From a virus: 43,928 nucleotides of DNA. This document shows positions 1-43,928 of this stretch, in pieces. The notes beneath the pieces were generated by a model. That model did not search any database and had not been told where the DNA came from. It saw only the letters and a program-made list of their open reading frames with translations. Numbering within the stretch: the first letter of the stretch is position 1; every line of letters begins with the position of its first letter. The stretch covers positions 1-43,928 of the IMG/VR virus record IMGVR_UViG_3300017963_000389; one strand, given 5' to 3'. Both the position numbers and the translations under genes were made by a program.

Positions 1-74
1 ACGGAGTAGTAGAGAAAAAACCAAAGGCAACCAAAAAGAGAGAGGACTTCATATATTTTTTTTGTCATTTTTTG

Positions 75-122
75 AAAGTATATACTGTATTATAGATGAA
101 TTTAAATAGTAGTATATACTTT
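75..122. promoter_or_regulatory. Left-end divergent promoter with two AGTATATACT palindromes
   Basis: AGTATATACT, a perfect 10-bp palindrome, occurs at 77-86 and 111-120. A canonical archaeal TATA box TTTAAATA lies between them at 101-108. The TATA centre is about 27 bp before the ATG at 132, so a leaderless rightward transcript is expected, and the second palindrome would cover the space between TATA box and start site. The first palindrome lies about 25-35 bp before a leftward ATG at 52-50. The arrangement looks like an autoregulated divergent operator. The operator role is inferred. Confidence 0.65.
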
Positions 123-131
123 GGGTGTGTT

Positions 132-284
132 ATGGCAAAGATTCAAGGCATAAACCGCCAAGGTAGCGTTGTGTGCTTCGTTTACCTTCCAAAAGGAGAA
201 TTAGAAGCTGCAGATCTGCAAAAAGGGGATGAAGTTCTCATAGAAGCCAAAAGTAAAGGCCGACTCGAGGTGATCAAGCAATGA
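132..284 (+). CDS. AbrB/SpoVT-type small DNA-binding protein
   Basis: A protein of 50 residues. The stretch YLPKGELEAADLQKGDEV matches the swapped-hairpin AbrB/MazE fold, in which a strand ending in LPK is followed by a short helix and a 'KGDEV' turn. Such proteins bind operators as dimers and usually act as repressors or antitoxins. An upstream in-frame ATG at 96 exists, but it overlaps the TATA box. The ATG at 132 is about 27 bp from that box and fits a leaderless start. It is the first gene after the double palindrome, so it is a candidate autoregulator. No toxin partner is recognisable next to it. Confidence 0.7.
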   Translation: MAKIQGINRQGSVVCFVYLPKGELEAADLQKGDEVLIEAKSKGRLEVIKQ

Positions 285-478
285 ACAAGCTCAAAAAAGC
301 TCAGATTCTCTGGTACTTGATCTTTGGCGCGTTCATAGGTATCATGGCCAGTTGGAGTTGGTGGTGGGCTTTGCTTATTCTTCCTGTGTGGGTTGTGTTC
401 GAGTACCATTACCAAGACAGGGAGAGGCAGAAAGAAATAAATCGTTTGTTGAGAGGTGATATGCGTGGCAAGAGATAA
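281..478 (+). CDS. Small two-helix membrane protein
   Basis: A 65-residue protein with a short basic start, two hydrophobic segments (about residues 9-25 and 27-41, rich in Trp) and a charged C-terminal tail. It is therefore probably an integral membrane protein with a cytoplasmic tail. GAGGTGAT at 267-274 is a strong ribosome site, and the ATG overlaps the previous stop as ATGA, so translation is probably coupled. No family is recognised. A role in host membrane remodelling or superinfection control is possible but unsupported. Confidence 0.65.
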   Translation: MNKLKKAQILWYLIFGAFIGIMASWSWWWALLILPVWVVFEYHYQDRERQKEINRLLRGDMRGKR

Positions 479-659
479 TAGTGTGATTGAGTTGTACCAG
501 GATAAGAAGCGGGAGTGGCGGTGGCGGTTGAAGGCCAAGAATGGCAAGGTAATCGCTGACAGCGCTGAAGGGTACAAAGAAAGGCGACACGCTTTTCGCA
601 TGGCTAACAAGCTGGAAGACTATGCTTGTGAGGCTGACGTATACGAAGTGAAAAAATGA
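465..659 (+). CDS. DUF1508/YegP-like small protein
   Basis: About 64 residues. IELYQDKKREWRWRLKAKNG followed by KVIADSAEGY reproduces the DUF1508 (YegP, HVO_2922-like) signature: a strand with RWRL, then NGK and an EGY turn. The family is common in archaea and bacteria and has no settled function. The start chosen is GTG at 465, spaced 4-6 nt after GAGGTGAT (453-460). Another GTG at 456 overlaps that ribosome site. The gene overlaps the preceding membrane-protein gene. Confidence 0.75.
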   Translation: MARDNSVIELYQDKKREWRWRLKAKNGKVIADSAEGYKERRHAFRMANKLEDYACEADVYEVKK

Positions 660-808
660 GAAAAGTTATTGAGCGACCAGAGCTCGTGCAAGAGCGAGCT
701 TTGCTCACCCAACTCCTGAGCATGTACAGGGATAGGGTTCACCGCTTGGAGAAAGAGATCGAGCAAATCGATGAGGCAATACAAGATGGACATGATCGGC
801 AAGGATGA
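656..808 (+). CDS. Small helical protein (50 aa)
   Basis: This frame starts at ATG 656, overlapping the previous stop as ATGA, and ends at TGA 806-808. It encodes 50 residues, mostly helix-forming and charged (RALLTQLLSMYRDRVHRLEK, then EIEQIDEAI), like a short coiled coil. It sits just before the proposed small terminase gene and overlaps its start. The tight coupling on both sides supports it as a real gene. It may be a small packaging or assembly factor, but no family is recognised. Confidence 0.6.
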   Translation: MRKVIERPELVQERALLTQLLSMYRDRVHRLEKEIEQIDEAIQDGHDRQG

Positions 809-1211
809 TTTGGACAAGGTTGAGTTGAAGGATGATGAGGGCTTGACTCCTGCGGAAAGTCCTATCATGCGGGAAGAAGAGCTTAAAGCTATTATTACGA
901 AGTTGGAGCAGCCAGTAGAGATCCAAAAGGACTTGGCTGCCAGGCTCAAACTGTTCTTGGATCGTAGGATGAAGGAGGAAATGCAAAAAAAGGGTTTCCT
1001 CTCGGACTTTACTCGGAGGTGGGTGAGTGAGTACAATGACTTACTCGATAGGATTCATAAGAACTTGTATGGTGAGAAAAGCATAAACCTTCACATTGGA
1101 AAAGTGACCCACGCGCACATTGCTAGTTTGATGCGGGACTTTAAGGATGTTCCTGCAGATAAAGAAAAAGTTGTTGAAGCAGAAGAGGTGAGTGAAGTTG
1201 TGGAAAAGTGA
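786..1211 (+). CDS. Possible small terminase subunit
   Basis: About 141 residues: an acidic N-terminus, a helical middle (residues 25-110 or so) and an acidic tail. It lies two genes before the large terminase, the usual place for TerS, which recognises viral DNA and recruits TerL. No clear helix-turn-helix motif is visible, so this rests on position and helical character. The start at 786 follows GAGG at 774-777. ATG 771 and ATG 792 are also in frame. An alternative is an unrelated virion assembly protein. Confidence 0.4.
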   Translation: MDMIGKDDLDKVELKDDEGLTPAESPIMREEELKAIITKLEQPVEIQKDLAARLKLFLDRRMKEEMQKKGFLSDFTRRWVSEYNDLLDRIHKNLYGEKSINLHIGKVTHAHIASLMRDFKDVPADKEKVVEAEEVSEVVEK

Positions 1212-1392
1212 TCAGTGGCGGTTTTGGATGATAGCGTTGTTGGTGGCGGTTGCGCTGCCTGCGGCAGTTCTTGAACACAGGATTGTGCCTGACATCCCTG
1301 TTTATATCTGGTACTTGGGTGGCTTAACAGAGGTTTTGTGTTTTGGCATTGGCTTGTTTGTTGGGAAGTGGCTTGAGGTGTTGGATCAATGA
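1198..1392 (+). CDS. Small two-helix membrane protein before TerL
   Basis: About 64 residues with two hydrophobic segments (FWMIALLVAVALPAAVL and YLGGLTEVLCFGIGLFVG). It overlaps the preceding gene, and its stop overlaps the terminase ATG (ATGA at 1389). The TTG at 1198 lies 7 nt after GAGGTG (1185-1190). A GTG at 1192 and an ATG at 1228 are also in frame. It is a predicted membrane protein of unknown function, and its position inside the packaging operon is unusual. Confidence 0.6.
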   Translation: MWKSDQWRFWMIALLVAVALPAAVLEHRIVPDIPVYIWYLGGLTEVLCFGIGLFVGKWLEVLDQ

Positions 1393-2978
1393 AGAAGAAG
1401 CTTCAGCCTGTGATTGATAGTGTGAGTGAGGAGATGAGGGAGCACACTCAGGCTAAGTATGATGCGTGGGATGAGGTGATTGAGAGGGATTTCTTGTTGA
1501 AGGGGAGTGCTCATCAGAAGAGTTATGCTTTGAGTCTTCTTAAAGACCCGAGTGTTTATATGTATGCTTTCTTTCAGAACAAGGAGGGTACGAACATGAA
1601 GTTGTACCCTTATCAGGACTTGATCATTAATGATCAGTCGAAGAGGATTATTTTTTGTGCTGCGAACCAAATAGGCAAGAGCGTCACATTGTGTTGTAAG
1701 GCGGTGCATTTTGCTCTCACGAATCCTGGGAAGACAATACTGATGATATCAAAGACTTTGCCTCAGAGTAAGGACTTGTTGAGGGAGATCAAGCGGTTGC
1801 TTAACACGAGCAAGCTTGATTATAAGGCTCAGATCGGTGATAGTGAGAATAAGACAGAGGTTTATTTTAGGCACTATGAAACGTACCAGGACAGTAATGG
1901 TAAGGAGCATACGAGGGAGCTCAGTCAAAGCCGTATTATTTGTGTTCCTGCTACGGAAGCAGCGCTTGGTTATGCTGCCGATTTGCTCTTAATTGACGAG
2001 CTCGCGTTTTATGAGAACGGCAGGTGGATTTACTTTCAGATCTTACAGCCGAGAACCTACACGACCAAAGGCCAGATTATTTGTTTTGGAAACCCGAATG
2101 GTCAGCAGGGCGTGTATTGGGAGTTGTGGAATGATCCTGACTTCAGCAGGTATCAGTTTAATTTTTTGGATAAGCCAGGGAACACGCAGGAGGAGTATGA
2201 TAAGCTGCGGGAGAAGCTCACTAAGGAGGAGTTTGATAGCACTGTGAATGCTGTGTTCACAAGCCCCGAAGGAGGGTTCTTTTCTTTGGAGGAGCGTAGG
2301 GGTATGCAGTCTGAGAAGCCGAATGTGCTCCCAGGATTATTGGTTCAGCCTTTGTTTGTTTTCTTTGATTGGGGAAAGGCGGGTGATAGGACTGTTCGGG
2401 CCTCAGGCTACCCAGTAGGGGATGGTGAGGATCTCGGGGTGAATATTGTTGAGTTGAAGGAGTATGATCAGGGAACTCCTTACGATGAAATTATCAGTGA
2501 GCTGCAGGGTTTGATCAAAACTTACGGTTTTAATAATGTGGCGATGGTTGGCTGGGATAATACTGGTGTTGGTAGGGGTATTGAGGATTTTATTAAGCGG
2601 GTTGAGGAGATTGGCGTGACTGCTATGCCAGTAGAGTTTAGTTTGCAGAATAAGAGCAGGATTTATACGATGTTCAAGCTGCTCGTTGAGAAGAATTTGC
2701 GAAAGAGAGGATTTCTTGAACTTCCTTTTATTCCTGAATGCGACAACCAACTCGCAAAGCTTAGATTCAAGCGTAGCACTAAAGGGTATTTGCAGGTTCA
2801 TCATGAGGATGAGCGGGATAGGGATGATTTCCCTGACGCAATCGCAGGGCTTATCAGCTTGATTATTCAGCCTGAGAACCCACCTGTCAGCGCCACCATC
2901 ATAGGGGAATCAGAGGATTCTCCTAAATTAGGTTTTGACGTTAATAATTCGGAGGGGTTAGGATTCATACCACGATAA
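1389..2978 (+). CDS. terL: Terminase large subunit (ATPase and nuclease)
   Basis: A 529-residue TerL, the motor that pumps DNA into the procapsid and cuts concatemers. The ATPase domain shows Walker A AANQIGKS at residues 91-98 and Walker B LLLIDE at 199-204. The C-terminal RNase-H-like nuclease shows FFDWGK (Asp327), GWDNTG (Asp390) and DDFPDAIAG (Asp479-483). The length is typical for the family. The ATG overlaps the previous stop. The last bases also hold the ribosome site of the next gene. Confidence 0.95.
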   Translation: MKKKLQPVIDSVSEEMREHTQAKYDAWDEVIERDFLLKGSAHQKSYALSLLKDPSVYMYAFFQNKEGTNMKLYPYQDLIINDQSKRIIFCAANQIGKSVTLCCKAVHFALTNPGKTILMISKTLPQSKDLLREIKRLLNTSKLDYKAQIGDSENKTEVYFRHYETYQDSNGKEHTRELSQSRIICVPATEAALGYAADLLLIDELAFYENGRWIYFQILQPRTYTTKGQIICFGNPNGQQGVYWELWNDPDFSRYQFNFLDKPGNTQEEYDKLREKLTKEEFDSTVNAVFTSPEGGFFSLEERRGMQSEKPNVLPGLLVQPLFVFFDWGKAGDRTVRASGYPVGDGEDLGVNIVELKEYDQGTPYDEIISELQGLIKTYGFNNVAMVGWDNTGVGRGIEDFIKRVEEIGVTAMPVEFSLQNKSRIYTMFKLLVEKNLRKRGFLELPFIPECDNQLAKLRFKRSTKGYLQVHHEDERDRDDFPDAIAGLISLIIQPENPPVSATIIGESEDSPKLGFDVNNSEGLGFIPR

Positions 2979-3472
2979 AGCTGTCCGATGAGGATGAGCG
3001 TAGGATAGAAGAAGCAAAATCAGTTCATTCTTGTTTGGACTGGCACCATCATTGTAAGGCAGAGTGCTGCAAAGTTTTTTGTGTGAAGGATCATGGCCAA
3101 AAAGTTAAAGGCAAGGTTTTAACAGTGAGGTACATTCTCACACAAGACATGAAATGGTATTATTCTTTGAAAGGAGTGAAGTCTGCGCATGGTCTTATGT
3201 TCATCAAGGATGAAGGGAACTTTCAAAAGCATGATGGGTGGTTTTACATAGTGAAGCCTTGCAAGCTTTTGAAAGGTTTGATGTGTGAAGGCCACCCTCG
3301 TGATAAGCCACAGTTTTGCAAATCCCTAACCGAAGAAACTTACAAGAGCGGGGATTTCGTGCTCACTCCTAATTGTCTTTTCAAGTATAAAGATCCTATG
3401 CTGGCAAAGCTTGCTTGTATGAAGGAATCTAAAGAACTAAAGGACTTTTTTAAGAGTCTTAGGGAGGTGTAA
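2963..3472 (+). CDS. YkgJ-like CxxxCC zinc/iron-binding protein, possible ATT start
   Basis: The frame encodes WHHHCKAECCKVFC near the N-terminus and later PCKLLKGLMCEGH and QFCKS, a cysteine pattern like the YkgJ (CxxCxxCC) metal-chelating family. The frame is open back to 2951 but has no ATG, GTG or TTG before TTG 3035. GGAGGGG at 2951-2957 is 5 nt before an ATT at 2963, and the product from there (IHTTIKLSDEDERRIEEAK) reads like real protein. I therefore place the start at ATT 2963. A TTG start at 3035 (145 residues) is the conservative alternative. Confidence 0.6.
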   Translation: MHTTIKLSDEDERRIEEAKSVHSCLDWHHHCKAECCKVFCVKDHGQKVKGKVLTVRYILTQDMKWYYSLKGVKSAHGLMFIKDEGNFQKHDGWFYIVKPCKLLKGLMCEGHPRDKPQFCKSLTEETYKSGDFVLTPNCLFKYKDPMLAKLACMKESKELKDFFKSLREV

Positions 3473-3476
3473 CAAG

Positions 3477-3950
3477 ATGATTGAAACAAAGAAAGATGTT
3501 AAGGAAATAAAAGCTGTTCCTGAGAAGAAAGAAGAGCCTGTTAAGAAAGAAGCTCCGAAAGAAGACGAGTACACTAAAAAGCTCAAAGTCATCGGGTTGT
3601 ATGATCAGTACGTCACTAACATGGTGAATGCCAGGTACTTTGCTGCTAGGTGTAACATGATTGTGAAGCAGCTCAACGGAGAAGAAGAGCTTATTGAGCG
3701 AGTGGATGACAAGCCAAAATCAAAAGAGTTTTTGGAAGCAGAATTTTTTTTGACGAAGTTCAGGGCTTATCGTGCTTACAGGGATGCTTATTTTAACTTG
3801 ACTGATTTGAAAAAGCTTGGGATTACGGAAGCTGAGGTTGATAAGATGTTTAAGGATAGGCTTGAAGGGCCTATACGGAGGGAAACTTATGAGGAATCCT
3901 TTAAGCAGGCTGGCAAAGCTACTTTCGTCCCGCAAGACAAAAAAGAGTGA
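3477..3950 (+). CDS. Unrecognised charged protein in virion block
   Basis: A 157-residue protein. Residues 1-35 are very rich in Lys and Glu and probably disordered. The rest is helical with many aromatic residues (RYFAARCN, FLTKFRAYRAYRDAYF). GGAGGTG is placed about 8 nt before ATG 3477. No family is recognised. It sits between the terminase and a repeat-bearing virion protein, so a head assembly or internal virion role is plausible. Confidence 0.6.
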   Translation: MIETKKDVKEIKAVPEKKEEPVKKEAPKEDEYTKKLKVIGLYDQYVTNMVNARYFAARCNMIVKQLNGEEELIERVDDKPKSKEFLEAEFFLTKFRAYRAYRDAYFNLTDLKKLGITEAEVDKMFKDRLEGPIRRETYEESFKQAGKATFVPQDKKE

Positions 3951-4290
3951 ATCTGGTTTTGTCAAAACATCAAAAAAGGAAATATTTAAATATCCTAAAC
4001 GCCATGAGTTAGGATTAGGTACGAAGCGCTCACTTAATACCGTCCTGCAGAGGATTCATGCGGAGTTGCAGAAGGTGATGTGGGCAGACCTCGCAAAGGC
4101 TTCATCGGTCTGGGTCATCGAGGCAGGGATCGAAGGTTTGACTGCGAATTGGATGTCACATTACCTTTTCGGTGTGCCATTGACTTGGCAGACCGTGTTG
4201 GCTCATGGGTTCTTGATTAAACAGGGCGTTAGCGTGTTTCACCGATTACGAAAAGCTGATGGTGATAAAATCATTGAAAAAGGAAGGTGA
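3889..4290 (+). CDS. Unrecognised basic protein with hydrophobic C-terminal half
   Basis: 133 residues from ATG 3889, which is preceded by GGAGGG (3877-3882). The gene overlaps the last 62 nt of the previous one in another frame. The N-terminal third is strongly basic (RLAKLLSSRKTKKSES). The C-terminal half alternates hydrophobic and amphipathic helices (SSVWVIEAGIEGLTANWMSH, LTWQTVLAHGFLI) and could touch membrane or protein. No family is recognised. A TATA-like AATATTTAAATAT lies inside it at 3981-3993. Confidence 0.55.
   Translation: MRNPLSRLAKLLSSRKTKKSESGFVKTSKKEIFKYPKRHELGLGTKRSLNTVLQRIHAELQKVMWADLAKASSVWVIEAGIEGLTANWMSHYLFGVPLTWQTVLAHGFLIKQGVSVFHRLRKADGDKIIEKGR
3981..3993 (+). promoter_or_regulatory. 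TATA-like box inside a coding region
   Basis: AATATTTAAATAT is a strong match to an archaeal TATA box and lies within the preceding coding frame. A start site would be expected near 4010-4015. It could drive the virion genes from 4297 onward or be a chance AT-rich run. There is no leaderless ATG at the right distance in a long frame. Confidence 0.3.
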
Positions 4291-4296
4291 ATTCTG

Positions 4297-6333
4297 ATGG
4301 CACTTGATGAGGATAATAGGCACGATTGGGAATACCAAAAATTTAAGGAGAGCAGTGTTACTTCTGGAGAGGTCGCGATCAAGGTTATTAATCCTGATGG
4401 TTCTAACGTGGCTGCGGGGAGTGGAGGGACCGCTAGTGCTGATGATGCTGACTTCACACAGGGGACTACGCAAGGAACTCCAGCTATGGGTGTTTATGAG
4501 AGTGTTCCGACGAGTGTGACTGATAATGACATGGGTATCATGGGAATTGATGCTAATAGAAACTTGAAGGTTTCTATTGAGGTTGATAATGCGGGTATTG
4601 GTGGTGGAACTCAGTATGCTGTTGATGCTGCTCTTGGGGCAACACCAACAGGCACACTAGCTTTAACTAAGCGGGATGATGCTCTTAGTGCCTTGACACC
4701 TGCGGAGGGGGATGCAGTTGAATTAAGGGTTGATGCGAATGGGGCTTTGTGGGTTATTCCTTCTGGCACTGTCACTGTTGATGCAACTGACTTAGATATC
4801 CGAGATTTGACTTCTGCTTCTGATAGCGTTGAAGCAATCCAAGATACTGCTGAAGATTTAAACATGGCTCCTGCCACAAGCGTTGTTGATTCTGGGAACT
4901 CAACTACCACTCCTCTAGGAGGAGGAGCTACTTTTACTGGAACTGGCTTTGATTGCACAGGGTACTCAAATGTTACCATAACTTTGTATGCTGACGTTGA
5001 TTCAGGCACTGACGGCATGCAATTTCAATTCTCAACAGACAATACTAACTGGGACGATGTTTATTCTTTCAACATGGATGTATCTGATTCTGATACTAGG
5101 AGATTCCAATTTCCTGTAACTGCAAGATATTTCAGAGTGGTGTATACTAATGGGGCTGGAGCTCAGAGTGCTTTCAGAGTTCAAACAATGGTTCATAGGT
5201 CTAATATTCTCACAAGTATTCATAGAGTTGATGGGACTGTAACTGGAGATAGAAGTGTTCAGTTAATGAAGAGCACAATCATTGGTGAGACAACTGCGGG
5301 AGGTGGTGGATTTGTTAATGTAAAAGTCAACCCGTCGGGTGCTTTGACTGTTGAGGCCACCAGTGATGATGCGGATAATCTTTTGGTTAATGCTAATTTA
5401 CAAGTGGGGGATGCAGATGTTGACAATGCTAATCCAGTTCCTATTAGCGATGCAGGAGGGAGCATCACTGTTGATGGCGCCGTAACTGTTTCAGCAACTG
5501 ATCTTGATATTAGGGATTTGGCTTTTGCTACTGACAGCGTGACTGTTCATCAGAGTGTTGCTGCGAGCCTTAATATGACTGAGGTGAATAGTGCTGCGAT
5601 TCTCGCAGACACTGCTAATATTGATATAAACATGGCTACTGTGGCTGGGGCTGTTAGTGGGACAGAGATGCAGGTTGATGTTGTCACTATGCCTACAGTT
5701 ACTGTGACAGCAACCGATCTTGACATTAGAGATCTTACTTCGGTATCTGATAGCGTGGCTGCGGTTCAGAGTGGAACATGGAACATTAATAATATTTCTG
5801 GCACTGTAAGTCTCCCGACTGGTGCTTCAACTTCTGCGAATCAGTCAACGATGATTACTCACCTGAGTGAGATTGAAGGGGCTGTGGAGACTATTGAAGG
5901 CGCAGTCAGTGGATCTGAAATGCAGGTTGATGTTGTTGGTGCTCTTCCTGCAGGAACAAACCTTCTTGGAAGGGTGAGTGGTTCTCATGAGACCAGCACT
6001 ATTTACAATGGAACAACTGCTTTAACTCCTAAGTTCGCTGTGATTAGCGCAACAACCAACGGGGACAACACCATCGTTTCTGCAGTTGCAAGCAAAAAAA
6101 TAAGGGTGATTGGAGGATTGTTAATGGCTGATGGGGATGATGTAGATGTGCGGTTTGAGAGTGGAGCAAGCGGAACAGCTCTCACAGGGAGAATCCCTCT
6201 TGTGACGAGCACAGGTTTCCAAATACCTTATGCTCCTTGTGGAAATTTTGAAACAGCAACCAACACTTTGCTTAATCTTGAAATCACAGGCACACCTAAT
6301 GTGTATGGGTGGCTGATGTATGTAGAGGTGTAA
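4297..6333 (+). CDS. Repeat-bearing virion protein (fibre-like)
   Basis: A 678-residue, Thr/Ser/Ala/Val-rich beta protein. A 20-residue unit of the form VTVxATDLDIRDLxxxxDSV occurs three times (residues 159, 396 and 468 onward), and GAVSGxEMQVDVV occurs twice. The final 100 residues (SATTNGDNTIVSAV to the end) resemble the compact C-terminal beta domain of many phage appendage or decoration proteins. It has no signal peptide. AAGGTGA precedes the start. It is probably a virion surface or fibre protein. The exact place in the particle is unknown. Confidence 0.6.
   Translation: MALDEDNRHDWEYQKFKESSVTSGEVAIKVINPDGSNVAAGSGGTASADDADFTQGTTQGTPAMGVYESVPTSVTDNDMGIMGIDANRNLKVSIEVDNAGIGGGTQYAVDAALGATPTGTLALTKRDDALSALTPAEGDAVELRVDANGALWVIPSGTVTVDATDLDIRDLTSASDSVEAIQDTAEDLNMAPATSVVDSGNSTTTPLGGGATFTGTGFDCTGYSNVTITLYADVDSGTDGMQFQFSTDNTNWDDVYSFNMDVSDSDTRRFQFPVTARYFRVVYTNGAGAQSAFRVQTMVHRSNILTSIHRVDGTVTGDRSVQLMKSTIIGETTAGGGGFVNVKVNPSGALTVEATSDDADNLLVNANLQVGDADVDNANPVPISDAGGSITVDGAVTVSATDLDIRDLAFATDSVTVHQSVAASLNMTEVNSAAILADTANIDINMATVAGAVSGTEMQVDVVTMPTVTVTATDLDIRDLTSVSDSVAAVQSGTWNINNISGTVSLPTGASTSANQSTMITHLSEIEGAVETIEGAVSGSEMQVDVVGALPAGTNLLGRVSGSHETSTIYNGTTALTPKFAVISATTNGDNTIVSAVASKKIRVIGGLLMADGDDVDVRFESGASGTALTGRIPLVTSTGFQIPYAPCGNFETATNTLLNLEITGTPNVYGWLMYVEV
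4771..4830 (+). repeat. DLDIRDL repeat, copy 1
   Basis: First of three 60-nt protein-level repeats (VTVDATDLDIRDLTSASDSV). Copies 2 and 3 lie at 5482-5541 and 5698-5757. The amino acids are kept while many codons differ, so the repeat is old and kept by selection on the protein. Confidence 0.7.
5482..5541 (+). repeat. DLDIRDL repeat, copy 2
   Basis: Second copy (VTVSATDLDIRDLAFATDSV) in the same virion protein. It is separated from copy 1 by a beta-rich domain of about 215 residues. Confidence 0.7.
5698..5757 (+). repeat. DLDIRDL repeat, copy 3
   Basis: Third copy (VTVTATDLDIRDLTSVSDSV). A GAVSG(T/S)EMQVDVV motif occurs before it and again about 75 residues later, so a longer module may have been duplicated. 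Confidence 0.7.
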
Positions 6334-6334
6334 G

Positions 6335-6964
6335 ATGGCAGGACCAGGCCCAGAGATAACTAAAACTTTTTATCCTGACACGAGCAGGAGCGGGTACATT
6401 ACAAGAACAGATACGTTCACGACAGTTTATTCTGCGACTGTCGGGGATGGTACGATAGGGATTGATACAAGTCCTCCAGCAGCACTTCTTAAGCGGTGGA
6501 GTATGATGATTGCTTTTCAAGTGTCTGGAATCCCTGCGAATGCAAGAATCACTTATGTTGGGATATGGTTTCAGTTAGACATTGCTCAACCAAGCTGTAC
6601 ACCTCCTGGAGCAACATGGAGCAACCAGGTGTGGATGGATGGAGGGGGTGGAATAATTGGGGGCACGCTTGATGGGACTGCCCAAGAATACGCAGGGAAT
6701 AAGACTAACCAAATATATTCTGATTATTCGTGGACTGGGAGCCCGCCTTCTTCTCAAGAGATGATTCTTGGTTATGAAGGGAGTACAGCAGCAGGGGAGA
6801 TCACGCCTGGAAGTAGTCAACAAGTTGATTTTGCCATGCCACACCAATCTTACCAGGCGGGTGATGATTGCACTAGGGTTTTTGATTTCAACGGGAAAGT
6901 CAAAAGTTATCTCATAATAAAATACAGGTTAGGGAGCAGACTTCCTCTCCTGGGAAGCGGATAA
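6335..6964 (+). CDS. Virion protein of beta-sandwich type
   Basis: A 209-residue protein. Its Gly, Ser, Thr and aromatic content suggests a beta-sandwich (SGIPANARITYVGIWFQLDI; TPGSSQQVDFAMPHQSYQAG). SGIPANARITYVGI resembles the strand that opens many carbohydrate-binding or jellyroll domains with a 'sL.l..a.I....L' pattern. There is no signal peptide. It starts 2 nt after the previous stop, so it is translationally coupled with the fibre-like gene and is probably a companion appendage protein. Confidence 0.5.
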   Translation: MAGPGPEITKTFYPDTSRSGYITRTDTFTTVYSATVGDGTIGIDTSPPAALLKRWSMMIAFQVSGIPANARITYVGIWFQLDIAQPSCTPPGATWSNQVWMDGGGGIIGGTLDGTAQEYAGNKTNQIYSDYSWTGSPPSSQEMILGYEGSTAAGEITPGSSQQVDFAMPHQSYQAGDDCTRVFDFNGKVKSYLIIKYRLGSRLPLLGSG

Positions 6965-6966
6965 AA

Positions 6967-7269
6967 ATGGGGGGTTGTGGGTTGTGTTGTCCAAGTGTTC
7001 CAGTGACTGATGTGGAAGTGAATAAGATTATCAAACATATGAAGTTTAAGGGAACGAGGTCGGAGTTTGTTAAGAAGTATATGGGTGTCAGACATTGCAA
7101 GAGAGGGCTTTACACAGGAACCCAAAAAAGAGAAAAAGGAGATTTTGATTATTATCGTTGTATATTCCTCACAAAAGACGACCTTTGCAGTATTTACCCT
7201 GTTAGGCCGAAGATCTGCAGAGATTATAAGTGCGAGGAATGTGAAAAAAAATTTAAGGAGGTTGGTTGA
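6967..7269 (+). CDS. YkgJ-family CxxCC zinc/iron-binding protein
   Basis: A 100-residue protein. MGGCGLCCPSVPV at the start and CIFLTKDDLCSIYPVRPKIC, then CEEC, near the end reproduce the YkgJ (CxxCxxCC, PF03692-type) cluster: an N-terminal C-CC and a 'C.IY..RP..C' block. Members bind zinc or an iron-sulfur cluster. Their biological role is poorly known. It is the second such gene in this operon (the first ends at 3472), an unusual thing inside a virion gene block. Confidence 0.75.
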   Translation: MGGCGLCCPSVPVTDVEVNKIIKHMKFKGTRSEFVKKYMGVRHCKRGLYTGTQKREKGDFDYYRCIFLTKDDLCSIYPVRPKICRDYKCEECEKKFKEVG

Positions 7270-7271
7270 CA

Positions 7272-7535
7272 ATGGGATTTTTAAGAGCGCGGGTTACTAA
7301 TCCGAATTGGGACAATGATGATGTAGGAACGATCATGTCTGCTTTGGTCACTTTGTTGAATGATAATGGGTTGGGAATTACTTCATTGTCGTTTGATAGT
7401 CCTACTATATTGGATGTGACAATGACAAAGACACCGTTCACATACGCTGATTTTAACACAGTTAAGGTAGATCTTGATGCGTTGATAACTGGTCAAACAG
7501 AGTACCTTTTGCTTGCGTTTGACGCAGAAGCATAA
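7272..7535 (+). CDS. Unrecognised small protein (87 aa)
   Basis: 87 residues from ATG 7272, with AAGGAGG at 7255-7261 and an in-frame TTG at 7266 as alternative. The sequence alternates strands and helices (ARVTNPNWDNDDVGTIMSAL; TPFTYADFNTVKVDLDALIT) and looks like a compact alpha/beta domain. It is the last gene before a T-rich stretch and a new TATA box, so it probably ends a transcription unit. Function unknown. Confidence 0.6.
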   Translation: MGFLRARVTNPNWDNDDVGTIMSALVTLLNDNGLGITSLSFDSPTILDVTMTKTPFTYADFNTVKVDLDALITGQTEYLLLAFDAEA

Positions 7536-7548
7536 TAGCAAAACCAGG

Positions 7549-7568
7549 TTTTTCTTTTCTGTTTTTTA
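7549..7568 (+). terminator. T-rich terminator before portal promoter
   Basis: A T-rich run (GTTTTTCTTTTCTGTTTTTT) follows the stop at 7535 and precedes a TATA box. Archaeal transcription commonly ends in such T-tracts, so this probably separates the TerL unit from the head unit. Confidence 0.45.
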
Positions 7569-7582
7569 TCCAAAATCAAAAA

Positions 7583-7591
7583 ATTTAAATA
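7583..7591 (+). promoter_or_regulatory. TATA box of the portal/capsid transcription unit
   Basis: ATTTAAATA lies in an intergenic stretch. A start site near 7610 is expected, leaving a leader of about 30 nt before the portal ATG at 7640. AAAGG at 7626-7630 is a weak ribosome site. No AGTATATACT palindrome is present here, unlike at the other promoters. Confidence 0.5.
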
Positions 7592-7639
7592 CTACAACAC
7601 CTAATGAAGTGTTGATAGCTATCAAAAAGGTTGGTGATC

Positions 7640-9091
7640 ATGGTTCAAATAACACAATTCTTAAGACCCCAAGTGCAAATGCAATCTACTTCTACCCTAC
7701 CACTTCTTAACCAATTATTCGGACAATACACAGGGCTATTCACACAATTCGGCCCAGAACACAACTTCAAAACTTTCATGCGTTGGGCGAGAAGAAGCCC
7801 CCACCTCATAGGATTCTTGAACATTATAGCAACGGACATGCTATCAGATAAAATCACGTTCTCAGCTATGAACGAAGGACAATCAGGGCGCAACAGAATA
7901 AAGAAAGCCCAAGAGTTTTGGAGTGTGAACAGAGGCATAGAAGTAGCAGAAGAAACACTCTACGACATGCTCATAACCGGAGTCGGATTCAACTGGATAG
8001 GACTGCAAGACCCAGTGAAAGTCAAAGAGATCTGTAACGAGCTAGCTCTCGAGTACAAAGAAAAAGGTATTGAGATCAAAGCAGAACAAATCTACGAGCA
8101 ACTCTCAAACGGAGAGATATCAAGCCTCGCAAAAAAGCTCAGACACCTGCCTTCAACCACAGTTGACATCAAGACCAATAAATATGAGATTACAGGGTAC
8201 ACCCAAAAAGTAGGGCTTAACGAAAAACACTTCGACCTCAAAGAAGTTATAATGTTCAAGCTCATGCCTCTGGATGGCAAGCCGTATCCTTTCCCACCTA
8301 TGGAAGCAATACTATCAGAAGTTTATCTCCTCTGGTTAATCACCCAAAACAACGTCAGCTTCTTCGAGAACGGAGGCCATCCAGACAAAGTGTTCATTCT
8401 TCCGAAAGAAATCGCTGGCAGCAAGAACCACCAATACCTCATTGATACGCTCACGAAATACAAGAAAATACAGAACAAGCACGGCAACTTAGTCTTCACT
8501 GGCGACATGAAAATAGAGGATCTCCAAAAAGTAGAAAGCCAAATGGAACACAAAGAGCTCGGATTGTACATCGTTGGAGTGCTTGCCATGATGTATGGAA
8601 TACCATCAGGCAGAATCCCATTCCTAATCGGGAAAGCGGCCAGTAAAGGGGATGCTGGAGGTCTTGCTGACAGTGGTTACTGGAGAAAGATCAGCGTGTG
8701 GCAATCCAAGTTCGAGGACGCTTACAACTCAGCACTTTTCAACCCTTTCTTCGGGGTTAACATTAAATTTTCAAGAGGATACAAACAAGATGAAGTTCGC
8801 GAAACGCAGAACGATCTCAATAAAACTAGCGTCGCAGAACAGCGAATCAAACTCGGACTCTGGACTGCAGAAAGAGCAGGGGAGTATTTGGGGATTGATC
8901 CAGAAGACATTAAGAAAGCTCAAGCGGAAAAAGAGAAAAGGATGGATGAGTTTATGAAGTCTGGGATGCAGAACCAAATGGGAGACAACCAAGGGAACAC
9001 CATGCATGAAGAGGACAAGCGTGTGGTTGACAAGCGAAGACAAGAAACCCAATTTGCTAATCAGCAAGGCGGAAAGCCGATTAACACATAA
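7640..9091 (+). CDS. Portal protein
   Basis: About 483 residues. The middle (residues about 50-330) carries the portal pattern of helical segments followed by a long stem and clip: IGFLNIIATDMLSDKITFSA, LYDMLITGVGFNWIGL, then KDVMFK-like strands and ALAMMYGIPSGRIPF-like helices. The end (TSVAEQRIKLGLWTAERAGE, then GIDPED) is typical of portal C-termini. It forms the dodecameric DNA gate at one capsid vertex. TTG 7631 and GTG 7634 are also in frame. ATG 7640 was preferred. Its place just before the capsid fusion supports the call. Confidence 0.85.
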   Translation: MVQITQFLRPQVQMQSTSTLPLLNQLFGQYTGLFTQFGPEHNFKTFMRWARRSPHLIGFLNIIATDMLSDKITFSAMNEGQSGRNRIKKAQEFWSVNRGIEVAEETLYDMLITGVGFNWIGLQDPVKVKEICNELALEYKEKGIEIKAEQIYEQLSNGEISSLAKKLRHLPSTTVDIKTNKYEITGYTQKVGLNEKHFDLKEVIMFKLMPLDGKPYPFPPMEAILSEVYLLWLITQNNVSFFENGGHPDKVFILPKEIAGSKNHQYLIDTLTKYKKIQNKHGNLVFTGDMKIEDLQKVESQMEHKELGLYIVGVLAMMYGIPSGRIPFLIGKAASKGDAGGLADSGYWRKISVWQSKFEDAYNSALFNPFFGVNIKFSRGYKQDEVRETQNDLNKTSVAEQRIKLGLWTAERAGEYLGIDPEDIKKAQAEKEKRMDEFMKSGMQNQMGDNQGNTMHEEDKRVVDKRRQETQFANQQGGKPINT

Positions 9092-9103
9092 GGAGGAATC
9101 ACG

Positions 9104-11227
9104 ATGCCAAAGCCAAAAGAAGGAGAATCACGAAAAGATTTTGTAGGCCGATGTGTTCCAATCATAATGGATGAAGGAACCGCAAAAGATAACAAGCAAG
9201 CAGTAGCAGTTTGCAATAGCATGTATGAAAAGAAAGAAAGTAAAAAAGAGCAGTCAGGCCACTTGAGTAAAGTAAGAGGGATTGAGATCAAAGAAGTGGA
9301 AGGTGAATTTTATGCCTCTGGTTTTATCGCAACAACCCATGTTGATGAGGTTAATGATAAGATCCCAAAAGTCACTCTTGAACAATGGGCGAAAGCAATT
9401 AATGGGGGAAGCCCAAAATCAAACAAGGCAAGCTACCATCACAATCGCGAACCTAAAGTTGTCGGAAAAGGAGAACCAACTGCGAGTGTGGTTCAACTAC
9501 CAGATGGGGAGTGGGGGCTTGCAGTCACCACCCATCTCAACGCAACTTGGGAAGGAATTGACGATCTCGTATATGAGGTTGAAAACGGATTTGTAGACGG
9601 GTTTTCCGTCGAATATTATACTAACGATGGCTCAACCACCCACACAGAATACGTCGAGGGTGAAGCAGTCAGAGTTCTAGGTCCTGAAACAGAATTAGAG
9701 GGGTGGGGCTTCGCCAGCAGACCAGTGCAACCACAAGCCGTAATCACCGAGTTCGGTTTCAAGGAAGTTATGAAAACCAAAAATAAGGAGGAACCAACAA
9801 TGCCTAAAACAACCGAAATCAAGGAAGAAGAGAAGGCTGAAGCAGCTCCTGAGGAAAAGGCTGGTGAAGTCGCCTCCGAGGAGAAGACGAAACCAGAAGA
9901 GGCTGCCCCTGCTGAAGAGAAGACCGATGAAGAGAAGGCAGAAGAAAAGGAGTTCAAGGAGTGGAAGAAATCCAAATCTGATGCCGAGTTCAAAGAAAGA
10001 GTCGCAAAAATCGTTGATGAAAAAATCAGCGTGAAGGAGAAGGTGATGAAAACCGAACAAAAAGACACAAGCGATAAGCCCGTAGAGGTCAAGGAGTTTG
10101 AGGAAGTGATGCTCAATAAGAAAAAGATTGACATCAAGGAACAGTTCAGACGAGCAGGAATGCTTGCTGAGAAGTACGGACTCCACGACAAGAAAACATC
10201 AGAAGCTGTAAGGCGAGAGTACAAGCAATTCCAAACCAACGGAAGAGATCTTGAGTACAAGGGCCTTGGTGTGACAACCAACCAGAACACAGACACTGAC
10301 TACCTGCAGAGCACAGCAGAGCTCCAGGACGTTTATGATCCTGTGATCTACAACGCGATCAACCAAGCAACTGTCACTTGGAATGTGTTGCAGAAGGATA
10401 ACTTCGCGAACAAAGGCAACAACTTGGTGCAGTTCGTGCTGAAAACAGCAGCCAACGCAACCGCAACATTCTACACTGGAAACAGCGTCACAACTGGCAA
10501 CGTAACCAGGCTAAAATACCAGACTAAGTTCAAGAAACTACAAGTCGGTGTTTCTGTTGATGGTGACATGATTGCTGCAGCTCGTGGAGGCCCTGTTGGA
10601 GATGTGTTTGCTCAGGAAGTGCTAGATTCAACAATGGATATGCTTGCAGTCTTGAACGCAGCCCTTTACGCAGAAGCTGGAGCTGAGACCGCAGCAGCAG
10701 TTATTGGCTTTGAGTACATCACTGATAGCGCAGGTAACACAACCTTGTACAACTTGACGAGAAGCGCAGCCAATAAGCTATCCCCAGACAGCGCAACAGA
10801 CACTTACATCAACCAATCATCTACGATGATTAGCATGACCAACCTTCGTGCTGCTATAAGGCAAGCAGTTGTTGAAGGAGCAAGCAAGAGAAATCTTGTG
10901 TTCTTCACCAACCCCACACAAGGTAACATGCTAAGGAACAAGTTTGATGACAGCCGAAGAATGTTAACCTCACAGGATACAGATTTCGGATTCGCAACAG
11001 ACCTGTTCGTTGATGGAATCCCTGTGTTTGAGGATAAGGACTGTAACACTGATGACTGGTTCCTTGTGGACTTGGAAACTCACAGAGTTGCAATCTGGGT
11101 GCCACCAACCATTGAGCGCCTTGGCAAAGTTGGAGATGCAGAGGATGCGTTTGTGAAGATGTATCTTGCAACCTACAACAGAGCACCAAGGAGAATGGTG
11201 CAGATCTATGGAGCCGCAACAAGCTAA
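9104..11227 (+). CDS. Fused prohead protease, scaffold and HK97-type major capsid protein
   Basis: A 707-residue polyprotein. Residues 7-41 (GESRKDFVGRC ... AVAVCNSMYE) match a short Cys motif common at the start of phage head proteins. Residues 55-220 are an HK97-type serine protease domain with candidate catalytic His112/113 (YHHNREP) and Ser168 (DGFSVEYY). Residues 230-335 are a Glu/Lys-rich scaffold region. Residues from about 340 form the HK97-fold capsid protein. AGGAGG at 9786-9791 is spaced 8 nt from ATG 9800 (Met233), so scaffold-capsid could also be made separately. Confidence 0.85.
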   Translation: MPKPKEGESRKDFVGRCVPIIMDEGTAKDNKQAVAVCNSMYEKKESKKEQSGHLSKVRGIEIKEVEGEFYASGFIATTHVDEVNDKIPKVTLEQWAKAINGGSPKSNKASYHHNREPKVVGKGEPTASVVQLPDGEWGLAVTTHLNATWEGIDDLVYEVENGFVDGFSVEYYTNDGSTTHTEYVEGEAVRVLGPETELEGWGFASRPVQPQAVITEFGFKEVMKTKNKEEPTMPKTTEIKEEEKAEAAPEEKAGEVASEEKTKPEEAAPAEEKTDEEKAEEKEFKEWKKSKSDAEFKERVAKIVDEKISVKEKVMKTEQKDTSDKPVEVKEFEEVMLNKKKIDIKEQFRRAGMLAEKYGLHDKKTSEAVRREYKQFQTNGRDLEYKGLGVTTNQNTDTDYLQSTAELQDVYDPVIYNAINQATVTWNVLQKDNFANKGNNLVQFVLKTAANATATFYTGNSVTTGNVTRLKYQTKFKKLQVGVSVDGDMIAAARGGPVGDVFAQEVLDSTMDMLAVLNAALYAEAGAETAAAVIGFEYITDSAGNTTLYNLTRSAANKLSPDSATDTYINQSSTMISMTNLRAAIRQAVVEGASKRNLVFFTNPTQGNMLRNKFDDSRRMLTSQDTDFGFATDLFVDGIPVFEDKDCNTDDWFLVDLETHRVAIWVPPTIERLGKVGDAEDAFVKMYLATYNRAPRRMVQIYGAATS
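9786..9802 (+). promoter_or_regulatory. Internal ribosome site for a scaffold-capsid product
   Basis: AGGAGG at 9786-9791 followed after 8 nt by ATG 9800, in frame with the protease-capsid gene (Met233, product MPKTTEIKEEEK...). It falls exactly at the protease/scaffold boundary. This is reminiscent of nested scaffold starts in lambda-like head genes. Glu/Lys-rich codons can mimic ribosome sites, but this match is unusually strong and well spaced. Confidence 0.55.
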
Positions 11228-11236
11228 GGCTTGTTA

Positions 11237-11264
11237 ATTATTTTTTTTCCCTCTTTTGTTTTAT
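11237..11264 (+). terminator. T-rich terminator after the capsid gene
   Basis: TTATTTTTTTTCCCTCTTTT starts 10 nt after the capsid stop. Partial termination here would raise capsid mRNA over downstream genes. A short TCCG-TCTT-CGGA hairpin follows at about 11292-11303, just before the next ribosome site (GGAGGAGG). Confidence 0.5.
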
Positions 11265-11319
11265 GAGGAGAAACAAAAAAAACTGAAACTGTCCGTCTTC
11301 GGATGGAGGAGGAAGTAAG

Positions 11320-11619
11320 ATGGCAGCAGCCGCATTAACACCAACTGTAGTACAAAAGACGATTTTGCCAGCTACAAACAGTACTGGCACACCAATAAGG
11401 CTGGTGAAGTATTTTGTGAAAGTCACAAAAGTCACTCAGAATGACTGGATTGTGGTTGACACATACACACCAGGAACTCTTATCATGGTTGATGGTTTTA
11501 CCATTGATACAGATGGAGTTCAAGAAGCGCCAACATACACTGCATCAGGTACCAAGATAATCTTGGCCTCTGCAACAACAGGCACTACCTATTTGGAAGT
11601 GACTTGTCAAGTGACATAA
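11320..11619 (+). CDS. Small virion protein, possible capsid decoration
   Basis: A 99-residue beta-rich protein (KTILPATNSTGTPIRLVKYF; VVDTYTPGTLIMVDGF). It follows the capsid gene directly, the usual place for capsid-stabilising or decoration proteins. Start MAAAA with a strong GGAGGAGG site upstream. No family is recognised and decoration is inferred from position and size. Confidence 0.55.
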   Translation: MAAAALTPTVVQKTILPATNSTGTPIRLVKYFVKVTKVTQNDWIVVDTYTPGTLIMVDGFTIDTDGVQEAPTYTASGTKIILASATTGTTYLEVTCQVT

Positions 11620-11633
11620 ACGAGGTAATCTAA

Positions 11634-11882
11634 ATGGCAGCAGCAACTGTAACAAACAGACTGGAAGTGAATGATCCAACAGTCGAAGTTGTGCAGCTTA
11701 CTGTGTCTGATGGAGAAACCTACGTTAGCAAGAAGTTCGGTACGATTACTGGAGCAATTGCGACTGGTAACTCTGATGTTGATGCTGACTTGAACGTGAC
11801 GTTCAGTGGAGGCACAGCAACCGTTAACTGGGCGGGTCAGACTGATAAGTTGCTCACTCTTGTGCTTTATGGGCGCAAGTGA
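11634..11882 (+). CDS. Small virion protein, possible second decoration protein
   Basis: An 82-residue beta protein rich in Thr, Val, Gly and Ala (VVQLTVSDGETYVSKKFG; GGTATVNWAGQTDKLLTLVL). It shares the MAAA start and size class of the preceding gene and is followed by a long T-tract. Decoration or capsid-binding is plausible. No family is recognised. Confidence 0.55.
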   Translation: MAAATVTNRLEVNDPTVEVVQLTVSDGETYVSKKFGTITGAIATGNSDVDADLNVTFSGGTATVNWAGQTDKLLTLVLYGRK

Positions 11883-11886
11883 ACAA

Positions 11887-11905
11887 TTTTTTTATTTTTT
11901 TTTTT
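11887..11905 (+). terminator. T-tract terminator after decoration-like genes
   Basis: A nearly unbroken run of Ts (TTTTTTTATTTTTTTTTTT) right after the stop at 11882. This is the second T-tract in the head region after a probably high-demand gene. Confidence 0.55.
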
Positions 11906-11933
11906 AGATTAACAATCACTGGAGGTACAAACG

Positions 11934-12284
11934 ATGGCTTACAAAGCAATAATTGCAATCGGGGACTACAAGATTGGAGATGTTGTTCTTGACGAACAGG
12001 CTGAAGAGTGGCTTTCCATGTACAAATACCCACCCGTCGAAAAGGCTGAAGACACAGAAGCCCCTAAAGCCGAGCCAAAAAAAAAAGACTCAAAAAGTCC
12101 AAGCGTTCCTAAAACGGATGTTTGGATGGATGATTATTTGGCGAGGAACGAATGGGTAGTTAAGAAAGCCCTTAAGAAAGACAAGCACACTCAAGGAACG
12201 CTCAGCAAGCTTTACGATCTTGAAAAAGAAAGTAAGAAAAGGAAAGGAGTGTTATCTGAGATCAAAAAGCTCATGGAGGCATAA
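11934..12284 (+). CDS. Unrecognised charged protein in head block
   Basis: 116 residues. Residues 1-40 form a compact start (IGDYKIGDVVLDEQAEEWLS), residues 40-62 are a Lys/Glu/Pro-rich linker, and the remainder is a basic helical region (KKALKKDKHTQGTLSKLYDL). The first part resembles small head-completion domains that open with 'dYkiGdvV'. GGAGGTAC precedes ATG 11934. Function unknown. It may be a head-tail joining or internal protein. Confidence 0.55.
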   Translation: MAYKAIIAIGDYKIGDVVLDEQAEEWLSMYKYPPVEKAEDTEAPKAEPKKKDSKSPSVPKTDVWMDDYLARNEWVVKKALKKDKHTQGTLSKLYDLEKESKKRKGVLSEIKKLMEA

Positions 12285-12287
12285 AAG

Positions 12288-12743
12288 ATGGCATTCAGCG
12301 TTGATGATGTAAAAAGCTCTGACCTCAAGTTTGATGGGTGGAGACAAGAAGAACAAGACGTCACTTTAGATGGTGCTGCAGGTTCTGGCGCTGTTGGTAC
12401 TGTGAGTTTGTTCACTGTCACTGGGTCAGTAATTGCAAAAGTGTATGCGATTTGCTCAACAAACGTGGCAGGAGCTGGAGCGACACTCGAAGTAGGTGTC
12501 ACTGGAAGCACAGCAGCAATCATTGCTCAAACAACTGGCACAGACATTGATGCAAATGAGATCTGGCATGACGCAACACCAGATGCAGGAATAGAAGCCA
12601 GCTCAGTAGCAACAGAGAACGTAATAGCAAACGGCCTTGACATATTCATGACTGTTGGCACAGCAAACGCAACAGGCGGGGTGCTCAAATTTATTTGCTT
12701 GTGGAAACCACTCAGCAAAAATGGAGACATAACCCCTGCATAA
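12288..12743 (+). CDS. Virion protein of beta-rich type
   Basis: 151 residues, rich in Ala, Gly, Thr and Val (GAAGSGAVGTVSLFTVTGSV; GATLEVGVTGSTAAIIAQTT), with no signal peptide. The pattern resembles phage capsid-fibre or decoration proteins found between capsid and connector genes. No family can be named from the sequence. Confidence 0.5.
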   Translation: MAFSVDDVKSSDLKFDGWRQEEQDVTLDGAAGSGAVGTVSLFTVTGSVIAKVYAICSTNVAGAGATLEVGVTGSTAAIIAQTTGTDIDANEIWHDATPDAGIEASSVATENVIANGLDIFMTVGTANATGGVLKFICLWKPLSKNGDITPA

Positions 12744-12765
12744 ACACTTTGAGGGGTGAAAAAGG

Positions 12766-13200
12766 ATGAATAAAATCCTAAAAACGCTTGTAATATTCTC
12801 TTTGATACTTATACCTGTCCTGGTATTGGCAGTAGACTTTTCACCACAGGGCAACATCAATCTCAAGAGCAGATATAACATAACAAATTATTGGGGGGGT
12901 GCATGCACGAATGGCACCGTCACAGACATCCTTGATAACGGGTCGTTTGTGTGTTCTCCTGAAGTTCCAGGTCTTGAGATGAATTGGACTGGTCTGAAGA
13001 ATTATCCTGTTGCTTGTCCTGGGGGTAGCTATATCACTGCGTTGAACGATTCTGTCACATGCACTGCAGCCATGAAAACCACAGGGGATAGCGTAACAGG
13101 AAACTACACCATTGATGGCAACTTGAACGTCACTCAGAACGTCACTATTGGTGAGGCTGTCCTTTACTGGAATGGTACTGCTCTTGTGATAGAAGGGTGA
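12766..13200 (+). CDS. Secreted, heavily sequon-bearing small protein
   Basis: 144 residues. Residues 1-22 (KILKTLVIFSLILIPVLVLA) are a Sec signal peptide. The remaining 120 residues hold nine N-glycosylation sequons (for example NIT, NGT, NWT, NVT) and four cysteines, so export and glycosylation by the archaeal AglB pathway are likely. GAGGGGTG precedes ATG 12766. The sequence NGTVTDILDNGSFVC is like linker regions of archaeal surface proteins. It sits directly before the giant secreted protein and may act with it. Confidence 0.65.
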   Translation: MNKILKTLVIFSLILIPVLVLAVDFSPQGNINLKSRYNITNYWGGACTNGTVTDILDNGSFVCSPEVPGLEMNWTGLKNYPVACPGGSYITALNDSVTCTAAMKTTGDSVTGNYTIDGNLNVTQNVTIGEAVLYWNGTALVIEG

Positions 13201-13210
13201 TTCAGTGAGA

Positions 13211-16200
13211 ATGACAAAACTTGTAATTTTGCTTGTAATATTCTTTGCAACAGTAGATCTCGCTTTCGCTTCTATTTCATCCACCCCTTTTTTTATCGAT
13301 GATGTGTTGTACTCAAATAGTTCGATTTATGCTGTTGGCAATGTTACTTCAAACGAGTCTGATTGGGAAGAAAACAGTAGCGGTTTTTATACGATAAACG
13401 GAACAAAAAGCACGACATATTCGTTCACTGAAGTAAGGACTTTGTGGTCAGGATATCAAGGCTACAATTCATCTGTTTGGTACGATAGTGGTAATCACGA
13501 CGGCATACCCCCTCGCTTGAACTGCACTACAATCAAAGAGAACTGTGTTGTTGATTTTGGACACAACACCACCAAATACAACGGGGGGGTGGGCGGATGG
13601 AATGATTCGTTGTACTACATGGATTTTGTCGACTTGTATGGTGCAAGACAAAACCTTTCAGAATATGTGAACGTGACTGGTTCTTACATCACAATGTGGA
13701 TATATGTTGAGAACATCACCACTCTCGAGTATTTGCAAAATGATAATGCTTATAACCCTTATATTTTGAGGTTTTATTTCACAGGAAGCAGCACCGATTG
13801 GCAAAGTGCATTTAAGTATGATATACAAAAAGGGGATCTTCAAGAAGGATGGAACTTGTACTACAGAGATCTCGGAGATGTCACTTCAACAACCTGCACT
13901 GGTGATCCACCGAACCAATGTAATACGAGCAGGATAAACTTCATGGCATTTCATTGGGGAAATGAATTTGGCAATCAGAACGAGATCAACGTAAGTCTTG
14001 GTGACTGGAAAATAGGAGATATAAAAATAGGAAAAGGGTATCCTTTCTTGAGGCAATATGAGGCAGACAGAGGGGACCCTGTTGGTTTCAATTACACTGT
14101 TTGCGGGCACCAATCCGGGTGTACATCAGAAACAACACTCACAGACAAAGTGCTCCAAGACTCCCCCCCAATACAGTATTTCGGAACAAAAATTGATGGG
14201 TCGATAAACGTGGATGGATTAGTTTATTGTCATCCCGGAACTTATTTTGATCACGATACTGATGCATTATCTACTATGTACGTCAAATTTTTCTTGAATG
14301 GTGGTTTGGTTTCTACTCAATCTTCTGTTTTGCTCAATTTAGCAGACGTAGCAGAAAGCGTAGGAGATGTGGTGTCTTGTAGCGTTACTTATGAAACTCA
14401 ACTCCCTAACGGGACCAAAGTGAACAGTTCAGAGTATAGTAGCTCAAATGAGACGGTGCTAGGAGTCACCAGAATCAATGTTGATAGGTCGCTGGTAATC
14501 CACAATATAAGCGAATGGATTTATGGCCAAGGGAACAGCCTGCGTCCTCAAAGAAGCTCTGATACAGCATTCGACCCAACTACGAGAACCTTCATAGAAG
14601 AGCAGCTCAATGCGTCTATAACTGCTGGATTTACAAGCACGAGGTGGGGTGGGTGTGATGCTAACTGGTATGTGTGGTATAAATGCTACGTTGATGACAC
14701 TGAAGGCTTCTGGGGAAAAGGGTGTGGAGGAACATGGGAGTATTATAATTGTTCTCAAGACGCATCAAATCCGTATGTTCTATTGAACGACATATATAAT
14801 TATTCTGTCCAATTGGGTGTTGGAATGGTTGAGTTCACAACTCAAGTAAGCAACAACGGGACTAATACAACCCCGAGCACCCATGTGAATGGCTCATATT
14901 CTGCAGGGTTTGTCAATTACACAAACATCAACCAGTCATGGAATATTACGTTTTGGGAGATAGGTAATGAGGTTAGCTCAAGCACACAATATGGTGATGA
15001 TACCAACGCCACACGATACGCAGAAGAATTCATTGATCATTGCACTTCAATGAAAGCAGTTGATCCTTCAGTGAAATGCGGGCTCGTCTTGACTTCTCTC
15101 AATGAAGAAGATGATGCTGGAAATAATTGGAACAGGGAAGTTATGCGGGTGGCTGGCAATTATTCAGATTACTTTGTTGACCATCCTTACGAAGGGAGCC
15201 AACTTCCTAATAGCTGGCACTGGTTTCAAACAGAAGATTACGAGATTGTTCTTATTGAAGATGGAAATTGGAGTTTTGGGGTTTATGCGATGAGTGAAGG
15301 TAGTTCAGTTCGGATAACTGTGCAGGATTATGAGAACGTCCTTGTTGATCAATACTTTGGTGACTTAACATACAGCGACAACGGACACGCTTATTCTCTT
15401 CAAGAAACAAACACCACATTCATGCGTAGAGGTTTAAAAACAGTCACAATAGCTAAGTCTGGAAGCTACAATACTTATGTTGCTGACCCGCGTTATGTTA
15501 AGTACGATGTTGAAGAAGCATTTGATTTCGACTCTGACACAAGAGCTCTGTTTTACTGTAATTACACTGTTGACTTGAATTGCACAAGCAGATATGGAAC
15601 TGGAACTCCTGTGTGGGTGGAAAGAGACGTCCCAACTGGTGGTCCGATATGGATTCCTGAAGGAAAATTCGGCGGAGGATTCATAAACAACAATTCTGCG
15701 GATGAAATCTGGTATAATGTTACAGATAACATCAACTTCTCAAGTGGCACGATAGCATTTTGGGTCTATGACATACCTGGAGGAAATAATTATTGGAACT
15801 ACCCAGAAGAACGCATGTTTTTTAATTATGGAACAACCTGGAGCACGAGCACATTTCAATTCCTCAAAGGAACAGGGCCGAACAATAATGTAGTGTTTAG
15901 GTCGTATAACTCATCTGGATATCCTGCAGGAATAAGTGTTTCGTTTCCCTCTAACAGAACTACTGATGGCGGGGCAAATTTGAGCGAAGGAGTGTGGTAT
16001 CATTTAGCTGCAACTTGGGATTGTTCACAATTCAGGTTATACCTTGACGGGGTGTTGATGGATGATGAGGATCTTCCTGGGTGTTGGATAGAAGATTGGG
16101 GGCACGCAGATTTTTCTGTTGGAAGTTATCATGACGGATCAAACCCGGTAAGGATGAGGATGGACGATCTTGTGGTTTTTGATACTGCTTTGACTACGGA

Positions 16201-17188
16201 GGAAATCAAGGAGCTAATAGGGCAAAGAATTTATTATTTTAACATCACAAACTTCACTGCACAGATGGAAGCGGACCTTTCCCCTCACAAACAAATGGAG
16301 CACGACCTAGCAAATATTTCAGCAACCTCGGCTATTTACATGAATCACACTAACAAGATTCATGCGACAGAATGGTTATGTCACCCCACAACACTCTATT
16401 ATCCTGGGTGGGGTGAGTGGGAAACAAGGTGGTGGGTTTGCGATGGCCTAAGTAACGCTCTTCACTTCCATGCTTTAATGGAAAATGATGATTATGAAGC
16501 AGCACACATGTGGATTCCGAGCAGTGGTGGTGTTGGTAGGAACCCAAGCACTTTTTATTGGACTGACCTTCAGAGAAGAACACCACAGTATTGGGTGATG
16601 AATATGTTCAGTCAGCACTCGGGGAATCAGCTTCTTAATGCAACCCAGGAAAACACCAGGTCATTCACTTATTCAGATCTTGGTGACATATTGGATGTTG
16701 AGTACATAAACTCTGTTGCTACAGTTGAGAGCGACGGATCCGCCCTGTATTTAAATGTCATCAATTCAGAAGAAAAGAATAGGACTGTTGAGATTAACAT
16801 TTCTGGGTTCGGGTTTTCCTCAAATGTGACAATCTATACATTGAAAGGGGATTCTTATGACGACAAAAACCAGTATGATGAACACATCCAAAAAGAAACT
16901 ACTTATCAAACAATCATAGTTCCAATATTTAATTATACTCTGGAACCGTTATCTATAGTGACTTTTGAATTTAGAAGCGGGTGTGTTGAACCTCAAGAAA
17001 ACACTGATTGGATTGTTGTAGATAGTAATTGTTCTTGGAGCAGCCGAAACATTGATATAGGCACAGGTAAATTTATATGCACGAACTGCAGAATAGATTT
17101 TGAAGATATCAACATTACAGTCAATGACTGGAGTGTTGAAAATGGGAGGATAGGATTGACCCCCCCATTTAAATTTGCATCGAGGTGA
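13211..17188 (+). CDS. Giant secreted protein with GH51-like glycosidase and LamG modules
   Basis: About 1325 residues. Residues 1-20 are a signal peptide. Residues about 20-420 are beta-rich with many sequons. A clan GH-A barrel follows. FWEIGNE carries the probable acid/base Glu587, and HATEWLCHP carries the probable nucleophile Glu1054, as in GH51-like arabinofuranosidases. Between them lie a beta-sandwich (about 670-760) and a LamG/concanavalin-like domain (about 835-1003). The tail (from about 1170) matches the GH51 C-terminal beta domain. The start may be ATG 13211 or GTG 13205. It probably degrades or binds host surface glycans. Confidence 0.7.
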   Translation: MTKLVILLVIFFATVDLAFASISSTPFFIDDVLYSNSSIYAVGNVTSNESDWEENSSGFYTINGTKSTTYSFTEVRTLWSGYQGYNSSVWYDSGNHDGIPPRLNCTTIKENCVVDFGHNTTKYNGGVGGWNDSLYYMDFVDLYGARQNLSEYVNVTGSYITMWIYVENITTLEYLQNDNAYNPYILRFYFTGSSTDWQSAFKYDIQKGDLQEGWNLYYRDLGDVTSTTCTGDPPNQCNTSRINFMAFHWGNEFGNQNEINVSLGDWKIGDIKIGKGYPFLRQYEADRGDPVGFNYTVCGHQSGCTSETTLTDKVLQDSPPIQYFGTKIDGSINVDGLVYCHPGTYFDHDTDALSTMYVKFFLNGGLVSTQSSVLLNLADVAESVGDVVSCSVTYETQLPNGTKVNSSEYSSSNETVLGVTRINVDRSLVIHNISEWIYGQGNSLRPQRSSDTAFDPTTRTFIEEQLNASITAGFTSTRWGGCDANWYVWYKCYVDDTEGFWGKGCGGTWEYYNCSQDASNPYVLLNDIYNYSVQLGVGMVEFTTQVSNNGTNTTPSTHVNGSYSAGFVNYTNINQSWNITFWEIGNEVSSSTQYGDDTNATRYAEEFIDHCTSMKAVDPSVKCGLVLTSLNEEDDAGNNWNREVMRVAGNYSDYFVDHPYEGSQLPNSWHWFQTEDYEIVLIEDGNWSFGVYAMSEGSSVRITVQDYENVLVDQYFGDLTYSDNGHAYSLQETNTTFMRRGLKTVTIAKSGSYNTYVADPRYVKYDVEEAFDFDSDTRALFYCNYTVDLNCTSRYGTGTPVWVERDVPTGGPIWIPEGKFGGGFINNNSADEIWYNVTDNINFSSGTIAFWVYDIPGGNNYWNYPEERMFFNYGTTWSTSTFQFLKGTGPNNNVVFRSYNSSGYPAGISVSFPSNRTTDGGANLSEGVWYHLAATWDCSQFRLYLDGVLMDDEDLPGCWIEDWGHADFSVGSYHDGSNPVRMRMDDLVVFDTALTTEEIKELIGQRIYYFNITNFTAQMEADLSPHKQMEHDLANISATSAIYMNHTNKIHATEWLCHPTTLYYPGWGEWETRWWVCDGLSNALHFHALMENDDYEAAHMWIPSSGGVGRNPSTFYWTDLQRRTPQYWVMNMFSQHSGNQLLNATQENTRSFTYSDLGDILDVEYINSVATVESDGSALYLNVINSEEKNRTVEINISGFGFSSNVTIYTLKGDSYDDKNQYDEHIQKETTYQTIIVPIFNYTLEPLSIVTFEFRSGCVEPQENTDWIVVDSNCSWSSRNIDIGTGKFICTNCRIDFEDINITVNDWSVENGRIGLTPPFKFASR

Positions 17189-17193
17189 CTAAG

Positions 17194-17577
17194 ATGGACA
17201 AAAAAAACGTACTCATGGCCGCAATCGCAGCAGCCTTACTTATAGCAGGGGTGGGCTTGGACAGAACCTTGCTCACAGAGAACGAGTTTGAGAACGCCTA
17301 CATTTGCTCAGTCACAGAAGAAGTAAGGATCTTCTATGGCGGTATAAGCGGTACAGCTTATACAGGTTATCCAAACGAAGGCACAAGAGTAGGACAAAAG
17401 AGATGCATTGACGAAGGAGGAGCAAGAGGCACATGGATCTCACTCACTGAATACGCTGAACAGAACGGTCTCAACCCCTTGGATTTCATAGTCCAAGAAG
17501 AAGGAAAGGAGTTACCAGGAACAGATCAAACTGCCACTCGGTATAGTTGTGGAGTGGAGGAATGCATAGAAATTTGA
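17194..17577 (+). CDS. Small exported or membrane-anchored cysteine-bearing protein
   Basis: About 127 residues. A basic start (MDKKN) and hydrophobic residues 6-20 (VLMAAIAAALLIAGVGL) indicate a signal peptide or anchor. The exported part has four Cys (ICSV, KRCID, SCGVEECIE) that could form disulfides. GAGGTGA overlaps the previous stop. Start ATG 17194 was preferred over GTG 17185. No family is recognised. It follows the giant glycosidase and may be a partner. Confidence 0.6.
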   Translation: MDKKNVLMAAIAAALLIAGVGLDRTLLTENEFENAYICSVTEEVRIFYGGISGTAYTGYPNEGTRVGQKRCIDEGGARGTWISLTEYAEQNGLNPLDFIVQEEGKELPGTDQTATRYSCGVEECIEI

Positions 17578-17591
17578 GAGGTTGAATCATC

Positions 17592-18986
17592 ATGGCATAC
17601 ACTAATTACACACCAAGAACGGAGAACATAACAGGCGCAAGCCTCACTGGTTCTGATGGCACGGCCAACCGAACCTACACGATGTCTTACTCCAACCCTT
17701 TAGCCGCAGGAGTAGATATCATAATAAACGGGGTGACGCTTCACCAGGGAGCTGGAAAAGATTACACTGTCTCAAGCAGCGTGATTACTTTTTTGAACAT
17801 AGTTGACAACACAGACGTTATCACAATTCATTATTTCACGACGACAACAGGCACCACGAGCACAACGCTGAAATATGCAACCACGTTGCAATTGGCTGCG
17901 GTTCTTGGGATAAAAAGCGACATTCCCTCTTGGGATGTGGGGAACAGCCCAAGTAACGAGGAGGTGGGGACAGGTGACAATTCAACAACTGTCTTTTATC
18001 TTGATCATCGTAACATTCTGTCTGATAGTTATACTCTTTATTATGGAGCTACCGCCGCAACGACCACCACGCTTACTGAGACAACTCATTACACTCTTGA
18101 CAAAGCTACTGGGAAGATTACGCTCACTGGTGCGGGAGTGACGTTGCTGGACACAAACAAGATCTATGCAGAGTATTCTTATCTGAACTTAGATATTACG
18201 GATGCTTATTTAATCGATGTTTTGCAAAGATGTGAAGCAGAGGTTGACAACGCAGTGAACACGACATTCACAGATGGAACAGCAGATAACCCTTCTTATC
18301 CTACGGCAACAGATGTTCAGCCAAGTAAAGGAAGGTATGATAGGACTTATTTCACAAGGAAACGACCTTTGATAGATGTCACCTCTAAGCTTGCATCAGA
18401 CATCACAGATTCGGATCTTACGCTGGACGTAACGACTGGTGAAGGTGTGAACTTCCCAAGCGCAGGAACTATAGTGATAGGTTCAGAGATAATCACTTAT
18501 ACTGGAGTGAGCACAGACACTCTCACTGGACTTACCAGGGGGGTGGATGATAGCACAGCAGCAGCTCACTCAGAAGAAGACGAGATCCACACAACAGTGC
18601 TTGAGGTTAGCGGAACGGATGAAGGAACAACACCCTCATGGACGACGATGCAATGGAAGAGCGACTTCTATGCTGAAGAAAATGGAAAAATATATATATC
18701 TGACAATATCATATTGAATCAGGTATATGTAAACAACGTCCTGCTCGCCACGAGTGGCGTGTCAAACAGGACAAGAATCCGCTACCTTTACGGATGGTCA
18801 AGCATCCCTAAAGACATCACACGACTGACACTATTATTTGCAAAGCGAGCTTTGAGGAATGACACAATCGGGGCTTCCTTGGTGAAAGGAAGAAACGAGT
18901 TCAACCCTGAAACACTCGCTGTCGATGACCGAGAAATCCAATCAATCATTGACGCATACATCGAATTCCCTATGGGTAACACATAG
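17592..18986 (+). CDS. Head-tail adaptor-like protein with beta-rich modules
   Basis: 464 residues. LKYATTLQLAAVLGI resembles the start of phage head-tail adaptors. A segment with ITDAYLIDVLQRCEAEVDNA and the end (PKDITRLTLLFAKRALRNDT ... IQSIIDAYIEFP) show the helical adaptor core. Two beta-rich stretches are added: N-terminal LTGSDGTANRTYTMSYSNPL and central DLTLDVTTGEGVNFPSAGTI. It is placed just before the neck and tail-completion genes, which supports a connector role. Longer than the usual adaptor of about 110-200 residues. Confidence 0.6.
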   Translation: MAYTNYTPRTENITGASLTGSDGTANRTYTMSYSNPLAAGVDIIINGVTLHQGAGKDYTVSSSVITFLNIVDNTDVITIHYFTTTTGTTSTTLKYATTLQLAAVLGIKSDIPSWDVGNSPSNEEVGTGDNSTTVFYLDHRNILSDSYTLYYGATAATTTTLTETTHYTLDKATGKITLTGAGVTLLDTNKIYAEYSYLNLDITDAYLIDVLQRCEAEVDNAVNTTFTDGTADNPSYPTATDVQPSKGRYDRTYFTRKRPLIDVTSKLASDITDSDLTLDVTTGEGVNFPSAGTIVIGSEIITYTGVSTDTLTGLTRGVDDSTAAAHSEEDEIHTTVLEVSGTDEGTTPSWTTMQWKSDFYAEENGKIYISDNIILNQVYVNNVLLATSGVSNRTRIRYLYGWSSIPKDITRLTLLFAKRALRNDTIGASLVKGRNEFNPETLAVDDREIQSIIDAYIEFPMGNT

Positions 18987-19007
18987 GGCCTATCCGAGGA
19001 TAGAACA

Positions 19008-19520
19008 ATGGCAAGCGAAGTAACATATACCAATCTACTTTCTGAGAGTTGGCAAAATGTGTATGATCTCATTAATAATAAGAGCAACGTGGCAGATCCC
19101 ACGACCTCTTCTTCTGAGTTTAGAAAGTGGATTTACACGAGAGAACCAGACATAAAAGCTGGTGATTTCAGCCAATTCCCTTACATCATTGTTCATCCTG
19201 CAGCAGTCAACTTCCCTGGAAGGAAAACATTGGATCGAAAGAAAAGCCTTATTGCTTGGAACATCCAAGTTGAGGTGGTGACTTGTGACAGAGCATTCAA
19301 CGGGACTGACGGAAAAGGAGCAACTCACAACGATGCGATAAGCGATGACATTCTGCAAACATTTCTTAGTGTGACAAACAGGAACACCCTTTCAACTAAT
19401 TCAATGAAGTTCTCAGACCCAAACGCTTCAATGGCCGTACCTGAAGTCCTCGCAAATACGTTGGTGTACAGGAGAACGATCTTTTTGCCTTTCATGACAA
19501 TCAAGGAGGTTTCCGCATAA
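19008..19520 (+). CDS. Neck or tail-terminator-like protein
   Basis: 170 residues with a pattern seen in tail-completion/terminator proteins: an N-terminal helix (LLSESWQNVYDLIN), then strands with FPYIIVHPA, WNIQVEVVTCDRAF and VYRRTIFLPFMTI. It sits between the adaptor-like and HK97 gp10-like genes, the expected order. Its stop overlaps the next start (ATAATG). Assigned by order and pattern. Confidence 0.55.
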   Translation: MASEVTYTNLLSESWQNVYDLINNKSNVADPTTSSSEFRKWIYTREPDIKAGDFSQFPYIIVHPAAVNFPGRKTLDRKKSLIAWNIQVEVVTCDRAFNGTDGKGATHNDAISDDILQTFLSVTNRNTLSTNSMKFSDPNASMAVPEVLANTLVYRRTIFLPFMTIKEVSA

Positions 19521-20032
19521 TGCCTGTAATTATTAAAGTCACTGTGAAAAACAGGGAAATGAAACGCACTGTGAATGCGCTAAAGGGGGCTGGAAGGCTT
19601 CCTGCCATGTCTTCTGAAGCGATGATGGAATGGGGCACGACTCTTGAGCGAGACATGAAAACTGCTGCTCGGCAAGCAGGAATACAGAATTTCACAGGAA
19701 CTTTGATGCATGGAAAAGGCATTGAGTGGAGACAAAGACCCAAAGGGTACATTGGCAGGTTGTTCATGCGAAAATACGGAATTTATTTGGATAGCATGAG
19801 AAACCATTGGGTCAACATGAAGAGAAGCAGACGAGTATTATTGAAATGGGCTCAACAAGCAGACGACCCGAAACTGAGAAGCGCAGCGAGAAAGATTAGC
19901 GCAGGGAAAGCAAGGAAGTATGCTTTTGGAGTCAGGAAGCATCCTTTTATACGGATGGGATTTGAAAGAGCAAGACCAAAACTTGCTCCGATCATCAAAA
20001 CAAAAGCTAAACAAGCAATGATGGGAGGTTAG
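19520..20032 (+). CDS. HK97 gp10-like tail-completion protein
   Basis: 170 residues, strongly basic. The pattern 'L...l...d.k.aar.agi.nFTGtL...i.w..rp.g....' (residues about 40-85) and the repeated RK-rich helices at the end (RKHPFIRMGFERARPKLAPI) fit the HK97 gp10-like family, which closes the tail near the neck. Its place between the terminator-like protein and the tail-tube genes agrees. Confidence 0.65.
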   Translation: MPVIIKVTVKNREMKRTVNALKGAGRLPAMSSEAMMEWGTTLERDMKTAARQAGIQNFTGTLMHGKGIEWRQRPKGYIGRLFMRKYGIYLDSMRNHWVNMKRSRRVLLKWAQQADDPKLRSAARKISAGKARKYAFGVRKHPFIRMGFERARPKLAPIIKTKAKQAMMGG

Positions 20033-20036
20033 CACG

Positions 20037-20222
20037 ATGAAAGTAAAGAATATCATGGACGGAACCCGTAAGTTCAGGTACAAAGGAAAATGGGTGTATG
20101 TTGAAGCGGGAGACTCAGTTGAAGTAGACAAGATCATTGACGACCCCTCCTTCGAGATGCAAGGAGAAGAAAAGCCGACAAAGAAAAAAACAAAGAAAAC
20201 CAAGGAGGATGATTCACCATGA
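20037..20222 (+). CDS. Small protein with SH3-like start and Lys-rich tail
   Basis: 61 residues. KFRYKGKWVYVEAGDSVEV looks like a short SH3/KOW-like barrel start, followed by a Lys/Glu-rich tail. The stop overlaps the first tail-tube start (20219). Small proteins of this form are frequent between tail-completion and tube genes. The exact function is unknown. Confidence 0.55.
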   Translation: MKVKNIMDGTRKFRYKGKWVYVEAGDSVEVDKIIDDPSFEMQGEEKPTKKKTKKTKEDDSP

Positions 20223-20815
20223 CTGTAGCAGCAATAGATGATGCGTGGATGGAAACCTGTCTCATTGGTATCTCTGTTATCGGAGGGAGTGAGGTTCAGT
20301 TTGCAGCAATAACCGAAACTGTTGACTTCGATGTTGGAGATAAAGACATTGAGGGGATTCCAATCCTGAATGGCGGAAGGGTTACAAAGTTTAATCCTGA
20401 AGCGGATAGTACAATAACATTTGAGGCGTACCCAGTAGAAGCAGGTACTGACTCTGGAACAACAGGGCAAGGCTTCTTTGACCTGGTTCATTCGCAAGAT
20501 GCAACAGAGCCAACCAGGATAGAAAACGACCATGTGAGAAACAAGTACAGGGTTGTTGTCACCTGGACGACAGATGTTATAACAACAGCAAGCCAAGACA
20601 TCGATGTGAACGAACACGCCTTTAGGATCGCAATGGCTAATGGAAGGTTCACAAGCGTGAAACCGAGCTTTACTGATGGCATCCTGAAGTTCACTGTGAC
20701 GTTTAAATGCCCTGCATTTGACAAGTCATCAGGGTCTAATGTGATGATGGAAAGCACCGATGGGACAATACTGATTGCGGCACTGAACGCATACACGACC
20801 AGTAACAACTGGTGA
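20219..20815 (+). CDS. Tail tube protein, paralogue 1
   Basis: 198 residues. It is closely related to the next gene: DAWMETCLI, ETVDFD-GDKDIEGIPILNGG, RVTKFNPEAD, ITFEAYPVEAGT, EPTRIENDHVR, FTSVKPSFTDGILKFTVT and SNVMMESTDGT are shared almost word for word. The beta-rich form and position before the tape measure identify a tail tube subunit (stacked hexameric rings). The gene overlaps the preceding stop by 4 nt. Confidence 0.75.
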   Translation: MTVAAIDDAWMETCLIGISVIGGSEVQFAAITETVDFDVGDKDIEGIPILNGGRVTKFNPEADSTITFEAYPVEAGTDSGTTGQGFFDLVHSQDATEPTRIENDHVRNKYRVVVTWTTDVITTASQDIDVNEHAFRIAMANGRFTSVKPSFTDGILKFTVTFKCPAFDKSSGSNVMMESTDGTILIAALNAYTTSNNW

Positions 20816-20830
20816 TGGAGGTAAAAGAAA

Positions 20831-21433
20831 ATGGCAGCAGATCCAGTTGATGATGCATGGATGGAAACTTGTCTTATCACCATATCAGCGATTAGCGCAG
20901 CAACAAATGTTGAGTTTGCTGGGCTAACCGAAACTGTCGACTTTGATATTGGTGACAAAGACATTGAAGGAATACCCATATTGAATGGGGGTAGAGTGAC
21001 AAAGTTCAATCCCGAAGCAGATACCACAATAACATTTGAGGCATATCCTGTTGAAGCAGGAACGCACACAGGAACTACAGGAACTGGCTTTTATGATCTA
21101 ATGCACAGCCAGGACGCTTCAGAACCCACAAGGATTGAGAATGATCATGTGAGAACGAAGTACAGGGTTTTGGTGCTTTGGACGAATGATACTGCTCTGA
21201 CAAGCGCAACGCAAGCGACAAACTTAAACAAGTCAGGGTTAAGGGTTGGAATTGCAGAAGCAAGGTTTACGAGTGTGAAGCCTTCGTTCACTGATGGAAT
21301 CCTGAAGTTTACTGTGACAGCGAAGTGTGCAGCATTTGATAAGAGCGCAGACTCAAATGTGATGATGGAAAGCACTGATGGAACAGCTTTGCTTCCTGCA
21401 ATAAACGATTACACCACTTCATATAAGTGGTAA
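20831..21433 (+). CDS. Tail tube protein, paralogue 2
   Basis: 200 residues. It differs from paralogue 1 mainly in the first 30 residues and a middle stretch (residues about 110-145), where WTNDTALTSATQATNLNKSG replaces WTTDVITTASQDIDVNEHA. It starts after GGAGG and is followed directly by a T-tract. A tandem duplication is evident. One copy may build the bulk of the tube and the other a special ring, but which is which cannot be told. Confidence 0.75.
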   Translation: MAADPVDDAWMETCLITISAISAATNVEFAGLTETVDFDIGDKDIEGIPILNGGRVTKFNPEADTTITFEAYPVEAGTHTGTTGTGFYDLMHSQDASEPTRIENDHVRTKYRVLVLWTNDTALTSATQATNLNKSGLRVGIAEARFTSVKPSFTDGILKFTVTAKCAAFDKSADSNVMMESTDGTALLPAINDYTTSYKW

Positions 21434-21451
21434 TTTTTTTTTCCTTTTTTT
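21434..21451 (+). terminator. T-tract terminator after the tail-tube genes
   Basis: TTTTTTTTTCCTTTTTTT lies directly after the tail tube stop and before the next ribosome site (GGAGG). This is the third T-tract after an abundant structural protein, consistent with partial termination to tune expression. Confidence 0.5.
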
Positions 21452-21464
21452 GGAGGAACAGATC

Positions 21465-21764
21465 ATGGCGGAAAAGATAGAAAAGCTCGTGTCGAAGATC
21501 AAAGAGAATAGGAATGGGTTATTCATAGCAAGAATACCTGCCAAAACACGAGAAGAATTTATCGCCCTTGCGAATGAAGAATTCTGCGATGATTATGGCA
21601 TGACGCTCAAATGGCTTATGGATGGCATCCTCACAAAAGACGCTACCATTTTGCTTGAGAGAATTGAACGGCTTGAAGGGATGATTAATGAAATGCAAAC
21701 CAAAGAGCCAGAAAAGAAGACCAGGCGAATGCTGTCTGGTCGAGAAATACAGGTGAAAAAATGA
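21465..21764 (+). CDS. Ribbon-helix-helix-like small protein in tail block
   Basis: 99 residues from ATG 21465 (GGAGG 9 nt before). GLFIARIPAKTREEFIALAN followed by EEFCDDYGMTLKWLMDGI resembles an RHH-type or small helical domain seen in archaeal mobile elements. A coiled coil follows (LLERIERLEGMINEMQ) and then a basic tail. Position between tube and tape measure suggests a tail assembly factor instead. The two readings cannot be separated here. Confidence 0.5.
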   Translation: MAEKIEKLVSKIKENRNGLFIARIPAKTREEFIALANEEFCDDYGMTLKWLMDGILTKDATILLERIERLEGMINEMQTKEPEKKTRRMLSGREIQVKK

Positions 21765-22102
21765 ACAGGATGGAACAACTATACGCAAAACCGAAGAAAA
21801 GAATGATTGGCGGGATGGAGTTTGAGCTGCACCCGTTAACAATGGATGACATGGGAGCTTTAGACATTGATGAGAAAGCACCTGTTGAAGAGCAGACAAA
21901 GAAGATGAAGGAGCTCATCTCAAAGGTGTTCAGGTGCTCTATGGAAGAGGCTAGCCAGATCTCTATGGAGTACATGATGGAAATGATGAAGAACATCATG
22001 GAACTGCACAACATCCAAGGAGACAAGGCTACTAATCTGTTGAAGAAGCGTATAGAAGAAGCAAGAACTAAGAAAGATGTCAAACCCACTGGACAGGCTT
22101 AA
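21761..22102 (+). CDS. Tail assembly chaperone-like protein, first of pair
   Basis: 113 residues, helical and Met-rich: FELHPLTMDDMGALDI then KKMKELISKVFRCSMEEASQ and a long charged helix. The 'el.pLtm.d' start is typical of chaperones such as lambda gpG, which prepare the tape measure for tube assembly. It overlaps the following frame by 26 nt, the classic arrangement for a chaperone pair (G/GT). ATGA coupling with the previous gene at 21761. Confidence 0.55.
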   Translation: MNRMEQLYAKPKKRMIGGMEFELHPLTMDDMGALDIDEKAPVEEQTKKMKELISKVFRCSMEEASQISMEYMMEMMKNIMELHNIQGDKATNLLKKRIEEARTKKDVKPTGQA

Positions 22103-22364
22103 AGCCAAAGTAACTGGTGGTGGGAGGCAAAGCGAAATTGCCCCCTTGTTCGAGCTCATGCGTGAGGCGTCCCTTGCAGAGCTAATCGTTGGGGTCACAT
22201 ACGATGTGTATGACCCTGATGGTGAACTGGTGTTTAAGGTTAAGAAGAGAGCGCTTAACCCTCAACAAATCCAAGTGCTTATTAAGGAGATGGAGGATGC
22301 GTGGGCGAGAGACAGTAAGAAGTATGGTAAGATGATGCCAAAAGGCAAGAGAGGAAAAAGATAA
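22077..22364 (+). CDS. Tail assembly chaperone-like protein, second of pair
   Basis: 95 residues in the +1 frame relative to the previous gene. It has ATG 22077 inside that gene and only a weak ribosome site, so it could be reached by coupling or by +1 slippage near CCC.A (about 22084-22090). VGVTYDVYDPDGELVFKVKK is a small beta segment and the tail is basic. Position directly before the tape measure matches the G/T pair of tailed viruses. Confidence 0.5.
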   Translation: MSNPLDRLKAKVTGGGRQSEIAPLFELMREASLAELIVGVTYDVYDPDGELVFKVKKRALNPQQIQVLIKEMEDAWARDSKKYGKMMPKGKRGKR

Positions 22365-23935
22365 TGTCTGTGCTTGAAGATATCATATTGAGCATGCATG
22401 TCAAAGGAGCAAAGAAGTTCGTTAAGGACGTTAAGGATGCTCAGAATGCAGTTGCTGGAATGGGGAATCAGATAAGAAGAGGTCTTTCTCCTGCGAAGAA
22501 AGCTATGGAAGAGAATAGGCAGCGGCTTGAGATGATGTCACAGTCTGGTATGGGTTTTGGGCGAGTAATGGCTATGAGCCTTGATGACATGAAAGGAATG
22601 AAGAAGTATGGGTTTGACCAGAATATTAAAGGATCTGGTAAGCTGGCATGGAATATAAGGAAGCTTACGCATGGTATGCGGGGTTTTCGTATGGAGATGC
22701 TGGGGGTTATGTTCTTTGGAATGATGCTTCAGCAGACGTTTCTTGGGCTCCTACGGCCTGTTATGGAGGTCTTTGGTGTCTTTGACTTGTTCAGGGTCAT
22801 GCTTATAGTGTTGTTTCTTCCAGTCATGCAATTGCTATTCCCTGTTTTGTTGGACATTATGACTTGGTTTATGGATCTTCCTGAAGGAGTTAAGATGGCA
22901 ATAGGAATACTCCTTCTCATAGGGATTGTGATCGGAACTCTTCTTTTCCTTCTTGGGTCATTCGCACTTGGAATAGGATCTGTGATACTTGCTCTCGGCC
23001 CTCTTGGTCTTGGCCTTATTGGGGCAGGGTCAGCAGGAACATTTTTCACTGGTATTCTTGGCGGGATTCAAGCAGCGTTCGCACCATTATCTGCTGCTGT
23101 TGGTGGCTTTGGAGCTGCAGTCGCAATAGTGTTCGCAATCATCATCGCAATAGTTATCGGATTGTGGTTTGCTATCAAAGAGAACTTTGCAAACATCAGA
23201 GATTGGATAGATGTGATGTGGAGTGGTATAGTAGACATATTCAATGGCGCATTAGATGTTATCATGGGCATAGTTGACCTGTTCGTTTCGATAATAAAAG
23301 GGGATTTTGATGGAGTCAAAGCAGCAATCACCAGGATATTCAAAGGGCTTCTCAAGATAATCTGGGGAGCAATTAAATTTGTGCTTGGACTCCTTGTGAC
23401 TCTTGGCATAGCGGTGTTCAGAGTTGTATGGGGGGTCATCAAGACAGTTTGGGGGTTCTGGAAGTGGCTTTGGGAAAAAATGAAGTGGCTCTGGGATCTC
23501 ATCAAAAAGAAAGTTATTGAATGGGGAGGAGACATGCTCAAAGGACTTGTTGATAAAATAAAGTCCTGGGCGACCAAAGTAAAAGATGCTATCCTTGGTT
23601 TGTTCCCTCAATGGGCGAGGGATGCTATTTGGAAGTTTGGACAATTCACCATAAAGATATTTAAATTTTTCACTGGGGGAGATGATGAAGACAACGGAGG
23701 AGGTGGAGGCGGCTCAGCTAATGATTTTGTCTGGAGACCAGGAACAAAACCAATGAGGTTTAGTAGTGCAGACACCCTTGTTGGGTTCAAAGGAGGAAGA
23801 AATCCTTTTGGTGGCTCAGTCAACGTCACCAACTACAACGACATTAAAGTTGTTGATGCAAGAGAACTCCAAAGAATCCTCGACGAAAGAGATAGGCGCA
23901 TGGTTGATCAGATAAGGAGGTTAATCGCACAATGA
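22364..23935 (+). CDS. Tape measure protein
   Basis: 523 residues. A charged helical start (VKGAKKFVKDVKDAQNAVAG) is followed by several hydrophobic segments at about 115-270 (LLIGIVIGTLLFLLGSFALG and similar), Trp-rich helical repeats (AVFRVVWGVIKTVWGFWKWL), a Gly-rich hinge (about 440-450) and a C-terminal 'NVTNYNDIKV..ARELQRIL' domain typical of tape measures. Its length sets tail length, so a short tail is expected. The gene overlaps the previous stop by 1 nt and ends with an ATGA overlap. Confidence 0.85.
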   Translation: MSVLEDIILSMHVKGAKKFVKDVKDAQNAVAGMGNQIRRGLSPAKKAMEENRQRLEMMSQSGMGFGRVMAMSLDDMKGMKKYGFDQNIKGSGKLAWNIRKLTHGMRGFRMEMLGVMFFGMMLQQTFLGLLRPVMEVFGVFDLFRVMLIVLFLPVMQLLFPVLLDIMTWFMDLPEGVKMAIGILLLIGIVIGTLLFLLGSFALGIGSVILALGPLGLGLIGAGSAGTFFTGILGGIQAAFAPLSAAVGGFGAAVAIVFAIIIAIVIGLWFAIKENFANIRDWIDVMWSGIVDIFNGALDVIMGIVDLFVSIIKGDFDGVKAAITRIFKGLLKIIWGAIKFVLGLLVTLGIAVFRVVWGVIKTVWGFWKWLWEKMKWLWDLIKKKVIEWGGDMLKGLVDKIKSWATKVKDAILGLFPQWARDAIWKFGQFTIKIFKFFTGGDDEDNGGGGGGSANDFVWRPGTKPMRFSSADTLVGFKGGRNPFGGSVNVTNYNDIKVVDARELQRILDERDRRMVDQIRRLIAQ

Positions 23936-24318
23936 ACAACGTAGTCCTCGGTGGAATCACCATTTACACGAAAAGAGTAGAGTTGAACCAGGGAAATCAG
24001 ATGGTGACAATCACACCACCACAGACAACCCAGAACCAAGATCAAGGAAAGAAAGACACTTTGATTGTTGACTTGTTCAGAATAGAAGAACGATTCACAG
24101 TTGATGGGTTCATAGAAAGCGATGATTTCGCTGCGTTCAAAGCATTAATCACAACTAAAGGCACAAAGACCATGACGTATCGTGGAACTGATTATGATGT
24201 CGGGATCGAAAAGACAAGTTGTGTTGAAGATCCTGAAGACAAGGATGACCAAACAAATAGCCCCGCACACTTTGATGTCAAGGTCACTCTTGTGGTAGGT
24301 AAATCATTTGGTAGCTAA
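23932..24318 (+). CDS. Distal tail or baseplate-like protein
   Basis: 128 residues. A beta-rich form (VVLGGITIYTKRVELNQGNQ; KDTLIVDLFRIEERFTVDGF) and a position directly after the tape measure, where distal tail proteins are usual. The 'IEERFTVDGFI' segment looks like part of a small tail ring subunit. The 3' end overlaps the start of the following giant gene. Assigned from position and pattern. Confidence 0.55.
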   Translation: MNNVVLGGITIYTKRVELNQGNQMVTITPPQTTQNQDQGKKDTLIVDLFRIEERFTVDGFIESDDFAAFKALITTKGTKTMTYRGTDYDVGIEKTSCVEDPEDKDDQTNSPAHFDVKVTLVVGKSFGS

Positions 24319-27300
24319 ACAAGAATTCACACTGGGCTTGCTGCTCATCGCAATACTCGTTTCTGGAGTAGTTTATGTTACGCTTGGCGATGTGGCGAAG
24401 TTCAGAATAGATGAAGACAAAGCGACAATTTATGTTCAACCAGATAACAGGTGGGTTGTTGGAGGAAGAGAGTACAGCAGGCTCTTTGACGGAAGCAGCA
24501 TAATGAACAGGGACAAGAGCTCTATTCGTATAGATACGTTCTTTGATCAATCAACTAAGAAGTTCACAGCAATAAGACAAACAAGTTACCAGAGAGGTCC
24601 TGTCATTCGTGAGACTTGGACTTTCAGTGGGACTATTGAAGATGTAGAGTTCTTTCCGATTAGTCACAAAGTTGAGATATTCAACGGGATGGGCTACTTT
24701 TATCGGTACACTGTCGATGAACTAACTGGGACACCCCCCAAGCAAAAGTTGGAAGGTAATCTTTCGCTTTCTTTCGGCAGGAAGATAAATGTAGATCTCC
24801 ATCCTGGATATAGGTGGGCTTGGATTGGTTGGCCTTATGGGAGTGATAGCCTGTCTGCTCAGTACAGCATACCTTCTGATTATGAGGTGTTTAATTTCAG
24901 GATGTATGACCCTGAATGGCAACCAGATGAGTCAACAAGCCCGCGCAGCTTCATTGAAGATTGGGAAGGAGACCCTCCAGGAGACATAAACACTACGTTT
25001 TGGGATTACTGGAGATCCGACGGAACATACGGGAGGTATCAAGTTACAGGAACAGGAACCCCTCACGCAGGCTCATACCACCTTTTGCTTGACGTTTCTG
25101 ACAGTATTAATGAGAACAGGAACAAGATGAAAACCCAAACTGGGATGTTCACAGATGCGACAGATGTTTATTTGAAGTTCTGGGTCAAAGAAATCGGTGA
25201 GGAGGATGATCAGTGTCCTACTTCTTGGACTGGGGAAGACCCGGGAGCCAACGCTGGCGACTGTGTTGCGTTTACTTGTGATGGGAATACTTGGCACAGG
25301 ATACTTGATCTCACCGCATCAACTTACGGGAGTTATACAGAAATAGAGATAAATATCACAGCAGATGGTGATTGGTGTGGGACTGCAAATTCTTCATTCC
25401 AAATAAGCTTTGGGCAAGATGACAATTATCCTCATTCAAGCGATGGTGTCATGTATGATGACATTAACATCACCGCAACATTTTATGAAGCACCAGAGCC
25501 GACATTTGGGTGTGGGGCTGATCCAGGGATATACATTGATGGGAACAACGTGGATGTTGACATAGAATATGAGAGTAATGTGACTGTGTGTGCTTTGGCA
25601 AGTGACCCTGCAGAGACAGTTTGTGTCACTGCAGATCATGGGGAAATCAGGGAGAATTATAGTTGTGGGGTGAATAGCACAGAGTTCACTTGGCTGGCAA
25701 CTCACAACATCATGCGGTTTAATGACACAGACACCACCAAAATAGTTAATTTCACCCAAGATGCGGGAGGAGTGATCAATTATACCTTGCGTGATGACGT
25801 AAGGAATGATAGCACAATTGAGTATTTCAGGTTTGATCTTTCTGGGGTTCCTTCAACCTCCGAGGTTTTATGGAGTTACCCTGATGAAAGCGGAACAAAC
25901 TCTGATGGGTCATGGGATGCGGGACAGCCAGCAGCAAATGCGTGGGATGAAGATTATGCCACTTATGCTTTAGTGGATTCTGGTGTTGCACATCTTTTTA
26001 TGAATTATACTTGTACTGATTGCACTGGGAGTATTGATTCTTCACAATCAGTGGTGGAGTTTAGGGGTGCTTGTGATGTTGGGCCGAGTGAACCCACTAA
26101 TTATACTCCTGGAGATTATGATTGTAACATGGATCCTCTTGAGATAAGGATCACACAAGACAGTAGTGGAATAGGAAAGGGAAATTATACTTGTAAAAAC
26201 AGTTCTGATGAGTGGGGTCTTATTTGTAGTTGGAGCGCAAACAACGCATTCTATGAGAGCAGTGTGTGGATGTATGATCTTGGACTTGCAAATTATAGTA
26301 AGAATGTGAAGCTTGATTTGCTTATTGATGGGACTTATGAGTGGGTGAGCTGGGGTGATTTTAAGGAGACAGAGATTGATTCTTACGAGTATAATAATAG
26401 TGAGTCGAACCAGTCAACATCTTTTAATGGAAGTGGGACTTCTGCAAATTATTTGAAACTTCCAACACACACTAACACCACAAGTGCCACTCTTGATTTG
26501 TATGGTACAACTAATGATTATTTTGCCTCAGAAACAAAGGAGTTATGGGTGTGGAAAAATTCAGATGGTAAAAGGTACACCTCTTTTCATCCAGGGATAG
26601 CTAATTATGATGATGACGATGATTACTTTTACCTCTTTGGATATGCTGTAAGAACAGGGGTTGCTGGGATACAATACAATTACACCCTTAAAATAGCCCA
26701 TGCAGGCGGGGTTGGGTCTGTAACTGAAAAGAAAGAGATCCCTGTAGAAATTGGTTCTGCGGGGTGTGTTGTTTACAAGACGGGTTCTGATTCTGGTTTC
26801 TATGTTTTAGGGGGGCTTAACTCATCTAGTGATGCTGTTGATGATGCATATCATTATAATCCTTCAACAGATACTTGGACTTCAAAAACAAACCTACCAG
26901 GAAACTGGGCTTATGGGGATTGTGTTCTTAAAGATGATGATGTGTACCTTGTTGGCGGGTATAATGAAACAGGAGAAATGGATGTTACTTGGATTTACAA
27001 CATATCAGACAATACTTGGACTGAGGGGAATACAGTAAATGATACTATTTGGTGGAATGCGGTTGAAATCCTTAATGATACTCATTTAATAACTTGGTGC
27101 GGGTGTTCAGGCGCAGCTTGTCTTGTTGGATCAACCAAAGACACATATACTTACGATATTGCTCTTGACACATGGACAGAACTTGATTCTGGAGCTCACA
27201 TGCCAAATAATATGTGGTTGTGTAGACCAGGAAAAGTAGGGGATGAGATATATTCTTATGGTGGGGAGTGGGGTACTGCTCTTGATAAGGATTATTTTTA

Positions 27301-28300
27301 TGATGTTTATCGTTGGAACACTACTGTTGAAGAATGGGATATTATGCAGACAAACACTTCTTATTATCATTCTTATGATTCTTGTGATGAGAGGGATAAC
27401 CATGTATTTTGTTGGGGGCCTCAATCTTTTGGGGTGAGTGCGGAATATGAAGAAATATTCCATTACCCAAGTGCAGTCACTATGTCTGTTGGAAGTTTTG
27501 TGAATGCATCATATACGTCTGGGGGAGATCTTACTGAAACAGTGGCCAGCGTATCTAATTTTTCCAATGCGATTAATGAAGAGTTAGGTATTTGCACTCC
27601 AGATTCTGAGGGTTACTGTCATATCCCTCTTACGTTTACTAATCGTGGTGCAGGAATAATATTTTCCGAGAACTTAGAGATTCTAACCCCCATCCCAAGA
27701 ATTGACTTGGGGGAGAAGTATATGAGCTGTGATACGGAGAACTGCACAGTTAATTTCAGCGTGACCAGTGATGCTAATGGGGTTTTGAATCTTACAAACA
27801 TGAGTGTTCAAATTCTTGGAACAGGACATATTAACTTCAGCAGTCTTGATAGTGCTGCTGACTTCCATAATCATACTGCAACCATTTATTATAGTAATTG
27901 GAATTATTCATTCCCTGGAACAATAGAATACATTGAGTTTATTCCGTCAAAGCCGAATAGCTCTGATGTTGAACCTTATGGGCAGTTTAATAACAGCCCG
28001 ATCCTGAACATCACAGCCCTCAATACTGGTGGGAAGAATATGAACTGGTCTGCTTATCTTAATGAGACTGATTCTTGTGTTGATCTCTTTTTCAATACTG
28101 AATGGAATGTGAGTACTGCAACCAAGATGAATGATGCTGGGTGGATTGAGTTCGCAACGAATAAGGCTCCAGGGGATTATTGGAACATTTATATGTGGGC
28201 TAATTATAGTTGCTCTGATGATACTTGGCGGGTGTGGTACCCTGAGTTTTTCTTCAGGGGTTGTTGTGTGACTTGTATATGTGATAATTCAACAGGATGA
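24308..28300 (+). CDS. Giant signal-anchored protein with Kelch propeller
   Basis: 1330 residues from TTG 24308. Residues 9-27 (LGLLLIAILVSGVVYVTLG) are a signal or membrane anchor. The rest is beta-rich with dozens of N-glycosylation sequons and many cysteines. Residues about 817-1044 contain Kelch-type repeats (VYLVGGYNETGEMDVTWIYN ... DNTWTEG), a beta-propeller used for binding. The C-terminal half includes Cys-rich domains ending in CCVTCICDN. It lies between tail and hub genes, so a receptor-binding or host-surface role is likely. Confidence 0.6.
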   Translation: MVAKQEFTLGLLLIAILVSGVVYVTLGDVAKFRIDEDKATIYVQPDNRWVVGGREYSRLFDGSSIMNRDKSSIRIDTFFDQSTKKFTAIRQTSYQRGPVIRETWTFSGTIEDVEFFPISHKVEIFNGMGYFYRYTVDELTGTPPKQKLEGNLSLSFGRKINVDLHPGYRWAWIGWPYGSDSLSAQYSIPSDYEVFNFRMYDPEWQPDESTSPRSFIEDWEGDPPGDINTTFWDYWRSDGTYGRYQVTGTGTPHAGSYHLLLDVSDSINENRNKMKTQTGMFTDATDVYLKFWVKEIGEEDDQCPTSWTGEDPGANAGDCVAFTCDGNTWHRILDLTASTYGSYTEIEINITADGDWCGTANSSFQISFGQDDNYPHSSDGVMYDDINITATFYEAPEPTFGCGADPGIYIDGNNVDVDIEYESNVTVCALASDPAETVCVTADHGEIRENYSCGVNSTEFTWLATHNIMRFNDTDTTKIVNFTQDAGGVINYTLRDDVRNDSTIEYFRFDLSGVPSTSEVLWSYPDESGTNSDGSWDAGQPAANAWDEDYATYALVDSGVAHLFMNYTCTDCTGSIDSSQSVVEFRGACDVGPSEPTNYTPGDYDCNMDPLEIRITQDSSGIGKGNYTCKNSSDEWGLICSWSANNAFYESSVWMYDLGLANYSKNVKLDLLIDGTYEWVSWGDFKETEIDSYEYNNSESNQSTSFNGSGTSANYLKLPTHTNTTSATLDLYGTTNDYFASETKELWVWKNSDGKRYTSFHPGIANYDDDDDYFYLFGYAVRTGVAGIQYNYTLKIAHAGGVGSVTEKKEIPVEIGSAGCVVYKTGSDSGFYVLGGLNSSSDAVDDAYHYNPSTDTWTSKTNLPGNWAYGDCVLKDDDVYLVGGYNETGEMDVTWIYNISDNTWTEGNTVNDTIWWNAVEILNDTHLITWCGCSGAACLVGSTKDTYTYDIALDTWTELDSGAHMPNNMWLCRPGKVGDEIYSYGGEWGTALDKDYFYDVYRWNTTVEEWDIMQTNTSYYHSYDSCDERDNHVFCWGPQSFGVSAEYEEIFHYPSAVTMSVGSFVNASYTSGGDLTETVASVSNFSNAINEELGICTPDSEGYCHIPLTFTNRGAGIIFSENLEILTPIPRIDLGEKYMSCDTENCTVNFSVTSDANGVLNLTNMSVQILGTGHINFSSLDSAADFHNHTATIYYSNWNYSFPGTIEYIEFIPSKPNSSDVEPYGQFNNSPILNITALNTGGKNMNWSAYLNETDSCVDLFFNTEWNVSTATKMNDAGWIEFATNKAPGDYWNIYMWANYSCSDDTWRVWYPEFFFRGCCVTCICDNSTG

Positions 28301-28306
28301 AATAAG

Positions 28307-30358
28307 ATGGCGGTTAGAAGCTTAAGAGGAATAAAACCAGTAGTATGGATCCCTCCTGTAGCTACTGCTGGGTACAGGCTTACTGTTGGGCCTTCAGGGA
28401 CTAGGTATGGGGTAAAGCTCGCAAATGCTTCTGGTACTCTCACAAAGTCTGCTGATAACAATGCGTCCACTGAGATTGAGGGTGATGTTTGGCTGAAAAA
28501 CACTGCTTTAGCAAGTGTGAATTGTTATTTTGACATAAGGGATTCTGCTTCAATAAAAGTCCAGGTTGCGCTCAGGGCAGGTGTCGGGGCGACTTGGTTT
28601 GAGAACGGAACAGGTGAGGTCGCTGTTGTTGCGCCAGCGAGTTTGTCTGCGAACAGGTGGTACAGGTTCCATATAACTTATAATCCTTCAACCAACCTGG
28701 GCGACCTTGAAGTTTTTGATGAATCTGGAACTTCTCTTGGTTCACAAACAGGCATGACTGGTGCTGCTGCTGGGACTGGTTTCACATTGGATGATGTGAG
28801 GTGTAATTGTGGTGTAAGTGGGACTGGAACGGGGTATTATGATAATATTGCATTCACAATAACATCAAGCGGGCTTTCTTTTCTCACTGATAACTTTGAT
28901 GATGGAGACATATCTGACTGGACTGATAGCGGAGCAGGGTTTGTGTGCACAACTGATGCTGCTATGAACAGTGAGCTCGACATCACTGACCTCGTTACAA
29001 GCTTTAGGATAGAGAACGGGGTGACTGAAGGAACCGGGGTCTTTGAGTTTGAGATCCCAAATCCTGATGAGACATATACTTCTTTGTGGACTGGCTTAGA
29101 AATATTCAGGTTTTATGCAGATTATAATGCTGTACCAAGCACGCCAAGGTTTGGAGGCAGAATAGAAAAACCAAGCAACTCAAATCACACGCTGAGAGTA
29201 ACTGGAAGAAGCGATGCTTTGTTCGTCATGGATAGGACAGTTTCAAAATCATACGACAGCACAGATGCGGGAGCAATACTCAAGGACTTCTTTGATACCT
29301 TCAGCGATGGAAGATATGACACTTCCAGCATATCCACAAGCACAGGGGTAACATTGTCATTGAAGTTTGTTGAAACCCCTTTTTGGGAAGCCGTCACTGC
29401 TGTGTGTGATGCTTCTGGTTATGATTGTTATATTGATGCGCTTTTGGTTGTTCAGTTCTTCTTATCTGGGTCAATCAATAACACGACTGACGGGGTTGTG
29501 CATGATTACAATCTTTTGGAGACTGGTGATTTTGCTCCTGACCTTCAGTTCGTAAAAAATAAGATCAGGGTGTATGGTGGAACAGTTGATGGTGTGCAGA
29601 TAATGTACACTGCGAATGATACGGCAAGCCAGACAGCTTATGGGGTTCGTAAGCACACCGAGAGTGATGACACCATAACGACTTATGCTCAGGCAAAAGA
29701 GGTTGGGGATTATCTTCTTGAAAAGTTCAAAGACCCACCAATAGTGAGTGATTTGAAAGCAATTATGATCCCAACTATCAGTCCTGGTGAGAACTTGTGG
29801 TGTAGTAGTCCTGCAGAGAACATTTCTCCTGCGAGGTACAGGGTGGTGAAGTATGTTCATGAGCTTGGTGATAGCGGGTTAACTACTGAAGTCACTTTGA
29901 ACAAAGAGCCAAGAAGAGTCAGTCATGTCATAAGGGATAGGATTCAGAGAGAGCACAAGAAACAAGACACATCCAGCAATCCTAATGACTTGGATTTCAG
30001 TGTGATAGATTCTTTTGAGACAGACACGGGGACTCACTCTAATACAGAAATAACTGAGGGTGTTCTTAAGCTGTCTCCTGGTCAAACCACTGGTACTTGG
30101 ACAAGCGCAGTCACTAATAGCGCAGATAATAATAATGTTAACCAAGTTTCTGTGAGTATTTATGGCGACAATCTTCCTGGTGTGACAATTGAAGTTTCTG
30201 CGAATAACGGGCTTACTTACACAACTGTTTCAAGAAACGAGCTTAAAACGATCACTGCCACTGGGAAAGCTTTGAAGATCAGATTGTCTTTAAGCACTTC
30301 CAGCGAAGGGTCTTCACAGATAGATGCTTACCAACTTAATTATAGCACAACAACATGA
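28307..30358 (+). CDS. Tail hub/baseplate protein with LamG-like start
   Basis: 683 residues. Residues about 15-195 form a LamG/concanavalin-like jellyroll (EIEGDVWLKN, NRWYRFHITYNPSTN, YYDNIAFT). Residues about 225-560 show a phage hub pattern (RIEKPSNSNHTLRVTGRSDA; FWEAVTAVCDASGYDCYIDA; AKEVGDYLLEKFKDPP; ARYRVVKYVHEL), as in gpD/Tal-like hubs. The last 100 residues are another beta domain. No signal peptide. It completes the tail gene order. Confidence 0.7.
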   Translation: MAVRSLRGIKPVVWIPPVATAGYRLTVGPSGTRYGVKLANASGTLTKSADNNASTEIEGDVWLKNTALASVNCYFDIRDSASIKVQVALRAGVGATWFENGTGEVAVVAPASLSANRWYRFHITYNPSTNLGDLEVFDESGTSLGSQTGMTGAAAGTGFTLDDVRCNCGVSGTGTGYYDNIAFTITSSGLSFLTDNFDDGDISDWTDSGAGFVCTTDAAMNSELDITDLVTSFRIENGVTEGTGVFEFEIPNPDETYTSLWTGLEIFRFYADYNAVPSTPRFGGRIEKPSNSNHTLRVTGRSDALFVMDRTVSKSYDSTDAGAILKDFFDTFSDGRYDTSSISTSTGVTLSLKFVETPFWEAVTAVCDASGYDCYIDALLVVQFFLSGSINNTTDGVVHDYNLLETGDFAPDLQFVKNKIRVYGGTVDGVQIMYTANDTASQTAYGVRKHTESDDTITTYAQAKEVGDYLLEKFKDPPIVSDLKAIMIPTISPGENLWCSSPAENISPARYRVVKYVHELGDSGLTTEVTLNKEPRRVSHVIRDRIQREHKKQDTSSNPNDLDFSVIDSFETDTGTHSNTEITEGVLKLSPGQTTGTWTSAVTNSADNNNVNQVSVSIYGDNLPGVTIEVSANNGLTYTTVSRNELKTITATGKALKIRLSLSTSSEGSSQIDAYQLNYSTTT

Positions 30359-30573
30359 CAATGGCTAAAAATAATGACACACTAAGGTACAGAGTTGAAC
30401 AGCTCGAAAAGAGGTATGAGAAGCTTGACACCAAATTAGATGAAATAATGACAAATCATTTACCGCACATTCACAAAGAAATCATTAAGATGAGAACTGA
30501 GCAAAGACTGGTCGGAGCGCTTATTATCGGATCTGGAATAATTGCTTTTGTAATTCAAAGGGTGCTTGGATGA
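30355..30573 (+). CDS. XhlA-like coiled-coil membrane protein
   Basis: 72 residues: a coiled coil (YRVEQLEKRYEKLDTKLDEI), a linker, and one hydrophobic helix (LVGALIIGSGIIAFVIQRVL). This is the build of hemolysin XhlA-like proteins, which often sit beside holins. ATG 30355 overlaps the hub stop. A lysis-cassette or tail-membrane role is inferred from form and position. Confidence 0.65.
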   Translation: MTMAKNNDTLRYRVEQLEKRYEKLDTKLDEIMTNHLPHIHKEIIKMRTEQRLVGALIIGSGIIAFVIQRVLG

Positions 30574-30992
30574 ATCACAAAACAACACATAAGATTGCGA
30601 ATTACTTGTTTGGAGGGGCGATAATCATAGCGTTGATAGTTGTCGGTCTGCTTGTTTGGCCTTACAAAATTATCAGCATGGAACAACCCCACAAAGGATT
30701 AACCCCTGTTGTCAAGGCAGGTGAGGATGTGCGTTATGAAGTCACGTTTTGTAAACACTCAGACATCATAGGGGATATTGATATCCAACTAGTGGATGAT
30801 GTCATCTATAATATTGTGCCAAGCAAAGCATCAAACCTGATGGGGTGCAAAGACACAGTAGGGTATAAGACCATCCCAAAAAGCATTCCTGATGGGACAT
30901 ATTATTTGCGATTCACAATCACATACAAAGTGAATCCATTAAGAACAATCACCGAGACTTACGAAACAGAGAAGTTTCAGGTGATAAGTTAA
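30570..30992 (+). CDS. Membrane-anchored Ig-like protein
   Basis: 140 residues. Residues 14-30 (LFGGAIIIALIVVGLLVW) are a membrane segment. The exterior part is a beta-sandwich (EDVRYEVTFCKHSDIIGDID ... DGTYYLRFTITYKV) with two Cys (CKHS, GCKD) likely joined. ATGA overlap with the previous gene. It probably faces the outside of the membrane. It may act as a spanin-like or surface protein. No family is recognised. Confidence 0.55.
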   Translation: MNHKTTHKIANYLFGGAIIIALIVVGLLVWPYKIISMEQPHKGLTPVVKAGEDVRYEVTFCKHSDIIGDIDIQLVDDVIYNIVPSKASNLMGCKDTVGYKTIPKSIPDGTYYLRFTITYKVNPLRTITETYETEKFQVIS

Positions 30993-31008
30993 GACGGAGG
31001 TGTTACTA

Positions 31009-31233
31009 ATGGCAAAAACGTATAGTGCTCCTATGAGCATAAGAGGATGGAATTTTTGGGAGTGGTTCAAAGGCAACGGCCAAACAGTTAAGGAGTTGTT
31101 GAAGGTTGGCATTCCCCTCGTGGTTGGTTGGTTCACAGTGAATCACCCAGCATGGGTTGCAGTAATCACTGTTGCTGGAAAGCTCATCCTTGACACTGTA
31201 GAGTTTTATTTGACCAAGGTCGAACTTAAATAA
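31009..31233 (+). CDS. Holin-like small membrane protein
   Basis: 74 residues from ATG 31009, with a near-perfect ribosome site (GGAGGTG at 30996-31002). An amphipathic start with Trp residues (RGWNFWEWFKGN) and two hydrophobic segments (LLKVGIPLVVGWFTV; WVAVITVAGKLILDTVEFYL) fit a holin-like fold. Its place at the end of the tail operon beside the XhlA-like gene supports a lysis role, though no endolysin gene is recognisable. Confidence 0.5.
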   Translation: MAKTYSAPMSIRGWNFWEWFKGNGQTVKELLKVGIPLVVGWFTVNHPAWVAVITVAGKLILDTVEFYLTKVELK

Positions 31234-31246
31234 AACCTTAAGGGAT

Positions 31247-31480
31247 ATGGATGAAGCAGAGCTCTATGTAATCTTGAACGCTTGGTGTCAGTACATAGAT
31301 ATATGCTCTGAAAGTGATTATGGAGGTCGATGGGAGTGCCAGCATGACAAGCTGGCTTGCCCCCACTACTTTGTTAATGCAAAAACCGAACTCAGGCTTT
31401 TGGAAGAGTTTGGTCTTCTTGAAAAGAAGATCGTTGTTTATTTAAAGCCCGAAGGGGAGGTGATAGATGAAGATCCATGA
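31247..31480 (+). CDS. Small cysteine-bearing protein (77 aa)
   Basis: 77 residues with Cys at WCQYIDICSES, WECQHDKLACPHYFV. The spacing CQHDKLACPH is like a zinc knuckle. The C-terminal half (TELRLLEEFGLLEKKIVVYL) is helical/strand. The start ATG 31247 follows a weak GGG site. Unknown function. It is the second last gene of the rightward arm. Confidence 0.55.
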   Translation: MDEAELYVILNAWCQYIDICSESDYGGRWECQHDKLACPHYFVNAKTELRLLEEFGLLEKKIVVYLKPEGEVIDEDP

Positions 31481-31550
31481 ATGGGATCTCACAGACACAA
31501 CAAGAATCAGATTGTATGGGGATCAGAAGCTTATCAAGATTACCGCTTAA
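31467..31550 (+). CDS. Very small protein (27 aa) at the end of the rightward arm
   Basis: ATG 31467 to TAA 31548-31550 encodes MKIHEWDLTDTTRIRLYGDQ followed by KLIKITA. It is preceded by GGGGAGGTGAT at 31454-31464, a nearly perfect match to the archaeal ribosome-binding consensus. It overlaps the 3' end of the previous gene. The strength of the site argues for translation despite the small size. Function unknown. Confidence 0.5.
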   Translation: MKIHEWDLTDTTRIRLYGDQKLIKITA

Positions 31551-31607
31551 GGGTTGCCTTCCAGTCAGGAAAACATCCACCCTCCCCCACCGAAATCAAT
31601 CCCTTCT

Positions 31608-31856
31608 TTATTCCTGGCTGGGAGGCATTTTAAACCCATAGACGACGACACCTTTTTCTTTTTTGTCTTTTAGTTCTATGAGTCCTTTGATCTTCAGCCG
31701 AAGAATGGTGTTGTACAATGATGTCTTCAGGGAGTTGAGAGCTGTTGCTGCTTCGTCAAGTGTTCTGTCTCCTTCCATGAACAAAAGGATTATTTCTATT
31801 TCTCTTTTTGTGAGCTCGTGCTGAGCTGCGAATTCGAGTCCTGGTTTAATATCCAT
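31608..31856 (-). CDS. Winged-helix transcription regulator
   Basis: 82 residues. LTKREIEIILLFMEGDRTLD then EAATALNSLKTSLYNTILRL and KIKGLIELKDKKEKGVVVYG show a winged helix: two helices, a recognition helix with SLYNTILRL, and a beta wing. This is a typical archaeal MarR/TrmB-type domain. GAGGTA lies ahead of ATG 31856. It closes the leftward operon and is a candidate regulator of the early-late switch. Confidence 0.75.
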   Translation of the reverse strand: MDIKPGLEFAAQHELTKREIEIILLFMEGDRTLDEAATALNSLKTSLYNTILRLKIKGLIELKDKKEKGVVVYGFKMPPSQE

Positions 31857-31858
31857 TT

Positions 31859-32581
31859 TTATTTACCTCGTTGCTTGTTAAGCTGCTCTATGGCTTGGTC
31901 ATACCCTTCTTGGGTTAATAAGCCTTGTTCTTTGAGTTCTCTGAGCTGCTTGATTTTTTTTTCAATGACTGAGTTATCAAAGACGTCTTCTTCTTCGATC
32001 TCCTCGTGTTTGATTGTCTTTTCAACTTTGATTGGTTTCTCAGCTTCTATTTGCTGAGGTGATTTAGGAGTAGGAACGGGGGATTCCTCCCCCTCCAATG
32101 GCTCTACCTTTTCAATAGCAGATGCTTTGTAGGTTTCTGTCTGTCCTTTATCATTCTGCCATTGAGCATCGTAATCGCTTACGAGGATCTCTGCTTGAGC
32201 CCCGATGTACTTTTCTGTCTTGCATGTTTCTTCTGCTTGTGGGCCAGGCCATCCGAGAGCCTTAAACACTGCAGTGATTCTGCTGTTTGGGGTCAAGGCT
32301 GTTCTCTCGTTGCCATCCTTGTCCTTGTATGTGCTGTTGAGCACCATTGCGAGTTGCAAGTCTTTGGTCAGGTTGCCTTCAGTGAGGGTCACTGGCTTCT
32401 TGGTCTCTTTGTTGTAGACGTTGAAGACCAGGATTATTTGCTTCCCGAACTTGCCTTCTATTGGTGTGCCATCTTCTTTTTGGCGTGGCTTTACTTCTGC
32501 CAGTTGCCCGATGTAGTACCCTTTGGGTATGCGGGGCTTCTTTTCAAAGGTTGCACTTTTGTTGCTTGCAGGTAATTCCAT
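31859..32581 (-). CDS. OB-fold single-strand DNA-binding-like protein with SHOCT tail
   Basis: 240 residues from ATG 32581, spaced 9 nt after GGAGG (32591-32595). Residues 15-150 (PRIPKGYYIGQLAEVKPRQK, then ILVFNVYNK, LNSTYKDKDGNERTAL, ALGWPGP) follow the OB-like pattern of small phage SSB proteins. The last 35 residues (IKQLRELKEQGLLTQEGYDQ ...) match the SHOCT short C-terminal domain. A longer start at GTG 32701/32704 is in frame and lies about 26 bp from a TATA box. Probable ssDNA-binding partner of the helicase and primase upstream. Confidence 0.6.
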   Translation of the reverse strand: MELPASNKSATFEKKPRIPKGYYIGQLAEVKPRQKEDGTPIEGKFGKQIILVFNVYNKETKKPVTLTEGNLTKDLQLAMVLNSTYKDKDGNERTALTPNSRITAVFKALGWPGPQAEETCKTEKYIGAQAEILVSDYDAQWQNDKGQTETYKASAIEKVEPLEGEESPVPTPKSPQQIEAEKPIKVEKTIKHEEIEEEDVFDNSVIEKKIKQLRELKEQGLLTQEGYDQAIEQLNKQRGK

Positions 32582-32708
32582 TTTGTTCTGCCTCCGTCCA
32601 TTGTAGGACTGTGGTTGTGGTGATTCCGCTTGGTTTGCCTGAGGTCTCCCAACACCCCCTTTGAGGCTGGGGTCGGGGATTGCGGTGCGACCCTCTATCA
32701 CCACAAAC

Positions 32709-32736
32709 CCAGTATATACTCTCGAGTATTTAAATC
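32709..32736 (-). promoter_or_regulatory. TATA box and AGTATATACT palindrome before the OB/SHOCT gene
   Basis: On the minus strand, ATTTAAATACT (TATA) at 32725-32735 is followed after six bases by AGTATATACT at 32711-32720, the same order as at the left end. A start site near 32700-32705 would allow a leaderless GTG start of the OB/SHOCT protein or a leader of about 120 nt. The promoter overlaps the last codons of the primase gene. Confidence 0.6.
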
Positions 32737-33860
32737 TTGCGATTACACTTTTCACCGACTTGTGAATACCCTAAAGTCTTTAAGAACTCATGCACATAAT
32801 CACAACCCAAAGTATATACTTTGTTCATCTTCACCCTGTACTGAATCTCCTGATCCCTCACAGGAGCACCCATACGCTGATTCCACTCAAGAACAGCCTG
32901 TAACACCTCACCAGGGTCCATCTCAGCCTTCAACTCATTAATAAGAATAAACATCGCCCTCTGATATCCATCACCAACAGCCCTAAAATCATCACCCAAA
33001 ATGAAATTCACACAATCCTGCACTCCTGGCTTCTTCGGATTAATCCACTTCATCAAACTTGATTCTCTGCGCTTAACCTTACCCCTCTTCCGTTCAGCAT
33101 CCCTCTTCGCAAAGTAATCAAGCACCAAGCCCTCAGGATCATTCGGCTCGCTCATCCTCAACCCTCCAATGCGAGGATAAATCCTGTTCTCTTCGTTGCA
33201 GATGTAAGGAACGAAGCTCACATCCTTCCAAGTATAACCAAGAAAGGTTTTATACCCGAGCTTGTTCCTGCTCATCTCACTCCTTATCAGGTGCTTTGGG
33301 TTTGCCATGTCAGTATCAAACTTCCTGAGCCCGAGATCCCAGCAGGTTATCATTTTCATCCTGAGATATGCCATGAATTGCTTGACAAACGTGCTTTTAT
33401 ACCTGTGTTCATTGATTATCCTTTCCTGCAAAGCCATGTTAATGTTTAGAAGGCACTTGAAACTGAAATAAACATGAATATGGACACTTTTATTCCCAGA
33501 ATAGTAATAGAGGGGTTGGAAGCCTTCCTTCTCTAATATCGCACCTATGAGCTTCACAGCATCATAATTCTCTTCGTATGTAGGGTAGTCAGATTCAATA
33601 ACGATCTCACAAGGCAACACACTACGATGAACATCATAAGCATTCCTGAGCTCCTCAAAACTGAACCCACCATACCAAGTCTTCCACTGAGTCCACTTAT
33701 CCCTATCATCCTTGTCCTTCACCGCAAGCTTCATGCTATTCTCAGACAAGTGATTAAGCTCCATCAAATGATAGTACCTCTGAGTGGCTATGCTCATATC
33801 CAAGTTTCCCTGAAGGTAATCCCACCCAGTCCAATCAAAATAAGGGTTTGCATACATCAT
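32730..33860 (-). CDS. Archaeo-eukaryotic primase (AEP superfamily)
   Basis: 376 residues from ATG 33860, which overlaps the helicase stop as ATGA. The catalytic core shows IVIESDYP (Glu89/Asp91), YYYSGNKSVHIHVYF (the sxH motif, His127/129) and KFDTDMANPKHLIRSEMSRN followed by KLGYKT (third acidic motif and nucleotide-binding loop), as in AEP primases. The C-terminal third is helical and ends with two Cys (LGCDY, GEKC). It makes primers for viral replication with the MCM-like helicase. Confidence 0.8.
   Translation of the reverse strand: MMYANPYFDWTGWDYLQGNLDMSIATQRYYHLMELNHLSENSMKLAVKDKDDRDKWTQWKTWYGGFSFEELRNAYDVHRSVLPCEIVIESDYPTYEENYDAVKLIGAILEKEGFQPLYYYSGNKSVHIHVYFSFKCLLNINMALQERIINEHRYKSTFVKQFMAYLRMKMITCWDLGLRKFDTDMANPKHLIRSEMSRNKLGYKTFLGYTWKDVSFVPYICNEENRIYPRIGGLRMSEPNDPEGLVLDYFAKRDAERKRGKVKRRESSLMKWINPKKPGVQDCVNFILGDDFRAVGDGYQRAMFILINELKAEMDPGEVLQAVLEWNQRMGAPVRDQEIQYRVKMNKVYTLGCDYVHEFLKTLGYSQVGEKCNRKI
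32809..32823 (-). promoter_or_regulatory. AAAGTATATACTTT palindrome inside the primase gene
   Basis: AAAGTATATACTTT (32809-32822), a perfect 14-bp palindrome, lies about 100 bp upstream of the palindrome near 32715 and within primase codons. A repressor bound to both could loop the DNA. The spacing and repeat suggest an operator pair, which is inferred. Confidence 0.5.
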
Positions 33861-35944
33861 TCTGCAAGCTCCAAGTTTGCATTCTCCATCCAATGAGGCC
33901 GAACAGTACCATCATCTTCAATTATAAGCCCCATATCCCTCAGAATCACATAGCTCATCCTGTACTCGTTCTTGCTCATCTCCTTCTCAGCAAACTCTTC
34001 AGTCTCAAAACGATTCACAGGCCGCTTCTTCTCACAAATCTTACGATACAAATACTGTGCGTTCTCAGGAAGATAGTATTGTCTGCGCTCTAAAGGAAGC
34101 CTCTTAATCTTCTCAGCATCAACCCAAGACCTGATGATAGAACTCCACACCTCCCTGCACAAGTTATAATCCTGCTCCTGCGCACTAAAAGCCATATCAT
34201 GCGAGAAAAGACACCTCGCCTTCACAAGCCCATCCAACAAGCACTTCAAATGATGCTTATGCCTGGTCTTATAATGGCTCAACAAGTCCTCAGAAAGCAA
34301 AGGCAAAGGCTCTGCATGGATCTCCCTGAGCTTTGCATCATCCATGTCAACCTGAAAAGTATGCAAGTAATCCAGTATGCTCACCCAATCCTTATCATCC
34401 ATGTCATAATCATGCTCCCTCAAATCAAGCTCGTCAGCATTCCTGATCATGTTAACGTGCTGGCTCGTCTGATAATAAATCAGCCACCTTGAAAGAAAAC
34501 TCATGTCAAACGCCTTTAACAAGTCCTCAACTGCATGAACTTCCTTCACAGGATTACTTGTTGCGAAAGCTCGAGCTGTCATGTTCACCTTGATACTGCT
34601 GATTCCAGACCCTGCTTCCCTCTTCTGATGCTCCAACAAGTCATTCATCATAGCAACACTCTCCTCCCTATCACTCCCTTCCTTCGTTGTCTTTGTCCTG
34701 ACAATGCAGCGCAGGAACTCATCCAAGAAAGCAAACCTGTTGCTCTCAGCAAGATATCCAAGCTTTGCAGGGCTGTGCCTAAAGCTCGGAATGAGATTCT
34801 TTAACGTGCTACTGCTTCCTGAGAACAGGAATCGAGCTTCCTTCGACCTAGCCCATAGCCTGTTCAGAAGCGTCGACTTCCCACTCCCAGGATCTCCAAT
34901 CATAAGAATGTGCATTGGGTACTCGTTCTCCAAGCCATACTTTGCGTGAAGAAGCCACCCCCAGACAAGCCATTTAAACCAGACAGGATGCTTTTGGATG
35001 ACCATCTTGCCTGTTTTCTTGTGCTTGATAGTGAAAGGCAACTCAAAAAGGTTACGCTTATTAATATTGAGAAATGCAAGTCTGGCCTTGAACTCTCCAT
35101 GATCCTTGTACTTAATAATCCTGTTCTTCACACTCTGAGCGAAGATGTAAGGTAGCTTTGTCGGAAGCCTGCTGCTCTCAGTGAGGATCTTATAATCATC
35201 AACCTGAGTCACCACCCCAGTAACTATGTAATCCCCGATAGTCAAGTCATCCTTTGTCAACAAGATGAAGTCCTGGTTGTGCTCACTGATGAACCTGTAC
35301 ACCCTGAACGGAACTTCAATCTCCTTTATCTTCACATACTCCTTCAGGCTGACCTTCTCACCGAACAAAGCTATTTTTTTGATGAACGGATCTCCTGTTT
35401 CTTTGTCAACCTTCTTGCTTTCAACAAGTGTCGCAACAGGAATTTTTTGTGGATGCTCGAACACTTCCGCAACAATCTTCCCGTAAAGAGTTTTCTCCCT
35501 GCTGATATAGAACTTAATAAGCCCTGTTTTTTCATAGACACCGTTGGTGAGGCGCTTGAGCTGTTCGTAGTTGAATCCAAGATGGATTCCAACGATGCCT
35601 TCGGTATTATAACCGACCCTGCTGTACTTGGCAATCCATTCTTGTTCAACTTGATCTTCCGCTTCTTGATAAAGACTGATTTGCTTTGTTTCCTTGTGCC
35701 TCTCGATTTCTTCATCGAGGAATCTGAGATCCTCATTTTCCACCCCCTCACTCATCAAATAAGTCTTGATACGAGTGAGAATATCCAAGAATTCTTGTTT
35801 GTTCTTCGCATTAATGTCTTCAGGAATACTACTGCACATGAGAGCAAGCTCTGATTCTATCCTCCTCCACATAGCATAGCCCCCAAAGCTGTTCTTCAGG
35901 AGTTCCATGATGATAGCCTTTTGGCTGGAGGATTTAATTTCCAT
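33857..35944 (-). CDS. mcm: MCM-like replicative helicase
   Basis: 695 residues. The N-terminal part includes an OB-like stretch (GDYIVTGVVTQVDDYKIL, about 238-255). The AAA+ core has Walker A GDPGSGKS (350-357), Walker B FAFLDE (404-409), a pre-sensor insert (LLEHQKREAGSGISSIKVNM), sensor 1 ATSNP (461-465) and SRW (485-487) in place of the usual SRF arginine finger. A winged-helix-like region follows (CEKKRPVNRFETEEFAEKEM). It is a divergent MCM that unwinds the viral replication fork. The start is preceded by GAGGTTCT and overlaps the gene before it. Confidence 0.8.
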   Translation of the reverse strand: MEIKSSSQKAIIMELLKNSFGGYAMWRRIESELALMCSSIPEDINAKNKQEFLDILTRIKTYLMSEGVENEDLRFLDEEIERHKETKQISLYQEAEDQVEQEWIAKYSRVGYNTEGIVGIHLGFNYEQLKRLTNGVYEKTGLIKFYISREKTLYGKIVAEVFEHPQKIPVATLVESKKVDKETGDPFIKKIALFGEKVSLKEYVKIKEIEVPFRVYRFISEHNQDFILLTKDDLTIGDYIVTGVVTQVDDYKILTESSRLPTKLPYIFAQSVKNRIIKYKDHGEFKARLAFLNINKRNLFELPFTIKHKKTGKMVIQKHPVWFKWLVWGWLLHAKYGLENEYPMHILMIGDPGSGKSTLLNRLWARSKEARFLFSGSSSTLKNLIPSFRHSPAKLGYLAESNRFAFLDEFLRCIVRTKTTKEGSDREESVAMMNDLLEHQKREAGSGISSIKVNMTARAFATSNPVKEVHAVEDLLKAFDMSFLSRWLIYYQTSQHVNMIRNADELDLREHDYDMDDKDWVSILDYLHTFQVDMDDAKLREIHAEPLPLLSEDLLSHYKTRHKHHLKCLLDGLVKARCLFSHDMAFSAQEQDYNLCREVWSSIIRSWVDAEKIKRLPLERRQYYLPENAQYLYRKICEKKRPVNRFETEEFAEKEMSKNEYRMSYVILRDMGLIIEDDGTVRPHWMENANLELAE

Positions 35945-36116
35945 CTTCGAGAACCTCTATCTCGCAGTTGCTTCCATGAAACCGCTTGATCTTCCTTGTC
36001 TTTTTATCTCTGAACACCACGAATCCGTCTTCTAATTCGTAGCCGTCAACAGTGAAGGTTAGAATTTGGCCTTGAAGCGCCTTTACACTGATTTTGCATC
36101 TCGTTCTCACTCTCAT
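35934..36116 (-). CDS. Small beta-rich protein before MCM
   Basis: 60 residues: RCKISVKALQGQILTFTVDG YELEDG... alternates strands like a small SH3/OB barrel. It is the first gene after the third palindrome promoter and overlaps the MCM start by 11 nt. No family is recognised. It may be a DNA-binding accessory of replication. A poor ribosome site (GGAAAA) suggests a different start mode. Confidence 0.55.
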   Translation of the reverse strand: MRVRTRCKISVKALQGQILTFTVDGYELEDGFVVFRDKKTRKIKRFHGSNCEIEVLEDGN

Positions 36117-36160
36117 TTTTCGTAATTTTCCACAAAATTTTTTTTTTGCGGAAATCTTAT

Positions 36161-36183
36161 TGTATATACTTTGTTATTTAATT
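36161..36183 (-). promoter_or_regulatory. TATA box and AGTATATACA site of the MCM operon
   Basis: On the minus strand, ATTAAATAAC (36174-36183) is followed by AAAGTATATACA (36161-36172), nine of ten bases of the palindrome. The order (TATA, 2-6 bp, palindrome) is the same as at 101-120 and 32711-32735. The start site is expected near 36152, giving a leader of about 36 nt to ATG 36116. Confidence 0.6.
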
Positions 36184-36303
36184 ATTTCGGTGATTGAACA
36201 TCCATTTCGCAACATCCCACACCCATACGAGTGGCAGGATTAAAAAGCAGATGGCTGTTAATATTATGATACTAAGTGCCCATCCCCAAGTTCGCTCTCG
36301 CAA
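36178..36303 (-). CDS. Small membrane protein (41 aa)
   Basis: TTG 36303 to TAA 36178. The product (start MRERTWGWALSII) has one strong hydrophobic segment of about 18 residues (ALSIIILTAICFLILPLV) and an amphipathic end. GGAGGTG lies just upstream (about 36308-36314). It overlaps the 3' end of the zinc-ribbon gene, and its stop lies in the TATA box of the next operon. A short membrane protein of unknown function. Confidence 0.5.
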   Translation of the reverse strand: MRERTWGWALSIIILTAICFLILPLVWVWDVAKWMFNHRNN

Positions 36304-36404
36304 TACACACCTCCGCATTCAGGGCATTCAAACTCAACAACACTATCATTGATGACTTCTATGAGCAAGCACCCGCAGCCAGGACAAAAAAAATCATCTA
36401 TCAT
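36264..36404 (-). CDS. Small zinc-ribbon protein
   Basis: 46 residues from ATG 36404. FFCPGCGCLLIEV and FECPECGGVYCE form a CxxC...CxxC zinc ribbon, typical of archaeal transcription or nucleic-acid-binding proteins. Its start overlaps the previous stop (ATGATAGATGA). Longer in-frame starts (ATG 36434, 36467) would add a hydrophobic stretch inside the previous gene and look less likely. Confidence 0.6.
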   Translation of the reverse strand: MIDDFFCPGCGCLLIEVINDSVVEFECPECGGVYCESELGDGHLVS

Positions 36405-36588
36405 CAGCAGCAAAAGCAGCCAAGCCGCTTCCATCGTATTTTTTCTCCTCTGTGTAATCCCAGTCAAACCTCAGTCGCTCATCCTCAGAGATCTTAAAGT
36501 ACGCATTAACCCTGAACTTGATGTTGTTCTCATTGCAGAAAGCAAGAAGAGCCTCCATCCTCTTATTTAATTCTTCTTTCATGTTCAT
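36394..36588 (-). CDS. Small protein at the border of the palindrome element
   Basis: 64 residues, charged (MKEELNKRMEALLAFCNENN; RLRFDWDYTEEKKYDG). The ATG at 36588 is only 8 bp from the outer palindrome at 36596. No ribosome site is visible, so it may be read from a transcript crossing the palindrome or have had its normal upstream region displaced by an insertion. ATG 36582 is also in frame. Function unknown. Confidence 0.5.
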   Translation of the reverse strand: MNMKEELNKRMEALLAFCNENNIKFRVNAYFKISEDERLRFDWDYTEEKKYDGSGLAAFAADDR

Positions 36589-36595
36589 AAAAATG

Positions 36596-36954
36596 TGCTG
36601 AGGATACCCATAACTTTAGTTATGGGAGGAATCAGCACTCACCTCTTGAATCTTAGTTTTGAATACTCTAATAAAATCACGATTTCTTAGAGATTTCTCT
36701 TCCCTTGTGTTGTCAGTATCTTCCCCATCAAAAAGAAATGTTTCCATCTCTTTCAATGCTTTTTCCATTATATTAAAAGCAGATTTAAAACCAGTCCATA
36801 CGCAACCAGCTTCAAGTTTATATTTACTAGTTCCTACTCCTTGCATCTCTAAATAATCAGTTTCTTCCTTATGGTGTTTTCTAAAAAGTTCTTTTAGTTG
36901 TTCTTTATCCATCTTCTTTTCCTCCTTTAAAAGCCCCCATCTTTAGATGGTGGG
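36596..36954 (-). mobile_element. Palindrome-bounded element, possibly IS200/IS605-derived
   Basis: An AT-rich stretch bounded by hairpins with TTTA loops: CCCATAAC-TTTA-GTTATGGG at 36607-36626, enclosed by TGCTGA/TCAGCA (36596-36601 and 36632-36637), and CCCCCATC-TTTA-GATGGTGGG at 36934-36954. IS605-type elements and their non-autonomous derivatives (PATEs) have such sub-terminal palindromes. It carries one ORF (36616-36912) whose last codons lie in the left hairpin, as TnpB genes often do. No transposase is present, so it would be mobilised in trans, if at all. Confidence 0.5.
36616..36912 (-). CDS. Cargo protein of the palindrome-bounded element
   Basis: 98 residues from ATG 36912 with GGAGG (36921-36925) spaced 8 nt. 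The sequence is helical and charged (KEQLKELFRKHHKEETDYLE; KSAFNIMEKALKEMETFLFD) with one Cys. The codons are more AT-rich than neighbours, suggesting transfer. It is not recognisably a transposase. Its final residues (VSADSSHN) run into the left hairpin. Confidence 0.55.
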   Translation of the reverse strand: MDKEQLKELFRKHHKEETDYLEMQGVGTSKYKLEAGCVWTGFKSAFNIMEKALKEMETFLFDGEDTDNTREEKSLRNRDFIRVFKTKIQEVSADSSHN

Positions 36955-36960
36955 ATTGTG

Positions 36961-37080
36961 TTACTTCACCTCTTGTTTGCAATAAGGACAATACTGTGTC
37001 CAATGCGCTTTCTTAAGCCCCTTTAATATAAGGACTTCAAAGCCGCAGCTTGGACACAGCCTCTTGTACTCATCCTGCAA
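36961..37080 (-). CDS. Small zinc-ribbon protein (39 aa), TTG start
   Basis: TTG 37080 to TAA 36961. LCPSCGFEVL and YCPYCKQEV form a CxxC...CxxC ribbon in 39 residues. It overlaps the previous stop by about 10 nt. The TTG start and weak ribosome site lower confidence. The cysteine pattern is strong and the right-hand hairpin of the mobile element begins 7 bp after its stop. Confidence 0.5.
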   Translation of the reverse strand: MQDEYKRLCPSCGFEVLILKGLKKAHWTQYCPYCKQEVK

Positions 37081-37531
37081 CAGTAATGCAGTACCCGCTT
37101 GGGTAACAGTAGCCTCCTTCAATTTCAACCCTCTTTTGTGTTCTTTCCGCTTTTATAATCGCTGCTCCTTTAGGATCTCCTCCTGCTTCAATCAAGTCCA
37201 TACGCTCATGTGCAGCTTCCAACTCTGCCTTTGTAGCAAAGATTGCCATGAGGTACTCCATGAAATGATCGTAATAGTCAAATAAGAATTCTGTGCCGAT
37301 AAGCCACTTGCTGATTTTTTCATCAGTGTAAGTGCTTCCTCCCCCTCCTGAGCTGACGTCAATTACTGGTGGGTCAACTGGGGGTGGTGGGATAGGACAC
37401 CTTCCTCCGTTAATTGGCTCGGGTGCTTGTTCGTATTCGCTTCTCGCTTCAACCGAGATGGCAAAGCTCAAAACCATGCAGAGAACCCCGATGATCACTG
37501 CAATCAGCCATACTTTCTGTTGATATGTCAT
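37070..37531 (-). CDS. Exported or membrane-anchored protein with proline-rich linker
   Basis: 153 residues. Residues 7-25 (VWLIAVIIGVLCMVLSFAIS) are a signal or anchor. A Pro/Gly linker follows (CPIPPPPVDPPVIDVSSGGG), then a helical part with EKISKWLIGTEFLFDYYDHF and a coiled stretch. The end has YCYPSGYCITVAG. GGAGGTAATTTGA precedes ATG 37531. Probably anchored with its domain outside the cell. No family is recognised. Confidence 0.55.
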   Translation of the reverse strand: MTYQQKVWLIAVIIGVLCMVLSFAISVEARSEYEQAPEPINGGRCPIPPPPVDPPVIDVSSGGGGSTYTDEKISKWLIGTEFLFDYYDHFMEYLMAIFATKAELEAAHERMDLIEAGGDPKGAAIIKAERTQKRVEIEGGYCYPSGYCITVAG

Positions 37532-37566
37532 TCAAATTACCTCCAATTACTGTTTGAGAGTGGGCC

Positions 37567-37724
37567 CGACAAGCCTTTAACGACGATCTAGCAGAGGTAA
37601 AGCCCTCAACAGGGAACCACCCCTGAAAAGGTGAAACCTCAGTGCCTACTTCATCGTCGGGTTTATGGCTGAAACCCTGTCTTCCGCCAAGATAGAACAG
37701 GGGAAAGCTGAGGTGGGCTTGTCG
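37567..37724. ncRNA. Structured RNA candidate in an intergenic region
   Basis: A 158-nt stretch without a convincing gene that folds into a closed, multi-helix form. CGACAAGCC (37567-37575) pairs perfectly with GGCTTGTCG (37716-37724). CGACGAT (37581-37587) pairs with ATCGTCG (37653-37659). Inside are hairpins CAGGG/CCCTG (37610-37625), GGGTTT/AAACCC (37659-37677) and CCCTGT/ACAGGG (37675-37702). CCTCAG (37637-37642) and CTGAGG (37708-37713) could form a pseudoknot. The strand is undecided. A TATA-like TTTTTATA on the minus strand (about 37760-37767) would start transcription just upstream. Confidence 0.45.
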
Positions 37725-37771
37725 ATTTGCCCCTCAACCTAATCCCTGCGCATCTAACTATAAAAAGTTTG

Positions 37772-37957
37772 TTATACAACAAGCTGTGCCTGAGCATACG
37801 CTCTAACTGCCTTTGCATTGTCAATCTTGGCTTGGAACTCTTTTGGCTTTGAGTAGTCCCCATAGATCTTCACAGCTCCTCCCTTGCTTGGAGTGCCTAT
37901 CTCCAAAGAATCAGGGTTGTCATTGTGATGAAGATGGGTGTGCTTTTGTTCTTCCAT
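37772..37957 (-). CDS. Small His-rich protein
   Basis: 61 residues. EEQKHTHLHHNDNPDSLEIG has several His. It then continues TPSKGGAVKIYGDYSKPKEF and a helical end. The gene follows the coiled-coil gene by 2 nt and precedes the structured intergenic region. No family is recognised. His content could bind metal. Confidence 0.55.
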   Translation of the reverse strand: MEEQKHTHLHHNDNPDSLEIGTPSKGGAVKIYGDYSKPKEFQAKIDNAKAVRAYAQAQLVV

Positions 37958-37959
37958 GC

Positions 37960-38220
37960 TTAATCACCTCCTGAGTTGACTATGCGAGAGATCCTTTCTC
38001 GAATGTTGATCTGGCTCTTGGCTCTGACTCCGAGCTTCTTCCAGGCATAGATCTCTTTCAAAACCCCTTCGATCAGGGCTTTTTCCGCCTTTAATCTTTC
38101 CTTAAAGGCGACGAGTTCCTGTGCCTTTTGTTCCTTTGCCTCTTTCCTCTGCCTTCTGGCTTCATCTCTCATGCGCTGAAGTTCAGCTTCTTTTTCCTTT
38201 ATCTCATCTGGTGTTACCAT
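37960..38220 (-). CDS. Coiled-coil protein (86 aa)
   Basis: 86 residues, almost entirely helical and charged (EIKEKEAELQRMRDEARRQR, KEAKEQKAQELVAFKERLKA). It looks like a long coiled coil with a short C-terminal domain. The ribosome site upstream is GGAGG-like. No family is recognised. It lies among several small coiled-coil genes and may form a complex with them. Confidence 0.6.
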   Translation of the reverse strand: MVTPDEIKEKEAELQRMRDEARRQRKEAKEQKAQELVAFKERLKAEKALIEGVLKEIYAWKKLGVRAKSQINIRERISRIVNSGGD

Positions 38221-38234
38221 CGTTTATTCCCTCC

Positions 38235-38504
38235 TCAGATTTTTTCATTCCAGAGAGTCATCCCTCTGCGTTTCCTTTTTTCGTATTGCTCGAGGTCTTT
38301 GCGGTCAAGTTCTGTTTGTTCAAACAGGGTGATTCCTCGAGCCATTCCTATGAATGAGAGTTGGAGCAGTCTGAATTGTCGGATTGCTTGGTTTCTGCTT
38401 TGATCGAGGAATTTGCAATCTTCTTGCAGTTGTAGGATTTTTTCGTTCCTCTCTTTGTTCACATCAATTGTTGATGGTTCTTTAACTTCTTTTTTTTCAG
38501 TCAT
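38235..38504 (-). CDS. Helical coiled-coil protein (89 aa)
   Basis: 89 residues. NKERNEKILQLQEDCKFLDQ followed by SRNQAIRQFRLLQLSFIGMA forms a helical hairpin and the end is basic (RKDLEQYEKRKRRGMTLWNE). ATG 38504 overlaps the previous stop by 8 nt, and GGAGGG lies upstream. Unknown function. Confidence 0.6.
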   Translation of the reverse strand: MTEKKEVKEPSTIDVNKERNEKILQLQEDCKFLDQSRNQAIRQFRLLQLSFIGMARGITLFEQTELDRKDLEQYEKRKRRGMTLWNEKI

Positions 38505-38661
38505 TATGTTCTCCCTCCAATTCTTGTTGAATAACTAAGTGGTTGTGCCAATGATCTTTGTTCACGCTGAGTTTTCCTTTAGGAAGATGATATTTGAGCC
38601 TTAACAATTCGATGACTTCTTCCATCGGAATACTTATTATTTCTTTTCTGATTAAAGGCAC
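38497..38661 (-). CDS. Small protein (54 aa), GTG start
   Basis: GTG 38661 to TGA 38497 gives VPLIRKEIISIPMEEVIELL and then RLKYHLPKGKLSVNKDHWHN HLV..., 54 residues. GAGGTG (38668-38673) is well spaced and overlaps the previous stop. The sequence has strands and a helix with two or three His. The next gene's ATG overlaps its end by 8 nt, so it is part of the operon. Unknown function. Confidence 0.5.
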   Translation of the reverse strand: MPLIRKEIISIPMEEVIELLRLKYHLPKGKLSVNKDHWHNHLVIQQELEGEHND

Positions 38662-38663
38662 GA

Positions 38664-38888
38664 TTACACCTCTGTATGCGGACAGTAACTCGTTAAGCGA
38701 GTGTGCTGTTCAAACTTGTCCTTCAGCTTTGACAACTCTTTTTCCATGCTTCGGACATCCAATATGAGCTGATTCAACATTTGCTCATTACTAACCACAC
38801 GCTTAATAAGCTCATCGATCCTGCGATTAGTAGCTACGAAAGCAACCTCAAGATTGCTTTCTGGCTTGTGCGATTTTTTTGAACTCAT
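38664..38888 (-). CDS. Small coiled-coil protein (74 aa)
   Basis: 74 residues from ATG 38888 with GGAGG (38895-38899) 6 nt ahead. NLEVAFVATNRRIDELIKRV then VSNEQMLNQLILDVRSMEKE and KLKDKFEQHTRL are heptad-like. It overlaps the previous gene by about 40 nt. One Cys near the end. A candidate partner of neighbouring coiled-coil proteins. Confidence 0.6.
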   Translation of the reverse strand: MSSKKSHKPESNLEVAFVATNRRIDELIKRVVSNEQMLNQLILDVRSMEKELSKLKDKFEQHTRLTSYCPHTEV

Positions 38889-39045
38889 CGGCAACCTCCC
38901 CCCTCAATACTTCTCTAATTTTTCCGAGCTTCTGTTTGAGATCTGCCTCGTTCTCGTACTCAATCGGCTCATCCACGATTCCAACAGTGACTTTATCGTA
39001 GTTTTGGCTCAGTGCGATTTCAACATTGAATTTGCTCGTTTTCAT
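38848..39045 (-). CDS. Small alpha/beta protein (65 aa), leaderless start
   Basis: 65 residues: SKFNVEIALSQNYDKVTVGI V then a helical half (EADLKQKLGKIREVLRGEVA). TATATAAA at 39068-39075 on the minus strand is centred 26 bp from the ATG at 39045, so the mRNA is probably leaderless and this begins a new transcription unit. Function unknown. Confidence 0.6.
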   Translation of the reverse strand: MKTSKFNVEIALSQNYDKVTVGIVDEPIEYENEADLKQKLGKIREVLRGEVADEFKKIAQARKQS

Positions 39046-39065
39046 AAGATTAGAAAAGAGGGCTT

Positions 39066-39077
39066 CCTTTATATACC
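39066..39077 (-). promoter_or_regulatory. TATA box for a leaderless leftward transcript
   Basis: GGTATATAAAGG (minus strand, 39066-39077) holds TATATAAA centred 26 bp from ATG 39045. This is the standard distance for archaeal TATA box to start site. It lies 60 bp after an upstream hairpin terminator, so it opens a fresh operon. Confidence 0.65.
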
Positions 39078-39107
39078 TTCAGCCAAAGGTATTCACAAAA
39101 ACATGAA

Positions 39108-39135
39108 TCAGAAAAAGAATAAGGGGTGTGACCCC
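39108..39135 (-). terminator. Hairpin and T-tract terminator
   Basis: On the minus strand a GC-rich hairpin (GGGGT-CAC-ACCCC, 39123-39135) is followed by TTATTCTTTTTC. It lies about 60-90 bp after the stop at 39196. The element looks like an intrinsic terminator and matches the one at the right end (ACCCCTTATT then Ts). Confidence 0.5.
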
Positions 39136-39195
39136 CCAAACCCCACCGATTCCATCAGGGGGTGTCCTTCAGAAATATCGATGGGTAAACAGAGA

Positions 39196-39384
39196 TCACA
39201 CCTTTCCTTCATTTAGAGCTTCAAGTTCATTAATCTTTCGTTCCAAGACTTTGAGCTTCATGTCAAACTCTATGTGCTTGTTCCAATGATACCTCATCCT
39301 CTCTTTGTACTGCAACCTCTTGCGAAGCAGAGCCACAATCTCTTTCTTTCTACTTCCATACTTGTGTTTGACATAAACCATCAT
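39196..39384 (-). CDS. Basic coiled-coil protein (62 aa)
   Basis: 62 residues, rich in Lys and Arg (KYGSRKKEIVALLRKRLQYK; KLKVLERKINELEALNEG). ATG 39384 overlaps the previous stop as ATGA. Helical heptads suggest a coiled coil. Basic charge suggests nucleic-acid contact. Last gene before a terminator. Confidence 0.55.
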   Translation of the reverse strand: MMVYVKHKYGSRKKEIVALLRKRLQYKERMRYHWNKHIEFDMKLKVLERKINELEALNEGKV

Positions 39385-40313
39385 TCATCAAAATCATGGC
39401 ACTCCAAAAAATTATTGTACTGTTCTTCAACGAACTCCTCAAAGTTGTCATAATCATCTTCGTACTCATCATTCTCCCATGCTTCTTTGAGTTCATCCTC
39501 AACAGTTTGGTCGCCATAATTCCCTCTGCTCTCAAGCCATTGTTCCATGCTTGGCTTAACCTCAATTCGGTACAGGTCAACCTCATGTTTATCAAGCCAA
39601 CTGTACTTATTGCACAGAGCATTAAGCTCTCTTTGAATCCTCGTAGCAACAAGATTAAACTCCTTCTTCTTCAAAGTGAGAAGCTTTCGAGCTTCAGCTC
39701 TGAAATCACCATGCTGATAGTACCGACTTGGGCTTCCATCAACTTGGTACTTCAACAAAGCAAGTTGTTCCAAGAGCCGAACATACCTCTCACCAGCTCT
39801 TTCTTCTTCAGGAGTTGCTCTACGCTGAAGCTCAATGCGATTGAATATTTCCATTCTGATGTCACGAACACCAAGATTTTCTTTGATGTACTTCTCCGCT
39901 TCGCTTCCGATCTCCACCTTCAAGTCCTCAAAGAACACATTGACCTTCCGAAAACTTAGAAGGTCTATGCGATTCGCCCTTAACCGAAGTCCATGTGTTG
40001 CATGAAATTGTGGTTTGCTACACCAATCTTGAAGCTCATCCAAGAAACTGAACAAGCTCTTTCCCCCCACATCAGAATAATTGTAACCCCAATAATTATA
40101 TTTGCTGAAAGGAAGGTTGGTGTCAACCTCTAATTTCTTTTCTTCTGATTCGAGGTCTTTACTCACCCTCAATCTCATCCTGACAAAATAAAAAGTTTCT
40201 CTGTGCTTGAACCCATAACTGACTAAGTTCTTTCCTCTCTGTTCTTCGTCAATTCGTGTACCATGCACAGGGTCAAACCTTGCTTTCTCATCCAATCTAT
40301 CAGTTGAATCCAT
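39381..40313 (-). CDS. Unrecognised 310-residue protein
   Basis: 310 residues from ATG 40313, with GGAGG (40323-40327) 9 nt ahead. An N-terminal alpha/beta part (HRETFYFVRMRLRVSKDLES) is followed by WGYNYSDVGGKSLFSFLDEL, helical regions with RRATPEEERAGERYVRLLEQ, and a strongly acidic tail (WENDEYEDDYDNFEEFVEEQ). No nuclease or ATPase motif is visible. The acidic end suggests interaction with basic proteins or DNA mimicry. It may be an early protein. Confidence 0.5.
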   Translation of the reverse strand: MDSTDRLDEKARFDPVHGTRIDEEQRGKNLVSYGFKHRETFYFVRMRLRVSKDLESEEKKLEVDTNLPFSKYNYWGYNYSDVGGKSLFSFLDELQDWCSKPQFHATHGLRLRANRIDLLSFRKVNVFFEDLKVEIGSEAEKYIKENLGVRDIRMEIFNRIELQRRATPEEERAGERYVRLLEQLALLKYQVDGSPSRYYQHGDFRAEARKLLTLKKKEFNLVATRIQRELNALCNKYSWLDKHEVDLYRIEVKPSMEQWLESRGNYGDQTVEDELKEAWENDEYEDDYDNFEEFVEEQYNNFLECHDFDE

Positions 40314-40476
40314 CTTCAACAACCTCCAACAGCTCTACTTTGTGCAGAGCTGTCTTTTTGTGTCCGAACTCAGTAAAAAAAAGGTATTCAGCATGACAGA
40401 GATCATCCTCGTCAATGCTTGTTTGGTCAATCAGCTCGTCACCCATGAACAAGCCGAATATGAATCCTTCCATCAT
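40300..40476 (-). CDS. Small acidic protein (58 aa)
   Basis: ATG 40476 immediately follows the previous stop (TGAATGATG) and the frame runs to TGA 40300. Product: MMEGFIFGLFMGDELIDQTS, then IDEDDLCHAEYLFFTEFGHK and KTALHKVELLEVVEDGFN. It is acidic with two hydrophobic stretches. It overlaps the next gene's start and carries that gene's GGAGG. A real but unfamiliar small gene. Confidence 0.55.
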   Translation of the reverse strand: MMEGFIFGLFMGDELIDQTSIDEDDLCHAEYLFFTEFGHKKTALHKVELLEVVEDGFN

Positions 40477-40758
40477 TCACACCATTTCGATTTTGACCCC
40501 GAACCTACTCTCAAGAGCATTGAGGTTATCATCCTTCTTGAGCATGGCTTCTGCTTCAGCCATCTCCTTCTTGGTCATCTTCGGTTGCTTCTCAACAAAG
40601 TAGTTGCCGAACTTTTCCCTGAAGATTTGCTCATTCTCCTCAACAGAGAGAGATCGGTCATATTCATGCTCAACATCCAAAAGGTCGAGGTTGTCCTTAA
40701 AGTGAGCCTTCGCCCAACCAACAAACTTCTTCGGTATCTTCTTGTTTTGCTTTGTCAT
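40477..40758 (-). CDS. Unrecognised small protein (93 aa)
   Basis: 93 residues. KKIPKKFVGWAKAHFKDNLD begins a helical domain, then LSVEENEQIFREKFGNYFVE, then a charged end (KMTKKEMAEAEAMLKKDDNL). A short ribosome site precedes ATG 40758, only 2 nt after the upstream stop. Function unknown. Confidence 0.55.
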   Translation of the reverse strand: MTKQNKKIPKKFVGWAKAHFKDNLDLLDVEHEYDRSLSVEENEQIFREKFGNYFVEKQPKMTKKEMAEAEAMLKKDDNLNALESRFGVKIEMV

Positions 40759-40760
40759 TC

Positions 40761-41153
40761 TTAATCACCTTTGCCCAAGCTACTGATAACAATCACAGAG
40801 TTCTCTGTTTGTAAGAACATTTCAGGACTTTCTCCTTCTTTGCCTTTGCTAATGATGAGCTGTCCTTCTTTGCAAATCTCCTTTAAAACCTCGAAGATGT
40901 GCTTTGTATTGAAGGTTGCGTGACTTTCACCCTCATATCTGCTATTGGTCACAATCATCTTCACTAATCCCTGATCTCCGATGCTCACACTCTCATCAGT
41001 GCACTTTATACCCCATTTCTCTGCTAATTTGTTGTCAGCCATGAGGTTGTCGGCTGAATACTTCTTCACCCACTTCAGTAGTGGGAGATTGTTGAGTAAG
41101 CCCTTCAGCCAACTCATATCTTTCCCGTTTCCATTCGCTTTTGTTTTTTCCAT
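40761..41153 (-). CDS. Small alpha/beta protein, possible clamp-like half
   Basis: 130 residues. LMADNKLAEKWGIKCTDESV, SIGDQGLVKMIVTNSRYEGE, then ATFNTKHIFEVLKEICKEGQ and LIISKGKEGESPEMFLQTEN follow a strand-helix-strand pattern that recalls half of a sliding clamp (PCNA). The full clamp would be twice as long and no PIP-binding groove can be judged. The assignment is weak. GAGGTA precedes ATG 41153. Confidence 0.35.
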   Translation of the reverse strand: MEKTKANGNGKDMSWLKGLLNNLPLLKWVKKYSADNLMADNKLAEKWGIKCTDESVSIGDQGLVKMIVTNSRYEGESHATFNTKHIFEVLKEICKEGQLIISKGKEGESPEMFLQTENSVIVISSLGKGD

Positions 41154-41171
41154 TCTATTCTACCTCGCATA

Positions 41172-41561
41172 CTACATTTTTTGTACACTTACAACATACA
41201 CATTTATGTTGTGCTTTGAACCAATCAAAGCATGAAGTCGCCTGTGACATTCATTACACAGCACGACTAAATTCTCAGGATGATTATCTTCCCGATTCTT
41301 ATTCTTGTGATGAACAACTAAACTCAAATCAGTATTGCAAAAATAACATTTGCTACGCCTATCAATGACTTTTCTGTATATTTGGTCGCTGTGGTTTAAT
41401 GGAAGCCCTCTCTCAATGTTTTTTTTCCACCTAAAATATGTTCTTCTGCTCTGCTTGAACTCCTTACAGAATAACGCCACAGCGTGTTCTACGGGAACAC
41501 AATCAGTAGTTTTTAAAAAATCCACAAACTCCACCCGTAAAGTGTCATAATTATTTTTCAT
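41172..41561 (-). CDS. HNH endonuclease with helix-turn-helix-like start
   Basis: 129 residues from ATG 41561. The C-terminal half is an HNH/zinc nuclease: CYFC (Cys72, Cys75), VVHHKNKNR (His84/85), HPENLVVLC (Asn97) and CNECHRRLH (Cys102, Cys105, His106). The N-terminal half (residues about 24-50) contains VEHAVALFCKEFKQSRRTYF RWKK, like the end of the neighbouring AAA+ protein. It may nick or cut DNA in packaging or homing. Overlaps the AAA+ gene by 11 nt. Confidence 0.8.
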   Translation of the reverse strand: MKNNYDTLRVEFVDFLKTTDCVPVEHAVALFCKEFKQSRRTYFRWKKNIERGLPLNHSDQIYRKVIDRRSKCYFCNTDLSLVVHHKNKNREDNHPENLVVLCNECHRRLHALIGSKHNINVYVVSVQKM

Positions 41562-42588
41562 GCACACCACCCGTGCCTTTTTTTCTTGTCACCCTGACAC
41601 TCATCTCTTTCTTCACCCGAAAATAAGTCCTTCGGCTCATTCCCGTATGAAGCATGAAGTATCTGCATTGTTCCGCAACACCACCATCCTGTTGTAAGCT
41701 CTGCAAGAACACTTTTTTAAGCTCATCTTCCTCAACAGTAGCACAGAACAAACTCTCTGCTTTGTCCTTATCATACCGAACATAAGCAATCGCCTTCTTG
41801 AGAGTTCTGAAATTAAAGTCCTTCGTGGCTTCTGAAGTGTTCTCTCGCAACACCTTCATCACCCCATCCTTCTCAACCCGTGACAAGTCAGGGTTATTAT
41901 TGATGAAGGATTCGCAAATCCTCATCTTTTCAGGATAAGTGAACGTCATCTCATAAGGAATAGTTCGGCTTATCATGGCTCTCGTTCCACTATCCTGACT
42001 ATTAGGTATCTTATTGCACAAAATAATAAGCTTCGCTTCCATGATAAAAGCAGAAGGCAAATCCTTCGCCTTATTGCTTGTGCTATTATACTGAACTATC
42101 CTTTTACCATCACTATCCCACAAAGCTCCTTTGAGTATGCTCATAGAAAGGTTGTTACTGAAGATACCCTCAACATCATCCAATATAATAAGCTTCTTGT
42201 TCCTGTGCTCATGCAAGAAAGCATACAATGAGAGAGGAGTTGTGTAACCATTACTATACTCCCAATCATCACTCTCAAGCTCACCCTTCGCCTGATTAAT
42301 AGTGAGCACAGTCTTACCAATACCACCCTCACCATAAAAAATAAGACCATAATGCTCTTGAGTGGACAACAACACCTTAATGAGCTGTTTCGGAATGTCA
42401 AAAGCTTTGAGGTTGCTCTGCTTCGTCTTGCCTTCCTTCCACTCCTGAATCTTCTGCTCTGCTTCCTCTTGCTCTGCACTCTTCTTCTCTGTCACAATCT
42501 CGCCCTTAATACTGATGTGACTACTCGCTTCTATGAGTTGTTTCTTCAGAGCTTCCAAATCCTCACTCGCTTTTGATTGTGTTCCCAT
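41551..42588 (-). CDS. AAA+ P-loop ATPase with C-terminal HTH motif
   Basis: 345 residues. The N-terminal 60 residues are charged. Walker A GEGGIGKT (86-93), Walker B LIILDD (133-138), KLIILCNKIP as sensor 1, and TRAMISRTIPY as arginine-finger region show an AAA+ or helicase-like ATPase. The C-terminal part (GVAEQCRYFMLHTGMSRRTY FRVKKEM) is a helix-turn-helix-like segment shared with the HNH protein. It may load the MCM helicase or bind an origin. Alternatively it is a superfamily 3-like protein. Confidence 0.7.
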   Translation of the reverse strand: MGTQSKASEDLEALKKQLIEASSHISIKGEIVTEKKSAEQEEAEQKIQEWKEGKTKQSNLKAFDIPKQLIKVLLSTQEHYGLIFYGEGGIGKTVLTINQAKGELESDDWEYSNGYTTPLSLYAFLHEHRNKKLIILDDVEGIFSNNLSMSILKGALWDSDGKRIVQYNSTSNKAKDLPSAFIMEAKLIILCNKIPNSQDSGTRAMISRTIPYEMTFTYPEKMRICESFINNNPDLSRVEKDGVMKVLRENTSEATKDFNFRTLKKAIAYVRYDKDKAESLFCATVEEDELKKVFLQSLQQDGGVAEQCRYFMLHTGMSRRTYFRVKKEMSVRVTRKKGTGGVHEK

Positions 42589-42700
42589 TTTTCAACTCCA
42601 AGAGTAAACCATCACAGTAGTAACTCCAATGCTTCTCACACAAACCCACCCCTTTAAGGGAGAGAGCAGAAATTTGTCGGCATCGTTTAGCGTCGCACAT
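42563..42700 (-). CDS. Small treble-clef-like zinc protein (45 aa)
   Basis: 45 residues from ATG 42700: MCDAKRCRQISALSLKGVGL followed by CEKHWSYYCDGLLLEL. The C-x4-C and C-x2-H pair suggests one zinc site. GAGGGGG precedes the start. Longer frames upstream overlap the zinc-ribbon gene and look less likely. Its stop overlaps the AAA+ start by 26 nt. Confidence 0.55.
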   Translation of the reverse strand: MCDAKRCRQISALSLKGVGLCEKHWSYYCDGLLLELKNGNTIKSE

Positions 42701-42914
42701 AACGATACCCCCTCGTTCCCTTAAGACCTTTAGTAAAACCCACCTTCTCCAAAGCCCTCTCTTTTGTGCATGACTTACAAGCCCGAAGATACAGAATCTT
42801 CTCACTCTCGAATATGTCGGCTCTGCCCTGTGGGAGCAAAACGCACAGTTTACCACTCCAAAAAGGCTTTGCACTCGTATTCTCTCCGCAATAATCACAT
42901 GGATGCGTCGCCAT
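42687..42914 (-). CDS. Zinc-ribbon protein (75 aa)
   Basis: 75 residues from ATG 42914, with GAGGTG (42921-42926) 6 nt ahead. CDYCGENTSAKPFWSGKL and RACKSCTKERALEKVGF form a CxxC...CxxC site on a small beta domain. The basic end (GLKGTRGYRYVRR) suggests nucleic-acid binding. It overlaps both neighbours and is part of the early operon. Confidence 0.65.
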   Translation of the reverse strand: MATHPCDYCGENTSAKPFWSGKLCVLLPQGRADIFESEKILYLRACKSCTKERALEKVGFTKGLKGTRGYRYVRR

Positions 42915-43086
42915 TATTCTCACCTCGTATTAATTTCATAAAATAATCAGTAAAGGCTTTATCCCGCTTAAGATACACTTCGAGAGGAATCTCGCCCTTT
43001 AACACCCCGTCAATCATCCCGATGTTGTCCTTTATCGGGTCAACATAACCCTTCAAGACAGTATCGAGCTGTGACCTACGCCACAC
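42895..43086 (-). CDS. Small protein (63 aa), GTG start
   Basis: 63 residues: WRRSQLDTVLKGYVDPIKDN then IGMIDGVLKGEIPLEVYLKR and DKAFTDYFMKLIRGENNGDA. Helical throughout, amphipathic. It overlaps the previous gene by 34 nt. The GTG start 43086 has only GGAGC upstream, so a later start is possible. Function unknown. Confidence 0.45.
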   Translation of the reverse strand: MWRRSQLDTVLKGYVDPIKDNIGMIDGVLKGEIPLEVYLKRDKAFTDYFMKLIRGENNGDASM

Positions 43087-43379
43087 ACAGAAGCTAAAAG
43101 CTCCTGTGCCTTAGCAACCACTTCAGCGTGTGGGATTCTTTGCGTTTTGTCAGGCTGAAGCTCGTTTAATAACTTGCCTGTGGTCATGCTCCAATCATTA
43201 ACCGAAACGTACCCATTCACAGCAACAAGAGTTTTATAAGAAAAATAAAGGTTTACCTCTTGCCATCCCGTTGATATGGTCACACAGTTTTTATTTACTG
43301 TTCCCATGTTCCACAAAGAGATTTTAACCTTCTCTTGTGGCTTTTGTTGTTCCGTTTGCTTTTGCTCGGTTTCTTCCAT
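43053..43379 (-). CDS. Unrecognised early protein (108 aa)
   Basis: 108 residues from ATG 43379, with GGAGGT (43387-43392) 7 nt ahead. A Gln/Glu-rich start (EETEQKQTEQQKPQEKVKIS) leads into a beta-rich part (NKNCVTISTGWQEVNLYFSY, VNDWSMTTGKLL), then an alpha part with HAEVVAKAQELLASV. TATA-like TTTAAAG lies near 43420. It may be the first gene of the leftward early operon after the right-edge gene. No family. Confidence 0.55.
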   Translation of the reverse strand: MEETEQKQTEQQKPQEKVKISLWNMGTVNKNCVTISTGWQEVNLYFSYKTLVAVNGYVSVNDWSMTTGKLLNELQPDKTQRIPHAEVVAKAQELLASVCGVGHSSILS

Positions 43380-43653
43380 TTTATAGACCTCCATCATTTA
43401 TAAATGACCATGAAAGCGGTTTAAAGTTGTCACCCGCCGATGGTGTGATACGAAAAGGGGAAAAGATGAACCAAAACACCCAAACCCCAAAAACACACAC
43501 ACCACCGACGAGAAACAACCGACACCACCAACAAGTGAATAAGACAAAAATAAACGGCAATATACACTTATGATATGTTTATCTTTTGAATCTATGATGT
43601 ATGATTGTGTTCTGATTCCGTTGATTTTTGCGGTTGTCATTGTGTTGTGACAA
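43380..43653. other. Gene-poor stretch before the early operon
   Basis: About 270 bp without a convincing gene. It contains a TATA-like ATTTATAAAT (43396-43405), GTTTAAAG (43419-43426), and a Gly/Ser-poor Pro/Thr/Gln-type plus frame (43468-43573, starting MNQNTQTPKTHTPPTRNN) that I do not trust. This is probably the promoter region of the leftward operon. Confidence 0.4.
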
Positions 43654-43684
43654 TAAAAAAAATAAGGGGTCTTATCTGACCCCT
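43654..43684 (-). terminator. Hairpin and T-tract terminator at the right end
   Basis: On the minus strand GGGGTC-AGATAA-GACCCC (43666-43684) is followed by TTATTTTTTTT. It spans the stop codon (TAA, 43672-43674) of the right-edge gene and resembles an intrinsic terminator. It has the same ACCCCTTATT plus Ts as the terminator at 39108-39135. Confidence 0.55.
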
Positions 43685-43928
43685 ACCTCTGCTTGTAATC
43701 TTATGAGCTTTGGAAGGTCTACTCCCTCTGCTATCCTGTTTTTAGCGTGTTGCACTACTTCGAGCATCCATTTAAGCTCGTGTTCTATGCTCTGCATCCT
43801 GTGCTCTATGCTCATGGTTGTTTCTGAAGATTTGACATAACCCCATAAGGGAAAAGTCACATCCTCGTATTTTGCTATTACCCATAACCATGACGTGTCT
43901 TTGACGAAATGGTTATACTCCTCTTGTG
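43672..43928 (-). CDS. Right-edge partial protein, open to the window end
   Basis: The frame is open from the window edge (QEEYNHFVKDTSWLWVIAKY, then EDVTFPLWGYVKSSETTMSI) to TAA 43672. The 3' half is a helical region (EHELKWMLEVVQHAKNRIAE). No start codon lies before GTG 43860, and the codons from 43928 to 43861 look coding, so the gene is cut by the edge. If the ends join, it continues in frame to ATG 52-50 at the left edge (102 residues in total). Confidence 0.55.
   Translation of the reverse strand, partial: QEEYNHFVKDTSWLWVIAKYEDVTFPLWGYVKSSETTMSIEHRMQSIEHELKWMLEVVQHAKNRIAEGVDLPKLIRLQAEVGVR

Follow-up and report, generated by a model that had tools for sequence, protein, structure and literature searches.

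The 43,928-base IMG/VR record analyzed here (the window, i.e., the whole stretch of DNA) carries, between its head and tail genes, a slot whose content varies between related viruses and which in this virus holds a GH51-like glycosidase with a LamG domain lying within an interrupted GH51 alignment. The context of this slot is a stronger result than the domain architecture of the enzyme itself. We favor, at somewhat better than even confidence, a reading in which the protein would be an exported, N-glycosylated, retaining GH51-like hydrolase that is encoded among structural genes and acts on cell-surface glycans. A broader proposal is held more tentatively and falls slightly short of an even chance; under this proposal, a probably archaeal lineage of tailed viruses would maintain, within its virion gene block, slots whose interchangeable occupants (glycosidase, esterase, protease, lectin arrays) are Sec-exported and N-glycosylated and act on surfaces, outside infected or neighboring cells, with the window contributing a GH51-like enzyme that has a lectin module in its catalytic domain.

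The window virus is classified from its gene content as a tailed dsDNA virus (Caudoviricetes); matches in PHROG identified TerL, the portal, the major head protein, and the tape measure. The nearest named TerL by coverage is that of Halogranum tailed virus 1 (83% coverage, 23.5% identity, E 2e-20), a likeness to archaeal tailed viruses, whereas the major capsid protein had no match in the phage collection. Searches with the capsid and neck genes retrieved some twenty related viral contigs. The host searches yielded no genome; a search of GTDB genomes with the capsid alignment returned 138 pattern matches, none of which represented a relative. The host is likely an archaeon, as indirectly indicated by an excess of N-x-S/T sequons, by the TerL that is nearest by coverage to a haloarchaeal virus, and by a weakly MCM-like AAA ATPase; the MCM label for the latter gene (33857-35944) is itself weak, as the match fell under the Pfam cut-off and a six-member profile found no PDB match.

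The glycosidase gene (13211-17188, plus strand, as are all features given coordinates from here on) has an ATG start, with an in-frame GTG at 13205, and encodes 1,325 aa with no internal stop. Its upstream neighbor (12766..13200), which ends 10 bases before it, encodes a 144-aa exported-type, sequon-rich protein with an N-terminus related to those of 536-1,012-aa fibre-like proteins of relatives, and the downstream gene (17185..17577), encoding a small protein with a hydrophobic N-terminus, overlaps it by 4 bases at the stop codon. The slot is bordered on the head side by a conserved gene at 12288..12743 (59% identical in the related contig L010) and on the tail side by a gene at 17592..18986 that is conserved in relatives. 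Among the relatives, the order of capsid and tail genes is kept, but the space between the capsid gene and the 17592-type gene varies, and the proteins found there are large and have hydrophobic N-termini. The place of the GH51-like enzyme is taken in L009 by two proteins, one fibre-like (1,012 aa) and one of 1,367 aa that combines CBM96 with an FGE-sulfatase-type domain, and in L010 by a fibre-like protein of 1,161 aa. LamG arrays are encoded there in L023 and one such array in L089; L005 encodes a fibre-like protein and then, where its contig ends, a subtilase, and nothing comparable is present at this place in L012 and L013. In L011, L025, and L027, large exported-type genes are found between portal and capsid instead, and one of those in L027 encodes a SASA-type esterase domain together with three LamG domains. 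Across 13 related records searched, the GH51 C-terminal domain was found in none and LamG in six. That the gene occupies a slot of varying content had been overlooked in an earlier note on this DNA, which was made from the sequence alone.

The composition of this slot bears on whether the gene could be an auxiliary metabolic one, with a product that lets the host use polysaccharide as food during infection. GH51 has been listed among the viral auxiliary metabolic genes of tundra soil (PMC10127799), and the window enzyme is of an exported type; however, its gene lies in the structural block, and its replacements in relatives are binding proteins, a subtilase, or fibre-like proteins instead of further enzymes for nutrition, so that we consider this explanation very improbable. 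The portion of the tundra report drawn on here lists GH51 on a viral contig as a family assignment only, and a nested module, export, or a slot is not described in that portion; at that level, the occurrence of GH51 on viral contigs is already known.

With regard to export, the earlier description of the protein as secreted and sequon-rich was borne out as far as a secretion-type N-terminus and the richness in sequons are concerned. Residues 1-20 (13211..13270) form a putative Sec signal peptide on the basis of hydropathy, with a cleavage site placed by eye between MTKLVILLVIFFATVDLAFA and S, i.e., a hydrophobic N-terminus ending AFA-S. When expected numbers of N-x-S/T sequons were obtained from shuffles of each protein's own residues, the glycosidase had 51 sequons versus 18.7 expected (z 8.5). 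Among the window proteins tested, only two others were enriched, namely the 144-aa upstream protein (z 5.2) and a second large exported-type protein (24308..28300; z 8.6) of 1,330 aa with kelch repeats, the N-terminal region of which is kept in relatives; all three enriched proteins have hydrophobic N-termini. The same division is seen in the relatives, in which 26 non-core proteins with hydrophobic N-termini had a mean sequon z of 4.0, as compared with a mean of 0.10 and a maximum of 1.99 for 58 core homologues (head, tail, and replication); bacterial or phage GH comparators did not exceed 1.4. The glycosidase also contains 24 Cys, which can be grouped into twelve pairs of neighbors, an arrangement that would suit disulfides formed outside the cell.

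These data also speak to the possibility that the protein is a virion component, i.e., a neck or tail spike resembling a depolymerase that degrades surface glycan at entry, with the hydrophobic N-terminus serving to anchor or trimerise it instead of directing its export. The placement of the gene between head and tail genes agrees with such a role, as does the stable position of the second exported-type gene beside a distal tail gene. In addition, structural proteins of HRTV-DL1, a head-tailed haloarchaeal virus, are glycosylated (PMC10384203), and sequons alone are thus compatible with a virion role. By contrast, the recognizable head, tail, and replication homologues lack a sequon excess, and a signal-peptide-like N-terminus together with 24 Cys suits export. 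Furthermore, assembly of tailed virions generally takes place in the cytoplasm. We therefore judge a virion role unlikely, although it is the strongest of the alternatives considered here, and prefer export of a surface-acting enzyme.

The relationship of this protein to GH51, which the earlier note had suggested, was recovered on both sides of a long gap. The best matches among solved structures were the GH51 arabinofuranosidases 3s2c, 3ug3, and 4atw (PDB), with two separate matches to 3s2c, of residues 574-664 to chain positions 159-241 and of residues 1124-1253 to positions 344-480; the two matched blocks are 102 residues apart in 3s2c versus 459 in the glycosidase. A profile built from nine GH51 sequences (from plasmids, one phage-collection record, and one viral contig) scored 46 bits on residues 421-668 (shuffles ≤3.0) and 34 bits on residues 1010-1262, with a maximum of 4.1 bits over 300 shuffles per half, and had no match in residues 669-1010 or in the N-terminal residues 21-420. 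PF06964 (Alpha-L-AF_C) matched residues 1123-1248 (E 2.3e-8, 34.9 bits, cut-off 27), and we assign residues 1123-1258 (16577..16984) to the GH51 C-terminal beta-sandwich domain. A relationship to GH39, for which a profile search had also been suggested, was not borne out, as a Pfam scan at E≤10 gave only PF13385 and PF06964.

The earlier note had further proposed that two glutamates, Glu587 in WEIGNE and Glu1054 in ATEW, represent the acid/base and nucleophile although they are 467 residues apart. The motifs are indeed located at residues 582-587 and 1052-1055, at that distance, and both glutamates align with GH51 catalytic positions. In the first part of the catalytic domain (residues 421-668, 14471..15214), which includes RWGGC from residue 478 and is defined by the 3s2c match, the profile, and the residue alignment, GH51-invariant positions are matched by G585, N586, E587, G595, W640, D653, H658, and Y660. 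G585-N586-E587 falls on the invariant G-N-E at the end of strand 4, making E587 (codon 14969..14971) the predicted acid/base, and H658 and Y660 fall on the strand-5 His-x-Tyr (H236 and Y238 of Bacillus AbfB). In the later part, the matched invariant positions are E1054, L1142, N1185, N1220, and S1248. E1054 (codon 16370..16372) aligns with the invariant E295 of AbfB, but the segment 1010-1122 alone scored -2.8 bits, which is not significant; its prediction as nucleophile follows from a position between two significant blocks, and the second part of the catalytic domain (residues 1013-1122, 16247..16576), expected to include strands 6-8, is placed in the same manner. The distance from E1054 to the C-terminal block is 70 residues, compared with 63 in 3s2c if the nucleophile of that enzyme is residue 281, as suggested by where the match of the plasmid protein L016 ends. 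Overall, the alignments support a GH51-type (clan GH-A) relationship for the glycosidase, with each of the two glutamates aligned where it would be expected.

The GH51 F-x-E-H motif, which is located in the first barrel strand near the N-terminus and is shared without change by all 8 GH51 sequences compared, could not be placed, as the profile left that part unaligned; by eye, the glycosidase (P0001) has IYGQGNSLR instead. Other GH51-invariant positions also had no placement in the alignment. Together, these unplaced positions suggest that the substrate may differ or that activity may be reduced, and because F-x-E-H was not placed, we refer to the protein as GH51-like and make no claim of arabinofuranosidase activity. 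The unplaced motif and the weakly conserved nucleophile segment are also what might be expected of a catalytically weak or dead lectin or adhesin that retained the GH51 fold for binding only, and LamG is present in the protein, just as many slot cargoes of the relatives are LamG arrays with no recognized enzyme. Retention of both predicted catalytic glutamates, of the Asn preceding the acid/base, and of the strand-5 His and Tyr argues against a binding-only protein, which we regard as improbable.

The interruption begins right after H658-P-Y660 and covers approximately residues 669-1012 (about 344 aa; 15215..16246, limits approximate). When these residues were omitted for analysis, the GH51 alignment was continuous from just before strand 4 through the end of the C-terminal domain. 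Two beta-sandwich modules had been proposed for this stretch; one is a LamG domain (PF13385, residues 843-1000, 15737..16210; E 6.3e-15, 56.1 bits, cut-off 27.6), whereas the supposed CBM-like module before it (about residues 669-775) had no useful match in Pfam or PDB. The idea of binding domains nested in the catalytic domain thus stands for LamG, located within the interrupted GH51 alignment, and not for a second recognizable module. Of the flanking regions, residues 21-420 (13271..14470), presumed to form accessory beta domains, had no useful match in Pfam, PDB, or plasmids, and the Cys-containing C-terminal tail (residues 1259-1325, 16985..17185) was unrecognized, a 42% identity over 43 aa to L031 (E 0.002 in a ten-protein comparison) being probably due to chance. 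AlphaFold2, run on five-row alignments limited to the window and viral relatives, gave a mean pLDDT of 34 for 842 residues (421-1262) and of 41 for the insertion, and hence neither supports nor refutes the single TIM barrel suggested previously.

We propose that E587 and E1054 would act as acid/base and nucleophile of one (beta/alpha)8 barrel, as inferred from the alignment, which would be closed by the GH51 C-terminal beta-sandwich and would carry about 344 residues with LamG inserted after strand 5. The active site of (beta/alpha)8 enzymes is lined by loops that follow the strands, and modules nested after strand 5 would thus adjoin the cleft, where the lectin-like LamG module may hold a glycan. 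The enzyme would be exported during infection, as one of several interchangeable exported proteins of the slot, and would hydrolyze S-layer glycan or extracellular polysaccharide; host surface polysaccharide, the target proposed in the earlier note, is plausible. Cleavage could allow for release through the envelope, spread through a matrix, or exclusion of competing viruses, all of which fit equally.

Compared to the GH51 alpha-L-arabinofuranosidases (3s2c, 3ug3, 4atw; Bacillus AbfB type), the glycosidase shares matching sequence around the acid/base strand and in the C-terminal domain, both predicted catalytic Glu, the Asn before the acid/base, and the strand-5 His and Tyr, but differs by its LamG insertion, the unplaced F-x-E-H, a large N-terminal region, and its exported-type, sequon-rich character. 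The solved GH51 chains matched are 482-574 aa long, and judging by length, none of these structures has a lectin-like module inside the catalytic domain. The best single-sequence match was to plasmid-encoded exported GH-A proteins of actinobacteria and Flammeovirga (L016-L019, annotated "cellulose-binding protein" or Ig-like; 29% identity over residues 564-710, with E 1e-15 when six sequences were compared), which share YWEIGNE and are themselves nearest to GH51 in PDB, but which lack the strand-5 insertion and the sequon excess. Searches with exact peptide patterns identified no whole-protein homologue in IMG/VR or GTDB genomes. Among viral loci fetched with a WEIGNE/WGIGNE pattern, only L022 (the same record as L047, cut by a contig end) had a strong GH51 match; L031, L037, L038, and L040 were distant GH-A proteins instead. 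GH51 matches in the phage collection were not taken as phage evidence, as these were unannotated faecal or Listeria-labelled fragments, with two inspected entries marked UNVERIFIED.

Domains nested in glycosidase catalytic domains are already known, as Vibrio cholerae sialidase has a lectin-like domain (PMC2716378) and intramolecular trans-sialidases have a domain (PMC4747158) inserted in this way; these enzymes differ in having a GH33 beta-propeller, which is unrelated to the GH-A barrel. Hafunaviruses similarly have a variable host-contact gene region (PMC8651126), but the variable gene there encodes a tail-fibre adhesin, while the window slot gene encodes a large exported-type enzyme. A limited search of the open-access literature found neither a GH51-like catalytic domain with LamG interrupting it after strand 5 nor a changing slot of exported-type, sequon-selected proteins among tailed-virus structural genes.

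In these viruses, strongly sequon-selected giant proteins of signal-peptide type are encoded between capsid and tail genes and differ among close relatives, even though the cytoplasm is the usual site of assembly for tailed virions. The window enzyme adds to this repertoire a lectin-like module within a GH51-like catalytic domain. If the slot proteins act outside the cell, they would represent an unexplored viral route to altering archaeal surfaces, with a role comparable to that of phage depolymerases but with delivery by export.

Two related viral contigs carry further large proteins of the kind considered here. In L027, the gene at 5220-9863, which has the portal gene on one side and the capsid gene on the other, encodes an exported-type (i.e., with a hydrophobic N-terminus), sequon-rich protein of 1,547 aa. 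This protein carries three LamG domains plus a SASA domain, the latter of the sialic acid-specific acetylesterase type. In L009, the slot between the capsid gene and the 17592-type gene holds a protein (13205-17308) that combines CBM96 with an FGE-sulfatase-type domain.

At 24308-28300, next to a conserved distal tail gene, the window encodes a second very large protein of exported type; this 1,330-aa protein has kelch repeats and is enriched in N-x-S/T sequons (z 8.6 against shuffles of its own residues). Its N-terminal ~200 residues are kept in relatives L078, L082, L083, L087, and L089, where the counterparts range from 825 to 1,908 aa and vary in their modules. The tail block also includes tandem paralogues (20219-20815 and 20831-21433) with products sharing 72% protein identity; the equivalent place in L013, L079, and L082 holds a 333-336-aa version. 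The conserved 695-aa AAA ATPase (33857-35944) shows 54-57% identity across five relatives and resembles MCM weakly; a profile search against solved structures returned no match for it.

Upstream of the glycosidase gene (13211-17188), 12766-13200 encodes a 144-aa protein with an N-terminus (VDFSPQGNINLKSRYNI) similar to fibre-like proteins of 536-1,012 aa in relatives; it looks like a cut-down remnant or stub of that family. Over 37 bases covering the start codon and signal-peptide region, these two adjacent exported-type genes show 73% DNA identity (12763-12799 versus 13208-13244), suggesting that the leader was copied.
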